DNA from: a virus
Virus record (IMG/VR): IMGVR_UViG_3300036820_000052
Location: 1 to 36,937 of that record
Direction: 5' to 3' (one strand)
Length of the DNA: 36,937 bases
Below are positions 1-36,937 of the stretch, piece by piece. The translations under genes were made by a program, and so were the position numbers. Within the stretch, counting starts at the first letter, position 1; the number at the start of each line of letters is the position of its first letter. Below the pieces are notes generated by a model. That model searched no databases and had not been told where the DNA came from. It saw nothing but the letters and a program-made list of their open reading frames with translations.

Positions 1-126
1 GCGCGACTTCGAGCGCCATGCCCGATCCGTCGCCGCCTTCATCCGGCTCGCCATGATCCGCATCATGCTCCGACGCCTGACCAGGCCAGTTCATTGCTCA
101 TGAATCCTAACTTCTTGGATCGGCTC
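1..126 (+). mobile_element. Right end of an IS5-like insertion sequence
   Basis: The window opens inside an insertion sequence whose transposase reading frame ends at 103. I place the element end near 126, where the sequence GGCTC is followed by TAA; read inward this gives an end beginning GAGCC, which fits IS5-group ends, and TAA could be a short target duplication. The other end lies outside the window, so neither the inverted repeat nor the duplication can be confirmed. Immediately beyond it a long open frame begins with no start codon, which supports insertion into a gene. Confidence 0.6.
2..103 (+). CDS. IS5-family transposase, C-terminal fragment
   Basis: Only the last 33 codons are present, ending in TGA at 101-103. 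The fragment has the pattern RDFER...FIRLAMIRIMLRRL, the usual C-terminal helix of IS5/IS4-type DDE transposases, where a conserved stretch with alanine or leucine, isoleucine and paired arginines follows the last catalytic glutamate. The catalytic residues lie upstream of the window. Family assignment rests on this tail and on the likely element end at 126; IS4-like relatives remain possible. Confidence 0.6.
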   Translation, partial: RDFERHARSVAAFIRLAMIRIMLRRLTRPVHCS

Positions 127-127
127 T

Positions 128-409
128 AAGGCGTCGGCGCCGGGCGGCTATTCGGGAGCCTCGCGCGGGAATGCCGGGATTAAGGCCGCGCAGGAGCGCA
201 AAGCCGAAGGCATCGAGAAAGCTCAGGACCGTAAAGAGGTTGGTATCAAGGTCGCCGCGGCCATGCGCGACGCGACGCTGATGCTGGTCAACCTGACTGA
301 ATACGGCCTGATGAACACCGAGGAAGCGCGGGCGCTCCACAAGGAGCTGCGCGAGTGGTACCTCAAACAGTGGGATGCGACCGAGAAATTGCTCGACGTG
401 CCGTTCTAG
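128..409 (+). pseudogene. C-terminal fragment of a gene cut by the IS5-like element
   Basis: An open frame of 93 codons runs from the insertion-sequence end to TAG at 407-409 and has no start codon of its own near the junction. The product is rich in Lys, Glu and Ala and looks helical; it begins with a Gly/Ser/Ala-rich stretch (GGYSGASRGNAG) followed by a charged helix and ends in LLDVPF. A strong terminator follows 19 bases later, as expected at the end of a real transcription unit. I do not recognise the family. The original N-terminus was separated by the insertion, so the remnant is probably not expressed unless transcribed from within the insertion sequence. Confidence 0.6.
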
Positions 410-427
410 GCAAGCCGCTACACTCTC

Positions 428-455
428 AAAAAAGCCGCCCCACAGGCGGCTTTTC
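428..455. terminator. Rho-independent terminator, bidirectional shape
   Basis: GCCGCC (434-439) and GGCGGC (445-450) form a GC stem with a 5-base loop, preceded by six A and followed by TTTT. The arrangement could terminate from both strands; on the plus strand it lies just after the truncated gene ending at 409. Confidence 0.85.
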
Positions 456-506
456 GTGTCTTGGTACGTCTGTTAAATTGAACCAACCATTGCGAGGGGG
501 CCAGCC

Positions 507-902
507 ATGATTAAAATTGCTGCACTAGTCGTATTGTTTTTGGGTCCAATTGTAGCGTTTGCGCAAGATGCGCCTACAAACGACGATGTACTTCAATGCG
601 CGCGACAAATAATGTCTCAGCACGCGTGGGGGTTTTTGCCTAATCAACAATCATGCTCAACCGCCATTAGTGTAGAGTCCGCGGAAGTGGAAGACACCTC
701 CATTTCAGGAAATGTTGGGCAGGTTCGCGCCCATGTGCAATATCGTGCGCTGATGCAATTTGGCGGCTCGTCGGGACTGATCCAACAATGTATCGGTAAA
801 AGTTATCAAGGAAACATTATGTTTTCGCCAGGGGACCCATTCGGTGACGAAAATTATGTCATTGCTATGCAGAAATGGTCATCCGGTTGGAGATGTCAGT
901 AG
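507..902 (+). CDS. Small secreted protein of unknown function
   Basis: The 131-residue product starts with a clear Sec signal peptide: MIKIAALVVLFLGPIVAFA, with likely cleavage after Ala19 (AFA|Q). The mature part is about 112 residues with four cysteines (in LQCAR, SCSTA, QCIGK and the C-terminal WRCQ), which would suit two disulfide bonds in the periplasm. A purine-rich stretch (GCGAGGGGGCC) precedes the ATG. Base composition is more AT-rich than the structural genes, as in phage accessory (moron) genes. It lies alone between a terminator and a long intergenic region, on the strand opposite the phage operon. I do not recognise the family; a lysogenic-conversion role is only a guess. Confidence 0.75.
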   Translation: MIKIAALVVLFLGPIVAFAQDAPTNDDVLQCARQIMSQHAWGFLPNQQSCSTAISVESAEVEDTSISGNVGQVRAHVQYRALMQFGGSSGLIQQCIGKSYQGNIMFSPGDPFGDENYVIAMQKWSSGWRCQ

Positions 903-911
903 CTATCCACA
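902..911 (+). repeat. Copy 1 of the motif GCTATCCACA
   Basis: The motif starts on the last base of the TAG stop of the secreted-protein gene. It is one of five exact copies in the window, all near stop codons. Confidence 0.6.
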
Positions 912-965
912 CCCTGAACCCTGCGTGAATTTTGTCCGGGGTACAATGAGGGTATGCAAAGGTTT

Positions 966-980
966 TCCCAAAATTTGGGA
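966..980. promoter_or_regulatory. 15-base palindrome, possible operator
   Basis: TCCCAAAATTTGGGA is a perfect palindrome around a central base. It lies about 40 bases upstream of the TATACT box that precedes the possible small RNA. A dimeric regulator could bind such a site; no binding protein is identified. Confidence 0.4.
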
Positions 981-1024
981 GTTATCGTGCTCGCCAGAGA
1001 GTGTGTATCGTTTGTGATATACTT

Positions 1025-1102
1025 TCTGTGGCGCGACAGCGCCCCGATTGCGGGACAGCATTTGCATCGCTCAAGGCTCTAGGCTTGTCCTGGGGCCTTT
1101 TG
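1025..1102 (+). ncRNA. Possible small RNA of about 75 nt
   Basis: Three consecutive hairpins are visible: GGCGC-GACA-GCGCC (1030-1043), CCCG-ATTG-CGGG (1043-1054) and an 11-bp terminator-like stem (1073-1099) followed by a short T run. A TATACT hexamer at 1018-1023 could be a -10 box, but no good -35 hexamer is seen at 16-18 bases. No open frame fits inside. This is inference from structure alone. Confidence 0.35.
1073..1101 (+). terminator. Rho-independent terminator-like hairpin
   Basis: AAGGCTCTAGG (1073-1083) pairs with CCTGGGGCCTT (1089-1099) over 11 positions, two of them G-U, with a 5-base loop. The T run is short (four T). Confidence 0.55.
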
Positions 1103-1346
1103 CGTTTCTGCATCGGGCTGCGAGATGATGAAGTCGCAGACCATACCGCGATAACCGTGGGAATGAGGCGCGTAAAAATCGTTTGCGCGCCGCTTATTTC
1201 ACAAGCCCCTCTGGGGCAACGGGAAGAGCCTACCGAGAATCTTCACATTCTTACGGGAGGAGCGGGAGGAATGGCCTGGGATCGGGGCTTAAGAAGGGTC
1301 GCACAATATTGGTGGTGGCGACGTATTGACGAGGAGATGGAGTGTT

Positions 1347-1727
1347 TCAAAACATATGACCCGGAGCGAGCGCGCATTGAAATTTTTGGGGATCAAATGA
1401 CATCTCCCCCGGCGTCGGCCTTGTAACCGCGCGGCCTGTCTCGGTGACCCGGTCAATTTCCACGTCAATTATCATTGGTTTCTTGCTGCTAAGGTATGTG
1501 CTCGTCTCAACCCAACTAATAGAATCGTCAGTGATTATTGCGTTGAAAACATGAGGCTCTGCAGATCGTATTGCCACTGTTCGATTTTTCGTATCAACGA
1601 TTAGGTACATTGGCGTGCCGCTTCCGTCGGCATAGATGCATGTCAAATTGAAAGGCTTGTCCGCCGCAAAGGCAGATGCGGCAAAAGCTAGGCCGAACGT
1701 TGTCACGGCCGCTGCCAAAAGTTTCAT
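1347..1727 (-). CDS. Small secreted protein of unknown function
   Basis: The 126-residue product begins MKLLAAAVTTFGLAFAASAF, a Sec signal peptide with likely cleavage after an AFA motif near residue 21. The mature part has two cysteines (LTCIYADG and FQCALAPG) that could pair. The central segment, with MYLIVDTKNRTV and ISWVETSTY, looks like a small beta-rich periplasmic protein of a type common in Rhizobiales, but I cannot name a family. GGGGCG seven bases upstream of the ATG can serve as ribosome binding site. It is convergent with the left intergenic region and resembles the gene at 507-902 in size and export; together they suggest a pair of accessory genes outside the late operon. Confidence 0.75.
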   Translation of the reverse strand: MKLLAAAVTTFGLAFAASAFAADKPFNLTCIYADGSGTPMYLIVDTKNRTVAIRSAEPHVFNAIITDDSISWVETSTYLSSKKPMIIDVEIDRVTETGRAVTRPTPGEMSFDPQKFQCALAPGHMF

Positions 1728-1825
1728 TAGTCGCCCCTTTTTGCCTGCACTCCGATTGTAGTGCCCTTGTCGTCGTGACGCCGCTTCTTATCATGGGAAC
1801 AAATGCGGAATAAGAGGCTCGCTGC

Positions 1826-2056
1826 ATGAACGAGCGCAACGAATGGGAGCCTGATTTATTTGGCTGTCGGGGAAGCCTGCCGCAATACGTGGATGTCATC
1901 GGAGTCTGCGCGTGCGGGCACCGGGCCATCATCCCGCGCGACCTGCCAAACGTGAACCGATGGACGTATCTCGCTTATGTCCGGAACCGGCTCAAATGCG
2001 AGCGTTGCGGCGTGAAGGGAGCGCGGAAGCTTCTGGTCCGAAAGATGCCGCGCTAA
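1826..2056 (+). CDS. Small zinc-ribbon-like protein
   Basis: The 76-residue product carries two short cysteine clusters, VCACGH (about 34-39) and LKCERCG (about 57-63), which could bind one zinc in a ribbon fold; the C-terminus is basic (KLLVRKMPR). Similar small Cys-rich proteins recur in alphaproteobacterial genomes and prophages, where they are of unknown function. It is encoded on the plus strand and converges with the DUF4145-like gene, with only six bases between the stop codons. The ATG at 1826 is preceded by a weak AGAGGC. DNA or RNA binding is an inference from the ribbon pattern. Confidence 0.7.
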   Translation: MNERNEWEPDLFGCRGSLPQYVDVIGVCACGHRAIIPRDLPNVNRWTYLAYVRNRLKCERCGVKGARKLLVRKMPR

Positions 2057-2062
2057 ATCTGT

Positions 2063-2827
2063 TTAGATTTTTGCGTCACGTTTTTCGATCGCTTTGCGCT
2101 TATCTTCCGGCAACGACCCGTACAGCTTTTCAATCTGATTCGGTGTCGAAATCAAACGCTCAACGATAACGTTTAGAAGTTTGAACAACGCCTCCGCGGT
2201 CTCCCTGTCGTCGTTGAGGTCGATTTGGCCGGGATGGACCGCTTCATTCCCTATGACCCGGACAACGTCGAGCGCCTTTTGTATCCGGACATCTAAGCCT
2301 TTCGACACCAGGCTTTTGATATCGTCGTCGATTTTTTTGCCTTTTTCACCAACATGCTTCATCAGTTTTTGAAGACCCAATCGCAATAGCGCTGCCGCAC
2401 CACGCGGCGACAAAGCAAAAATTGAGGAGGCTTCAAGAAAATCACATTTCACATCCTCCGGCATGTCGCTGTGCGGATCGCGAGAATATTCGACGGACGG
2501 GAAAATGAGTTTGTCTCCTACCCAGATCGAGTATTTCTTACAACTAAAGCACTGGCTGATGTTCAGGTTATGAAGTGTTTGAAGACCGCCTGGATTATCC
2601 GCATTTTCGGGTATCAAGACCCCCTGTGCGAGCAACTGAAACTCGTATATGAGCGCCTGATCCATTCTGGGATTCAACGTTAGCAAATAGTCATTCGGAC
2701 GCATGGGATGCTCGTCAGAGCCATAGGAGTCCAGCAAACCCCGAAACCAATCCTGATGCGCAATCGCTCCGCATCGAGGACAGCTAAATTTATGGGCGGC
2801 GAGGGTCGGAAATTCTTTTTCAGTCAT
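2063..2827 (-). CDS. DUF4145-like protein with N-terminal zinc ribbon
   Basis: From the chosen start (MTEKEF) the product has 254 residues. Cys16-x2-Cys19 and Cys93-x2-Cys96 form a probable zinc ribbon; the C-terminal half is helical and contains RVIGNEAVHPG (190-200), the signature of DUF4145 proteins, which are HEPN-like in fold. These are often found in mobile and defence-rich regions, but the role is unsettled. The frame extends upstream to 2917, but that extension runs through a strong terminator (2857-2880), and the ATG at 2827 has AGGAG seven bases upstream, so I use it. The gene follows the late-operon terminator and therefore probably has its own promoter. Confidence 0.75.
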   Translation of the reverse strand: MTEKEFPTLAAHKFSCPRCGAIAHQDWFRGLLDSYGSDEHPMRPNDYLLTLNPRMDQALIYEFQLLAQGVLIPENADNPGGLQTLHNLNISQCFSCKKYSIWVGDKLIFPSVEYSRDPHSDMPEDVKCDFLEASSIFALSPRGAAALLRLGLQKLMKHVGEKGKKIDDDIKSLVSKGLDVRIQKALDVVRVIGNEAVHPGQIDLNDDRETAEALFKLLNVIVERLISTPNQIEKLYGSLPEDKRKAIEKRDAKI

Positions 2828-2856
2828 GTGTTTTACTCCTGCCGCCCATATATCAG

Positions 2857-2880
2857 AAAAGCCCCTCAAATGGGGCTTTT
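2857..2880 (-). terminator. Terminator of the phage late operon
   Basis: AAAAGCCCC and GGGGCTTTT form a perfect 9-bp stem around a 6-base loop (TCAAAT), with the T-rich arm downstream on either strand. It follows the holin-like gene, the last gene of the late operon, and precedes the DUF4145-like gene. Confidence 0.85.
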
Positions 2881-2944
2881 CGGATCGTACAGCTGGATTG
2901 TCAGGTTTCAGCGCCAACGGGCTGTATAGCTCAATTTTGAGCGT

Positions 2945-3157
2945 TTAGGACGATGCTGGCGGCGGGGTGTTGGCCTGATTGGCCGCTACCGCGTTGTGGT
3001 GAGCGATATACGTCCAAACCGCCGAAATGATGCCGATGAACGAAATGATGCCAATGACGGCCTGCGAGATCGTGTTCTGGTCGATGCCGGTGAGGCCGAC
3101 AAAGGACAGCAAGGTGCTTATCACGGTCACGAGCGCTGCGATTTCTCCTGAGGTCAT
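2945..3157 (-). CDS. Holin-like small membrane protein
   Basis: The 70-residue protein has two hydrophobic stretches, about 5-24 (IAALVTVISTLLSFVGLTGI) and 31-52, with a short polar turn (DQN) between them, and a polar tail rich in Ala, Asn and Pro. Size, two membrane spans and position right after the predicted lysin gene fit a holin, which would open the inner membrane at the end of infection. There is no clear ribosome binding site before the ATG; the upstream stop codon is only five bases away, so translation may be coupled to the lysin gene. No holin family can be named from the sequence alone. Confidence 0.65.
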   Translation of the reverse strand: MTSGEIAALVTVISTLLSFVGLTGIDQNTISQAVIGIISFIGIISAVWTYIAHHNAVAANQANTPPPASS

Positions 3158-3162
3158 AGTTT

Positions 3163-4221
3163 TTAGAGAAGTGAATTTAGCTTTTGTCGAGAAGCAGGAC
3201 CGACCACCTGCCCGCCCAACTCTTCGAGCGTGGCTGTCGAGCTGAGCGCATATTTGAGTTGGAACTTCAAAACGGCTCCCGCGGTGATGCTGCCGTAGTA
3301 CCCTGTCGGCGCGAGATTGAACTCGCCGTCGTAAGCGAGGAACTGCTGGAGCGCCGTTATTTCCTCACCGCTCTGCCCGAGTGCCAAGTCTGTGCTGAAG
3401 GTGTGTTGCGGCGGCTGGACCGGCGCCGGATTGTAGATAAGCACGATGGCGCCCCAGATCGCATTGGCGGCGAAATAGTCCTCGTCGAGGAACTGCCAGC
3501 CGTTGATGCCCGCGCCACTGCCCCAGCTCTGGGGGCACCACAGTCCCTTCTTGCTGTTGTAGATTTGCGGCTGCACGCCGTACATGTAATGCGACCACGG
3601 CGCGCCATCTGCCGCGACCGGCGGCTTGGGTTCCGGCGAGAGCCAGGTGCCGTTGTTGGTGCCGTAGAGCCCGAGCACGATGCCGAGGCAGGCGCTCGCG
3701 GCCTGCGCGACGCTATCGATATCGAAATTCGGAAACGAGTAGGCGAGCGTGGCCTGGTCCTTTGACGCGCCGATGCGCGCGATGGCGGTGATGTCCTGCG
3801 GACGCTCCATGAATGCTTCGGAAGGCGGTTGGTCGCCGTCGTAACTCGGACAATCACCTTCCAGGCCGAAGCCCTGATTCTTGGCGATCGTCGCAAGGTC
3901 GCGGTCGCTACTCCCGCCGCCCGGCACATAGACCTGGCTGTAGAGATATTTGGCGCTGCGCGCGCTCGGGTCGCTGGCGTATGCCGCGCGCAACCGCGCG
4001 CCGTAATAGCTGAACGCCTGTCCGCCGCAGCTGCCGCTCGACCCTTGGTCTTTTATGGCGAGAAGCGAAACGAGCGCCGGATCGGGCCCGGTGCCTACCT
4101 GCCACTGAAATGGATCGGCGGCCTGGGCGACTTCGCGCGCGTCGAAGGGATAATCCCGCGGGTCAGGACGACGCTGGTTCGCGCCGGACGGATGGGAACC
4201 CAACACGTCGATAGGGTTCAT
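3163..4221 (-). CDS. Papain-like cysteine protease with peptidoglycan-binding domain, predicted lysin
   Basis: The 352-residue protein has two parts. Residues about 20-265 resemble C1 papain-family peptidases: KDQGSSGSCGGQAFS places Gln59 (oxyanion hole) six residues before Cys65, as in papain; His211 lies in PWSHYMYG; and QSWGSGAGINGW (231-242) matches the NSWG...G.NG block, with Gln231 where the catalytic Asn normally is. Residues about 278-352 form a peptidoglycan-binding domain (LGQSGEEITALQQFL...GYYGSITAGAVLKFQ). No signal peptide is seen. It sits directly before the holin-like gene, where an endolysin is expected, and no amidase, muramidase or transglycosylase is found elsewhere. A virion-associated or host-interaction role is the alternative. 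Confidence 0.75.
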   Translation of the reverse strand: MNPIDVLGSHPSGANQRRPDPRDYPFDAREVAQAADPFQWQVGTGPDPALVSLLAIKDQGSSGSCGGQAFSYYGARLRAAYASDPSARSAKYLYSQVYVPGGGSSDRDLATIAKNQGFGLEGDCPSYDGDQPPSEAFMERPQDITAIARIGASKDQATLAYSFPNFDIDSVAQAASACLGIVLGLYGTNNGTWLSPEPKPPVAADGAPWSHYMYGVQPQIYNSKKGLWCPQSWGSGAGINGWQFLDEDYFAANAIWGAIVLIYNPAPVQPPQHTFSTDLALGQSGEEITALQQFLAYDGEFNLAPTGYYGSITAGAVLKFQLKYALSSTATLEELGGQVVGPASRQKLNSLL

Positions 4222-4275
4222 AGATGCCTTGATTATACCCCCGGCAACCGGCGTGGCCGGAGGTACTGTGGACAG

Positions 4276-4563
4276 CTATTTGATACCCACGGTGAAGTAA
4301 TGGGTGACGACGCTCCACACAGCCTCTGCCGATTGGATCGCGCCGCCGATTGCGAAGAAAAAACCAACGACGACGATAGCGAAGCGGCGCAGCGAAATCC
4401 ATTTGTCGTACGCCTCGACCATCGGTGTCACTTTCGCGTCGAGCGCCTTTATCTTTCCGTTGACCGCCTTGTCGACCGCCGTTTGGACCGCCGCGGGCAA
4501 ATGGTCTTGGAGTGCTTGCGCTACCGCCGCGTTGACTGAGTTGTGAATCTCATCTGGCGTCAT
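4276..4563 (-). CDS. Small membrane-anchored protein of the lysis region
   Basis: The 95-residue product has an amphipathic helical N-terminal half (about 1-55, VNAAVAQALQDHLPAAVQTA and onward) and one membrane span at about 60-82 (FAIVVVGFFFAIGGAIQSAEAV). This layout resembles XhlA-type haemolysin-related proteins or an accessory holin. It lies between the tail-fibre gene (six bases) and the predicted lysin (54 bases), so a part in lysis is likely by position. No catalytic or binding motif is visible, and no family can be named with certainty. Confidence 0.65.
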   Translation of the reverse strand: MTPDEIHNSVNAAVAQALQDHLPAAVQTAVDKAVNGKIKALDAKVTPMVEAYDKWISLRRFAIVVVGFFFAIGGAIQSAEAVWSVVTHYFTVGIK

Positions 4564-4569
4564 ACGCGG

Positions 4570-6426
4570 TTACCACAAGTTCGTAATCAGGAGGGTCGTG
4601 GCGGTCAGCGCGATGCCGACCTTGCGCGTAGTCGTGCCGGGACTGGGGCCGATCGAGCCGCTGGTGTCATTGAGGTAATACTGCGCGCCAATGGTGAGGC
4701 CGCTTAGGTTCCCCGCCGTGCCGCCGATAATGACGCGCACGCTGGTCGCGGCGGTGTAGGCCGCATTGGCAAAGCCGATGAAGCTGGCACATGTGGATGC
4801 CAGCAGCGAGCTGCCCTTGTACACGCGTGTGGTGACGCTAGACATGAAGGGAGCTATCGAAATTGCCTCGACGGCACCGCTGTTGCCCGTGCCGATAGCG
4901 CTGATGGTCTGCGTCGCCATCGGGTAAATGCCGCCGGTGTCGGCGCTCACGCACGCACCGCCCGATATCGCGTTGCTGGATGCCCCGCTAAGCGCCCCGC
5001 CTGCTGCGCACATAGCGAAAATGAGCGAGCCATTGGTGAGCGGCGTGAGAGTCAGGCTTTGCGTGCCACCACCAGTGTTCTTCGCGTTCGCTTCCGGCGT
5101 ACTCGTCTGCGCGGCGTTGTAGTAGGAATAGATGTTGAAATTGACGCTCCCCGTGGTGTTCAGCGTGATGACGAGATTGTTCGCTCCGGTCGCTGGCGCT
5201 TCGAGATACCAAATGTCGGCCACGCCGCCATTAATGCCCTCGTGCGTTATTTGACTCAGCGCGACGCCATTGTAGGTGATGCCAGAAACTAGGACGGAGC
5301 CCAGCGCCTCGATTGCCACAACAAGCACGCGGTTGGAATTGGAGCCCACGGTGAAGGACTGGGTAAAGCTTGAGGCGCTGCTGCCGCTGTAGTTGTTTTT
5401 GGCATCGAGCGTCACGGCCACCGATGAATACGGGAGAGCTATCATGGCGTCCCCGGCACTGCCGTTCATGCCTGCGGTATAGAGGTCGGTGATGTCGTTT
5501 GAGGCGAGGCCGGTCATATTGGACGCGTCGCCGTAAAATTCGGCCGCGTAGACGGCTCCCCACCGATAGCTGGCGCCGCCGAGATTGTAGGTATCGTCCG
5601 CCGACGGCAGCAGGGACGCCGGAATTGCTCCCGGATTGAACGGATATTGCAGGAACGGCCGCACGTCGTTGAGGATGTAGCCCTGCCCGCTCGCCTGATT
5701 GCCGTTGTCGAGCAGCTGCGTTTCCCCGACCACGTTGTAAAGCTCGCACAGCGCGGCCTTGTTCGCCGGATAGGTGGGCGCCGACGGGCTCGACGCTTCG
5801 GTGCCGGTCGTCCACGCGAGGGTCCCGGTGTTGTCGATCGTCAGGACATCGATGCGTGGGTTGCCGCTGGGCGTAGTAACGGTGGGCGTCGAGCCGCCCG
5901 AGAAAATGACCCGCGTGCCGTTTACGTAGACGACGCCCGGCTCGACGTAGAGCTGCATCGTCTGCGCGGTATAGCTGCCGCCGGTGACGGTGGTCGATGC
6001 GCCGAAGGAAGAAAGCGGCGCATACAACGAGGTGTTGTTGCTGCACGGCGTGATGGTCGTGCCGGAGAGCGGCCAAATGAGATAGGAGACGAAGAGCTGG
6101 TTGGCTGCGGACAGCGCGACGCCGGTCGCGGTCGTCGTCCGCGGCTGATTGAGAAGCGCAAGCAGGTTGGCGAGCGTCGCCGCCGCGGATGCGCCGATGA
6201 GAACGTTTCCGGCTGCCGTGCCGATAGCCGAGACGAAGGTGAGGACGACATTTGTGCCGTTGATGTCGAGCGTCAGCGTCTGGCCGTTGGTCGGATTGGT
6301 CGGCAGCGCGATGGCGCCTAGTTGCTGATGGACGTGCAGGTTCGCGCCGCCGCGCGCGTCGTGCCGCAAATTCGTAAATTGCTGAACTAAGCCAGCCTCA
6401 CCCGCGACTACGCTGAAGGAGCGCAT
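4570..6426 (-). CDS. Tail fibre or receptor-binding virion protein
   Basis: The 618-residue protein is rich in Gly, Ser, Thr and Ala and low in Lys, typical of beta-structured phage fibres. The N-terminal part (about 1-230) includes VEPGVVYVNGTRVIFSGG, a pattern common in tail fibre and baseplate-associated proteins; the middle has PSADDTYNLGGASYRWGAVY (about 285-305), a standard fibre motif near the trimeric shaft; the C-terminal third looks like beta-sandwich material. It follows the tail hub and distal tail genes and precedes the lysis genes, the usual place of host-recognition genes. No chaperone gene is evident beside it. The exact receptor cannot be inferred. Confidence 0.75.
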   Translation of the reverse strand: MRSFSVVAGEAGLVQQFTNLRHDARGGANLHVHQQLGAIALPTNPTNGQTLTLDINGTNVVLTFVSAIGTAAGNVLIGASAAATLANLLALLNQPRTTTATGVALSAANQLFVSYLIWPLSGTTITPCSNNTSLYAPLSSFGASTTVTGGSYTAQTMQLYVEPGVVYVNGTRVIFSGGSTPTVTTPSGNPRIDVLTIDNTGTLAWTTGTEASSPSAPTYPANKAALCELYNVVGETQLLDNGNQASGQGYILNDVRPFLQYPFNPGAIPASLLPSADDTYNLGGASYRWGAVYAAEFYGDASNMTGLASNDITDLYTAGMNGSAGDAMIALPYSSVAVTLDAKNNYSGSSASSFTQSFTVGSNSNRVLVVAIEALGSVLVSGITYNGVALSQITHEGINGGVADIWYLEAPATGANNLVITLNTTGSVNFNIYSYYNAAQTSTPEANAKNTGGGTQSLTLTPLTNGSLIFAMCAAGGALSGASSNAISGGACVSADTGGIYPMATQTISAIGTGNSGAVEAISIAPFMSSVTTRVYKGSSLLASTCASFIGFANAAYTAATSVRVIIGGTAGNLSGLTIGAQYYLNDTSGSIGPSPGTTTRKVGIALTATTLLITNLW

Positions 6427-6463
6427 ACACCGCCATTATATCCGCGATGCGCGCTTATCCGCC

Positions 6464-6473
6464 GCTATCCACA
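6464..6473 (+). repeat. Copy 2 of the motif GCTATCCACA
   Basis: The motif ends one base from the stop codon of the HNH-like gene at 6475; on that gene's strand it reads TGTGGATAGC, so it is the only copy in the opposite orientation relative to its gene. Confidence 0.6.
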
Positions 6474-6474
6474 G

Positions 6475-6786
6475 TCAGGCCGCGATAAGCGTGGTATAGA
6501 CGCGCGCGGTGTAGTCGATGGTCCGGGTGTACTTCTTCATATTGCAATCGCCACAAAGCGGCTGGATGTTTTCGATAAAATTCGTGCCGCCAAATTTGCG
6601 GGCCTTTGCTATGGCGGATTGCTTAGCCCGCCATTCAGGACCTCGGGCATGCACCTGTTCACGAACGCGTTCCGCGACGCATATCTTTTGACCGCAAGTT
6701 GTCAAATGGGAGAGCAGGCAACGGCGGACGAGTTTAACTTGATTGCAAATACAGCATTGCAGCGGTTTTTTGGGTACTGCTCGCAC
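6475..6786 (-). CDS. HNH endonuclease-like protein, probably a remnant
   Basis: The 103-residue product starts with a short zinc-finger pattern (CCICNQV...C...C) and ends with FGGTNFIENIQPLCGDCNMKK, which is the second half of an HNH nuclease motif (the Asn-containing strand and the second zinc pair). The first half, normally a DH or HH within VDHIxPxxxGGTN, is missing: the residues before GGTN are EWRAKQSAIAKARK. This suggests an internal deletion, so the protein is probably inactive. GTG is the likely start. It sits between two tail genes, a usual site for free-standing phage homing endonucleases, and the motif copy at 6464 lies at its 3' end. Confidence 0.65.
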   Translation of the reverse strand: MRAVPKKPLQCCICNQVKLVRRCLLSHLTTCGQKICVAERVREQVHARGPEWRAKQSAIAKARKFGGTNFIENIQPLCGDCNMKKYTRTIDYTARVYTTLIAA

Positions 6787-6816
6787 TCATTAAGTCTACT
6801 TGGTTTGTTATTGGTA

Positions 6817-7458
6817 TCAACTATTGACGAGAGATATATCACATTGCACAGTTACGTCAGTTCCAGAGGTTTTGGCAAACCCCGGCGAAATGAGGGCGTG
6901 ATTGAAAAGCTGGCCGGTGCCGATGGTCGAGGTGCCGCCCACGAACGTACCGAACTCGTTGTACGTCTCGTTGGCGAGCTGGGAATCGGAAAAGAAAAAC
7001 TGAAGGATGGCGTCCGTGGCTCCGTAGTCCTGCTGAAAGCCCACGGCGGCGCGATTGGTCGGCGCCGTCAGCCCCATATCGCTGAGCGCGGGCGCCGTCG
7101 CTCCGGTACCGATTTCGCCATAGAGGATGTTGAGGCTGTAGGTGTTGATGCCGACGAGCCGCTGGATGATGAGGTCGAGCCCGTAACCCGAGCTATCCAT
7201 GATGAGATTATTCACCTCGCGAGCCCGCTCTATGAAATGAGCCGCTTTCAGCTCCTCGACGGCTGCTTTGTTGCGCTCGATGCGACGCAGAAGATGCTCG
7301 CGATAGATCGGCGAATCCTCACCCGCGAGGAGTTTCTTGCACATGCGAATAGCGTCGAGAAACGGCGTGACGGCCTCCACCATGCCCGCGCGATAGACGT
7401 CGATCGTGATGCGACCTCTGATGCTGAGCGAATTCTTTTCGAGGGTAAGAGTGTTCAT
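6817..7458 (-). CDS. Tail-associated protein of unknown function
   Basis: The start MNTLTLEKN at 7458 overlaps the stop of the upstream tail gene as ATGA, a sign of coupled translation. The open frame continues upstream to 7617, but that part is Arg-rich and is the shadow of the upstream gene. The 213-residue product has a helical N-terminal part (about 15-85, with a run of charged residues) and a beta-rich C-terminal part (IGTGATAPALSDMGLTAP and FNHALISPGFAKTSG). Patterns such as GxGxTAPALSDMGL are common in phage distal tail and baseplate proteins. Its location between hub and fibre genes suggests a tail-tip role, but no family is assigned. Confidence 0.7.
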   Translation of the reverse strand: MNTLTLEKNSLSIRGRITIDVYRAGMVEAVTPFLDAIRMCKKLLAGEDSPIYREHLLRRIERNKAAVEELKAAHFIERAREVNNLIMDSSGYGLDLIIQRLVGINTYSLNILYGEIGTGATAPALSDMGLTAPTNRAAVGFQQDYGATDAILQFFFSDSQLANETYNEFGTFVGGTSTIGTGQLFNHALISPGFAKTSGTDVTVQCDISLVNS

Positions 7459-8552
7459 TTCCAGGTGAAGAATGACCACCGTGCGGCGGGAGCGGACGCG
7501 GCGGGCGCGTCGTCGGCGTACGGCAGGCCGCCGCCGAGGGCGAACGAGCCGTAACCGAACGAACCGTACTCCGCTCCGCCTTCCGCCAATTGCAGCGGTG
7601 AGGGAACCGGCCCCCACGCGTAGGGCGGCCGGGTCCCCGTAATTGTAACCGTATCGAGCAGCTCCAGCTCCTCGTCGATGGGGATAAGGTCTTCGAGCAC
7701 GGTGGAATCGGGCGTGTTCGTCTGCCCGAGGTTCTGCTGCAATAGGGTCAGCATGATGTCGTTGAAGCTGACGATATCGGAGCCGAGCGCCTGCACCTGA
7801 TATTCAAGCTGGGTGGGCGTGCGCGCGACGCAATTGATTTGCTTGATGACGAGCGTCTTGCCCGAGACGCCAAACTTCACGGAATTAAGGGTGATCTGCT
7901 GGCCGATGAAGAGTTGGTTGGCGAGCGAAGAGATGCTGTTGAATTTCACCAAGTAGACGGGGTCGCCGAACATATCGATGTCCGCCTGCGCGCGCTCCTG
8001 CGCCTCCTGGATGCTGAGAATGGTCGAGTCGACGATCGCGTCCTGGAGCTCGCCATAGGCGGCGATCGAGGCCGGGTCGGATACGTGCGCCAGAATGGGT
8101 ATTTGCGCCTGCCCTTGCACGATGATCTGGTTCCCGCTGCCGGGATCGCTGGTGAAGCGCAGGAAGCGTCCTTGGTCGTTGTAGAGCACCTGGACTTCGG
8201 AGGGATCGGTCTGCTGGTCGGTGCCGATCGCCTGCCCCACGCCGCCGAGCGTCACGGTCATCGTGCTCAGCGAGTACGGGTAGGCGAGCGGATAGACGAA
8301 CGTGCCTGCAACGGACGTATAGACATCCACCGGCGCGTATTGGGGCGGCGTCGCCATCGGGTCCGGGTCGAGCACATAATCCTTGGCGTAGGTTCCGCCG
8401 ACGACGTACACGCTGTTCTTCATGTTCGTGATATCGACTGACACGTCGAGCGTCGGCCATTCGATGTTGCCGCTCGTGTCGTCGATATCGAAGGGAGCGA
8501 CCGAGGCCTCGGAACTGCCGCCGACGTTCCCCTCCGCGAAATAGAAATGCAC
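7455..8552 (-). CDS. Tail hub protein, C-terminal part after an in-frame TAG
   Basis: This 365-codon stretch continues in the same frame as the gene at 8571-9095 after a TAG at 8571-8573. Reading across the stop gives WDW-stop-IDPNKDVHFYF, which matches the pattern near the middle of gp27/tail-hub-like proteins, where an aromatic followed by IDxxKxLHF is usual. The first GTG (8552) lies within this conserved stretch, so it is unlikely to be a natural start. The C-terminal region (about 275-365 of this part) is rich in Gly, Pro, Ala and Tyr. The stop overlaps the next gene as ATGA. If not read through, this half would be untranslated or made as a truncated form. Confidence 0.7.
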   Translation of the reverse strand: MHFYFAEGNVGGSSEASVAPFDIDDTSGNIEWPTLDVSVDITNMKNSVYVVGGTYAKDYVLDPDPMATPPQYAPVDVYTSVAGTFVYPLAYPYSLSTMTVTLGGVGQAIGTDQQTDPSEVQVLYNDQGRFLRFTSDPGSGNQIIVQGQAQIPILAHVSDPASIAAYGELQDAIVDSTILSIQEAQERAQADIDMFGDPVYLVKFNSISSLANQLFIGQQITLNSVKFGVSGKTLVIKQINCVARTPTQLEYQVQALGSDIVSFNDIMLTLLQQNLGQTNTPDSTVLEDLIPIDEELELLDTVTITGTRPPYAWGPVPSPLQLAEGGAEYGSFGYGSFALGGGLPYADDAPAASAPAARWSFFTWK

Positions 8553-8570
8553 GTCCTTATTCGGGTCGAT

Positions 8571-9095
8571 CTACCAGTCCCACCCGATCTGCTTGGCGAG
8601 CGCCTCCAGGCATTTGCTGGGCTGCTGATAATTGAACTGGATCGTCGAGACGAGGAAGTTGCCGACCTGGACGTGGTCGGTGGTGAAACCGGCCGGGCAG
8701 AAATTGGACACCAGGTCGACGACGATGTCGTGCGGGTCCATCCCGGCGTAGTTCTTCTTTACCACCTTGGAGTCGAAGAGGAACCCCCAGTCGGCCGCGG
8801 TCATCTGGTAGAGCAGCAACACCCCGCCTTTGACGATGGGCTCACTCGTGACCAGCGTCCCGCCGAAGATGAGCTGCTCGTTTCCCCCGATGGTGTACTT
8901 GACGTAAATTTCGTCGCCGATCTGCGGCATGTTCACCGGGAGCGTCGGCGCCTGGGGCGCTTTAACAGAAAAAGTGAAGGAGCCTTTTTCCTTGGTCAAA
9001 ACCGCCTGTACGTTGAAATTGGAGTCGAATTCGACGATATCCGTGATGTCATCGACACCGTTCAAAACCTGAATTGAAGACGTATAGGTAGGCAT
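8571..9095 (-). CDS. Tail hub protein, N-terminal part ending at an in-frame TAG
   Basis: The 174-residue product begins MPTYTSSIQVLNGVDDITDI. The segments GSFTFSVKAPQ, GDEIYVKYTIGG and LLYQMTAADWGFLFDSKVV...DPHDIVVDLV are typical of the first domains of phage tail hub (gp27/Tal-like) proteins. The frame ends with CLEALAKQIGWDW then TAG, exactly where the family continues; the next codons carry the family pattern onward without a frame change. The full gene would have 546 codons (7455-9095). It follows an HNH gene and the tape-measure gene, as expected for a hub. The stop could be a nonsense mutation, a sequence error or, less likely, a read-through site. Confidence 0.75.
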   Translation of the reverse strand: MPTYTSSIQVLNGVDDITDIVEFDSNFNVQAVLTKEKGSFTFSVKAPQAPTLPVNMPQIGDEIYVKYTIGGNEQLIFGGTLVTSEPIVKGGVLLLYQMTAADWGFLFDSKVVKKNYAGMDPHDIVVDLVSNFCPAGFTTDHVQVGNFLVSTIQFNYQQPSKCLEALAKQIGWDW

Positions 9096-9098
9096 ATT

Positions 9099-9719
9099 CT
9101 AAGCAACGGCCCTCGCTCCCCAGGTCGGTGTTTTCCTGTGGCAGTCCTTGCAAAGTGTCCGCCCGTTGCTCACCACCAAGCGTAGTTCAGGAAACCGACA
9201 AAATGGTTTTATGTGATCTGCTTCGAGCCTGCTGCCATGCGCTTTGCCCCCCACAACGCATTTGTATCCGTCGCGTTTGAAAACAGCTTCACGCCAAAGG
9301 CGATATTCGAGGCTCGTCCGGATTTTGTGATTGAGTTCTGTAATCCCGCCCTGCCAGCGATACGACTTTTCGCCACGCAATCCGGCCGATATTTTCTTCC
9401 GTGTCGCCTCGGAAAGTTGCTTTCCCTTTGCACTTTCACTCATGCGCTGACGTACAACTTTGCTGTAGCAGCCGGTTTTTCCCTTATTCCACGGGGTGAA
9501 ATTGCTGGGGACGCCTAAATGGGCCGCGGCGATTTTCCGTTTCGTCTCTTCCGTATGCTTCCAACCACACCGAGGAATTCGTGCCTTTTGCGCTAGGCTC
9601 ATTTTCCTTTTTGTAGCCGCCGAATGCGGACCTCGGGAACGGCCGAGATGAGCGAGGCTTAATTTCCGTTTCCACTCTTCAGAAAATGGTGGCCGTTTGT
9701 ATCCTTTTGGTCGTGGCAT
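9099..9719 (-). CDS. HNH homing endonuclease with NUMOD3-like repeats
   Basis: The 206-residue protein has three or more short basic repeats in its first 130 residues (for example SEEWKRKLSLAHLG, TEETKRKIAAAHLG and SEATRKKISAGLRG), the NUMOD3-type DNA-binding motif of phage homing endonucleases. The C-terminal HNH core is present: LEADHIKPFC with the catalytic DH, then VVSNGRTLCKDCHRKT with Asn and His. The first zinc knuckle, normally CxxC, reads CVVGG, so one ligand is Gly. The gene lies between the tape-measure and hub genes with three to six bases on each side, consistent with insertion of a free-standing endonuclease at a gene junction. Confidence 0.85.
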   Translation of the reverse strand: MPRPKGYKRPPFSEEWKRKLSLAHLGRSRGPHSAATKRKMSLAQKARIPRCGWKHTEETKRKIAAAHLGVPSNFTPWNKGKTGCYSKVVRQRMSESAKGKQLSEATRKKISAGLRGEKSYRWQGGITELNHKIRTSLEYRLWREAVFKRDGYKCVVGGKAHGSRLEADHIKPFCRFPELRLVVSNGRTLCKDCHRKTPTWGARAVA

Positions 9720-9725
9720 ACCCTC

Positions 9726-11402
9726 CTAGAAGAAATTTTTTAATTTAATCTGACGGCCGATCTGTGTCGCAAGCGCCTGCGCAATGGCGTTGGCGCCGCC
9801 CTGGTCCAGATACGTGCCGCCTTGAATGAAAATTTGAATGCCGCCTCCGCCGCCGATGCCGCCAACTCCGGCAAGCGATGAACCACCCGCGAAGGCGGAT
9901 AGCGGGATGATTGCCTCGGGTCCCGCTTCGCCGACCATCGCGAGGGTCGGACCAGTGACGATGCCACCGGTCGCGAAGGCTTTCACGGCGCCGGAGAGCA
10001 TGCTGCCTATGGCGCTGGTGATGGCGCCTCCCGCGCTCCCTGCCTTGCTGATCGCGGTGACAATGGCCTGAATGGCCGTTTCGACGGCATTGAGCGCTAC
10101 CACGAGCACTTTGGTGAAAAAGGTTGCCAGCTCGGTGCCGACCGTGAGCATGCCGGTCAAAATGCCGACGGCGAGGGTGAGTGCGTCGGTGAGCAGTACG
10201 ACGGCGCCGAGCAGCGTCGCGCCGATAACGACGCCCAGGGCTTTGAGATATGGTTCGAGCGGCTGCAATGCCGTCCACAATTGCTCAAGCGCAGGTAGCA
10301 GCTCGCTTGTGAAATCGTCGGAAATGCTCTCCCAGGCCGCCTTGAAAAGATTGATGATGCCGGTCTTTGCGTTGAGGTCGTCGAGGAAGCTGACGATTTG
10401 AGTGTGAAACGTCACCCAGATCGCCGTCAAACCCGCGATGGCGACCAAGCCGCCCAGCAAAATTAACAGCGGCACGGAGATGACGCTAAACGCGACGCTG
10501 AGCAGCGTGACGGCAATCAACAGATACCCGAGCCCTTCAACGAGTGGCCCCGCCGTCGTCATGAGGGTTTGGAGGGATGTTTCAAGGGGCTTATTCGCCC
10601 CTATCCAGTTCAGCGTGGCGTCCTCTATCTGATTTATTATTCCCGGCAATCCGCTCTGCGCCTGCGTGAGTGGCGCGAGCTGCTGCGTGAGCTCGGTTAT
10701 TTTTGCTTTCTCCGCATCGATGTTCGCGGCGGCTTTTTCGTGCGCGGCATTGACCTCTACCGTGGTACCGGTCCACTTTTGCAACGCGGCTTCATTCTCC
10801 GCGATGGACGCCTTCTGCTGCTGTATCTGCGCGGTGAGAGTAGAGATTTTATCCTGGCTTTGTGATGCGGCGGCTATCGCGGATTCTATGCCGCCCGAGA
10901 GAAACGAGCCGATCTGCTCAAACGCGTACCCGATAATCATCTTTTTGAAATAGCCACCGAATCCTTCGCCTGCGGCGGTGCCAGCCGCCTCGCCTGCCGC
11001 TGTGGCATTCGTTACGAGCTCGGTGTCCACTTCGTTCATGGCCGCGGCCAAGCTGTCCTCCATCGCTTGTCCGGATGTCTGCCACGCGGAAGCCACCGCA
11101 GCGGCGGCCTGCTGATTGGTCTCGACGAGCGACTGTAGTAACTCGTCGGTGGTCGGGACTATCTCCTCGAAGTCCGTTGCGATGGCTTCGGGCAGTTCAT
11201 TCCATTGAGCGAGCGAGGCCTGTGCTGCGGCGATCGCCGCTTCTTCGGCCGTGCTGAAGGAAGCGTCCATGCTGGAACTCATTGTCGCGGCGGCTTCGGA
11301 TGCCTGACCGGACATGGTCTGCAACGCCCCACTGACCTCGCCTAACTGCGCGGTCGCTTCGTCTACGAGACTGACGATGATTTGAAGCTGTGTCTCGTTC
11401 AC
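9726..11402 (-). CDS. Tail tape-measure protein
   Basis: The 558-residue protein is largely helical, with coiled-coil-like segments (about 1-110 and 175-235, for example IAENEAALQKWTG) and two long hydrophobic stretches (about 285-325 and 380-440). The C-terminal motif FATGGIVTGPTLAMVGEAGP (about 465-485), followed by EAIIPL, is the standard tape-measure tail end. Tape-measure length sets tail length; at about 0.15 nm per residue it would suggest a short siphovirus tail of 80-90 nm. It directly follows the major tail gene; the pair of overlapping tail-assembly chaperone genes usually found between them was not seen. No lytic domain is visible. Confidence 0.88.
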   Translation of the reverse strand: MNETQLQIIVSLVDEATAQLGEVSGALQTMSGQASEAAATMSSSMDASFSTAEEAAIAAAQASLAQWNELPEAIATDFEEIVPTTDELLQSLVETNQQAAAAVASAWQTSGQAMEDSLAAAMNEVDTELVTNATAAGEAAGTAAGEGFGGYFKKMIIGYAFEQIGSFLSGGIESAIAAASQSQDKISTLTAQIQQQKASIAENEAALQKWTGTTVEVNAAHEKAAANIDAEKAKITELTQQLAPLTQAQSGLPGIINQIEDATLNWIGANKPLETSLQTLMTTAGPLVEGLGYLLIAVTLLSVAFSVISVPLLILLGGLVAIAGLTAIWVTFHTQIVSFLDDLNAKTGIINLFKAAWESISDDFTSELLPALEQLWTALQPLEPYLKALGVVIGATLLGAVVLLTDALTLAVGILTGMLTVGTELATFFTKVLVVALNAVETAIQAIVTAISKAGSAGGAITSAIGSMLSGAVKAFATGGIVTGPTLAMVGEAGPEAIIPLSAFAGGSSLAGVGGIGGGGGIQIFIQGGTYLDQGGANAIAQALATQIGRQIKLKNFF

Positions 11403-11437
11403 CGCTTCATTGTAACGCGGCGACTATGGATGCCGGG

Positions 11438-12529
11438 CTATTGGGGATTAGCTGTGGTGGCGATTGGCCTACCGAGCTCCTGGAACGTGCATTTGGCGAG
11501 CGTGATGTTGAAGGTGGGATTGCCGCCGCTGATCGCGACATCGGTATTGGTGGCGATCAAGGTCATGGCTTGCGCCTGCGGGGTCATGAAATAGGTTTTG
11601 GCGTCCGTCTCGTTCTGCCAGATGCACTCGAACGAACCCTCGATCGAAAATTCCTTGTTGAGGAAATCTGCCGGAGAAAGGCTGCCGAGCACGTCCTGCG
11701 CTTCGACGTTGGAATTGATGGAAATCTTCGCACTCTTGAGCGCGACGATGGCGGGGCCGAAGGTCTGCGTGCCGATGGCGCCGGTCGTCGCGGCTGAGAG
11801 GTCATAAGCCGACGAAGAGACGATCTTCGCCACGGTGGCACCGGCCGGAATGTTGGTGCCCGTGACGGTCATGCCGACGCGCAGCTGCGTTTGCGGATTG
11901 ATAGAGCACCCGGTGACGTGGATGCTCGACGCTGCCGTGCCGGTGCAAGTGAGCGCGCCGGTGACGCCGGTGTAGGTCGGTGCAAACCCGGCCGCGAGAT
12001 ACTGCGGCAGAAAGCGGTTTTCACTGGTCGTCGACGGGGTAAAGGCGCTTTGGACGACGCCCGATTGCGCCAAAATCGACGCCGTGAATTGAATGAATTT
12101 CTTCAGCTCGAAGCTGATTTCGAGCTTCTCGACGACGCCGTTGGCATAGGAGTAGTCGATCCCCGAGAGCGGGTCGTGGAGCAGGAACGTGTAGGCCTGA
12201 TGCTGGGCCGTCTCGGCGACGGTGAAGGTGTGGGTGTACGGTCCCGACCCCGCTTTGGCGTAGCCGCCGAACATCGAATAGAGAAGCGGCGGGAACGAGG
12301 TGTCGCACACGATGCCGGAGAGCGTTCCGGCGGACCATTTTTTCGTTTGCGTCAGGCCGACGTTGTCTTCGATGATTCCGTACGCCTGGCTGTCGACGGC
12401 AAATTCTTTTTTCTCATCGAGCGTGAGGTCCATCCACGGGTTCCAATATCCGGCCGTGGTGTTCGCCGTGCCGCGGGTTGCTTCTTTGCCGAGCCCTATC
12501 TGTACTAATCTCCCGATGCCTTTTGCCAT
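11438..12529 (-). CDS. Major tail tube protein
   Basis: The 363-residue protein starts MAKGIGRLVQIGLGKEATRG, typical of siphovirus major tail proteins, and contains GLTQTKKWSAGTLSGIV and GSGPYTHTFTVAE, patterns of the tail-tube fold. Residues about 180-255 form an insert resembling a small beta domain (LRVGMTVTGTNIPAGATVAK) that also appears in the connector gene at 13703-14623. The C-terminal part (SIEGSFECIWQNETDAKTYF) returns to the tube fold. It lies between tail-completion genes and the tape-measure gene. The insert is presumably displayed on the outside of the tube. The family assignment is by pattern and position. Confidence 0.83.
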   Translation of the reverse strand: MAKGIGRLVQIGLGKEATRGTANTTAGYWNPWMDLTLDEKKEFAVDSQAYGIIEDNVGLTQTKKWSAGTLSGIVCDTSFPPLLYSMFGGYAKAGSGPYTHTFTVAETAQHQAYTFLLHDPLSGIDYSYANGVVEKLEISFELKKFIQFTASILAQSGVVQSAFTPSTTSENRFLPQYLAAGFAPTYTGVTGALTCTGTAASSIHVTGCSINPQTQLRVGMTVTGTNIPAGATVAKIVSSSAYDLSAATTGAIGTQTFGPAIVALKSAKISINSNVEAQDVLGSLSPADFLNKEFSIEGSFECIWQNETDAKTYFMTPQAQAMTLIATNTDVAISGGNPTFNITLAKCTFQELGRPIATTANPQ

Positions 12530-12540
12530 ATCGCTCTAGT

Positions 12541-12786
12541 TTACTGCTTATCCTTCTCGTCAATGGCAGCTGTGGATTGCTGGATCGATGCATCGGTAGG
12601 GCCGTTGATAGTCGGAGGCGGCATGCCGATCGCCCGCTTTATCTGGTGATAAATCACTTCGGCTTCCGCAGTGGTATCGGCGTAGACCACTGCGGCGTAA
12701 TGGGTGGCCGTTGCCGCGAAGTGGAACTCCTTCTTCGCCGGTGGCGCGGTCATCATCTTGTTCTGTTGTGGTTCGTCGAGGCTCAT
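12541..12786 (-). CDS. Small tail-region protein of unknown function
   Basis: The start MSLDEPQQNKMM at 12786 overlaps the stop of the upstream tail-terminator gene as ATGA, which I prefer over the longer frame starting at 12804. The 81-residue product contains KEFHFAATATHYAAVVYADT and a polar, Pro/Thr-rich C-terminus (GMPPPTINGPTDAS). It has no cysteine, no membrane span and no motif I recognise. The place between tail terminator and major tail protein suggests a morphogenesis role; a protein of similar size and sequence character occurs at this position in related prophages by my recollection, which I cannot check. Confidence 0.6.
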   Translation of the reverse strand: MSLDEPQQNKMMTAPPAKKEFHFAATATHYAAVVYADTTAEAEVIYHQIKRAIGMPPPTINGPTDASIQQSTAAIDEKDKQ

Positions 12787-13244
12787 GGGTTGGTGTTTTG
12801 CCACTCATAGAGTGACTGACACTTCAAGGTTACCACGAGGCAAAGCAGCGTCTTGTCCGCTGTGGATACCGGAGTTCCCTCAAGCTCAGCCGGGAGAACG
12901 GAGGCGACGGCGGTCCCGGCGAGCGTGAAGTTATTGTCAAACTGATTGAGGATGGCGTCGGTCAAATCTTCGACATCGGTGTCGGGGTTTTGCAGCGTCG
13001 AGGGATTGAGCACGAACAGAAGATCGAAGCGGTACGTGCGCCGGTTGGTGGCCTGGTCTTCGATTTCGGACGTGATTTTAGGCATCCCGACAATCGCGAA
13101 GGGATACCCAGCGGTGGGCTCCATAGTGAGCGGGTTGGGGTTGGCGTCGATCGCGTAGAACGAATTGATGGTGCCCGCGGTAACGAGCGCCTGGAGATTT
13201 ACCAATATCTGTTCCTTGATGGGTTTTGCGAGTTGGCTCGGCAT
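12783..13244 (-). CDS. Tail terminator-like protein
   Basis: The 153-residue product begins MPSQLAKPIKEQILVNLQAL and contains YPFAIVGMPKITSEIEDQ and RTYRFDLLFVLN, then ILNQFDNNFTLAG, the order expected of minor tail / tail-terminator proteins (gpU-like) that cap the tube and join it to the head. It lies just after the HK97 gp10-like gene and just before the small gene at 12541, and overlaps the latter by four bases. The ATG lies two bases after the preceding stop codon. The family assignment rests on pattern and gene order. Confidence 0.7.
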   Translation of the reverse strand: MPSQLAKPIKEQILVNLQALVTAGTINSFYAIDANPNPLTMEPTAGYPFAIVGMPKITSEIEDQATNRRTYRFDLLFVLNPSTLQNPDTDVEDLTDAILNQFDNNFTLAGTAVASVLPAELEGTPVSTADKTLLCLVVTLKCQSLYEWQNTNP

Positions 13245-13246
13245 AG

Positions 13247-13699
13247 TTATTGGGCGGTGGCAATGGCCTGCACGATCTGCTGCAAGGCGGTGCCGAATTG
13301 TTCGTTGATGTCAGGCGTCGCGGCGGCTGCGATCCGGCCCATGAAATCATTTGCTTTGGTTCCCGGATGCTGGACGCTTTTGACCGGATGGTCGGCGCCG
13401 GGCCAGTAGAGTGCCTTCGCGTTTGTGGGAAGAATGACGTGCGGCTTGGTGCCGAATTCGACGAAACGAGCGTAACTCGCGGTTGGGTACCAGCGCAGCA
13501 ATCCCGCCGTGAGTTGCGCCTGGAATGTCTGCGCCAGGAATCCCGTGCGCCACGGCACCGTAGCCTTGGTCGTGTACTTGGCGAGGATCGCCTGCGAGGC
13601 GGACAGCGCGCGTTGCAAGATGGGCGCGGCGATCTCAGGCGCCTGCTGAAAGTTAGCGATGAGCTGCGGCAACCCTGCAATCTGTATGGTGAAGTCCAT
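13247..13699 (-). CDS. HK97 gp10-like tail completion protein
   Basis: The 150-residue protein contains VPWRTGFLAQTF (about 48-59), YARFVEFGTKPHVI (about 77-90), then AKALYWPGADHPVKSVQHPG (about 94-113), which are the hallmarks of HK97 gp10-type putative head-tail joining proteins: the VEFGT turn followed by a Pro/Gly-rich loop and KANDFMG. It lies between the connector and tail-terminator genes, the standard position. The start MDFTIQIAG at 13699 is three bases after the preceding stop. No unusual features. Confidence 0.8.
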   Translation of the reverse strand: MDFTIQIAGLPQLIANFQQAPEIAAPILQRALSASQAILAKYTTKATVPWRTGFLAQTFQAQLTAGLLRWYPTASYARFVEFGTKPHVILPTNAKALYWPGADHPVKSVQHPGTKANDFMGRIAAAATPDINEQFGTALQQIVQAIATAQ

Positions 13700-13702
13700 A
13701 AA

Positions 13703-14623
13703 TCAAAAGCGAACGTCCTTGTATTGCCCAAGCACCTCGCGGTCCTCGGCATCGAGGTCGTTGCGCCATCCGGCGATCTGCGCGCCTTCCAGGCTCATGC
13801 TGGTCTGTCCGGCGAGCTGTCGGCGTTTGAAGCGGCGCACCACCAGGTTTTCGCACACGTTGGTGATATCGCCCGGAAGCCAATGCGTATTGTGGTCTTC
13901 CGGATTGGCCCAGTTGACGGGATAGCCGCCGACGTAACTGGCGCGGATCATGTTGTTGTAGATGCGCGGCAGCACGCCGTAGATGCGGATCATCCCAGAC
14001 GGATACCAAATCTGACCGCTGATAGGGTCGGTGCGCGGGTCCACCAGTTCGTACTGGTCGGGAATGAAGTCGGTCCAATTTGGGTTGCTCGGCGTCCCTG
14101 CCCTCCATGAAAACTCGGTGACGTGGATGCCGTCTGCGGCCGGGAAGACAGGCGTGTTGCGAAGTATAAGAAATTTCTGCCGCGGATTCGTAGCTGAATA
14201 CGTGTCGTTGACGTAGGTCTGTTGGACGAATGAATTTCGTCCGCATTCGTTGTTTATGAAATTCGTCGCCCAGTTGATGAGGCGGGTGAGGACGAGGTCA
14301 AAGGCTACCGGCTGGTCGATGATGTAAAGCGTGACCGACCCGGAAGCGGTCGCGTTTTGCGACATAGTGAGCGCGCCGGAGGTTATCGCCGTAAGCACGG
14401 TGTCTACCGGAATGCCGTTTCCCGCGATCGTCGTGATGCCGGTGCCGGTTATCGTTTGGCCGACGCGAGGCGTCTTTCCCGTCGGCAGTGTGACGTCCGT
14501 AAGCGTCGGACTGTCCTCGGTCGTCGTTGCTGTGATGGTGATAAGGAGAGACGGGTCAAAAAGCAGGTCCTTCACCCGCTGCAAGGTTGTGAGCGCAAAC
14601 GGGCTTGCTTGTTCTCCAGTCAT
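13703..14623 (-). CDS. Head-tail connector (gp6-like adaptor) with an inserted beta domain
   Basis: I use the start MTGEQASPF at 14623; the frame is open to 14653 with a GTG. The N-terminal helix (FALTTLQRVKDLLF) and the later FDLVLTRLINWATNFINNEC are typical of gp6-like head-tail adaptors, which form a ring under the portal. Between them (about residues 25-95) lies a Thr/Val/Gly-rich insert (VGQTITGTGI...GIPVDTVLTAI) that resembles the insert in the major tail protein. The C-terminal half contains DQYELVDPRTDPISG and YVGGYPVNWANPEDHNTH, then KRRQLAGQTSMSLEG. Stop and next ATG are three bases apart. Confidence 0.7.
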   Translation of the reverse strand: MTGEQASPFALTTLQRVKDLLFDPSLLITITATTTEDSPTLTDVTLPTGKTPRVGQTITGTGITTIAGNGIPVDTVLTAITSGALTMSQNATASGSVTLYIIDQPVAFDLVLTRLINWATNFINNECGRNSFVQQTYVNDTYSATNPRQKFLILRNTPVFPAADGIHVTEFSWRAGTPSNPNWTDFIPDQYELVDPRTDPISGQIWYPSGMIRIYGVLPRIYNNMIRASYVGGYPVNWANPEDHNTHWLPGDITNVCENLVVRRFKRRQLAGQTSMSLEGAQIAGWRNDLDAEDREVLGQYKDVRF

Positions 14624-14706
14624 ATATTCGAGGCGAGTGTCCTCGCGACGCACCCCGACGAGTGCCTACAGGGCGAAGGCAGGTCGGGATGCGGAAGCGA
14701 AAACGC

Positions 14707-15210
14707 TTAGGTGTTGGAGACGGCCGTGCGAACAGGGAGCGGCTGGCCGCTGCCGGGCGCGCCGATGAACTCGGCGTAACCCAGGACGGCGGGCGAGGTG
14801 CCGCTGGTGAACGCGGGCGTAAACACGACGCGGAGGTAGCGTTTACGACCACCCTGCGCGCCGGTCGACGCGCCGTTATTGAGATTGATCCCCTCAATGC
14901 GGGCGTAGATATCCTGCGCTACGGTCTTGACATTGACGGTGCCCCCGATGGCGGTGCCGGTGTTGTCGTTCGCGGCCACGAAAGTCGAGTTGTCGCTCGA
15001 TTCCTGGAGGGCCCATGCGAGCGTAGCCGCCGACGGGCTGCCGGTCGCGATCTCCGTGCGCAAGTGCAACAGGATCGATTCGGCGATAAAGCTCTGCGCC
15101 GTATCGACGGAATCGCTGTCCACAGCCGACGAGCCGGAGAACGATTGGATGGCTACCGAACTCGTGGTGATGCTCTGGTGGAGCGTGTCGTCATAAGGAT
15201 TTTGACGCAT
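14707..15210 (-). CDS. Virion protein of the head module, unknown
   Basis: The start MRQNPYDDTLHQ at 15210 is chosen; the frame upstream (to 15465) is a shadow of the small gene at 15281-15490. The 167-residue product contains FIAESILLHLRTEIATG, WALQESSDNSTFVAAND and RKRYLRVVFTPAF...GTSPAVLGYAEFIG. The pattern W.LQ.S.D...F and KRYLRV.FT is widespread in small phage head proteins that lie just after the capsid gene, often taken as minor virion or decoration proteins. No ribosome binding site is obvious. The role is inferred by position between capsid and connector genes. Confidence 0.7.
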   Translation of the reverse strand: MRQNPYDDTLHQSITTSSVAIQSFSGSSAVDSDSVDTAQSFIAESILLHLRTEIATGSPSAATLAWALQESSDNSTFVAANDNTGTAIGGTVNVKTVAQDIYARIEGINLNNGASTGAQGGRKRYLRVVFTPAFTSGTSPAVLGYAEFIGAPGSGQPLPVRTAVSNT

Positions 15211-15280
15211 ACGAATGGTGTGATGTGCCACTTCGCGCCGTCGATCCGGCGTGCGCAGGGGCGGCTGCGTGGCGTGGTAA

Positions 15281-15490
15281 CTAGCCCTGGTTCGCGAGAC
15301 ACACGAGCGTGCCTTGCTGATCGTGAAGCGTGCCGGGGCGCCCGTCAGGGCACGTGCACGCATCCCCGGCCTTCGGCTCGACAGCACCTCCCGCGTCGGC
15401 TGCGGCTTTTTCCTCTTGCGAGGATTGTGCCGCGGCCTGTTCGCCGGAGGTTTCGCTGCCAGCATCGACGTGTTCTTGTTCGTCGCTCAT
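15281..15490 (-). CDS. Small acidic protein sharing a domain with the prohead protease
   Basis: The 69-residue product begins MSDEQEHVDAG, is acidic and Ala-rich up to about residue 40, then has the motif AGDACTCPDGRPGTLHDQQG (about 41-60) followed by TLVCLANQG. The same pattern, GDxCTxxDGxPGxL then GxLVCL, occurs near the C-terminus of the prohead protease at 17727-18908, which suggests a shared small domain with two paired cysteines. The gene lies right after the capsid gene. A decoration or capsid-stabilising role is possible by position, but unproven. Confidence 0.7.
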   Translation of the reverse strand: MSDEQEHVDAGSETSGEQAAAQSSQEEKAAADAGGAVEPKAGDACTCPDGRPGTLHDQQGTLVCLANQG

Positions 15491-15573
15491 AGCGAGTAGA
15501 TGTTATCGAGTAACCTATGTCCCGAATTGGTTCACCGCGAGGAATGGCGGTGGACTAACTTCGAGAGAGGGAA

Positions 15574-16821
15574 CTAGGACCCGGCCGTCTTGCCGACGAC
15601 CATCGCGCGGGGAAGCGTGAGCGTGAGAGCGTGGCGCGCCTTGTAGACGATGCCGCGCTGGTCAGCCAACGCAATCTCCTTGCCGCCGAAGCTGCCGGAC
15701 TCGAACTGGCCGACGCGCATTTCGCCCTTATCTCCGAATGCGAATGCTCGCATGTTGCCGAAGATAACGAACGGCGTGCTCGTGGTGTCCGAGAAGCCGT
15801 TGCGATTGCTGTCGCCGACCCCTGGGAGCCAGCGATTGGTGTAGACCGGATAGCCGAGGATCTGACCGGCGGGCTTGATGGGTCCGCCGCCCGGATGGTT
15901 CTCGACCGCAGGCTCCGGCTGAGCGAGGCCTGCGAACGGCAGGATGTAGTTGCCGTCTTTCGACGAGCGCAACTTCGCCCAGACCGTGCGGTGCATGTAG
16001 AACCCTGCACCGTCCAGCAGCGACTCTTCGAGGTCGCCGATCATGGCCGAACCGTCGTCCATGATTTTCATGGCCTCGAACGTGGTTTCGCCGCTCGGGA
16101 GCACGTAGCTCGTCACCTTCGTACCCGTCTCGTCCACAGTCGTGGTCGAGGGGTAGTTGAGGATGCCGAGGAACGGGTCGCCGGGGTTGGAACCGCCGAT
16201 AAAGCCCTGGCGGTCGATCATGTTGGCGAGGGCTTCGCCACCGAGGGCGAGCAGCCAGTCCGCCACATTGACCGAGGCATCCGCGAGCAGGTCGTTGCCG
16301 ACCACGAACGCGAGCTGCCACTTTTTCGCGATGAGCTGTGCCTGTCCGAAGGTGATGCCGGTCACCGGGCCTGGAGCGTCTACGCCGAGGTACGCTCCGG
16401 TAAGGAACGCCCCGGTGTAGTTCGGGACTGCGAGTTCGTCGGTCGTCATTTCCCATTTCTGGGCTTGGTTCATGATCGTGCCGACGGAAGCCGCGATGCG
16501 CATGATGGCATCCGCTATTTCGCGCGATACCAGGTAGCCGCCGCGGTTGTCCTGCTCTTCGATCAAAGCCTCATTGGCTTTGGTGTCGATGTTGAAGGTG
16601 CCGCGAGCCGCCGCTTTGGCGATCTCGACGAAATCGGTCTTCTGCTTTTCAGAGAGGCGAGTGCGGTCGAAACCGAACTCGGCACGCTCTTGGCGGAGCT
16701 CCTTGACCACCTTCTCGGCTGCAGCAAGGGAGTGCTGGTCGATGAGCGGAAGGAGTTTCTCCTTCATCGTCTCGTCAAAGGCGGCGACGTGCCACGCCTT
16801 TACTTCTTCTTTTGTAGGCAT
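15574..16821 (-). CDS. HK97-fold major capsid protein
   Basis: The 415-residue protein has an N-terminal helical, charged arm (about 1-95; MKEKLLPLIDQHSLAAAEKV and onward) that resembles a delta domain or scaffold arm, then RGGYLVSREIADAIMRIAAS (about 93-112), the typical start of the HK97 shell fold, GNDLLADASVNVADWL (about 175-190), the spine helix region, GFIGGSNPGDPFLGILNYPS (about 205-225) and MHRTVWAKLRSSKD...YILPF (about 277-297), then ILGYPVYTNRWLPG and RVGQFESGSFGG. All are strong capsid signatures. It follows the protease and scaffold genes as expected. The arm may be removed by the S78 protease. Confidence 0.93.
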   Translation of the reverse strand: MPTKEEVKAWHVAAFDETMKEKLLPLIDQHSLAAAEKVVKELRQERAEFGFDRTRLSEKQKTDFVEIAKAAARGTFNIDTKANEALIEEQDNRGGYLVSREIADAIMRIAASVGTIMNQAQKWEMTTDELAVPNYTGAFLTGAYLGVDAPGPVTGITFGQAQLIAKKWQLAFVVGNDLLADASVNVADWLLALGGEALANMIDRQGFIGGSNPGDPFLGILNYPSTTTVDETGTKVTSYVLPSGETTFEAMKIMDDGSAMIGDLEESLLDGAGFYMHRTVWAKLRSSKDGNYILPFAGLAQPEPAVENHPGGGPIKPAGQILGYPVYTNRWLPGVGDSNRNGFSDTTSTPFVIFGNMRAFAFGDKGEMRVGQFESGSFGGKEIALADQRGIVYKARHALTLTLPRAMVVGKTAGS

Positions 16822-16848
16822 AAGTAGCTGTTGAGCTACCGCGGCCGG

Positions 16849-17832
16849 TTAATTGCGCTGCGGTCCCGATTTAAGGTCCTTGTTGATCTTTTCGAGGCCG
16901 CGCGTTGCCGCGGTAGTGATTTCCCGCAAAACATCGCGTGAGAAGAGGTGAGCATCGAGCTCAACGTCCTTCTCAGAGGCGCCTCTTGCAGGCCTCGACC
17001 TTTGGTTCACGGGTGCCATCGCCGACGATTTCTCATCGTCGTCGCTGCGGCCTTCCTCCCCGTCGCCATCACCGAGTCCTCCATGGAGGCCCTCCACAAT
17101 GGCAGTTGCAGCTTTCAAATGTTCATGGGCCTCGCCCAGCTTTTCACGCGATGCGGCCGAAATGCGCGCGCCGATTTTCATCGTCAGGGCGTGCAGGACC
17201 TGCGGGTCAATGTGCGGCGCGAGATATTCCTTCAGCACCGCGATCATTTTTTCGTCCGCCTGGTCTTCTTCGCCGAAGGCTTCCTTGCACATGCCCTTGG
17301 CGATTTTGACGACGGATTTCTTGTGTGCGCGCCCGGCCGTATCGAGCTGGCCGGTAATCCAGTCGGTATGTTCGTCGGCCTGGTCGGGTCCGCCCTGAAC
17401 GCTCTTCATCATGCGCTCGTCGAATTCGCCGAGGGCCTTCTGGCTCTTGTCCTGGTAGGCGTCGTGTTCGTCGCGCAGCGCTTTCAGGTGCGGCTTTTTG
17501 TCGAACGCCTTGTTCTCTGAAGGGTCGAAGCTGCGGAAACAGGCGATCGCCTTCGCGCGGTGCATCGTATGCTCGTCTGCCATCGCGGAGCCGAGGTCTT
17601 TGAGCGCTTCGCGCATCCGGCCTTCCTTGGTAGGTTTCTTGGCAGCCTTCTTGTCGCCGTCGGCATCTTCGCCCTGGTCTTCAACCACGGCCTTTGCGCG
17701 TTCTTGGAAATCATCGAGGGCTTTGTCTATCTCGCCGGTGTGGCGCTCGTGTTCGTCGCCCAGCGCCTTGATGAGGGCTTCTGCGACGCGTGCGCCTTCT
17801 CCACGGACTTGTCGTCGTCCTGCGGCAGGCAC
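16849..17832 (-). CDS. Scaffold-like helical protein, possibly a frame-broken extension of the protease
   Basis: The frame is open from a GTG at 17832 to 16849 (327 residues) and overlaps the end of the protease gene by 106 bases. It is helical and charged, with repeated helical units such as DEHERHTGEIDKAL, DEHTMHRAKAIACF and DEHDAYQDKSQKALGEF, typical of a scaffold or head-maturation partner. Its first 13 codons (PAAGRRQVRGEGA) look non-coding, whereas joining the protease frame at KSVEKA to this frame at RVAEALIKALGDE gives a natural helix. I therefore suspect one original gene with a one-base frame break near 17800; an independent overlapping gene is the alternative. Confidence 0.65.
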   Translation of the reverse strand: MPAAGRRQVRGEGARVAEALIKALGDEHERHTGEIDKALDDFQERAKAVVEDQGEDADGDKKAAKKPTKEGRMREALKDLGSAMADEHTMHRAKAIACFRSFDPSENKAFDKKPHLKALRDEHDAYQDKSQKALGEFDERMMKSVQGGPDQADEHTDWITGQLDTAGRAHKKSVVKIAKGMCKEAFGEEDQADEKMIAVLKEYLAPHIDPQVLHALTMKIGARISAASREKLGEAHEHLKAATAIVEGLHGGLGDGDGEEGRSDDDEKSSAMAPVNQRSRPARGASEKDVELDAHLFSRDVLREITTAATRGLEKINKDLKSGPQRN

Positions 17833-18908
17833 ACCAGCGCGCCGTCCGGGTCTTTGGGATCGGTGGTCAGCACGCCGGGCGAACCGTCATCGGTCGTGCA
17901 GGAATCACCCGGCTGCGCTTCCTTGAGCGCCTTGAACTCGGGAGGGTCTTTTTCAAATTGGCGGTAATGTGACGCTAAATGCTCGTATACGGCCTTCTTG
18001 TCGCCGTCGACGTCTACACCCCCACGGGCGCCCATAAGGGCTCCCATAGCGGCTTTTACGCCGCTCCAGACGGCAGCGCCGGTCTTGGCGTCATGATGCG
18101 GCAGTTTCAGGTCGCCATAGGCCTCCGGCGGGTTGTTTTTGCTGTAAGCGAAGTGACCGGCGATCTCGCGCTTCTCCGCGTCGCTCAGGTCTTCCCAGCT
18201 CTTGTCGGTGAAATCATTGAGGCCGGGCTTTGACCAGGTGGCGCTCTCCGGCGCCTTCTCATCGCTGACGTTTTTGGGGACGTACCCGAGCGTATCCATG
18301 AAATCGAGGCCCTTGTGGCGCAGCCCGAGCATGTCCAGGCCGAGCTCCTTGCCTTCCTGAAGCGTGAGCGCGCGGCCCTGCGCGGGCCCGACGCCCTGGT
18401 TGGCGGGGATGGGCACGAATGAAAATTCGAGCAGCTCGGAGCGCGTGATGATGGAGCGGTCGTCGGGGTCGAATTCTTTGGGGATGAAGCCCACGGAGGT
18501 GGTGCAACCGACGTTGTAGCCGCTCTTGATGCCGAACTCGTACATTTTGCGCACTTGCTGCGCGAGCGGGTTGATGTCGGCGGAAAGGAAGACGCCGCGC
18601 GCGCCGAGCGCCGGTACGCCGCGGTAGCTCGTGTTGTACGTCTCAACGCAGACGCCGATGGGGAGCGAGTAGTAGTCGTGACCCCAGAGCACGATGGGGT
18701 TGTTTTTGTAGTTAGAGAGGTCCCAGCCGTCTTGCCGGACGATTTCACCGGCGCGGTCTTTCACCTCGGTCGAAATGATGACGTCGAACGTGCCGTTCTG
18801 GTCGCCCGCCTTGCGGGCCTTCTCGATCGCGCCGAGGTCGAGCGCCTTAACGCGAGCGCGGATGTCGGCGGCGAGCTCCTCGGAAAGTTTGAGCGTGAGT
18901 TGTGGCAT
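17727..18908 (-). CDS. Prohead protease, S78 (HK97 gp4-like) family
   Basis: The 393-residue protein contains GTFDVIISTEVKDRAGEIV (about 39-57), NPIVLWGHDYYSLPIG (about 70-85; the catalytic His in WGHD), and ELLEFSFVPIPANQG (about 158-172; the catalytic Ser in the EFSFVPIPAN block), which define S78 prohead maturation proteases. After about residue 200 comes a long variable region with SKPGLNDFTDKSWEDLSDAE and a C-terminal motif GDSCTTDDGSPGVL...GALVCLPQ that is shared with the small gene at 15281. The last 20 residues (HASQKPSSRR onward) look like out-of-frame sequence, suggesting the frame break discussed for the next gene. Confidence 0.88.
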   Translation of the reverse strand: MPQLTLKLSEELAADIRARVKALDLGAIEKARKAGDQNGTFDVIISTEVKDRAGEIVRQDGWDLSNYKNNPIVLWGHDYYSLPIGVCVETYNTSYRGVPALGARGVFLSADINPLAQQVRKMYEFGIKSGYNVGCTTSVGFIPKEFDPDDRSIITRSELLEFSFVPIPANQGVGPAQGRALTLQEGKELGLDMLGLRHKGLDFMDTLGYVPKNVSDEKAPESATWSKPGLNDFTDKSWEDLSDAEKREIAGHFAYSKNNPPEAYGDLKLPHHDAKTGAAVWSGVKAAMGALMGARGGVDVDGDKKAVYEHLASHYRQFEKDPPEFKALKEAQPGDSCTTDDGSPGVLTTDPKDPDGALVCLPQDDDKSVEKAHASQKPSSRRWATNTSATPAR

Positions 18909-18956
18909 ATATTTTTTTCTTAATGATACCGCCCAACACGCTCGCGCAACTCCACC

Positions 18957-18966
18957 TGTGGATAGC
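18957..18966 (-). repeat. Copy 3 of the motif GCTATCCACA
   Basis: The motif begins on the last base of the TAG stop codon of the LamG gene, in the same arrangement as copy 1 (TAG followed by CTATCCACA). Confidence 0.6.
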
Positions 18967-19805
18967 TAGAACCCAAAGAAGCTCCACAGCGTCGCGCCCG
19001 ACGGAGACGCTGGCGGGGTGCTTCCCGTGAATGGGACAGTCGTCGAAAACGTCGGGCTGCCGTGGGTTGTCAGGTTGAAGGCGTTGGAGGTGAGGTCATT
19101 CCAGTTATTGTCGAGATTGTAGTACGCGACGAGATTAGTTTCGTTTCCTACCAATTCCTGTTGGAAATTTGCATCGAGCTGCGTGGTCGTCCGGTTGGTG
19201 TTCCACACACGAACATCATCGATCAGCGCATCGCAGAAGGCACTCGCGGAGAATGACGCACCTTGCGCGGTTGAGTCCCCGGCTCCGAAGGAAAAATTGT
19301 TGTTTCCCGACGTGCTGCCATTGCCGGATGACGCGACGGTCGCCTCTGATGAGTGTGTTCCGTTTTGAATGGCCTCATATAACGTGACCGTCGAGCCGTC
19401 GTAATCGTAGACGAGGTGGTACCAGGTATTGAGGCTCAATGTTGTCGTCCAGGTCGCGGAGTTATTGGCGACGAACGATTTACCCCGGGTGGCGACGACA
19501 GAAAATGTGCCCGAGTTATTTTGATACCAGAGAATGTTGGCGACGAATGAAGAGCTTCCTGATTCCTGCTCGGCGATGATGCATTCATGATTGGTGGCCG
19601 GTGCCGATGTGAAATATACCCACGCTTCCATCGTGATGGCGCCTCCCGTGATGCCGAGATTGCTCGTCGTTATGGCCGCGTATTGAGAGGACGCCGAGAC
19701 AAACTGTCCCGAGTTTGTGTTCGTGGACGCGAAAGCGATGCTCGGCAGAAGAAGCAGCGCAACGGCGTTGAGAATAATCGCTAGATTGTGTCGTTGACGG
19801 TACAT
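18966..19805 (-). CDS. LamG-domain protein with signal peptide
   Basis: The 279-residue protein starts with a basic n-region and hydrophobic core (MYRQRHNLAIILNAVALLLL) ending in IAFA|S, a plausible Sec signal cleaved at 26. The rest is a LamG / concanavalin-A-like beta-sandwich: FVSASSQYAAI, GITGGAITMEAWVYF (about 52-66), LNTWYHLVYDYDGSTVTLY (about 125-144), FCDALIDDVRVWNTNRT (about 188-204) and NLVAYYNLDNNWNDLTSN (about 222-240). Such domains bind carbohydrates or other ligands. A mature secreted protein of this type is unusual inside a head-gene operon; it overlaps the preceding adhesin-like gene by 25 bases, so they are probably co-translated. Confidence 0.8.
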   Translation of the reverse strand: MYRQRHNLAIILNAVALLLLPSIAFASTNTNSGQFVSASSQYAAITTSNLGITGGAITMEAWVYFTSAPATNHECIIAEQESGSSSFVANILWYQNNSGTFSVVATRGKSFVANNSATWTTTLSLNTWYHLVYDYDGSTVTLYEAIQNGTHSSEATVASSGNGSTSGNNNFSFGAGDSTAQGASFSASAFCDALIDDVRVWNTNRTTTQLDANFQQELVGNETNLVAYYNLDNNWNDLTSNAFNLTTHGSPTFSTTVPFTGSTPPASPSGATLWSFFGF

Positions 19806-21031
19806 TGGAGTTGCGTCGGCGAACCGGTCGGCGTGCCAACCACGGCGGTAGTGGATGCACCTGTGGTGATGGTCGCGTTGTTAGTTATCGTCATCTTGCC
19901 GATCGTCGAGCTGGCGACGATGAAATTAACGTGGTTGATCGTAGCCGTGCCAGCCTGCCAGTAAATATCGAGGTCGAGCGTCGCGCCGGTCGGAAGCACG
20001 GAGCACCGCAAATAATTCCAGGTCTCACCGTAGCCAACTTCAATCTGTTGCGGCGATGAGGTGCCGATCCACGAAGTGGTGGTCGAAACGGTAAAACTGC
20101 GGTTTTCAATCTGTGAAATGTTCGTGCTGCCGATGGTGAGCCCAGCGCTTGCATTGAAGAGCGATGAAGTCGCAACCGCGCTCGGAACCGCCGACGAGCT
20201 CGTCTTGTTCGCCAGGACGCTGTTGGCGCTGATGGTCGCGAGTCCGAGCGTGCCGCCCGCGCCACCTACGGCCGAAAAGGTACCAGCACCGCCGCTGTAT
20301 GTGAGTCCGTTGCTCGGTGTCACTGTCGTCGTGGCGACGCTCGAAAGCGCCGCGGCGCTGTTGCCGTAGAGAAGCTGCCCCGCGGTGAAGGACGTTTGAC
20401 CGGTGCCGCCGTTGCCGACGGTGAGCTGCGAGCCACTCCAGTCCGCGTTGTTGACCGATGCGCATGTCGGGCTGCCGCTCGCGGAAACTGCCGTGAGAAA
20501 TTGACTGGAGCACGCGCTTGTACCGCCGAACTGCGTTACCTTGCCATTTCCGTCGACCGTCAATATGGCGTTCGAATAGCCGGTAAGCCACACGGTGGAC
20601 GTTGCAGTGAGCTCCGAGGTCGAGGCGTTGGTGAAATTCTGGGTCGCTGTCCACCAATTCGAATGCGCCAGGTTGAGGTCGAGATTAACCGTGCCGGTCG
20701 TCGTAACCGGATTGGTGCCGCTGATGCTGAGGGTCGAGTTGGGCGAACTGTGATTGACGCTCGTCACCGTGCCCGTCCCGCCGACCGGGAAGCCCAGAGA
20801 GGATGTCGCGGTCAGTTCATAGTTTCCGTTCGCGTCTCCGACGAGCACCTTGCCATAGCTGGGAAGGCTCGATGTGCCGGTACCCCCGCCGAATATCGGC
20901 GTGACCGTAGTGGCATGAGCAAACGGTATTCCAGAAAGAATGGCGTAAACGTAGAAGGCGCTTGCGAGAACGACGCCTCCGAGCCCAATCAAATCAACTA
21001 AGGTAGTTTCCGTTTTATTCGGGTTGAGCAT
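19781..21031 (-). CDS. Adhesin- or fibre-like protein with N-terminal membrane segment
   Basis: The 416-residue protein has a hydrophobic segment at about 12-33 (LVDLIGLGGVVLASAFYVYA) followed by AHA|TT at 40, which could be a signal peptide or an anchor. The rest is rich in Gly, Thr and Ser with repeats: GGGTGTSSLPSYGKVLVGD (about 48-66), GGTGTVTSV (about 84-92), NGGTGQTSFTAGQLLYGNSA (about 212-231), then SSLFNASAGLTIGS. Repeats of GGTG...LxxG.xxG are typical of phage fibre and adhesin beta-structures. It lies between the portal and protease modules, which is not a usual place for an exported protein. No family name is assigned. Confidence 0.7.
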   Translation of the reverse strand: MLNPNKTETTLVDLIGLGGVVLASAFYVYAILSGIPFAHATTVTPIFGGGTGTSSLPSYGKVLVGDANGNYELTATSSLGFPVGGTGTVTSVNHSSPNSTLSISGTNPVTTTGTVNLDLNLAHSNWWTATQNFTNASTSELTATSTVWLTGYSNAILTVDGNGKVTQFGGTSACSSQFLTAVSASGSPTCASVNNADWSGSQLTVGNGGTGQTSFTAGQLLYGNSAAALSSVATTTVTPSNGLTYSGGAGTFSAVGGAGGTLGLATISANSVLANKTSSSAVPSAVATSSLFNASAGLTIGSTNISQIENRSFTVSTTTSWIGTSSPQQIEVGYGETWNYLRCSVLPTGATLDLDIYWQAGTATINHVNFIVASSTIGKMTITNNATITTGASTTAVVGTPTGSPTQLQCTVNDTI

Positions 21032-21034
21032 ACA

Positions 21035-21577
21035 TCAGTAATTATAATCCGCCCTGATCTGCCCCGCGGAGTAGCTGTTGATAGTGGTGATGGTCGCGCC
21101 GCTGAGCGTGTAGTCCACACCGCCGCCGGTGAGCCGCTGCCCAGCGCCATAGAGGCGCAAAGTGCCCGACACTGGCGTGTGCGCGAGGGTCCAGCTCGTA
21201 CCCGACCCCGACACCGCTTCGTCATAAACTGGCGTGCCAGAGGGAAGCGCCGCGGCGATGTCGGAAATCATCTTTGCCGTGATGCCCAGCACCAAGCTGT
21301 AAGTCTTACCCGCCGTGTTTTTGTTGCTGGCCGTCGTGCCTTCCTGCGCGCGGGTGATGGTCAGCGTATCGCCGGTGACGTTCGTAACGCGCACGATTTC
21401 GACGTTCGGATCGTTCGCCGTGTTCGGATAGTCGGTCGAGTTCCACCAGATGAGTTGGAACGGCGTCGCTGGCAGTTTAGAGCCCTGCCCCGATTGAAGC
21501 GTGATAGCCGTCGCGGACGACGAATAGCCGGTGGATGCCTGGACTTGGACGAAATTTGCTACAGAATCGAGCGCCAT
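21035..21577 (-). CDS. Virion-associated protein, fibre-like
   Basis: The 180-residue product contains TGYSSSATAITLQSGQGSKL, EIVRVTNVTGDTLTITRAQE (about 61-80), then SWTLAHTPVSGTLRLYGAGQ (about 130-150). The unit EIVRVTxVxGDTLTIxRAQEGT is frequent in phage structural proteins (tail fibre, decoration or baseplate proteins), and the C-terminal block resembles fibre-associated domains. No signal peptide is seen, unlike the two downstream genes. It follows the HNH gene and precedes the adhesin-like gene by three bases. A virion surface role is likely, exact function unknown. Confidence 0.7.
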   Translation of the reverse strand: MALDSVANFVQVQASTGYSSSATAITLQSGQGSKLPATPFQLIWWNSTDYPNTANDPNVEIVRVTNVTGDTLTITRAQEGTTASNKNTAGKTYSLVLGITAKMISDIAAALPSGTPVYDEAVSGSGTSWTLAHTPVSGTLRLYGAGQRLTGGGVDYTLSGATITTINSYSAGQIRADYNY

Positions 21578-21642
21578 ATATTTTATTGCGGATGGTCTCA
21601 GTATAAGTCCCGGCAGAGGCTACGGCACCGGGTGTTGATAGG

Positions 21643-22188
21643 TTATAGACCGCGCCCTGTTTTCTTTCCGTGGCAAGGATTACAGAGCGTCTGAAGGTTT
21701 TTCATCCTGTTATCGTGTGTCTCCCGATACGGCACTATGTGATCAACCTGGAGAGGTGCGCCAAAGCGCCGAACGTTTGCGCGATTGGTAAGGCCGCATT
21801 GCACACACCGGTCATCATCTCGTTCGCGGACTCGGCGTTTGATCTTGTCCCAGAGCGTACCCCGCCACCAAATCTTGCCGCCTTTCCAATTGTGGTTGAG
21901 CGGCCCGACGTGCTCTTTCATCGGATTGAATTTTTTGTGCCATTCTGAGTTTTTCCGGCGCATTGCCGCGCTCTTATTCCGCTCAACTAAGAACGACCAA
22001 TCTCTGCCGGGAAAGTGATTGCCACGTACAGCGTCGTGCGCTGCTGCCGTGGTCTTGTCTGGATCGCGGAGGCCGTTGGCGTATTCAAATTTTAACTGGT
22101 GAGTGCCGTTGCAGTAATTTCGGGGTCTGAGCCGATACGGCGGTCTGCGTAATGCCTTATGACAGTAAGCACATTGTGTAGTTGCCAC
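21643..22188 (-). CDS. HNH homing endonuclease
   Basis: The 181-residue protein starts with a zinc-finger-like segment (CAYCHKAL...RNYCNGTHQ) and has a central basic region with NHNWKGGKIWWRGTLWDKIK. The C-terminal HNH core is complete: RCVQCGLTN, LQVDHIVPYRETHDN (the catalytic DH), then MKNLQTLCNPCHGKKT (Asn and His), with paired CxxC zinc ligands. It lies between the portal gene and a fibre-like gene, a common position for free-standing phage endonucleases that insert at gene junctions and may promote spread of their own gene. The ATG at 22188 is well placed; the function is inferred from motifs. Confidence 0.85.
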   Translation of the reverse strand: MATTQCAYCHKALRRPPYRLRPRNYCNGTHQLKFEYANGLRDPDKTTAAAHDAVRGNHFPGRDWSFLVERNKSAAMRRKNSEWHKKFNPMKEHVGPLNHNWKGGKIWWRGTLWDKIKRRVRERDDDRCVQCGLTNRANVRRFGAPLQVDHIVPYRETHDNRMKNLQTLCNPCHGKKTGRGL

Positions 22189-22224
22189 ACGTAAAGTCTA
22201 ACATCGGCAATAGGGGTGCAATTT

Positions 22225-24498
22225 CTAGACTGTGGATATCACCTCAGGCCGCACGTAACACCTACAGTCAGGATGGCAGGGAGGAACGTTACCTTCACCG
22301 TAGTCAGTACTGAAGAAATCGTCGCCGGTTGCGACCTCCTTACCGTCCAAATCCTGACACACAGGACAGACTCTGTCGTCTTCGGCAGTATAAAATTTCA
22401 CCGTTTGGACGACGCCGCTCTGCTGCCAGGCTGCAAGATTCGCCTGGTTGGCGGTGCGGAAACTCTCCGTCTTGGCAATGAGTCCGGCTCGGCGCTCGTC
22501 AGCGAAGCTGTAAACGCCGTCGACCGCCTGCGTCAGTTCGGTAAGGTTCGTCCCGCCCGCTTGGGTCAACTTTTCCCCGATCACCTCCTTCAGCTGCGCG
22601 AGTGTCGTCCCGGTGTAGCTCTTCGCCATGTTGGAAATGCCGCGGTCGAGCGCGTCGCGCACGCTGTCGTCGGCGAGGATGTCGCGCTGCCCGGCGCCTA
22701 TCATTGACAGAGCCGCCGCGGCTTCGTTGCGCGTGAGCGCGGTCAGAATCGGCGTCGCCAAGTCGATGGTGATACCAATCCATTCCTGCGGGTCGAACAG
22801 GTCGCCCAGCGCTTTCTTCGCGGCTGTCTTCTTGAGCCCCGGCAACTGCGCAATGGCTTCCAGCACGTCGGCCTTTTGTCGACGGTTAATGGCGATGAAT
22901 ATTTTTTGGAGTTCGTCCTGCGCTCGATCGCTGCGATCGGCAAACCGCTTCCAGTGGTCCATGTAATCGGCGTGGGTCAGCTCGTTGAAGCTTTTGACCT
23001 GGAACTCCGGCGCGCGGTCGAGCTGCTTCTTGAACGCTTCGAGGAGACCCCGGCGCATCGCGCCTACCCCGCTGTTGGCGCTTTTACCGCCGATACGCAG
23101 CCGCACCGATCTTGCCAGCCAACCTTCAGCCGTGCGGCTCTTGGCGAGCTGCGGCGCGATCTCCTCGCCTTCAGGCTTGTCGGTCTGTCCTGCTGGCTCC
23201 ATCGCTGTGGGGCGCATGAGCTGGTCGCCGCCGTCCACCGGCCCGAGCCCCATGTACGTCTTGCGCGCCTCGTTCTGCGTCATGATCGGCATGTTGCCGA
23301 CGGCCGCCTGCATCTCTTCGGTCCGGAATTCTTTGTCCTCCGGCACGGGGTCGATGAACGTCAGGTACAGGTCGTCGCCATAGCGCGGGACCAGGAACTC
23401 GTTGAGGTAAGAGACGACGAGCAACATCTTCGGCTTGATGGTGCGCTTGCTGAAGACGTAGTCGGCCGTCTCCGCCGTGGCGCGGTTCGTATCGCTCTCG
23501 GCCGTGCCGAGGATGGTTTTGGAGACGCGGAACGCCGCCAGGATGCGGTCGCGCGTGGCGTCGGTGAGCTTGGCGAAGTCCATGTCGCGCTGGCTGACGC
23601 CCGCATTCTTGAGGTCGACGCCCTTGGGGAGCACCGGCGTCTTGTGCGCGTTCTCGACGCCCGCATACGCGTCTTTGAAGCCCTGCCGGATGCGCTCGAT
23701 CTGGCCTTCGACATTCGTCTGCGTCGCGAGGTAGAGCCCGACGCTGGCGCCGTTGAGGAAGAACTTCCGGTTGTACTCCATCGCGTAATTGTCGCTGTCG
23801 ATCCACGTCGGAATCGTCTGCGGAATGCCGATGCCGACGAACGGGTCGCCGGGGTCCGGATATTTGATGTGGAGGATTTGGTACGGCTCGAAGCGGAAGA
23901 CTTTCCCGTCGTAGGTAAATTCGTAGTGGCTGAGCTTGTATGGGAAGCTGCTCTTGTTGAGCTTCAGCCGCATGGAGCCGGGATTGAGCGGGTAGATGGC
24001 GCGAGGTTGGCTGCGGTCGTCTTTCACGCCATCCAGCAGCCAATAGCAGTTACCGGTAAGTTCCAGGTGCGCCATCGTGACGTACTTCAGCTCGATGCCG
24101 GTCATGTGCTCGTTGACGCCGTCCAGCAGCGTCAGAAGTGGGTGGTCCTCCTGCTCCTCGTGCTCGTCGCCGTTCACTTGGTAGAGCCGGAGCTGGACGT
24201 TCGCCACTTCGCTGGCGATGGCGTTCACCGCCGCGAAGGTCCAACCGGTGAAGTTGCCCATGGCCTTGGCGGCGTCGACATGCTTGGCGCCGGTGGGCTT
24301 GTAGATGGCGAGCGGGTCGTCCCCGAGCGTCTCGGACTTCTCGCTTATGTTCGGGATTTCTGCCTTGCGGCTGCCGCGCCGGTCGCGCAGCACTACGCGG
24401 CCGTCTTCAGTAAAGCCCTCTAGCCGATGGGAAGGCTGCGTCGTCGTCGAATGTGGGTTGGTGGTGCGCTGGAAGACCCGATTAAAAAATTCCGGCAT
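22225..24498 (-). CDS. Portal protein fused to a MuF head-morphogenesis domain
   Basis: The 757-residue protein has two parts. Residues about 60-440 are the phage portal: GNFTGWTFAAVNAIASEVAN, PLNPGSMRLKLN, FEPYQILHIKYPDPGDPFVG and IPTWIDSDNYAMEYNRKFF are standard HK97-type portal motifs, then VPEDKEFRTEEMQAAVG. Residues about 600-757 contain a SPP1 gp7/MuF-type domain: SFADERRAGLIAKTESFRTA, then KFYTAEDDRVCPVCQDLDGK with CPVC, and NVPPCHPDCRCYVRPE with a Cys/His cluster. The two are normally separate genes; a fusion implies the head-morphogenesis protein is attached to the portal ring. The TAG stop follows TATCCACAGTC, a near copy of the recurring motif. Confidence 0.88.
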   Translation of the reverse strand: MPEFFNRVFQRTTNPHSTTTQPSHRLEGFTEDGRVVLRDRRGSRKAEIPNISEKSETLGDDPLAIYKPTGAKHVDAAKAMGNFTGWTFAAVNAIASEVANVQLRLYQVNGDEHEEQEDHPLLTLLDGVNEHMTGIELKYVTMAHLELTGNCYWLLDGVKDDRSQPRAIYPLNPGSMRLKLNKSSFPYKLSHYEFTYDGKVFRFEPYQILHIKYPDPGDPFVGIGIPQTIPTWIDSDNYAMEYNRKFFLNGASVGLYLATQTNVEGQIERIRQGFKDAYAGVENAHKTPVLPKGVDLKNAGVSQRDMDFAKLTDATRDRILAAFRVSKTILGTAESDTNRATAETADYVFSKRTIKPKMLLVVSYLNEFLVPRYGDDLYLTFIDPVPEDKEFRTEEMQAAVGNMPIMTQNEARKTYMGLGPVDGGDQLMRPTAMEPAGQTDKPEGEEIAPQLAKSRTAEGWLARSVRLRIGGKSANSGVGAMRRGLLEAFKKQLDRAPEFQVKSFNELTHADYMDHWKRFADRSDRAQDELQKIFIAINRRQKADVLEAIAQLPGLKKTAAKKALGDLFDPQEWIGITIDLATPILTALTRNEAAAALSMIGAGQRDILADDSVRDALDRGISNMAKSYTGTTLAQLKEVIGEKLTQAGGTNLTELTQAVDGVYSFADERRAGLIAKTESFRTANQANLAAWQQSGVVQTVKFYTAEDDRVCPVCQDLDGKEVATGDDFFSTDYGEGNVPPCHPDCRCYVRPEVISTV

Positions 24499-24556
24499 AC
24501 TTGCCGAAATTGTAGCACCTAGCCTAAGACCTAATAGCTCGGTGGGGATAGTAGCA

Positions 24557-25231
24557 TCAATGCTTCAGCAATGCCGCCAACTGTGGCATCCCAAAATAAA
24601 TGAGAAGAACAATGACCAGGATAATCCCCAACGGTCTCAACAAAGCTACTAGCATTGTACGCATCGTAAACTCGAAGGCCGCGTGACCGTGCCGAAAGAT
24701 AGACGCTGAGGTAAATTCTCCCTTTAACTGAGTAGGATGCATTTTCCGTAGCCATTGAATTCTAGTTTTTTCCCATAACGTTGGATCGGCATCCATGCTC
24801 GTCACATAGGAATACGCGACCAGGTCTTTGAGGTCCCGGGATAGGCGATCAAAAAGCTGAAAGGCAGTATATTTTCCGATCCGGATGTAAATTTGGTCCT
24901 CAAAAGGCCGTCCGAAATCAGAAACGACCGGATAAAGTACAACGGCCACCACGCCATTAGGACCGAATGAATAGAGCAATGTTGCACCATTTTCGGCAGC
25001 GGCATTCCCGTCGACTGTTTGCCGGAACATGCTTCGGAAGCCGAATCTCGCTTCCAATGTGTCTCGACTGGTGGCCGATACGTAAAAGCTAAAGACATTT
25101 TCAAGCGCACCAAATCGTGAGATAGAACGGACGATTCCTGGAATCGCGGGTATGGCGAGCTCGACAAAATAATCAAACTCCATCCTCGCCAAAGATAGTT
25201 TTTCATAAGATTTTCTGAAAGGATGAGTCAC
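24557..25231 (-). CDS. Membrane protein between portal and terminase, unknown
   Basis: The 224-residue product (GTG start at 25231; ATG 25183 is an alternative) is soluble-looking for about 185 residues (FVELAIPAIPGIVRSISRF, YSFGPNGVVAVVLYPVVSD) and ends with a membrane segment of about 25 residues (LLRPLGIILVIVLLIYFGMP) and a short tail. Its base composition is more AT-rich than the packaging genes around it, and it lies between terminase and portal genes that are usually adjacent, so it is probably an inserted accessory gene. Superinfection exclusion or another lysogenic trait is only a guess. No family is recognised. Confidence 0.65.
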   Translation of the reverse strand: MTHPFRKSYEKLSLARMEFDYFVELAIPAIPGIVRSISRFGALENVFSFYVSATSRDTLEARFGFRSMFRQTVDGNAAAENGATLLYSFGPNGVVAVVLYPVVSDFGRPFEDQIYIRIGKYTAFQLFDRLSRDLKDLVAYSYVTSMDADPTLWEKTRIQWLRKMHPTQLKGEFTSASIFRHGHAAFEFTMRTMLVALLRPLGIILVIVLLIYFGMPQLAALLKH

Positions 25232-25288
25232 GAAGGCCCCCGACCAAGTGAAATGGTTACCAACTAGGATACGATAGGCTGCGAAGTT

Positions 25289-26737
25289 TCAAATATACTG
25301 CACCTTCTGTTCCTCGATCCCGTCGCCAATGACGCCTAGAATAAGGTAAACCAGCGCATCGACTGCGTCGTCGTGTTTTTCGATACCGAAGCCCAGTAGC
25401 TGGGTCAGCAACCGTTCGCATCCGGCCCTCGGAAACATCACTGTCCCATTTTTGATGTAGCGCGCAGCGACGCGCAGCCGCGCCCGCTTGTCCTTGATCG
25501 GGTGCATCCCTTGGACACTGAAAGCGCGCCTCTCCATCTCCTCGATTGCCACCTGCTGATACGCCACCGCTTCGACAAAGAACTCGCTGCTCATATTCGA
25601 GGCGCGGCGTACGTTGTCGAGCGTGTCCATCGTCTCGGTGAACGTCATGTGGCGAATGATCGGATTACCCTGGATGTAAATCTGCGTCTTGCCTTCCGGC
25701 CACGCGACCTCGGCGCTCACGATGGCCGTGTAGTCGGCGCTCTCCTTCGTGCTGATGGCTAGGTCGACGCCGTGCGCCAGGTAGTTCCCTTCGTCGAACG
25801 GCGGTTCATCCCAGTAGTGAATGTCCTCGGCTCGAACGTCCTGGCCTTCCTCGGGCACGACCTGGAGCAGCATTTCGCGGCGGAAGCCGATGTCGCCAAG
25901 CTCCTCGCGCTTGCGGTCAATCGCCTCCTGCGTCGGGTATTTGGCCTTCCACGTGCAGCGGTCGATTTCCGGCCCGTCACCCTCGCGGATGAGCGGAAAT
26001 TCCAGCACCTTGAAGATGCCGGTGTTCTTCAGCCGCGCCATGAGTCCATCGGTATGCAGCCAGTTCCCGACGACGATTGCCCTGCCCTTCTCGTCCACGG
26101 ACGGCAGCACCTCGCCCCGGTACCAGCGGTCGCTTTTATCGCGGTTTTCCTGGGTCCTGACCCAATCGAGCCCTTCCACGTCGTCGGAAATGATGAGAGA
26201 TGGCCGGTGCTGGCGGTGCTTGAGCCCGCGCACCTTCTGCCCGCGGCTACGCGCCAGGATGCGCACGCCGTTGTCGAGCACGCAGTTCATCTTCTGCCAG
26301 TCTTCGTCCGACTCCAGCGTCGGCTCCGGCCGGGGATCGTCAATCCGGCGATATTTCAGGTGCCCGTAATCGCGCAGGATGAGGTCGTTGTTGCGCAGCT
26401 CGTGCTGGACGCTCGCCGCGTTGATGCTCGCCTGCCCCGTCGTGTCGGCAAGCAGGATGATGAAGGGATAAAGGTCCGGGTGTTCCAGCGCGGCCCACAG
26501 CGGCAGCGCCAGCGACGCCAGCGTCGATTTCGCGCTGCCGCGGAAGCCGATGACTTCGAGCCGAGTGAGCGTAGCGTTCTCTAGCCCCTGGCACAGTTCG
26601 TCGAAGAAGTCGGAAAAGTCGGACGGGAAGTGATGGGGGAGGTAGGTAAGGCAGAAGCCCTTGAGGGTTTGGGCCGCTTCGCGCCGCAAATCGGCGTCGT
26701 CTACAAGACGCTCAAGCTGTAGCGTCTCCGGTTGCAT
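25289..26737 (-). CDS. Terminase large subunit
   Basis: The 482-residue protein is the DNA-packaging motor ATPase and nuclease. VIGFRGSAKST (about 62-72) is the Walker A motif, LIISDD (181-186) the Walker B, and DPRPEPTLES lies between. The C-terminal nuclease domain has AHGVDLAISTKESADYTA (about 321-338, with Asp325) and EKHDDAVDALVYL (about 453-465), the metal-binding acidic residues of terminase nucleases. It overlaps the upstream gene by 26 bases, and is followed by the membrane-protein gene at 24557 rather than directly by the portal. The motif set is complete, so the gene looks functional. Confidence 0.93.
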   Translation of the reverse strand: MQPETLQLERLVDDADLRREAAQTLKGFCLTYLPHHFPSDFSDFFDELCQGLENATLTRLEVIGFRGSAKSTLASLALPLWAALEHPDLYPFIILLADTTGQASINAASVQHELRNNDLILRDYGHLKYRRIDDPRPEPTLESDEDWQKMNCVLDNGVRILARSRGQKVRGLKHRQHRPSLIISDDVEGLDWVRTQENRDKSDRWYRGEVLPSVDEKGRAIVVGNWLHTDGLMARLKNTGIFKVLEFPLIREGDGPEIDRCTWKAKYPTQEAIDRKREELGDIGFRREMLLQVVPEEGQDVRAEDIHYWDEPPFDEGNYLAHGVDLAISTKESADYTAIVSAEVAWPEGKTQIYIQGNPIIRHMTFTETMDTLDNVRRASNMSSEFFVEAVAYQQVAIEEMERRAFSVQGMHPIKDKRARLRVAARYIKNGTVMFPRAGCERLLTQLLGFGIEKHDDAVDALVYLILGVIGDGIEEQKVQYI

Positions 26738-27026
26738 GTAGAGCGAGCCACAATCGGGCTACGGCTTCAATAAGGGTCGAGCCCTCGCCCCAAAGAAATC
26801 CACTTTTCTTCGCATACCACTTCTTAAGTGAGAGAGAACGATTGACAAAAAGCAGATCATCGCCGCACCCCTCGATGAATTCTTCAAGGGTGGGCTGGGA
26901 AATACCGTGATTCAAATTGGCCTGCGACCATCCGACGAGGCCGTTGGACATGGACAAATAGCCGCCACGACCAGTTTGCGGAAACCCCGCGTCCTTCAAT
27001 TGCTTCGCGAGTTCGTAAGGAATCAT
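26712..27026 (-). CDS. Small phage protein of unknown function
   Basis: The 104-residue protein begins MIPYELAKQLKDAGFPQTG and contains PTLEEFIEGCGDDLLFVNRS and STLIEAVARLWLALHATGD. The order (AKxLKDAGFPQ, then xPTLEELIEACG, then EAVAxLWLALH) is that of a very common family of small proteins in phages and prophages, whose function is unknown. It overlaps the terminase gene by 26 bases. No ribosome binding site is obvious at the ATG; an 11-base inverted repeat lies just upstream (27034-27079) and may control its expression. Confidence 0.7.
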   Translation of the reverse strand: MIPYELAKQLKDAGFPQTGRGGYLSMSNGLVGWSQANLNHGISQPTLEEFIEGCGDDLLFVNRSLSLKKWYAKKSGFLWGEGSTLIEAVARLWLALHATGDATA

Positions 27027-27033
27027 GGTTATT

Positions 27034-27079
27034 CGTTCGAGCGTGCGCCCCGCTAGTGACGAAGGCGTACACTCGAACG
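27034..27079. repeat. Imperfect 11-base inverted repeat before a start codon
   Basis: CGTTCGAGCGT (27034-27044) and ACACTCGAACG (27069-27079) are inverted repeats with one mismatch, 24 bases apart. They lie eight bases upstream of the ATG at 27026. They could be an operator or an RNA hairpin that masks translation. Confidence 0.4.
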
Positions 27080-27098
27080 CGCTAGCCGATATCTCCTA

Positions 27099-27632
27099 TC
27101 ATAGCATCCTTTTTCTCAAAAAGAGGCGGAAACCCCATTCCACAATCTGAATGGCGCTAGCAAGGATACTAACCAATAGCAGGGGCCAGTAACCTGCGTC
27201 AGCCAGTTTATATGCCCTACTAAGGATTTCTCCTTGCATTACCTGCTCTTTCGATTGCGTCAACACAAACGAATACCTCTCATCCTGATGTAGGGGGTAT
27301 TCTTTTGATCCTAGCTGCACAATACCCGAGACAACGCCTTCGCTGTTGGATGAGCAGCAGTAGTTCTGAAAGTAAGTAATAGCCTCCGTTTGAGGACGAA
27401 CGCCCAATTCTAAATTCATCCCTTTTGCAGTCGGCAACAAAGCATGAAATTCAACATACGCCCGGCCAATGCCGTCGACCTTTACGAGGTCGTGCGGCGA
27501 TACGATCGTGCCACTGCTGCCAGGACCGGCCGTTATCGTCACTTCCGCCAGGTAGGTTGATTGGGAGAACAGAACCAAGGGGCCGGATATCGAAACGACG
27601 CCAGCCATCGGCAGTAACCAGGTCAACTTCAT
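27099..27632 (-). CDS. Membrane protein of unknown function
   Basis: The 177-residue product has an N-terminal hydrophobic segment (about 5-27, WLLPMAGVVSISGPLVLFS), a soluble central part of about 115 residues with a CC pair (YCCSSNSEGVVSG), and a C-terminal membrane segment (about 148-166, YWPLLLVSILASAIQIVEW) followed by a basic tail (RLFLRKRML). This suggests a periplasmic domain held by two membrane helices. It is AT-rich and lies between the putative small terminase and the terminase large subunit, so it is probably an accessory insertion. No known family is recognised. Confidence 0.65.
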   Translation of the reverse strand: MKLTWLLPMAGVVSISGPLVLFSQSTYLAEVTITAGPGSSGTIVSPHDLVKVDGIGRAYVEFHALLPTAKGMNLELGVRPQTEAITYFQNYCCSSNSEGVVSGIVQLGSKEYPLHQDERYSFVLTQSKEQVMQGEILSRAYKLADAGYWPLLLVSILASAIQIVEWGFRLFLRKRML

Positions 27633-27671
27633 GCGCCATCCCCCACACGCCTTCGTCGGTCGTTGCGTTCG

Positions 27672-28217
27672 CTACTCGGAACACTCAGACACCATCTGCT
27701 CAACCGTCGCCTCGGGCAACATCCCGCCGCGCCGCCACGCAGCGATGATCACCGCCCGTATTTCCGGCGGCAGAGGCTCGTAGCGCATTTCTCTGGCAAT
27801 GGCATCGACCGGCTTCTGGTACATCCCGGTATCGATTTCGGCCTTCAACAGCGCGAGGTCGAGCATGACGACGGTCTTGGCCGCTTCGATGACATCCATG
27901 GGCAGAGGCGCTTTCATTCCCTCCTGCGCCGTCTCCTTCGTCCAATAGACGACGCTCAGCAACCGCTCCCGCATCATCCGGTAGTTCTCGCGGGTGAACT
28001 GCATGCGCTGCTCAATCTGGGTGCGATCGGCTTCGATGAGGGCTTGGCGCGCAACCTTATCGGCGAGCTTCTTGATGAAACGTGGATCGAACTCGCGATT
28101 GAACCGCTTCGTCAGCTTGTCACGGATTTCACCGTAACCGATCAGGGGATCAAGCGCGCGCAAATCCCGAATTTCGCGCTTGATTGCATCGTGAACTGGT
28201 TGGGAGTAAGTGGCCAT
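27672..28217 (-). CDS. Putative terminase small subunit
   Basis: The start MATYSQPVHDAIKREI at 28217 is chosen; an upstream TTG would add eight residues. The 181-residue protein has a helical N-terminal region (about 1-60) with GYGEIRDKLTKRFNREFDPR, which could be a helix-turn-helix, then a charged helical middle part (FTRENYRMMRERLLSVVYWT) and a C-terminal helical part. Small terminases bind packaging sites in DNA and usually precede the large subunit. Here two accessory genes lie between, so the assignment is by position and helix pattern only; another DNA-binding phage protein is possible. Confidence 0.5.
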   Translation of the reverse strand: MATYSQPVHDAIKREIRDLRALDPLIGYGEIRDKLTKRFNREFDPRFIKKLADKVARQALIEADRTQIEQRMQFTRENYRMMRERLLSVVYWTKETAQEGMKAPLPMDVIEAAKTVVMLDLALLKAEIDTGMYQKPVDAIAREMRYEPLPPEIRAVIIAAWRRGGMLPEATVEQMVSECSE

Positions 28218-28247
28218 ACGCGTATTTCTGCGTTTGGACAAACTATA

Positions 28248-29006
28248 TCACGCCGCTCCTTCAATCCGCGGGCGACCAAGCAACGCCAACACAGTTCGTG
28301 AAACTTGGCGGCGGAGCTCTTGAAGCACCACCGGCGACTCATCGAAGGTAGCAGCTATATCATGCGGGTCTACTTGAAAAGCAATCGACGACGGGAGCAC
28401 GAGATAATCCATGAATGTCCGCATGGCTAAGAGCGCTAGATTGCAGAGGTTCTCCTGAGCGCTGGTAATTTCATCATCCGAAACGATCGGGTCCGCATCG
28501 CTCTTCGATGTGAATGTCTCGCGAATGGGCGTAAGAAAGAATCGAACATCATAATCGATAATCGACAGTTTGTCCGCGATCGAGGGATCAGTCAGCTTGA
28601 CACGAAATGCACTGTGAGCGAATTCATTCCGAATTTTCCGGAATGCGTCCAACTTTGCCTTTTGTGTTGGGGAAATCCACCCGAGTTGGTGGGAAAGCGA
28701 AATGCGGCTTCCGAATGTCGAAAGAGGACCGTTGCTTCCAAAGATTTGCTCTTCGACGACAGCTGAACTCACATGCCGCAAGTGCGATTTGATCAGCAAC
28801 CGTACCCGATCTTCCAAGTATGACGCGAAGATCAGAACTTGAGCGGTTTCGGATTCGCGCTGCAAACGACCAAATAGCTCTGGCAACTCGGACGCGTCGA
28901 ACGAGATTTTATCGACAGCCTCTCGCGCAGCTTTTACTTGTGTGTCGTATATAGCTTTGGCGACCCTCTCGACAATTGGATCGTCTCGTTCATCCTTGCT
29001 GTCCAT
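28248..29006 (-). CDS. MltR-like HEPN-family protein
   Basis: From MDSKDERDD at 29006 the product has 252 residues. The frame is open to 29114, but the extra N-terminus overlaps the previous gene; the ATG at 29006 is seven bases after its stop and AGGTG lies upstream. Residues about 50-131 match MltR-family proteins: ETAQVLIFASYLEDRVRLLI, FGSNGPLSTFGSRISLSHQL, then LDAFRKIRNEFAHSAF. RNEFAH (126-131) is an Rx4H motif as in HEPN domains, some of which are RNA-cutting in toxin and defence systems. Whether this one is catalytic is unknown; it is an accessory gene upstream of the terminase. Confidence 0.7.
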   Translation of the reverse strand: MDSKDERDDPIVERVAKAIYDTQVKAAREAVDKISFDASELPELFGRLQRESETAQVLIFASYLEDRVRLLIKSHLRHVSSAVVEEQIFGSNGPLSTFGSRISLSHQLGWISPTQKAKLDAFRKIRNEFAHSAFRVKLTDPSIADKLSIIDYDVRFFLTPIRETFTSKSDADPIVSDDEITSAQENLCNLALLAMRTFMDYLVLPSSIAFQVDPHDIAATFDESPVVLQELRRQVSRTVLALLGRPRIEGAA

Positions 29007-29013
29007 CCGGCAC

Positions 29014-29445
29014 CTATTCCCCTTGGGCCTCGTCGCCTTCAACTTTAGCCCCTGCGTCGGCTTCCTTCCACGTCCAGGCTTCTGCGTGCTTCGCGAGCGC
29101 GAGGTTGCTTTCAACGCTGCCGAGTAGCTGCGTCATGGCCTGCTGTACCTGCGCGGCGTTCTTCGCCATCATCTGCATTTCAGGCGCGAGCTTGTTGCGC
29201 TGCTCCTGAAGGTCTTTGCGCTTGTTACGGTTTTCAACCGTATGCGAATCAACGGCCGCTCCAAGTTCTTTGATGTCGGCTTTGAGCGTCTTGTCCTTCT
29301 CCTGGAGCTTGCAGTACTCGGCGATGAGGCCGTCAAGGTTTTTGCCGATCCAGTCCGCATGGCAGGCCGCACCCCATGCCTTCGCCCGGCATTCATCGAT
29401 GAATTCCTGACGGTGTTTCTTCTGCTGTGCAGTGGTAAACGTCAT
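29014..29445 (-). CDS. Helical phage protein of unknown function
   Basis: The 143-residue protein begins MTFTTAQQKKHRQEFIDECR, continues AWGAACHADWIGKNLDGL and has a long helical, Lys/Glu-rich middle (LQEKDKTLKADIKELGAAVD, about 48-67; ENRNKRKDLQEQRNKLAPEM, about 73-92) likely to form a coiled coil. I recall similar proteins as short hypothetical genes of alphaproteobacterial prophages but cannot assign a role. It sits between a small gene and the MltR-like gene in the same operon. The two Cys near the N-terminus are too few for a zinc site. Confidence 0.65.
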   Translation of the reverse strand: MTFTTAQQKKHRQEFIDECRAKAWGAACHADWIGKNLDGLIAEYCKLQEKDKTLKADIKELGAAVDSHTVENRNKRKDLQEQRNKLAPEMQMMAKNAAQVQQAMTQLLGSVESNLALAKHAEAWTWKEADAGAKVEGDEAQGE

Positions 29446-29451
29446 AGGCCA

Positions 29452-29757
29452 TCAGGCGAGCAACCCACGCGGCTTTTCTGTCTGCGCCCGCCGCTCGGAT
29501 TGCAGAAGCATATCCTTTGCCGGAAGTTCGGTGTCGTATCGCCATGTCCCATTGCGATGCAGGACGATGACGCCAGGGCTCAATCGGCGGGGTATCCGGG
29601 TGTAGATCGCGAGTTCGTCGTTGCTCAGCGCGTAAGATTTCAGCATCTGGGCTCCAGGCTCGACGCCACGGGCGATAGCCACCATATACCTGTCAAATTC
29701 CTCATCGGTCATATGCCCTAAGTGAATCACGCCGCCGGTTGAACGTCCATCAGTCAC
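29452..29757 (-). CDS. Small phage protein of unknown function
   Basis: The GTG start at 29757 overlaps the end of the upstream gene by eight bases; an internal ATG (MTDEEFDRYM, 29712) is an alternative start. The 101-residue product contains HLGHMTDEEFDRYMVAIARG and ELAIYTRIPRRLSPGVIVLH, then TWRYDTELPAKDM. The sequence looks like an ordinary soluble protein; I do not recognise a family. It is part of the right-to-left early operon. Confidence 0.6.
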   Translation of the reverse strand: MTDGRSTGGVIHLGHMTDEEFDRYMVAIARGVEPGAQMLKSYALSNDELAIYTRIPRRLSPGVIVLHRNGTWRYDTELPAKDMLLQSERRAQTEKPRGLLA

Positions 29758-29962
29758 GTGTGGATAGCTCCTGAAGCTCCCGGCGCCGTTCATCGGTTAC
29801 GCCGGTAAAATCGGACATTCTGCGCGGCAGGGACACGCCGCAGTCGGAAACCAGTTTGTCAATTTCGTGGGGCTCGAAGCCTTCGGCGAGGAAAAAGTCG
29901 TAAATGCCGAGCCGGGATGTTCCGGCGGTGATGAGACGTATCAGCTCGGCGCGGTGGTCCAT
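29750..29962 (-). CDS. Small protein, possibly DNA-binding
   Basis: The 70-residue product begins MDHRAELIRLITAGTSRLGI and contains IYDFFLAEGFEPHEIDKLVS and DCGVSLPRRMSDFTGVTD. The arrangement LITAG(T/S)...I..FL...G would suit a short helix-turn-helix, but there is no decisive motif. The last codons carry GCTATCCACA (29759-29768), a copy of the recurring motif. The gene lies in an operon with overlapping neighbours. The start has no strong ribosome binding site. Confidence 0.6.
   Translation of the reverse strand: MDHRAELIRLITAGTSRLGIYDFFLAEGFEPHEIDKLVSDCGVSLPRRMSDFTGVTDERRRELQELSTRD
29759..29768 (-). repeat. Copy 4 of the motif GCTATCCACA
   Basis: The motif lies within the last codons of the gene at 29750-29962, seven bases before its stop codon, in the sense orientation. 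Confidence 0.6.
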
Positions 29963-29973
29963 TCACCGTCATT

Positions 29974-30351
29974 CTATCGCGGAAAATTGGCGCCAATTGC
30001 TTTCGATGCAAGAGCGAGTATGCCGCCACCCAGTCCGCATATAAGCGGGATGGCGTTTGTGCTGTAAGCACCGAGTAACCAATAATAAATTCCGGAAAAA
30101 AGAAGAAGGACCAAACCTCCCCAAATTGGGAGAAAAAAACACAAGACACCGGCACCCATAGCTAAATAAGGTAGATTTACCCCTAGAGCGGTGTAGCTCG
30201 GACTAGCCACCTGCCCGACAGGTCCCGTCAACAAAATAATGTTCATCACGAATCGTTCGTAAAGGCCACCGGCAATTCCGAGGAGTCCCCCTACGATTGA
30301 GATAAACTTTGCGGCTTTAAGCCGCGTGTTGACCGAGTGTTGAATACTCAT
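29974..30351 (-). CDS. Polytopic small membrane protein
   Basis: The 125-residue protein has a basic N-terminus (MSIQHSVNTRLKAAKF) and three or four hydrophobic segments: about 15-30, 62-75 (YLAMGAGVLCFFLP), 77-95 (WGGLVLLLFSGIYYWLLGAY) and 99-118 (AIPLICGLGGGILALASKAI). GGAGG lies six bases upstream of the ATG, a strong ribosome binding site. The sequence is AT-richer than its neighbours. Superinfection-exclusion proteins often look like this, but no family can be named. Confidence 0.65.
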   Translation of the reverse strand: MSIQHSVNTRLKAAKFISIVGGLLGIAGGLYERFVMNIILLTGPVGQVASPSYTALGVNLPYLAMGAGVLCFFLPIWGGLVLLLFSGIYYWLLGAYSTNAIPLICGLGGGILALASKAIGANFPR

Positions 30352-30398
30352 GTGTTTCCTCCCCTACTAGCTCACTGCCCACTTACGGTGGTTAAATG

Positions 30399-30719
30399 TC
30401 AAAATCCGTAAGCCTTAACTTCATCAATGGAATGCACCACATGGTATTCGCCGCCGTTCGTTTTGCAAAGCCTCTGAAATTCCTTCTGCTCGGGTGACTG
30501 ATAGCTGCCCTTTTGCTTCACCTCCAAACCACAATATTTTCCGCCCGGCCGGATGACGGTGATGTCGGGCAATCCCCTCATCGTGTATTTCGGCAACGCA
30601 CGGAACGCGCCGCGCGAGCGATCGAAGACCGGCACATTGTTAGAACGCCAAAAGAGATGCTTGCGTAAAGCGAGGTAGTCACAGATCGCGCGCTGGATGT
30701 CCGATTCCCGCTCTTTCAC
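30399..30719 (-). CDS. VRR-NUC domain nuclease
   Basis: The likely start is GTG at 30719; the frame is open to 31064, but the upstream part runs through a terminator and another gene. The 106-residue product has the VRR-NUC layout: ESDIQRAICDYLALRKHLFW (about 5-24), YTMRGLPDITVIRPGGKY (about 45-62; Asp52) and CGLEVKQKGSYQSPEQKEFQ (about 63-82; Glu66 and Lys68), the PD-(D/E)xK-type catalytic residues. Such nucleases act on branched or replication DNA and are frequent in phages. The protein appears complete. There is no clear promoter between the terminator (30737-30768) and the start. Confidence 0.85.
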   Translation of the reverse strand: MKERESDIQRAICDYLALRKHLFWRSNNVPVFDRSRGAFRALPKYTMRGLPDITVIRPGGKYCGLEVKQKGSYQSPEQKEFQRLCKTNGGEYHVVHSIDEVKAYGF

Positions 30720-30736
30720 ATATAAATCGTAGCATG

Positions 30737-30768
30737 CAAAAGAGAAGCCGCAGCGGTTAGGCTGCGGC
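30737..30768 (-). terminator. Rho-independent terminator on the minus strand
   Basis: GCCGCAGC (30747-30754) and GCTGCGGC (30761-30768) form a perfect 8-bp stem with a 6-base loop, followed on the minus strand by a T-rich tract. It follows the gene at 30815 and lies just upstream of the VRR-NUC gene. Confidence 0.75.
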
Positions 30769-30814
30769 GAGGTTGCGCGCTCGGGAGGAATAAGCGCGGG
30801 TCCGAAGGGCAGCG

Positions 30815-31039
30815 TTATGCGCCCGCCAATTCGGCGATGTCGATGTCCTCGACGGCGCCGACCGTAAGGTCGAAGCCGAGGCGTTGCTGTTGCGAGCGCC
30901 ACGAAGCCGCGTGCATTTTGATGCAGGATTGGAAGCAATAGACGATGCCCCACGCGTCGCGCGGTAAGTCGGCACTTTCGCGCGGGGTGAGCGTATGCGT
31001 GCCGCAACAGCATTTTTGAAGAGCAGTCGAGCCATCCAT
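30815..31039 (-). CDS. Small Cys-rich phage protein
   Basis: The 74-residue product begins MDGSTALQKCCCGTHTLTPR, continues LPRDAWGIVYCFQSCIKMHA and ends with GFDLTVGAVEDIDIAELAGA. CCC...H and C..SC could form a zinc site. The upstream GGAG is seven bases from the ATG, a good ribosome binding site. It is followed by a terminator at 30737-30768. A different frame over the same bases gives an Arg/Ala-rich, non-coding-looking product. No family is recognised. Confidence 0.7.
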   Translation of the reverse strand: MDGSTALQKCCCGTHTLTPRESADLPRDAWGIVYCFQSCIKMHAASWRSQQQRLGFDLTVGAVEDIDIAELAGA

Positions 31040-31076
31040 CTGATGTCTCCTTTCCGCTCTTCATCGTACCGCCAGA

Positions 31077-31099
31077 GAAAAACCCGCCAGGGAGGCGGG
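31077..31099 (-). terminator. Rho-independent terminator on the minus strand
   Basis: CCCGCC (31083-31088) and GGCGGG (31094-31099) form a 6-bp stem with a 5-base loop; on the minus strand it is followed by TTTTTT. It ends the DUF932-like operon and lies between genes at 31115 and 31039. Confidence 0.8.
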
Positions 31100-31109
31100 T
31101 GTGGATAGC
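31100..31109 (-). repeat. Copy 5 of the motif GCTATCCACA
   Basis: The motif lies between the stop codon of the gene at 31115 and the terminator at 31077-31099, in the sense orientation for that gene. Confidence 0.6.
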
Positions 31110-31114
31110 GGGAG

Positions 31115-31354
31115 TTACGATGCTCTATCCGCTAAGACTGCGGGGCACGGATTGGGGCTGCACTCGCCTTCCGGCCGACCGCATCCCTTGCAGCGGAAGT
31201 CGGTATCGGCGGGGATGAGAACCCACGCCTGCACCCACGTTCCGTCGCTTCCGGGCGAGACTTCGGCGTTCCCGTCGATGTTGACCTCGTCCGTTTCGTA
31301 CAGCTCGCGCGCCTTGTCGAGCTCGGCATCGGTGGCGAACAGGATCTCCGTCAT
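31115..31354 (-). CDS. Small acidic protein with a Cys cluster
   Basis: The ATG at 31354 overlaps the stop of the DUF932-like gene as ATGA. The 79-residue product contains ATDAELDKARELYETDEVNI, WVQAWVLIPADTDFRCKGCG and PEGECSPNPCPAVLADRAS. The four or five cysteines near the end (CKGCG...C...C) could hold one zinc. Small proteins with a WVxAWVxIP strand plus a Cys pair occur in phages; the role is unknown. The stop is followed by a motif copy and a terminator. Confidence 0.7.
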   Translation of the reverse strand: MTEILFATDAELDKARELYETDEVNIDGNAEVSPGSDGTWVQAWVLIPADTDFRCKGCGRPEGECSPNPCPAVLADRAS

Positions 31355-32083
31355 GCCGCCTCCGCAAGATGCTCGCAAACGCCGTCGATCACCGCGTGCA
31401 GCTTCCGGGTGACGCCCGGATTTTCCGCGATGCGGCCGTTGAGGGCGAACGTGGCGGCATTGAAGAGCCGCCACGCGTTCTGGTCGCCGCGGAATTCGTC
31501 GAACGTCGGCATCTCCCATTCCCGCAAAACGTCGGGGATGCGCTGCACATTGATGACGCCTTCGCGGTACATGCCGATGATGGCGTGGTGGGCCTGCTGG
31601 TTTGTCAGCATCGCCCGCTTGTACCGCTCGAACGTCTGTGCCTGCACCTGCCGCTGCAACGACAGCGGCTCGATGAGCTCCGACACCAGCCCCGGCAAGT
31701 CGCGCTTGGCGTTTGCCGTGTGCTTCCCGGCGGATGACATGGTCGGCGATGAACGACAGGTTATCGCAGACGAAGACCTTCGAGCCGAAGGCGATGCCGA
31801 CCGGGAACGTGCGGTCGTGGCTGTTGCGCAGCCCCACGGTGTCCGTGTAGTTGCCGTAAGGCGACTTCAGCGCAAGGACGCCAAAGTAGCGCATGCCGTC
31901 TTCGGTGACGCCGTGGTGTTCTTCGACCACGTCGTGCCCGTAGAAGCCCAGCGCATACCGCATCATCTCGACGACGCGGAAATGCGGAATGGGCATGTGC
32001 GTTTCGGTCGGCAGCGGCGTTTCCAGGCCGCGTAGGTCGTCATAGCTGACTTCCTTGGCACCACTGTGCAGCATCAACGTCAT
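31351..32083 (-). pseudogene. DUF932-like protein, broken by a one-base frame change
   Basis: The start MTLMLHSGAKEVSYDDLRGL at 32083 has GAGGAG nine bases upstream. The first frame carries DUF932 features (HFRVVEMMRYALGFYGHDVV, then YTDTVGLRNSHDRTFPVGIA and FVCDNLSFIADHVI) up to about codon 117, then becomes non-coding. The other frame (from 31740) continues the family: KHTANAKRDLPGLVSEL, then QAHHAIIGMYREGVINVQRI, VLREWEMPTFDEFRGDQNAW and RLFNAATFALNG. Deleting one G in the CCGGGAAG stretch near 31726-31730 joins them as VIRRKHTANAKRDLPG. This looks like a single-base insertion, or a sequence error. The two parts together make about 244 residues. Confidence 0.8.
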
Positions 32084-32084
32084 G

Positions 32085-32273
32085 TCACTTCTCCTCGAAA
32101 AGTAGGGGTTCGCAATACCGGTTCGCCGCCGTCGTTTGGCTCGGCGGCCGGTAATCGTCTTTGAGCTCAAAGAGCGTGGGTTGCGGCTGGCGTGCCGCCT
32201 TCCTCTGCTCGCGGCGAAGCATGAGGATGTCCCGCCATAGGTAGCGGGCGCCGTCGATATCGATGTATTTCAT
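32085..32273 (-). CDS. Small phage protein of unknown function
   Basis: The ATG at 32273 overlaps the upstream stop as ATGA. The 62-residue product starts MKYIDIDGARYLWRDILMLR, continues with a basic, Gln-rich stretch (REQRKAARQPQPTLFELKDD) and ends in YCEPLLFEEK. I recognise no family, though short proteins beginning MKYIDIDGxRYLWRDI with a Phe/Glu tail look typical of alphaproteobacterial phages. The next gene (DUF932-like) starts two bases after the stop; its Shine-Dalgarno sequence overlaps the end of this gene. Confidence 0.65.
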   Translation of the reverse strand: MKYIDIDGARYLWRDILMLRREQRKAARQPQPTLFELKDDYRPPSQTTAANRYCEPLLFEEK

Positions 32274-32473
32274 GCCGCCGCGTCCACCGGCGCCGGATTG
32301 CGTTTGAGGAGTTCCTTGCGGAGTTCCCGCGCAATCATCAAGCAGACGCTGAATTCCGACGTGTACGGCCCCTTCGGAACCTTCTCGCCGTAGGTACGCC
32401 AATAGAACCAACCGGCCGAACGATGTTCGACCGTCCATTCGCGCAAGGCGAACGTGTGTTTGGAAAGAACCAT
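32270..32473 (-). CDS. Small phage protein of unknown function
   Basis: The 67-residue product begins MVLSKHTFALREWTVEHRSA and contains FYWRTYGEKVPKGPYTSEFS and CLMIARELRKELLKRNPAP. The pattern WYWRxYGEKVPKGPYxSExSVxLxIARELRKEL suggests a compact alpha/beta protein; the pattern is familiar from small phage genes but no function is attached. GGAGGAG seven bases before the ATG is a strong ribosome binding site. This is the first gene of a right-to-left operon with coupled starts; the plus-strand gene at 32621 starts 147 bases away, so promoters for both should lie in the gap. Confidence 0.7.
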   Translation of the reverse strand: MVLSKHTFALREWTVEHRSAGWFYWRTYGEKVPKGPYTSEFSVCLMIARELRKELLKRNPAPVDAAA

Positions 32474-32620
32474 AGCTCCTCCTTTCCGCTACCGAGGCCG
32501 CACGCTGCGGCGCCGGAGAACGGAAACGAGGTGCTCTGCGGTCAATCATACCGCCTAGGTGACAGCATGAGACGAAATGGACGGGTTGGCTGGGGACAGC
32601 GCTCCGCGTAGATTCGGCTG

Positions 32621-33184
32621 ATGGCGCTCGTGGTGAAAACCGTCAAAGGCAAAAAATATCTGTACGAGCAGAAATCCTATCGCTCGGGCGGCAAGGTGAA
32701 ATCGATATCGAGCTACATCGGCCCCATGCTCGCGCTGCCCTTTTGGATTATGGGCGGGTTCCTCTCCGGCGGCGGTGGCGGCTTCTCGGCTCCTTCAGGC
32801 AAAGGCCGCAGCCGCAGCGCCCGGAGCAATAACGGCCATCGTGAACGCCAAATTTGGCAGAACACGCAGCGCGCGCTCGATGTGAAGTTCGGGGTCGATA
32901 AGAGCAGCCTGAAGGCATACCGGGGCAGCTACGGCGCGATGCCGGAGCATCTGCGGTCGGACTATCACCGCGAAACGATAGCGGCGCTGCGCGAGCATCG
33001 CGCCCAACATACGCCGCCTGCGAAACCAGATGCGGAGAAGCAGCGCCAGATTCAGGAATTCAATGCTGCCCGGCAGGCGGAGAAGGCGGCTACCCTTTCC
33101 GCTCCCGCGCCTTCTGCTGACGCGCCAAGCCTCCAAGACGGGCAATCTTCTTCCGACGCTCCTTCGACAGACGACGCTTTCTAG
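32621..33184 (+). CDS. Plus-strand protein with a basic N-terminus, unknown
   Basis: The 187-residue product begins MALVVKTVKGKKYLYEQKSY and continues RSGGKVKSISSYIGPM, a pattern found at the N-terminus of small proteins of alphaproteobacterial mobile elements (KGxKYLYxxxSYRxxGKVxxxxxYIGP). A Gly-rich stretch follows (FLSGGGGGFSAPSG), then a basic middle part (RSRSARSNNGHRERQIWQNT) and a Ser/Ala/Pro-rich end. The last 95 bases overlap the antisense gene at 33090-33230, which is better supported there, so the true C-terminus may be non-essential. It is the only plus-strand gene in the early region. Confidence 0.6.
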   Translation: MALVVKTVKGKKYLYEQKSYRSGGKVKSISSYIGPMLALPFWIMGGFLSGGGGGFSAPSGKGRSRSARSNNGHRERQIWQNTQRALDVKFGVDKSSLKAYRGSYGAMPEHLRSDYHRETIAALREHRAQHTPPAKPDAEKQRQIQEFNAARQAEKAATLSAPAPSADAPSLQDGQSSSDAPSTDDAF

Positions 33185-33230
33185 CTTTTCCGCCCAGACT
33201 ACCGAGCGCGACGGCTGCGGGATTTTTCAT
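33090..33230 (-). CDS. KGG-like small basic protein
   Basis: The 46-residue product reads MKNPAAVALGSLGGKARKRR, then LSKERRKKIARLGGLARQQK and ends ARERKG. This matches a widespread family of very short basic proteins with ALGxLGGKARxxxLSxERRxxIAxxA (related to KGG/stress-induced proteins), whose function is not known. The ATG at 33230 overlaps the TGA of the preceding gene as ATGA, so it is translationally coupled. It overlaps the end of the plus-strand gene at 32621-33184 in antisense. Confidence 0.75.
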   Translation of the reverse strand: MKNPAAVALGSLGGKARKRRLSKERRKKIARLGGLARQQKARERKG

Positions 33231-33569
33231 AGGCTGAGCGATTTCATAAAATCAAAGAGTTTCGGGGCACGTTCCTGGTGTTTCTCCCCGCTGTACAGCG
33301 CCATGAGCTCGAACCAATTCGCTGCAATGCTATGCCACTGCGCCGTAAAATGTGCCATTTGCAGGAGGAGGCCATTTCGGTTGGAAGGGTCGATACACAG
33401 ACCCAGGAACTGAACACAACGATTCGAAGTCGCTAGGGTCGGCGGGCGCCCATACATGCGACGGTGAGCCACCGAGGGCGACAGCGGCCATTGAAAAGGA
33501 GGAAAGTCCGGTATCTCCATCAACGAGCCAATTGCCAATCTTTTTTATCTCACGCTTGTTTGCGGTCAT
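33227..33569 (-). pseudogene. Phage hypothetical gene broken by a one-base insertion
   Basis: One frame, from MTANKREIKKIGNWLVDGDT at 33569, reads through GLSSFSMAAVALGG and PADPSDFE, then becomes non-coding. The adjacent frame continues RCVQFLGLCIDPSNRNGLLL, WFELMALYSGEKHQERAPKL and FDFMKSLSL. Together they match the layout of a common phage family, WLxxGDTGLSSxxxA...P.DPSDFxRCxRLL...W..L...Y...P...F..M. Removing one base near 33422 joins DFE to RCVQ. The stop overlaps the next gene as ATGA, so the 3' half was once translated. Function unknown; a single-base insertion or sequence error broke it. Confidence 0.75.
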
Positions 33570-33605
33570 ATTGTCGATAGTTCACACAGGCGACTTAGAT
33601 TTTAA

Positions 33606-34058
33606 TTACTGCTCACGTTGCCCATGCTTGCCGAAGCCTGAGTCATTCTCGTCGGGACTGCCGTGCGGCCCTTCCCGCTCCTGGTCTTGCTGCTGCGGGT
33701 CGAGGAGTTCGGGGTTCTCGTAAATGTTGCCGATGACCTCAACCTCCTCGTGCGGCGTTACCGCGTTTCGCAAAGAAATCATGCTCACATCAAAGCAGGC
33801 GTCGCGGAACTTTACCTCGTGTTTGTGTCACGCAGACTTGCCGGTTCTGATCCGGACGATATCCCCGTCATAAATCTCCTTTCTGTTCTTGTCGTGAAGG
33901 CCGGTGAATTGCAGGAGGTCGATGTCACTGAGTTTGACAACGTGCCCTACCTCCTCCCTCGCGTCCCAAAGATAAGCTGTGCCATCTGACCAAAGCAGTT
34001 CGGTGACCTCGTAAATCTTTCCCTGGTAAGCCGCACGAAATTTAATTTCCCGCTTCAT
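33606..34058 (-). pseudogene. YopX-like protein with an in-frame TGA
   Basis: The start MKREIKFRAAYQGKIYEVTE at 34058 and FTGLHDKNRKEIYDGDIVRI (about 53-72) are YopX-family hallmarks. The frame meets TGA at 33828-33830 (codon 77). In the same frame, without any shift, the next codons give HKHEVKFRDACFDVSMISLR and EVEVIGNIYENPELL, the standard YopX C-terminus. So one codon, perhaps TGG or CGA, became TGA, or the base is a sequence error. Without read-through the C-terminal part is lost. The product would be 150 residues including an acidic, Gln-rich tail. YopX proteins are common in phages; their function is poorly known. Confidence 0.8.
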
Positions 34059-34161
34059 ACGTTTCGATTTGATGGCTGATAACGATGGTGCCGAGCGCGA
34101 ACAGAACGGCGAACGCGAGCGCGGTGCACATCACGACTTTCATGCATTGTTCTGGGGTCAT
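34042..34161 (-). CDS. Very small single-span membrane protein
   Basis: The 39-residue product MTPEQCMKVVMCTALAFAVL continues FALGTIVISHQIETYEAGN. It has one hydrophobic segment (about 9-30). The ATG overlaps the TGA of the upstream gene as ATGA, and its end overlaps the start of the YopX-like gene by 17 bases, both signs of a real gene in a compact operon. The function is unknown. Confidence 0.55.
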   Translation of the reverse strand: MTPEQCMKVVMCTALAFAVLFALGTIVISHQIETYEAGN

Positions 34162-34379
34162 AGTTCCCGGCGCTTAAGTTCTTTAATCAAGGGGGTTACA
34201 TCGAGGCGGTCAAAATACCTGATGGTATTTTTCAAATGGAGGGTACCCATCTTTCGGATGCGAACGCATGAGTCATCTCGGGTTTCATGCCAACCCTTCC
34301 GCCACTGCCTTTCCCGTTTATTGTCAAACTCTTTGTCGGCCGCAGCGCGATCTAGCAACCACTCGTCATATTCGTTCAT
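34158..34379 (-). CDS. Small basic phage protein of unknown function
   Basis: The 73-residue product begins MNEYDEWLLDRAAADKEFDN and ends with MGTLHLKNTIRYFDRLDVTP and LIKELKRREL. The pattern (R)KMxTxHLxNTIxYxxR...IxELxxRxL is common in small proteins of phages. It is helical and charged; no zinc site or membrane segment is seen. It precedes the small membrane protein gene with overlapping stop and start and follows the zinc-knuckle gene by four bases. No function is known to me. Confidence 0.65.
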   Translation of the reverse strand: MNEYDEWLLDRAAADKEFDNKRERQWRKGWHETRDDSCVRIRKMGTLHLKNTIRYFDRLDVTPLIKELKRREL

Positions 34380-34383
34380 AGTG

Positions 34384-34731
34384 CTATTGGTTATCGGCTA
34401 CTACGCGCCCCGTCCCTCCGCACATCCCGCACGTTTCCCAATCAAAATCCGCCTCGCCGTTCGGCACTGTCACTTTGCCCTCGCCGTTGCAGCCGGGACA
34501 CTTGGTAGCTGTGAAGCCTGACGGGATGCCGTCGAGCACTTCCACGTTCCGCGTCTGCCGCAGCAAACCCATCACATCCGGCATACCGCGCAGCGGCAAC
34601 GGGTCAGGCTCGTTCAACAGCCGATTAAGCTCTGCCGCGCCTGCTTCTATCTTCCCCATGAGCGAGCCGACCGTCTCGCTTCCTCCGCACTCGCACAGCA
34701 CATTTAGTTTCTTCTTCATACGCATTTGCAT
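34384..34731 (-). CDS. DnaJ-like zinc-knuckle protein
   Basis: The 115-residue product (starts MQMRMKKKLNVLCECGGSET; the second or third Met is possible) has a first Cys pair (LCECGG) and a C-terminal zinc block: KCPGCNGEGKVTVPN (about 77-91) and ETCGMCGGTGRVVAD (about 99-113). The CxxCxGxG repeats are those of the DnaJ-type zinc finger, here as one module without J domain or substrate domain. Such short proteins are frequent in phages and may bind zinc to hold protein partners. It is the first gene of the right-to-left early operon; a promoter should lie between it and 35150. Confidence 0.7.
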   Translation of the reverse strand: MQMRMKKKLNVLCECGGSETVGSLMGKIEAGAAELNRLLNEPDPLPLRGMPDVMGLLRQTRNVEVLDGIPSGFTATKCPGCNGEGKVTVPNGEADFDWETCGMCGGTGRVVADNQ

Positions 34732-35149
34732 AATGCTATTACTAATATCTAAAGCTTACTGCTAAGTAGAAATCTGGCAAGTGGATAACGCTTATTTCGA
34801 TACCCCGAGAACTATATTACGACCGTGTCAAGGGATGCTTAACCTTCAAAGGAAAAGGAAAGCTGCCAGCTCAGTATAGAGGCACCGATGCTGCCCGAGG
34901 CGAGCGCGAGCGAGCTGTAACTGCCGTCGAATAGCAGGCCAAGAATGTGCGGAGCGCATCCAGGGACGCGCGGCGCCGTCCCGAGGTCGACGAGGGGCGA
35001 GTGCCATAGCGACCCGATGCGCGACACCGCTCTCACTCGCCTAAGCATGGTGGCGTTTCAATCCGGGTGGCGATCTCGAACCGCGCACCTTTGATTGTTG
35101 ACGCGGGTCCTTTACATTTGTCGGCGGGGACTAAAAAGGGGGAACGTCA
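34732..35149. other. Intergenic region between divergent operons
   Basis: This 400-base stretch lies upstream of the minus-strand early operon and of the plus-strand gene at 35150. It is AT-rich for the first 100 bases, with CGTTATCCAC (34781-34790), a weak match to the recurring motif. A 69-residue minus-strand frame (34839-35048) looks non-coding. A possible promoter for the plus-strand gene is listed separately. I see no repressor gene or clear operator pair. Confidence 0.5.
35091..35118 (+). promoter_or_regulatory. Possible promoter for the gene at 35150
   Basis: TTGATT (35091-35096) and TACATT (35113-35118) are spaced by 16 bases and lie 31 bases upstream of the GTG start. Both hexamers match the sigma70 consensus in four positions or so. 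A weak call. Confidence 0.3.
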
Positions 35150-35503
35150 GTGGAAAAATATCCTGCAGCTCGATTTATCGGGAATTTTCTGCAAGTGGCC
35201 GGATGGGCAGGCGTCGCCATCGGCGTGATTTTGTTTGTCATAGGTCTTTCGCACTTGGGCGATAATGACCTTCGCAGTTTAGCGGCACCAATGCAGTTAA
35301 TCGGCGGTGTGATTTTGGCCGTGAACGGATTGCTTGCGGCAGGCGCCGGAAACATGATTAAGGTCTTTCTCGATATTGAGGGTCACGCTGCTGAAGCCGT
35401 CAACCAGCTTAGAGGACTGCGTGGTTATTTCGGCAATTCAGCCGCCGCTCGTCGCCGCCCTTGCGAGCCGCGAAGCAGTAGAACAGCTCCTTGCCGGTCG
35501 TGA
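35150..35503 (+). CDS. Small membrane protein, probably with an altered C-terminus
   Basis: The 117-codon frame begins with GTG after GGGGG. It has two hydrophobic segments: about 13-33 (LQVAGWAGVAIGVILFVIGL) and 45-65 (LAAPMQLIGGVILAVNGLLA), then AAGAGNMIKVFLDIEGHAAE. Up to about residue 90 it looks like an ordinary two-span membrane protein of a kind common in Proteobacteria. The last 25 residues (SAAARRRPCEPRSSRTAPCR) are the antisense shadow of the CHC2-type gene and probably not native. This and the abrupt end of the CHC2 gene suggest a deletion junction near 35440-35460, fusing two once separate regions. Confidence 0.65.
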   Translation: MEKYPAARFIGNFLQVAGWAGVAIGVILFVIGLSHLGDNDLRSLAAPMQLIGGVILAVNGLLAAGAGNMIKVFLDIEGHAAEAVNQLRGLRGYFGNSAAARRRPCEPRSSRTAPCRS

Positions 35504-35654
35504 CGACCAGCGTGCGCTCGCCCGGCGCTTTGCAAGCCGGACAGGGTCCGCGGTATTGCACGCCGTGCGGCGTCATCTTCAGCCCGAGGATGCCGATCGC
35601 CTTCTCGATGCTGACGCGGGCTTTGACGTCGGCGAAATCAACGAAACCGCTCAT
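35409..35654 (-). pseudogene. CHC2 zinc-finger (DnaG-like) protein, truncated
   Basis: From MSGFVDFADVKARVSIEKAI at 35654 (GGAGG nine bases upstream) the frame continues GILGLKMTPHGVQYRGPCPA and ELFYCFAARKGGD (about 56-68), the CHC2 primase zinc-finger pattern with Cys38, Cys41 and Cys60. After GGD the family normally continues with IALVAH and further helices; here it turns into ERRLNCRNNHAVL and stops. The 81-residue product lacks the rest of the family. The break coincides with the odd end of the plus-strand gene at 35150, so a deletion is likely. Stand-alone CHC2 proteins exist, but they are longer. Confidence 0.7.
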
Positions 35655-35663
35655 GGGGATATC

Positions 35664-35718
35664 CTCCAAAGTGCGTCTACAAGGAATGGTACCATCGAGA
35701 AGGAAGGCAACTTTGGAG
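35664..35718. repeat. Inverted repeat holding both divergent ribosome binding sites
   Basis: CTCCAAAGT (35664-35672) and ACTTTGGAG (35710-35718) are a perfect 9-base inverted repeat, 37 bases apart. Each arm contains the Shine-Dalgarno sequence of one divergent gene (35654, minus; 35728, plus). It may be an operator or simply mirrored binding sites. Confidence 0.5.
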
Positions 35719-35727
35719 TGTCCACAG

Positions 35728-35907
35728 ATGGCAAAGGGTCAACGTCCTGCCTACGAAGTGTTTGTCAGCGAAAAGAGCGGCGACAAGAACTACTACACGA
35801 AGGTCGGCGCGGCCTGGGAGGTGTCGGGCGGCGGCATTTCCATCAAGCTGACCGCGCTGCCGATCGATGGCTCGCTCGTCCTGTTCCCGCCTAAATCCGA
35901 GGATTAG
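35728..35907 (+). CDS. Small protein of mobile-element type
   Basis: The 59-residue product MAKGQRPAYEVFVSEKSGDK continues NYYTKVGAAWEVSGGGISIK and LTALPIDGSLVLFPPKSED. The order (PxYEVFxxE..GDKxYxTKVGAAWxVx..GGxSIxLxALPxDGxLVL) is that of a small family I recall next to replication-relaxation genes on alphaproteobacterial plasmids and integrative elements; its role is unknown. GGAG about ten bases upstream is the ribosome binding site. The stop overlaps the stop of the convergent gene, and a strong terminator follows. The longer frame upstream is a shadow of the CHC2 gene. Confidence 0.75.
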   Translation: MAKGQRPAYEVFVSEKSGDKNYYTKVGAAWEVSGGGISIKLTALPIDGSLVLFPPKSED

Positions 35908-36796
35908 TTCGCCGGGGACGCATGCGCGTCCCCTTTTTTATTGATGCGATAGTCGTCGTACCCGACGCGCTGCCACGCGGCATCGAGAATGAACGGCGTC
36001 GGCGCCGGTGCCTTTTCGAGCGATGCCAGTGACGGCATGGTCATAAACAGGATGTGCGGATGGCCCTTCCCGTCCGTGAGTTCCGACAGCAGCGCCATGA
36101 TGCGGCGCATCTGCCCTTCGTCGGTGGTAACGACGAGTAGCTTCAGATTCGGTAGCCCAAGGCGGCTGCGGTAGAGCGGGCGGTCTTTGTCCAGCACGGC
36201 GATGTACTGGAGCAGCTTGCGCAGCCAGCTAGTCTCCTTGAAGTCGGGACGTCGCATCGGCTCACTGTTGCGATCGGCTTCGAGCGCGAAGAAGCGGTAT
36301 GCCTTCTCGCCGTCACCGGGGAACTTGATGCCAAAGATGGCGTCGGGTTCCAGCGCGCGATTGCACGTTTCGTTGCCCCTCTCGAAGCGGTAGGAAATAG
36401 AGCAAAGAATGTCGAACGGCCGGTCAGCGCGCTTAGTCTCCTCCGGCGCCATGCGCAGGATGGTCGGCCACGGAATGAACCGCAGCTCCGGCCGCTCCCG
36501 GACGCCGATCTCAACCGACGACAAAATGTCGGAAATCATCAGCTCGTGCTGGAAGAGGAAGCCATTGCCGCGACCGCGATGCAGCAGCGGGCTCTCTTCC
36601 GACGCGCGGCCGTGGTCATGTAAGGCGTGCTCGCCCGCCTCGGTCAGCTCGTAGACGGCGGGCATGTAGCGCGCGTTGACCGCCTGCCATTGACGCTCGG
36701 GACGATTCAGATAGCCGAACTCATGGTAGAGCGCGCCCAGGCGCCGGACGAGCGCGTGCCGGTTGCCGCCGACGAGCGCGCACAGGTGGCTGCTAC
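35904..36796 (-). pseudogene. Replication-relaxation-type protein, N-terminus lost to IS66-like insertion
   Basis: The frame is open from the insertion-sequence end to TAA at 35904, about 297 codons. The part near the junction, ALVGGNRHALVRRLGALYHE then YLNRPERQW, is a winged-helix-like N-terminal domain of replication-relaxation proteins, and YELTEAGEHALHDHGRASEE onward continues the family. Later parts have FFALEADRNSEPMRRPDFKE, SWLRKLLQYIAVLDK and KLLVVTTDEGQMRRIMALLS, typical of the C-terminal domain. An internal Met (36665) can be mistaken for the start, but the frame clearly extends upstream. The first part of the winged helix is missing. Such proteins act with relaxases or replication of plasmids and integrative elements. 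Confidence 0.78.
35914..35940 (+). terminator. Rho-independent terminator
   Basis: GGGGACGC (35914-35921) and GCGTCCCC (35926-35933) form a perfect 8-bp stem with the 4-base loop ATGC, followed by six T. It ends the plus-strand gene at 35728 and lies inside the C-terminal codons of the convergent gene. Confidence 0.85.
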
Positions 36797-36937
36797 GTAA
36801 GCGCTCGGTGAAGGCGCCGGGTCAGGCTGCGGCGCGGGATTGACGGCGGGTTTCCAGTTCCAGGGCAACAGTTCGGCGATCCGCCTGGCGGGGTGATCGG
36901 CGATGCGGTCGAGCAGGTCGGCGAGGTAAGCCTGCGG
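36707..36937 (-). CDS. tnpC: IS66-family transposase (TnpC), C-terminal fragment
   Basis: From the window edge the frame reads PQAYLADLLDRIADHPARRI and AELLPWNWKPAVNP, the standard C-terminal block of IS66 TnpC transposases. The frame has no stop inside the element; it passes the element end at 36797 and continues 30 codons into the interrupted gene, ending at TGA 36707-36709. So the expressed protein would carry a foreign tail, and the fused tail is not part of the family. The catalytic part lies to the right of the window. Confidence 0.75.
   Translation of the reverse strand, partial: PQAYLADLLDRIADHPARRIAELLPWNWKPAVNPAPQPDPAPSPSAYVAATCARSSAATGTRSSGAWARSTMSSAI
36797..36937 (-). mobile_element. 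End of an IS66-like insertion sequence
   Basis: The sequence from 36797 begins GTAAGCG, the usual end of IS66-family elements, followed by the TnpC C-terminus. The eight bases before it, GCTGCTAC (36789-36796), would be the target duplication if the element inserted normally; the other end is outside the window. It interrupts a replication-relaxation-type gene. Confidence 0.8.

Follow-up and report, generated by a model that had tools for sequence, protein, structure and literature searches.

There is little doubt that the gene at positions 3163 to 4221 encodes a cysteine peptidase of the papain type (C1A) fused to a cell-wall-binding domain and placed as a cell-bursting enzyme. It lies in the window, by which we mean the whole 36,937-nucleotide stretch that was analysed, a linear, incomplete IMG/VR virus record. 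We propose that the product is probably a lysis endopeptidase (endolysin) with a xylellain-type C1A catalytic domain, released by a holin, anchored on peptidoglycan and cutting peptide bonds of the wall. If so, the classical papain (C1A) enzymes, known for degrading proteins, would join the catalytic domains of phage lysis, with over 50 loci among uncultivated phages in IMG/VR. The question then is whether peptidoglycan peptides can serve as a C1A substrate or whether lysis by some phages proceeds through the cutting of envelope proteins. The fold, family, invariant residues and gene order described here are computed, and from them we infer peptidase activity, holin-dependent release and substrate. 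The features of the locus are as follows.

3163 to 4221, minus strand: lysin-candidate open reading frame with ATG start and TAA stop, 352 aa; C1A-type cysteine peptidase with a C-terminal peptidoglycan-binding domain, from the reading frame, Pfam, an AlphaFold model and Foldseek
3427 to 4110, minus strand: papain-fold catalytic domain, about residues 38-265, from the AlphaFold model, Foldseek and a profile alignment to cathepsin S; limits approximate
4045 to 4047, minus strand: codon of Gln59, the oxyanion-hole Gln by alignment, invariant (21/21)
4027 to 4029, minus strand: codon of Cys65, the catalytic Cys by alignment, invariant (21/21)
3589 to 3591, minus strand: codon of His211, the catalytic His by alignment, invariant (21/21)
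3529 to 3531, minus strand: codon of Gln231, at the Asn position of NSWG; Gln, Asp or Asn across the family
3235 to 3372, minus strand: PG_binding_1 domain, residues 284-329, Pfam E = 3.2e-6, above the curated cut-off
2945 to 3157, minus strand: holin-like small protein, 70 aa, with two hydrophobic segments, starting 5 bp after the stop codon of the lysin candidate; same position in relatives
4276 to 4563, minus strand: small protein, 95 aa, with one C-terminal transmembrane segment; L001 has a homologue at the same place
4570 to 6426, minus strand: probable tail-fibre/appendage protein before the lysis genes, from its position after the tail genes and a G001 homologue; weak family matches only

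Translation of the reading frame places Gln59, Cys65, Gly66, His211, Gln231 and the block QSWG...GINGW where the preliminary description had put them, and the peptidoglycan-binding domain that it had claimed at the C-terminus is the sole domain found by Pfam in the 352-aa protein. Neither an N-terminal signal nor a transmembrane segment was found when looked for in this protein, and the same is true of every family member checked. The gene is under purifying selection, with dN 0.18 and dS 1.2 relative to L001 over the catalytic part and dN/dS well below 1. Four full-length homologues are present in IMG/VR (L001, L002, L003 and L007, with 75 to 44% identity to the window protein), and these, together with the dN/dS ratio and the invariance of Gln59, Cys65 and His211, argue that the reading frame did not arise by chance.

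The AlphaFold2 model, made from a 21-row alignment (pLDDT 85, pTM 0.83), has the predicted papain fold that had been anticipated and is closest to C1A peptidases. In Foldseek searches of the PDB the best match is bacterial xylellain (3ois, E = 6e-10), and the top 50 matches are all C1A peptidases. Among viral models an unnamed protein of the same size comes first (E = 9e-21), followed by phage proteins of which several are annotated as PG-binding or Peptidase C1, and Lysin A structures rank low. In a comparison by profile with our alignment A1, the Cys, His and Asn of cathepsin S fall on Cys65, His211 and Gln231, with weak scores. The C1A signature is thus present as Gln-x5-Cys, His and a polar third residue within the SWG block.

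The expectation that a profile search would favour C1 over CHAP or NlpC/P60 held through the relatives, as PF00112 (Peptidase_C1) passes its cut-off in 8 of 22 records carrying them and matches 9 of 21 members (best E = 2e-13), but not for the window protein alone, which does not reach that cut-off and is linked to C1 through its relatives and its structure. The CHAP and NlpC/P60 models match none of the 21 members, and Peptidase_C39_2 gives one weak match (E = 0.2). We conclude from the profile searches and the C1A-only PDB matches that a CHAP, NlpC/P60 or C39 identity is ruled out, in agreement with the true C1 fold first suggested. The presence of Gln231 had been regarded as an anomaly; the third catalytic residue of papain-like enzymes may be Asn, Gln, Asp or Glu, and Gln is ordinary there (PMC10318531). 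The family has Gln in the clade of the window protein, Asp in most other members and Asn in two, with Glu seen in looser motif matches; the family tree has long branches and served only for naming clades.

The 21 diverse relatives in which Gln59, Cys65 and His211 are invariant were recruited by patterns within the wall-binding domain only, with the active site left unused, and the invariance is therefore not a selection effect. It is partly one in the group B set, where Q[DN]GSGSCV served as one of the search patterns. Scanning IMG/VR with alignment A1 gave 28 loci, with the group B alignment 52 and with the group C alignment 6; the three lists overlap, and a few members share the peptidoglycan-binding domain alone. 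Alignment queries were needed, since searches with single proteins for relatives in groups B and C gave nothing new. Matches in GTDB share only the peptidoglycan-binding domain, and MW202577 is the one full-length relative that turned up among plasmids and GenBank phages. The number of IMG/VR loci rules out a unique oddity, and the idea of an isolated gene is also at odds with the xylellain-type C1A genes reported, by transfer, in Myoviridae and Siphoviridae (PMC10380794).

Several family members have features of their own. In L025 (4825-6846) an intein (Intein_splicing, E = 1e-13; LAGLIDADG_3) splits the gene exactly before the catalytic Cys, which would itself be the +1 splicing residue; this placement is typical of functionally critical sites, and we count it for the lysis endopeptidase reading. 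The gene in L019 (5260-6396) is split into two reading frames, and an intact second copy (L083) is located elsewhere on the same contig. An array of 28 tRNA genes of many specificities lies directly upstream of the family gene in L011 (667-5955). The group D proteins (L017 5194-6318, L024 5098-6258 and L026 5194-6255) combine the same peptidoglycan-binding domain with a different, unrecognised N-terminal domain with a C...HAT pattern; they were excluded because by Pfam they share the peptidoglycan-binding domain alone. Small transmembrane genes directly follow those of L017 and L024.

Comparison with known systems shows both what the window protein shares and where it departs. Xylellain-type short bacterial C1A peptidases (MEROPS C1A, PF00112) resemble it in fold, Gln-x5-Cys, His and SWG block, whereas the window protein is fused to PG_binding_1, is encoded beside a holin-like gene and belongs to a clade in which Asn is replaced by Gln. 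Papain-family catalytic domains are not in themselves new to phage lysins: C39-like domains of that family are carried by mycobacteriophage endolysins (PMC3314691) and C39_2 is among the listed endolysin domains (PMC5017753). The N5 domain of mycobacteriophage Lysin A is likewise a papain-family cysteine peptidase domain in an endolysin, but it is C39-like and part of multidomain lysins (PMC3314691), whereas the window protein comprises C1A and PG_binding_1 only. Peptidase_C39_2, CHAP and NlpC/P60 endolysins (PMC5017753, PMC10318531) have the papain-like superfamily, the lysin role and the combination of peptidase and wall-binding domain in common with it; the family differs in having no CHAP or NlpC/P60 match, a single weak C39_2 match and structural matches to C1A. 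The protein UOF78884.1 of MW202577.1, an uncultivated phage, is annotated as hypothetical. It is related to the window protein over the full length, has the Gln, Cys and His and a peptidoglycan-binding domain, and is encoded ahead of a small transmembrane gene and the SLT-like gene lyZ1. It has 26% identity to the window protein, Asp as third residue and a PG_binding_1 match below the curated cut-off. In the open-access literature, with subscription papers mostly outside the search, we found no paper that assigns a phage lysin role to a C1A domain.

The minus-strand order in the window is terminase, portal, head protease, major head protein, head-tail adaptor, minor tail protein and tape measure, followed by baseplate-like and tail-fibre proteins, the small transmembrane protein (4276-4563), the C1A gene and the 70-aa reading frame with two transmembrane segments. 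Small transmembrane proteins are placed similarly to the 95-aa protein in L005, L010 and L027. The 70-aa protein has weak matches to PHROG holin families (best E = 0.07). A small reading frame with at least two transmembrane segments directly follows 29 of the 56 family genes whose downstream sequence is long enough, compared with 6 of 183 other long reading frames at the same loci; the controls may include non-gene reading frames, and in some of the family negatives such a gene falls just outside the thresholds. The position of an endolysin beside a holin-like gene, noted in the preliminary description, is supported.

No second lysin was found in the window with SLT (PF01464), a custom SLT/lysozyme profile, Amidase_2, M23, phage lysozyme, CHAP or M15_4, and Pfam searches and manual checks of the remaining reading frames recognised none. 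The closest near-complete relative, G001 (47 kb, largely collinear with the window and with an integrase at its end), has no other recognisable lysin either; the window stops short of the integrase end of G001, and the absence of a second lysin is not proof. The claim that there is no other lysin thus stands for the window and G001 but fails for many relatives, including L002, L003, L005, L010, L014, L019, L021 and L023, in which a lysozyme/SLT-type gene is near the family gene; several of these lysozyme/SLT-type proteins have an N-terminal hydrophobic segment. The lysin reading is left standing, with the C1A gene as one of two lysins in those phages. In L027 an M23 peptidase joined to PG_binding_1 occupies a similar setting with an SLT/lysozyme-like gene downstream, and this swap of M23 for C1A supports a role at the wall.

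We envisage that the enzyme, having no export signal, would remain cytoplasmic until the two-helix holin-like protein encoded next to it opened the inner membrane, and that the PG_binding_1 domain would then hold it on peptidoglycan. The Cys65-His211-Gln231 triad would cut peptide bonds of the wall, and Gln59 would stabilise the oxyanion. In many relatives the separate lysozyme/SLT-type protein with its N-terminal hydrophobic segment may cut glycan strands alongside, and in the lineage of the window the C1A protein would act as the only recognisable lysin.

Known C1A enzymes cut ordinary L-peptide bonds and peptidoglycan stems contain D-residues, which counts against an endolysin, as do the weak holin matches and the failure of the window protein alone to reach PF00112. 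An alternative explanation is that the protein is a wall-docked protease that aids lysis by cutting envelope proteins, such as lipoproteins that link the outer membrane to peptidoglycan or an S-layer protein. This would suit C1A enzymes as protein endopeptidases; the separate SLT gene of many relatives could do the glycan cutting, and the integrase at the end of G001 has an Arm-DNA-bind_3 domain, a type known mainly from Gram-negative hosts. However, the window and G001 have no other recognisable muralytic gene, which would leave breakage of the wall to the C1A protein, and the M23 swap in L027 points to peptidoglycan peptides. We regard an accessory of this kind as unlikely. It is similarly doubtful, if marginally less so, that a C1A protease acting as sole lysin lyses the cell through proteolysis of wall-bound envelope proteins or through a stem-peptide cut not known for C1A.

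The location of the gene after a tail-fibre gene, and the occurrence of peptidoglycan-binding peptidases in tails, would also be compatible with a tail-tip enzyme of the virion that aids entry rather than exit. The protein has no tail domain, however, a gene with two transmembrane segments comes directly after roughly every second family gene, compared with 3% of control reading frames, and a holin-like gene is next also in relatives whose following genes are not tail genes; a role in entry is thus very improbable. We give equally little credence to a non-catalytic or differently acting C1A relative, such as a regulator or a processing protease of a partner lysin. The substitutions at the Asn position and after Cys, and the split gene in L019, would be in keeping with this, but Gln, Cys and His are invariant in all 21 diverse members, the third position accepts Gln, Asp and Asn (PMC10318531), and many phages carry the gene without a recognised partner lysin. 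A peptidoglycan-anchored lysis endopeptidase remains the reading we favour.

The gene directly after the holin-like gene (2063-2917) encodes a DUF4145 protein (E = 9e-15; phrog_1305, E = 7e-28). Three HNH endonuclease genes are located among the structural genes (6475-6786, 9099-9719 and 21643-22188). A protein with a Replication-relaxation domain is encoded at 35904-36665 of the window and a TraG-D_C protein at 41446-43800 of the related temperate phage G001; both genes are of a conjugation- or plasmid-like kind, here carried by tailed phages.

Follow-up and report, generated by a model that had tools for sequence, protein, structure and literature searches.

The virus record analyzed here in full (IMG/VR IMGVR_UViG_3300036820_000052, positions 1 to 36,937; hereafter the window, 36,937 nucleotides) carries, between its portal and head maturation protease genes, a leaderless fiber adaptor (P0003) followed by two proteins, the fiber-like P0002 and the LamG protein P0001, that are probably exported, judging from their sequences. 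We propose a split two-part fiber, in which the distal part is exported, folds in oxidized form, and joins the virion-bound adaptor at lysis, a reading we hold to be evenly poised between right and wrong. The wider proposal, that tailed phages from a widespread group, which includes at least one apparent prophage of Acidobacteriota, route their fibers via Sec, so that these are cut, disulfide bonded, stored in the periplasm, and added to cytoplasm-built virions only at lysis, falls slightly short of that balance. Tailed-phage virion parts are normally produced and assembled in the cytoplasm, and a conserved family of fibers that carry signal peptides and pair their cysteines would depart from this cytoplasm-only rule.

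Organization of the portal-protease interval

The module, all on the minus strand, is bordered upstream by the gene of a portal protein with a C-terminal MuF domain (22225..24498; PF04860, E = 7.1e-58; PF04233, E = 6.2e-15; phrog_2662, E = 6.6e-105) and downstream by that of the head maturation protease (17727..18908; phrog_80, E = 1.2e-15). The three open reading frames (ORFs) that the initial annotation had placed between them are all where it put them: P0003 (21035..21577; 180 aa; phrog_8469 tail fiber, E = 4.9e-10), P0002 (19781..21031; 416 aa; a weak match to phrog_31660 tail fiber, E = 0.0041), and P0001 (18966..19805; 279 aa; PF13385, E = 3.3e-17). The last two overlap by exactly 25 bases (19781-19805), again as described, with the start of P0001 falling within the 3' end of P0002. 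The interval also holds an HNH endonuclease gene (21643..22188, minus strand; PF01844, E = 2.3e-9), which the earlier description did not mention and which is possibly a homing gene; matches to it occur at the equivalent interval in 8 of 77 clusters of related loci, the window counted. The three genes are AT-richer than their neighbors, as had been claimed, but the difference is small except in P0001: GC is 0.606 in P0003, 0.592 in P0002, and 0.546 in P0001, against 0.616 in the portal and 0.629 in the protease gene, and GC3 is 0.76, 0.72, and 0.68, respectively, against 0.82 for the comparison genes.

The hydrophobic N-terminal segment previously seen in the second gene corresponds to a predicted export-type leader (residues 1-40; 20912..21031), delimited by a rule-based caller and aligned leaders, with a hydrophobic core, a site at AHA^TTV, and an n-region without net positive charge. 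The classical signal peptide reported for the third gene was likewise recovered, as a textbook, strict predicted signal peptide of 26 residues (19728..19805; AFA^STN). When the best 12 residues among the first 51 were scored in 34 window ORFs, P0001 had the most hydrophobic N-terminus (2.84) and P0002 scored 2.30; on this measure alone, the ORF at 29974-30351 equals P0002 (2.32), and those at 27099-27632 (1.96) and 24557-25231 (1.85) also exceed 1.7. The leaders of P0002 and P0001 are considered to be beyond chance because of the conservation and cysteine results across relatives given below.

The LamG_3 domain of P0001, also previously noted, spans residues 40-209 (19179..19688) and scores 63.5 bits against a curated cut-off of 27.6, placing the protein above the Pfam threshold for Laminin_G_3/concanavalin A-like lectins. 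Mature P0001 has two cysteines (positions 75 and 191) and had no match in the phage collection; a search for a captured host gene gave hits in 5 of 149 genomes, the best with 35-36% identity over part of the protein only. Mature P0002 has four cysteines, matched no Pfam family at E = 0.01, gave a low-confidence structure prediction (pLDDT 36), and found three weak matches in a scan.

The adaptor is related to tail-fiber N-termini

P0003 has no leader and consists of an N-domain (about residues 1-110) of the type found at tail-fiber N-termini in PHROGs and in the GP4 structure 8jov_1, and a C-domain (about 114-180) with weak likeness to fiber-anchor and neck domains. The best fold match to its model (pLDDT 86.8) is 8jov_1, named Putative tail fiber protein (Z = 12.7; 28% identity), although the profile match to this chain reaches E = 0.064 only. 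The N-terminal attachment domain of known fiber families is thus present in P0003 and was not found in P0002. Peptidase_S74 was detected in the homologue L128 only, whereas neither S74 nor a known fiber domain was found in P0002; since many fibers lack S74, its absence is not decisive. Searches of the phage collection with the adaptor of L059 and with the exported-fiber N-terminus of L086 gave no match.

Elsewhere, the adaptor N-domain heads long fused proteins. Among clusters with a readable connector, 5 of 25 without the C-domain in the interval carry it on the head-tail connector, compared with 0 of 13 that have it in the interval, and the window connector (13703..14653, minus strand; phrog_442, E = 3.8e-5), unlike its homologues in those five related clusters, has no adaptor C-domain. 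The initial annotation held that finding the same genes as conserved virion parts in related phages would speak against a surface or lysogenic-conversion cassette. For P0003 this kinship exists through fiber homology only, and for P0002 the evidence is suggestive.

Coupling of the adaptor to a leader-bearing fiber-like protein

Relatives were taken as the best 80 of 86 in one set and the best 80 of 138 in another. We compared 90 portal loci, the window included, forming 77 clusters; L001-L004, the duplicate contig copies L023-L030, and L032, which has no portal, were left out. The contents of the interval do vary, as the initial annotation had suggested checking: it holds the adaptor in 34 clusters, other genes in 25, and nothing in 15, and is truncated in 3. 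Two loci (L008 and L036) stop within the adaptor. Where the gene after the adaptor could be read (32 clusters), it encodes a leader-bearing fiber-like protein in 31 (gap -35 to +51), the adaptor of L015 having no such partner. The arrangement is shared across a group of uncultured phages and is not peculiar to the window. By our own rule, used instead of SignalP, 28 of these 32 genes have strict Sec leaders, 3 (P0002 included) low-charge leaders, and 1 none, compared with 10 strict, 9 low-charge, 15 hydrophobic without a site, and 620 none among 654 control ORFs of at least 150 aa from the same clusters; at least 6 of the 10 strict control leaders belong, by eye, to protease-adjacent genes that the interval rule placed outside. 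Shuffled fiber N-termini still gave strict calls in 873 of 6,400 cases because of their composition.

The hydrophobic N-terminus could instead be a segment retained in the virion, for example for membrane contact at entry. The leaders without net positive charge in P0002, L016/L125, and L020/L127 would fit such a role, but 31 of 32 proteins have an Ala-x-Ala-type motif ahead of the mature N-terminus, the n-region is positive in 28 of 32, and cysteine parity (below) matches that of exported proteins, so that we consider this explanation highly improbable.

What follows the adaptor usually goes with its form. In a set of 68 clusters that takes in loci without a P0005-type portal but omits nine adaptors with an open end and six followed by no readable ORF, the gene after a short adaptor has a leader in 38 clusters (35 strict) and lacks one in 2, whereas the gene after a long fused adaptor has a leader in 4 (1 strict) and lacks one in 24 (Fisher, 3.7e-12; the 68 clusters are not independent). 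One of the two short adaptors without a leader-bearing successor is that of L130, where a transposase-like ORF (our own reading) directly follows it. Coupling of P0003 to an exported fiber, together with its fusion to long proteins elsewhere, argues for a virion component more than for a conversion module. A fusion/fission pair was also considered: the GGTGT module of the exported fiber was sought as a pattern in the fused proteins examined and was not found. Moreover, L073, one of the 31 clusters, carries both a 978-aa fused adaptor protein and a leader-bearing fiber, so that in this case the exported protein cannot be explained just as the half that a split fiber lacks.

Exported proteins might alternatively work off the virion, as soluble lectin or fiber proteins freed at lysis that serve as decoys or act on polysaccharides. 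Strict-leader ORFs lie in the interval of 9 of the 25 adaptor-less clusters (L010, L011, L013, L017, L018, L043, L045, L065, and L087), which means that the adaptor is not needed for export, and a polysaccharide deacetylase and a GDSL domain, which also count as fiber traits in the split-fiber reading, each occur in 1 of 30 members. The lack of a detected C-terminal membrane segment (below) would also suit released proteins. Against this stand the adaptor pairing in 31 of 32 clusters and the conservation of the mature N-terminus, which would befit an attachment end: in an alignment of 30 sequences (A3, L015 included), the rest of the protein is variable, with the mean top-residue share in well-filled columns being 0.54-0.65 in blocks 25-149 and 0.32-0.45 from 300 on. 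We regard a released helper as unlikely.

Cysteine parity

After short adaptors, 68 complete proteins were cut at the predicted site and dereplicated at 85%. The mature first exported fibers have an even number of cysteines in 37 clusters and an odd number in 1 (38 clusters), and further strict-leader ORFs of the interval are even in 25, odd in 1, and without cysteine in 2 (28 clusters). Fused fibers, by comparison, are 9 even, 14 odd, and 2 zero (25 clusters, L073 excluded), and control portal, protease, scaffold-position, and major capsid protein (MCP) ORFs are 67 even, 70 odd, and 13 zero (n = 150); since the clusters share ancestry, P values serve as guides only. An earlier count with leaders cut at residue 30, covering 30 of the 32 post-adaptor genes and 7 others, and leaving out L015 (no leader) and L006 (incomplete), gave 34 even and 3 odd (n = 37). 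These even numbers, unlike those of the controls, suggest that the exported proteins probably do exit the cytoplasm.

Hosts, lifestyle, and lysogenic conversion

One relative with the adaptor module, L033, sits in a 232-kb contig of an Acidobacterium metagenome-assembled genome. A YicC-like ORF (our own reading) on this contig is the sole match in that genome, and relatives of it with 52-59% identity occur in 14 of 15 further genomes from the same family; L033 is apparently a prophage of Acidobacteriota. With up to 8 candidates scored per genome, the exported-fiber profile matched 2 of 396 genomes from this phylum, one being that of L033 itself, and weakly matched 10 of 379 from the Kaiserbacteria phylum. 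A Patescibacteria host, considered from contig matches that included "Ca. Kaiserbacteria" and "Ca. Peribacteria," was rejected, because the adaptor module is missing from L034 and L038, and L040 is not long enough to judge.

The initial annotation proposed that the three genes may form a surface or lysogenic-conversion cassette. As a rival explanation, the exported products would remain in or on the envelope of an infected cell or lysogen and there block superinfection or alter surface binding. Part of the initial reading stands, in that export of the second and third genes is probable and P0001 has a sugar-binding-type domain, but P0003 is leaderless and the three do not form one exported cassette. 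Several observations agree with conversion: (i) leaders and cysteine parity indicate export; (ii) LamG recurs in exported genes of L074 and L088, as in the window, while leaderless LamG-like proteins also occur at the equivalent site in relatives (L055, by eye); (iii) the integrase family PF00589 was found in 19 of 34 records searched (18 above the cut-off), so that much of the family appears temperate; and (iv) the empty interval in 15 of 77 clusters implies that the genes are dispensable in some relatives. However, no C-terminal membrane segment was found in 38 exported fibers by our own rule, which failed to register a hydrophobic stretch at the C-terminus of L128, and the sole lipobox-like match among the 38 lies within a leader, with three further weak internal matches. 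The fiber is tightly paired with the adaptor inside a morphogenesis operon, PF00589 was not found in the window record, which is possibly a fragment, and a search for sigma-70-like promoters alone found none in 15500-26800, a result of little weight given a mean of 3.1 in shuffles. We see lysogenic conversion as the less likely reading and give this cassette a minority share of belief, ahead of the released helper.

A candidate route for two-compartment assembly

Adaptor-fiber coupling, leader conservation, even cysteine numbers, and the kinship of the adaptor with fiber N-domains are computed results; from these, export of P0002 and P0001 is strongly inferred. In the split-fiber reading, P0003 would be made without a leader and put into the virion like the tail fibers that share its N-domain, perhaps near the neck. 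P0002, as the distal fiber-like part, and P0001, as a LamG protein of sugar-binding type, would be exported by Sec late in infection, lose their leaders in vivo, and fold in the oxidizing periplasm with their cysteines paired. At lysis, virions would encounter the soluble exported proteins, and the conserved mature fiber N-terminus may dock on the adaptor or an equivalent neck domain, the candidate step of the scheme, leaving the distal parts to bind a receptor or polysaccharide. If true, virion assembly would be divided between two compartments of differing redox state, which would account for phage use of disulfide-stabilized fibers and offer a simple test route for post-lysis assembly. Should the proteins act at the cell surface instead, phages would still show a new trait in having a conserved exported protein paired with a fiber adaptor.

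Comparison with known systems

In the parts of the full-text literature available to us (preprints and most subscription papers lay outside its scope), no description of exported phage fibers was found. The N-domain of P0003 or of a short adaptor relative is shared, by sequence or fold, with Burkholderia phages BcepMigl, DC1, and BcepIL02, Klebsiella phages RothC/D, and GP4 (8jov_1), and in isolated phages it heads annotated tail fibers or tailspikes. In RothD (640 aa), BcepMigl (424 aa), and Itty13 (378 aa, annotated hypothetical), it starts a longer leaderless protein, and in record MW202566 it forms a 111-aa protein with no leader-bearing neighbor; in the window, by contrast, it lies in the 180-aa P0003 and is followed by a separate leader-bearing fiber-like protein. 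An exported product of a temperate phage amid morphogenesis genes has a precedent in lambda lom, a lysogenic-conversion gene in the late operon, but the exported protein described here is fiber-like and adaptor coupled, with no C-terminal anchor found. Use of the host Sec system by tailed-phage proteins is described for Lys44 of Oenococcus phage fOg44 and for SAR endolysins (PMC6116005). Those proteins are lysis enzymes, whereas P0002 is fiber-like and paired with a fiber adaptor.

Late operon of the window

The late genes of the 36,937-base window lie on the minus strand and encode terminase (25289-26737), portal (22225-24498), an HNH endonuclease (21643-22188), the leaderless fibre adaptor P0003 (21035-21577), the fibre-like protein P0002 with an export-type leader (19781-21031), the LamG protein P0001 with a signal peptide (18966-19805), protease (17727-18908), an ORF without a family match at the scaffold position (16849-17832), MCP (15574-16821), connector (13703-14653) and, by weak matches, tape measure (9726-11402) and endolysin (3163-4221). 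P0003, P0002 and P0001 were all found where the initial annotation had placed them. They are closely spaced: 3 bases separate P0003 from P0002, and P0002 overlaps P0001 by 25 bases. No sigma-70-like promoters were seen in 15500-26800, a weak test since shuffled sequences average only 3.1.

The surroundings of the protease and adaptor starts (18908 and 21577) are AT-rich, of the type AAATATATG, and show no obvious Shine-Dalgarno sequence. The protease ORF overlaps the next ORF by 106 bases in a different frame (17727-17832), and in L013, L014, L016 and L020 the protease match consists of two same-frame blocks with the middle part absent. Two small ORFs outside the late operon (29974-30351 and 27099-27632) have hydrophobic N-terminal stretches equal or near to that of P0002. 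A second HNH endonuclease gene lies at 9099-9719; of 77 clusters, window included, 8 have HNH matches in the portal-to-protease interval, as if the junction were a homing site.

A fibre adaptor with a possible tie to the neck

P0003 does not qualify as an exported adhesin; it lacks a leader and matches tail-fibre PHROGs (phrog_8469, 4.9e-10). The closest fit to its predicted model (pLDDT 86.8) is the portal-tail complex of Ralstonia phage GP4, chain 1, at Z 12.7 and with 28% of 109 residues identical (structure paper doi 10.1016/j.jmb.2023.168258, as cited in PMC13243795). This chain, named Putative tail fiber protein, also matches the model by Foldseek (E 2.9e-4) and, weakly, the P0003 sequence profile (E 0.064); the next-best fits are other phage structural proteins (Z 9.0-10.4). 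The C-domain (about residues 114-180) resembles domains from the necks and fibres of several phages (Z 5.6-7.0), weak taken alone. In five clusters this domain is found at the N-terminal end of the head-tail connector (in L013, 63 residues align at 57% identity), which ties it to the virion neck. Where the connector was readable, such fusions occur in 5 of 25 clusters without the C-domain in the portal-to-protease interval versus 0 of 13 with it. They lie at L011 21925, L013 19388, L014 20864, L017 9158 and L042 16680.

Conservation of the adaptor and the probably exported fibre

Portal and adaptor searches, one relative set being the best 80 of 86, gave 90 portal loci including the window, or 77 clusters at 95% portal identity. 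The interval holds an adaptor in 34, other genes in 25 and nothing between portal and protease in 15, and is truncated in 3. Two of the 34 adaptor loci end within the adaptor, and in 31 of the 32 readable ones the next gene, starting at -35 to +51 bases, encodes a fibre-like protein whose hydrophobic leader ends in an Ala-x-Ala-type site; a GGTGT-like motif usually follows shortly downstream. By rule, the leader is strict in 28 clusters, low-charge in three (the window among them) and absent in one (L015); strict leaders were called in 10 of 654 other ORFs of the same clusters and in 873 of 6,400 shuffled fibre N-termini. Strict-leader ORFs also occur in 9 of the 25 clusters with other genes versus none of the 15 direct ones. 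The module thus comes and goes among these phages, chiefly as an adaptor together with its exported fibre.

The second exported gene is of several kinds, LamG being one; Pfam found LamG in the window and in two of nine second genes scanned (L074, L088). A distant portal clade has, just before the protease, a ~180-aa protein that carries a GGDF(A/S)GG motif and is hydrophobic in an N-terminal segment (L033 17632-18186, L028 13883-14437, L070 18023-18571, L095 17091-17651, L096 16228-16788), and between it and the fibre a leaderless 112-114-aa family.

An adaptor-profile scan, of which the best 80 of 138 relatives were used, took in loci without a window-type portal. Over 68 clusters, a leader-bearing gene comes next in 38 of those with a short adaptor of up to 215 aa (35 strict; the other 2 have none), whereas the long, fused adaptors have one in 4 clusters (1 strict) and none in 24 (Fisher 3.7e-12, on clusters that are not independent). 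Within the same best 80, short adaptor and leader occur without that portal in L128, L151, L177, L193, L199 and L200. The sole strict-leader case after a long adaptor, L073, has both fused protein and exported fibre and counts against a strict split-fibre reading. In L130, a transposase-like ORF (4051-4476, by eye) follows the adaptor at the exported fibre's expected place.

Cysteine parity and probable export

Even cysteine numbers are described in PMC7678975 as tending to prevail in exported bacterial proteins. In the first exported fibre behind a short adaptor (38 clusters; 2 to 30 cysteines), the count for the mature protein was even in 37 and odd in 1, and for further strict-leader interval ORFs, including the first fibres of adaptor-less loci (28 clusters), it was even in 25, odd in 1 and zero in 2. 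The corresponding counts were 9, 14 and 2 for fused fibres (25 clusters) and 67, 70 and 13 for portal, protease, scaffold-position and MCP ORFs (n=150). Leader features enter this test only through set choice and cut site, and parity is the best evidence that the proteins really exit the cytoplasm. P0002-type and P0001-type proteins are very likely exported. An unlikely rival has the hydrophobic segment retained and not serving export; the Ala-x-Ala-type motifs, the mostly positive n-regions and parity weigh against it.

Possible role and host

Conservation of the exported protein peaks right behind the leader, and later parts are variable. P0002 matched no Pfam family and, weakly, tail fibre in PHROGs (E 0.0041); polysaccharide deacetylase, GDSL esterase and glycine-rich domains were each found in one member of 30, and an S74 chaperone in one homologue, L128. 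There the exported fibre (1335-2900) has Peptidase_S74 and, behind it, a hydrophobic stretch at the C-terminus that could keep the precursor attached to the membrane until it cleaves itself. Among 38 exported fibres, a rule that left this L128 stretch uncounted called no C-terminal membrane segment.

The most likely use of the exported proteins, to which we give roughly even chances, is in a fibre system of the neck or tail, where they would form the distal part and be joined at lysis. Late docking is plausible, since particles of T4 and P22 are known to take up fibres or tailspikes in extracts, and the export route may be used because disulfide bonds would be needed. Competing with this distal-fibre role are display on the surface, close to the surface or lysogenic-conversion cassette of the initial annotation, and release as helper proteins.

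Integrase matches were found in 19 of 34 records, 18 of them above the cut-off, but not in the window. L033, which has the module, sits within a 232-kb Acidobacterium MAG contig, flanked on one side by an integrase-like ORF and farther out by envelope-type genes (ORFs read by eye); the contig also has a YicC-like gene that is in keeping with that MAG's family. By inference from this relative, the window's host may belong to Acidobacteriota.

Comparison with known phages

In the isolated phages RothD, BcepMigl and Itty13, by contrast, the adaptor N-domain forms the start of longer proteins (378-640 aa) that have no leader, and no comparable leader was found in their checked neighbours. Record MW202566, with an adaptor of 111 aa, likewise lacks a leader-bearing neighbour. 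Among the papers listed by full-text searches for exported tail fibres, none describes such a system, judged by titles and the starts of abstracts. Phage endolysins with signal peptides are already on record (PMC6116005). The fibre module itself is of a known kind, and we file the exported form as its new version.
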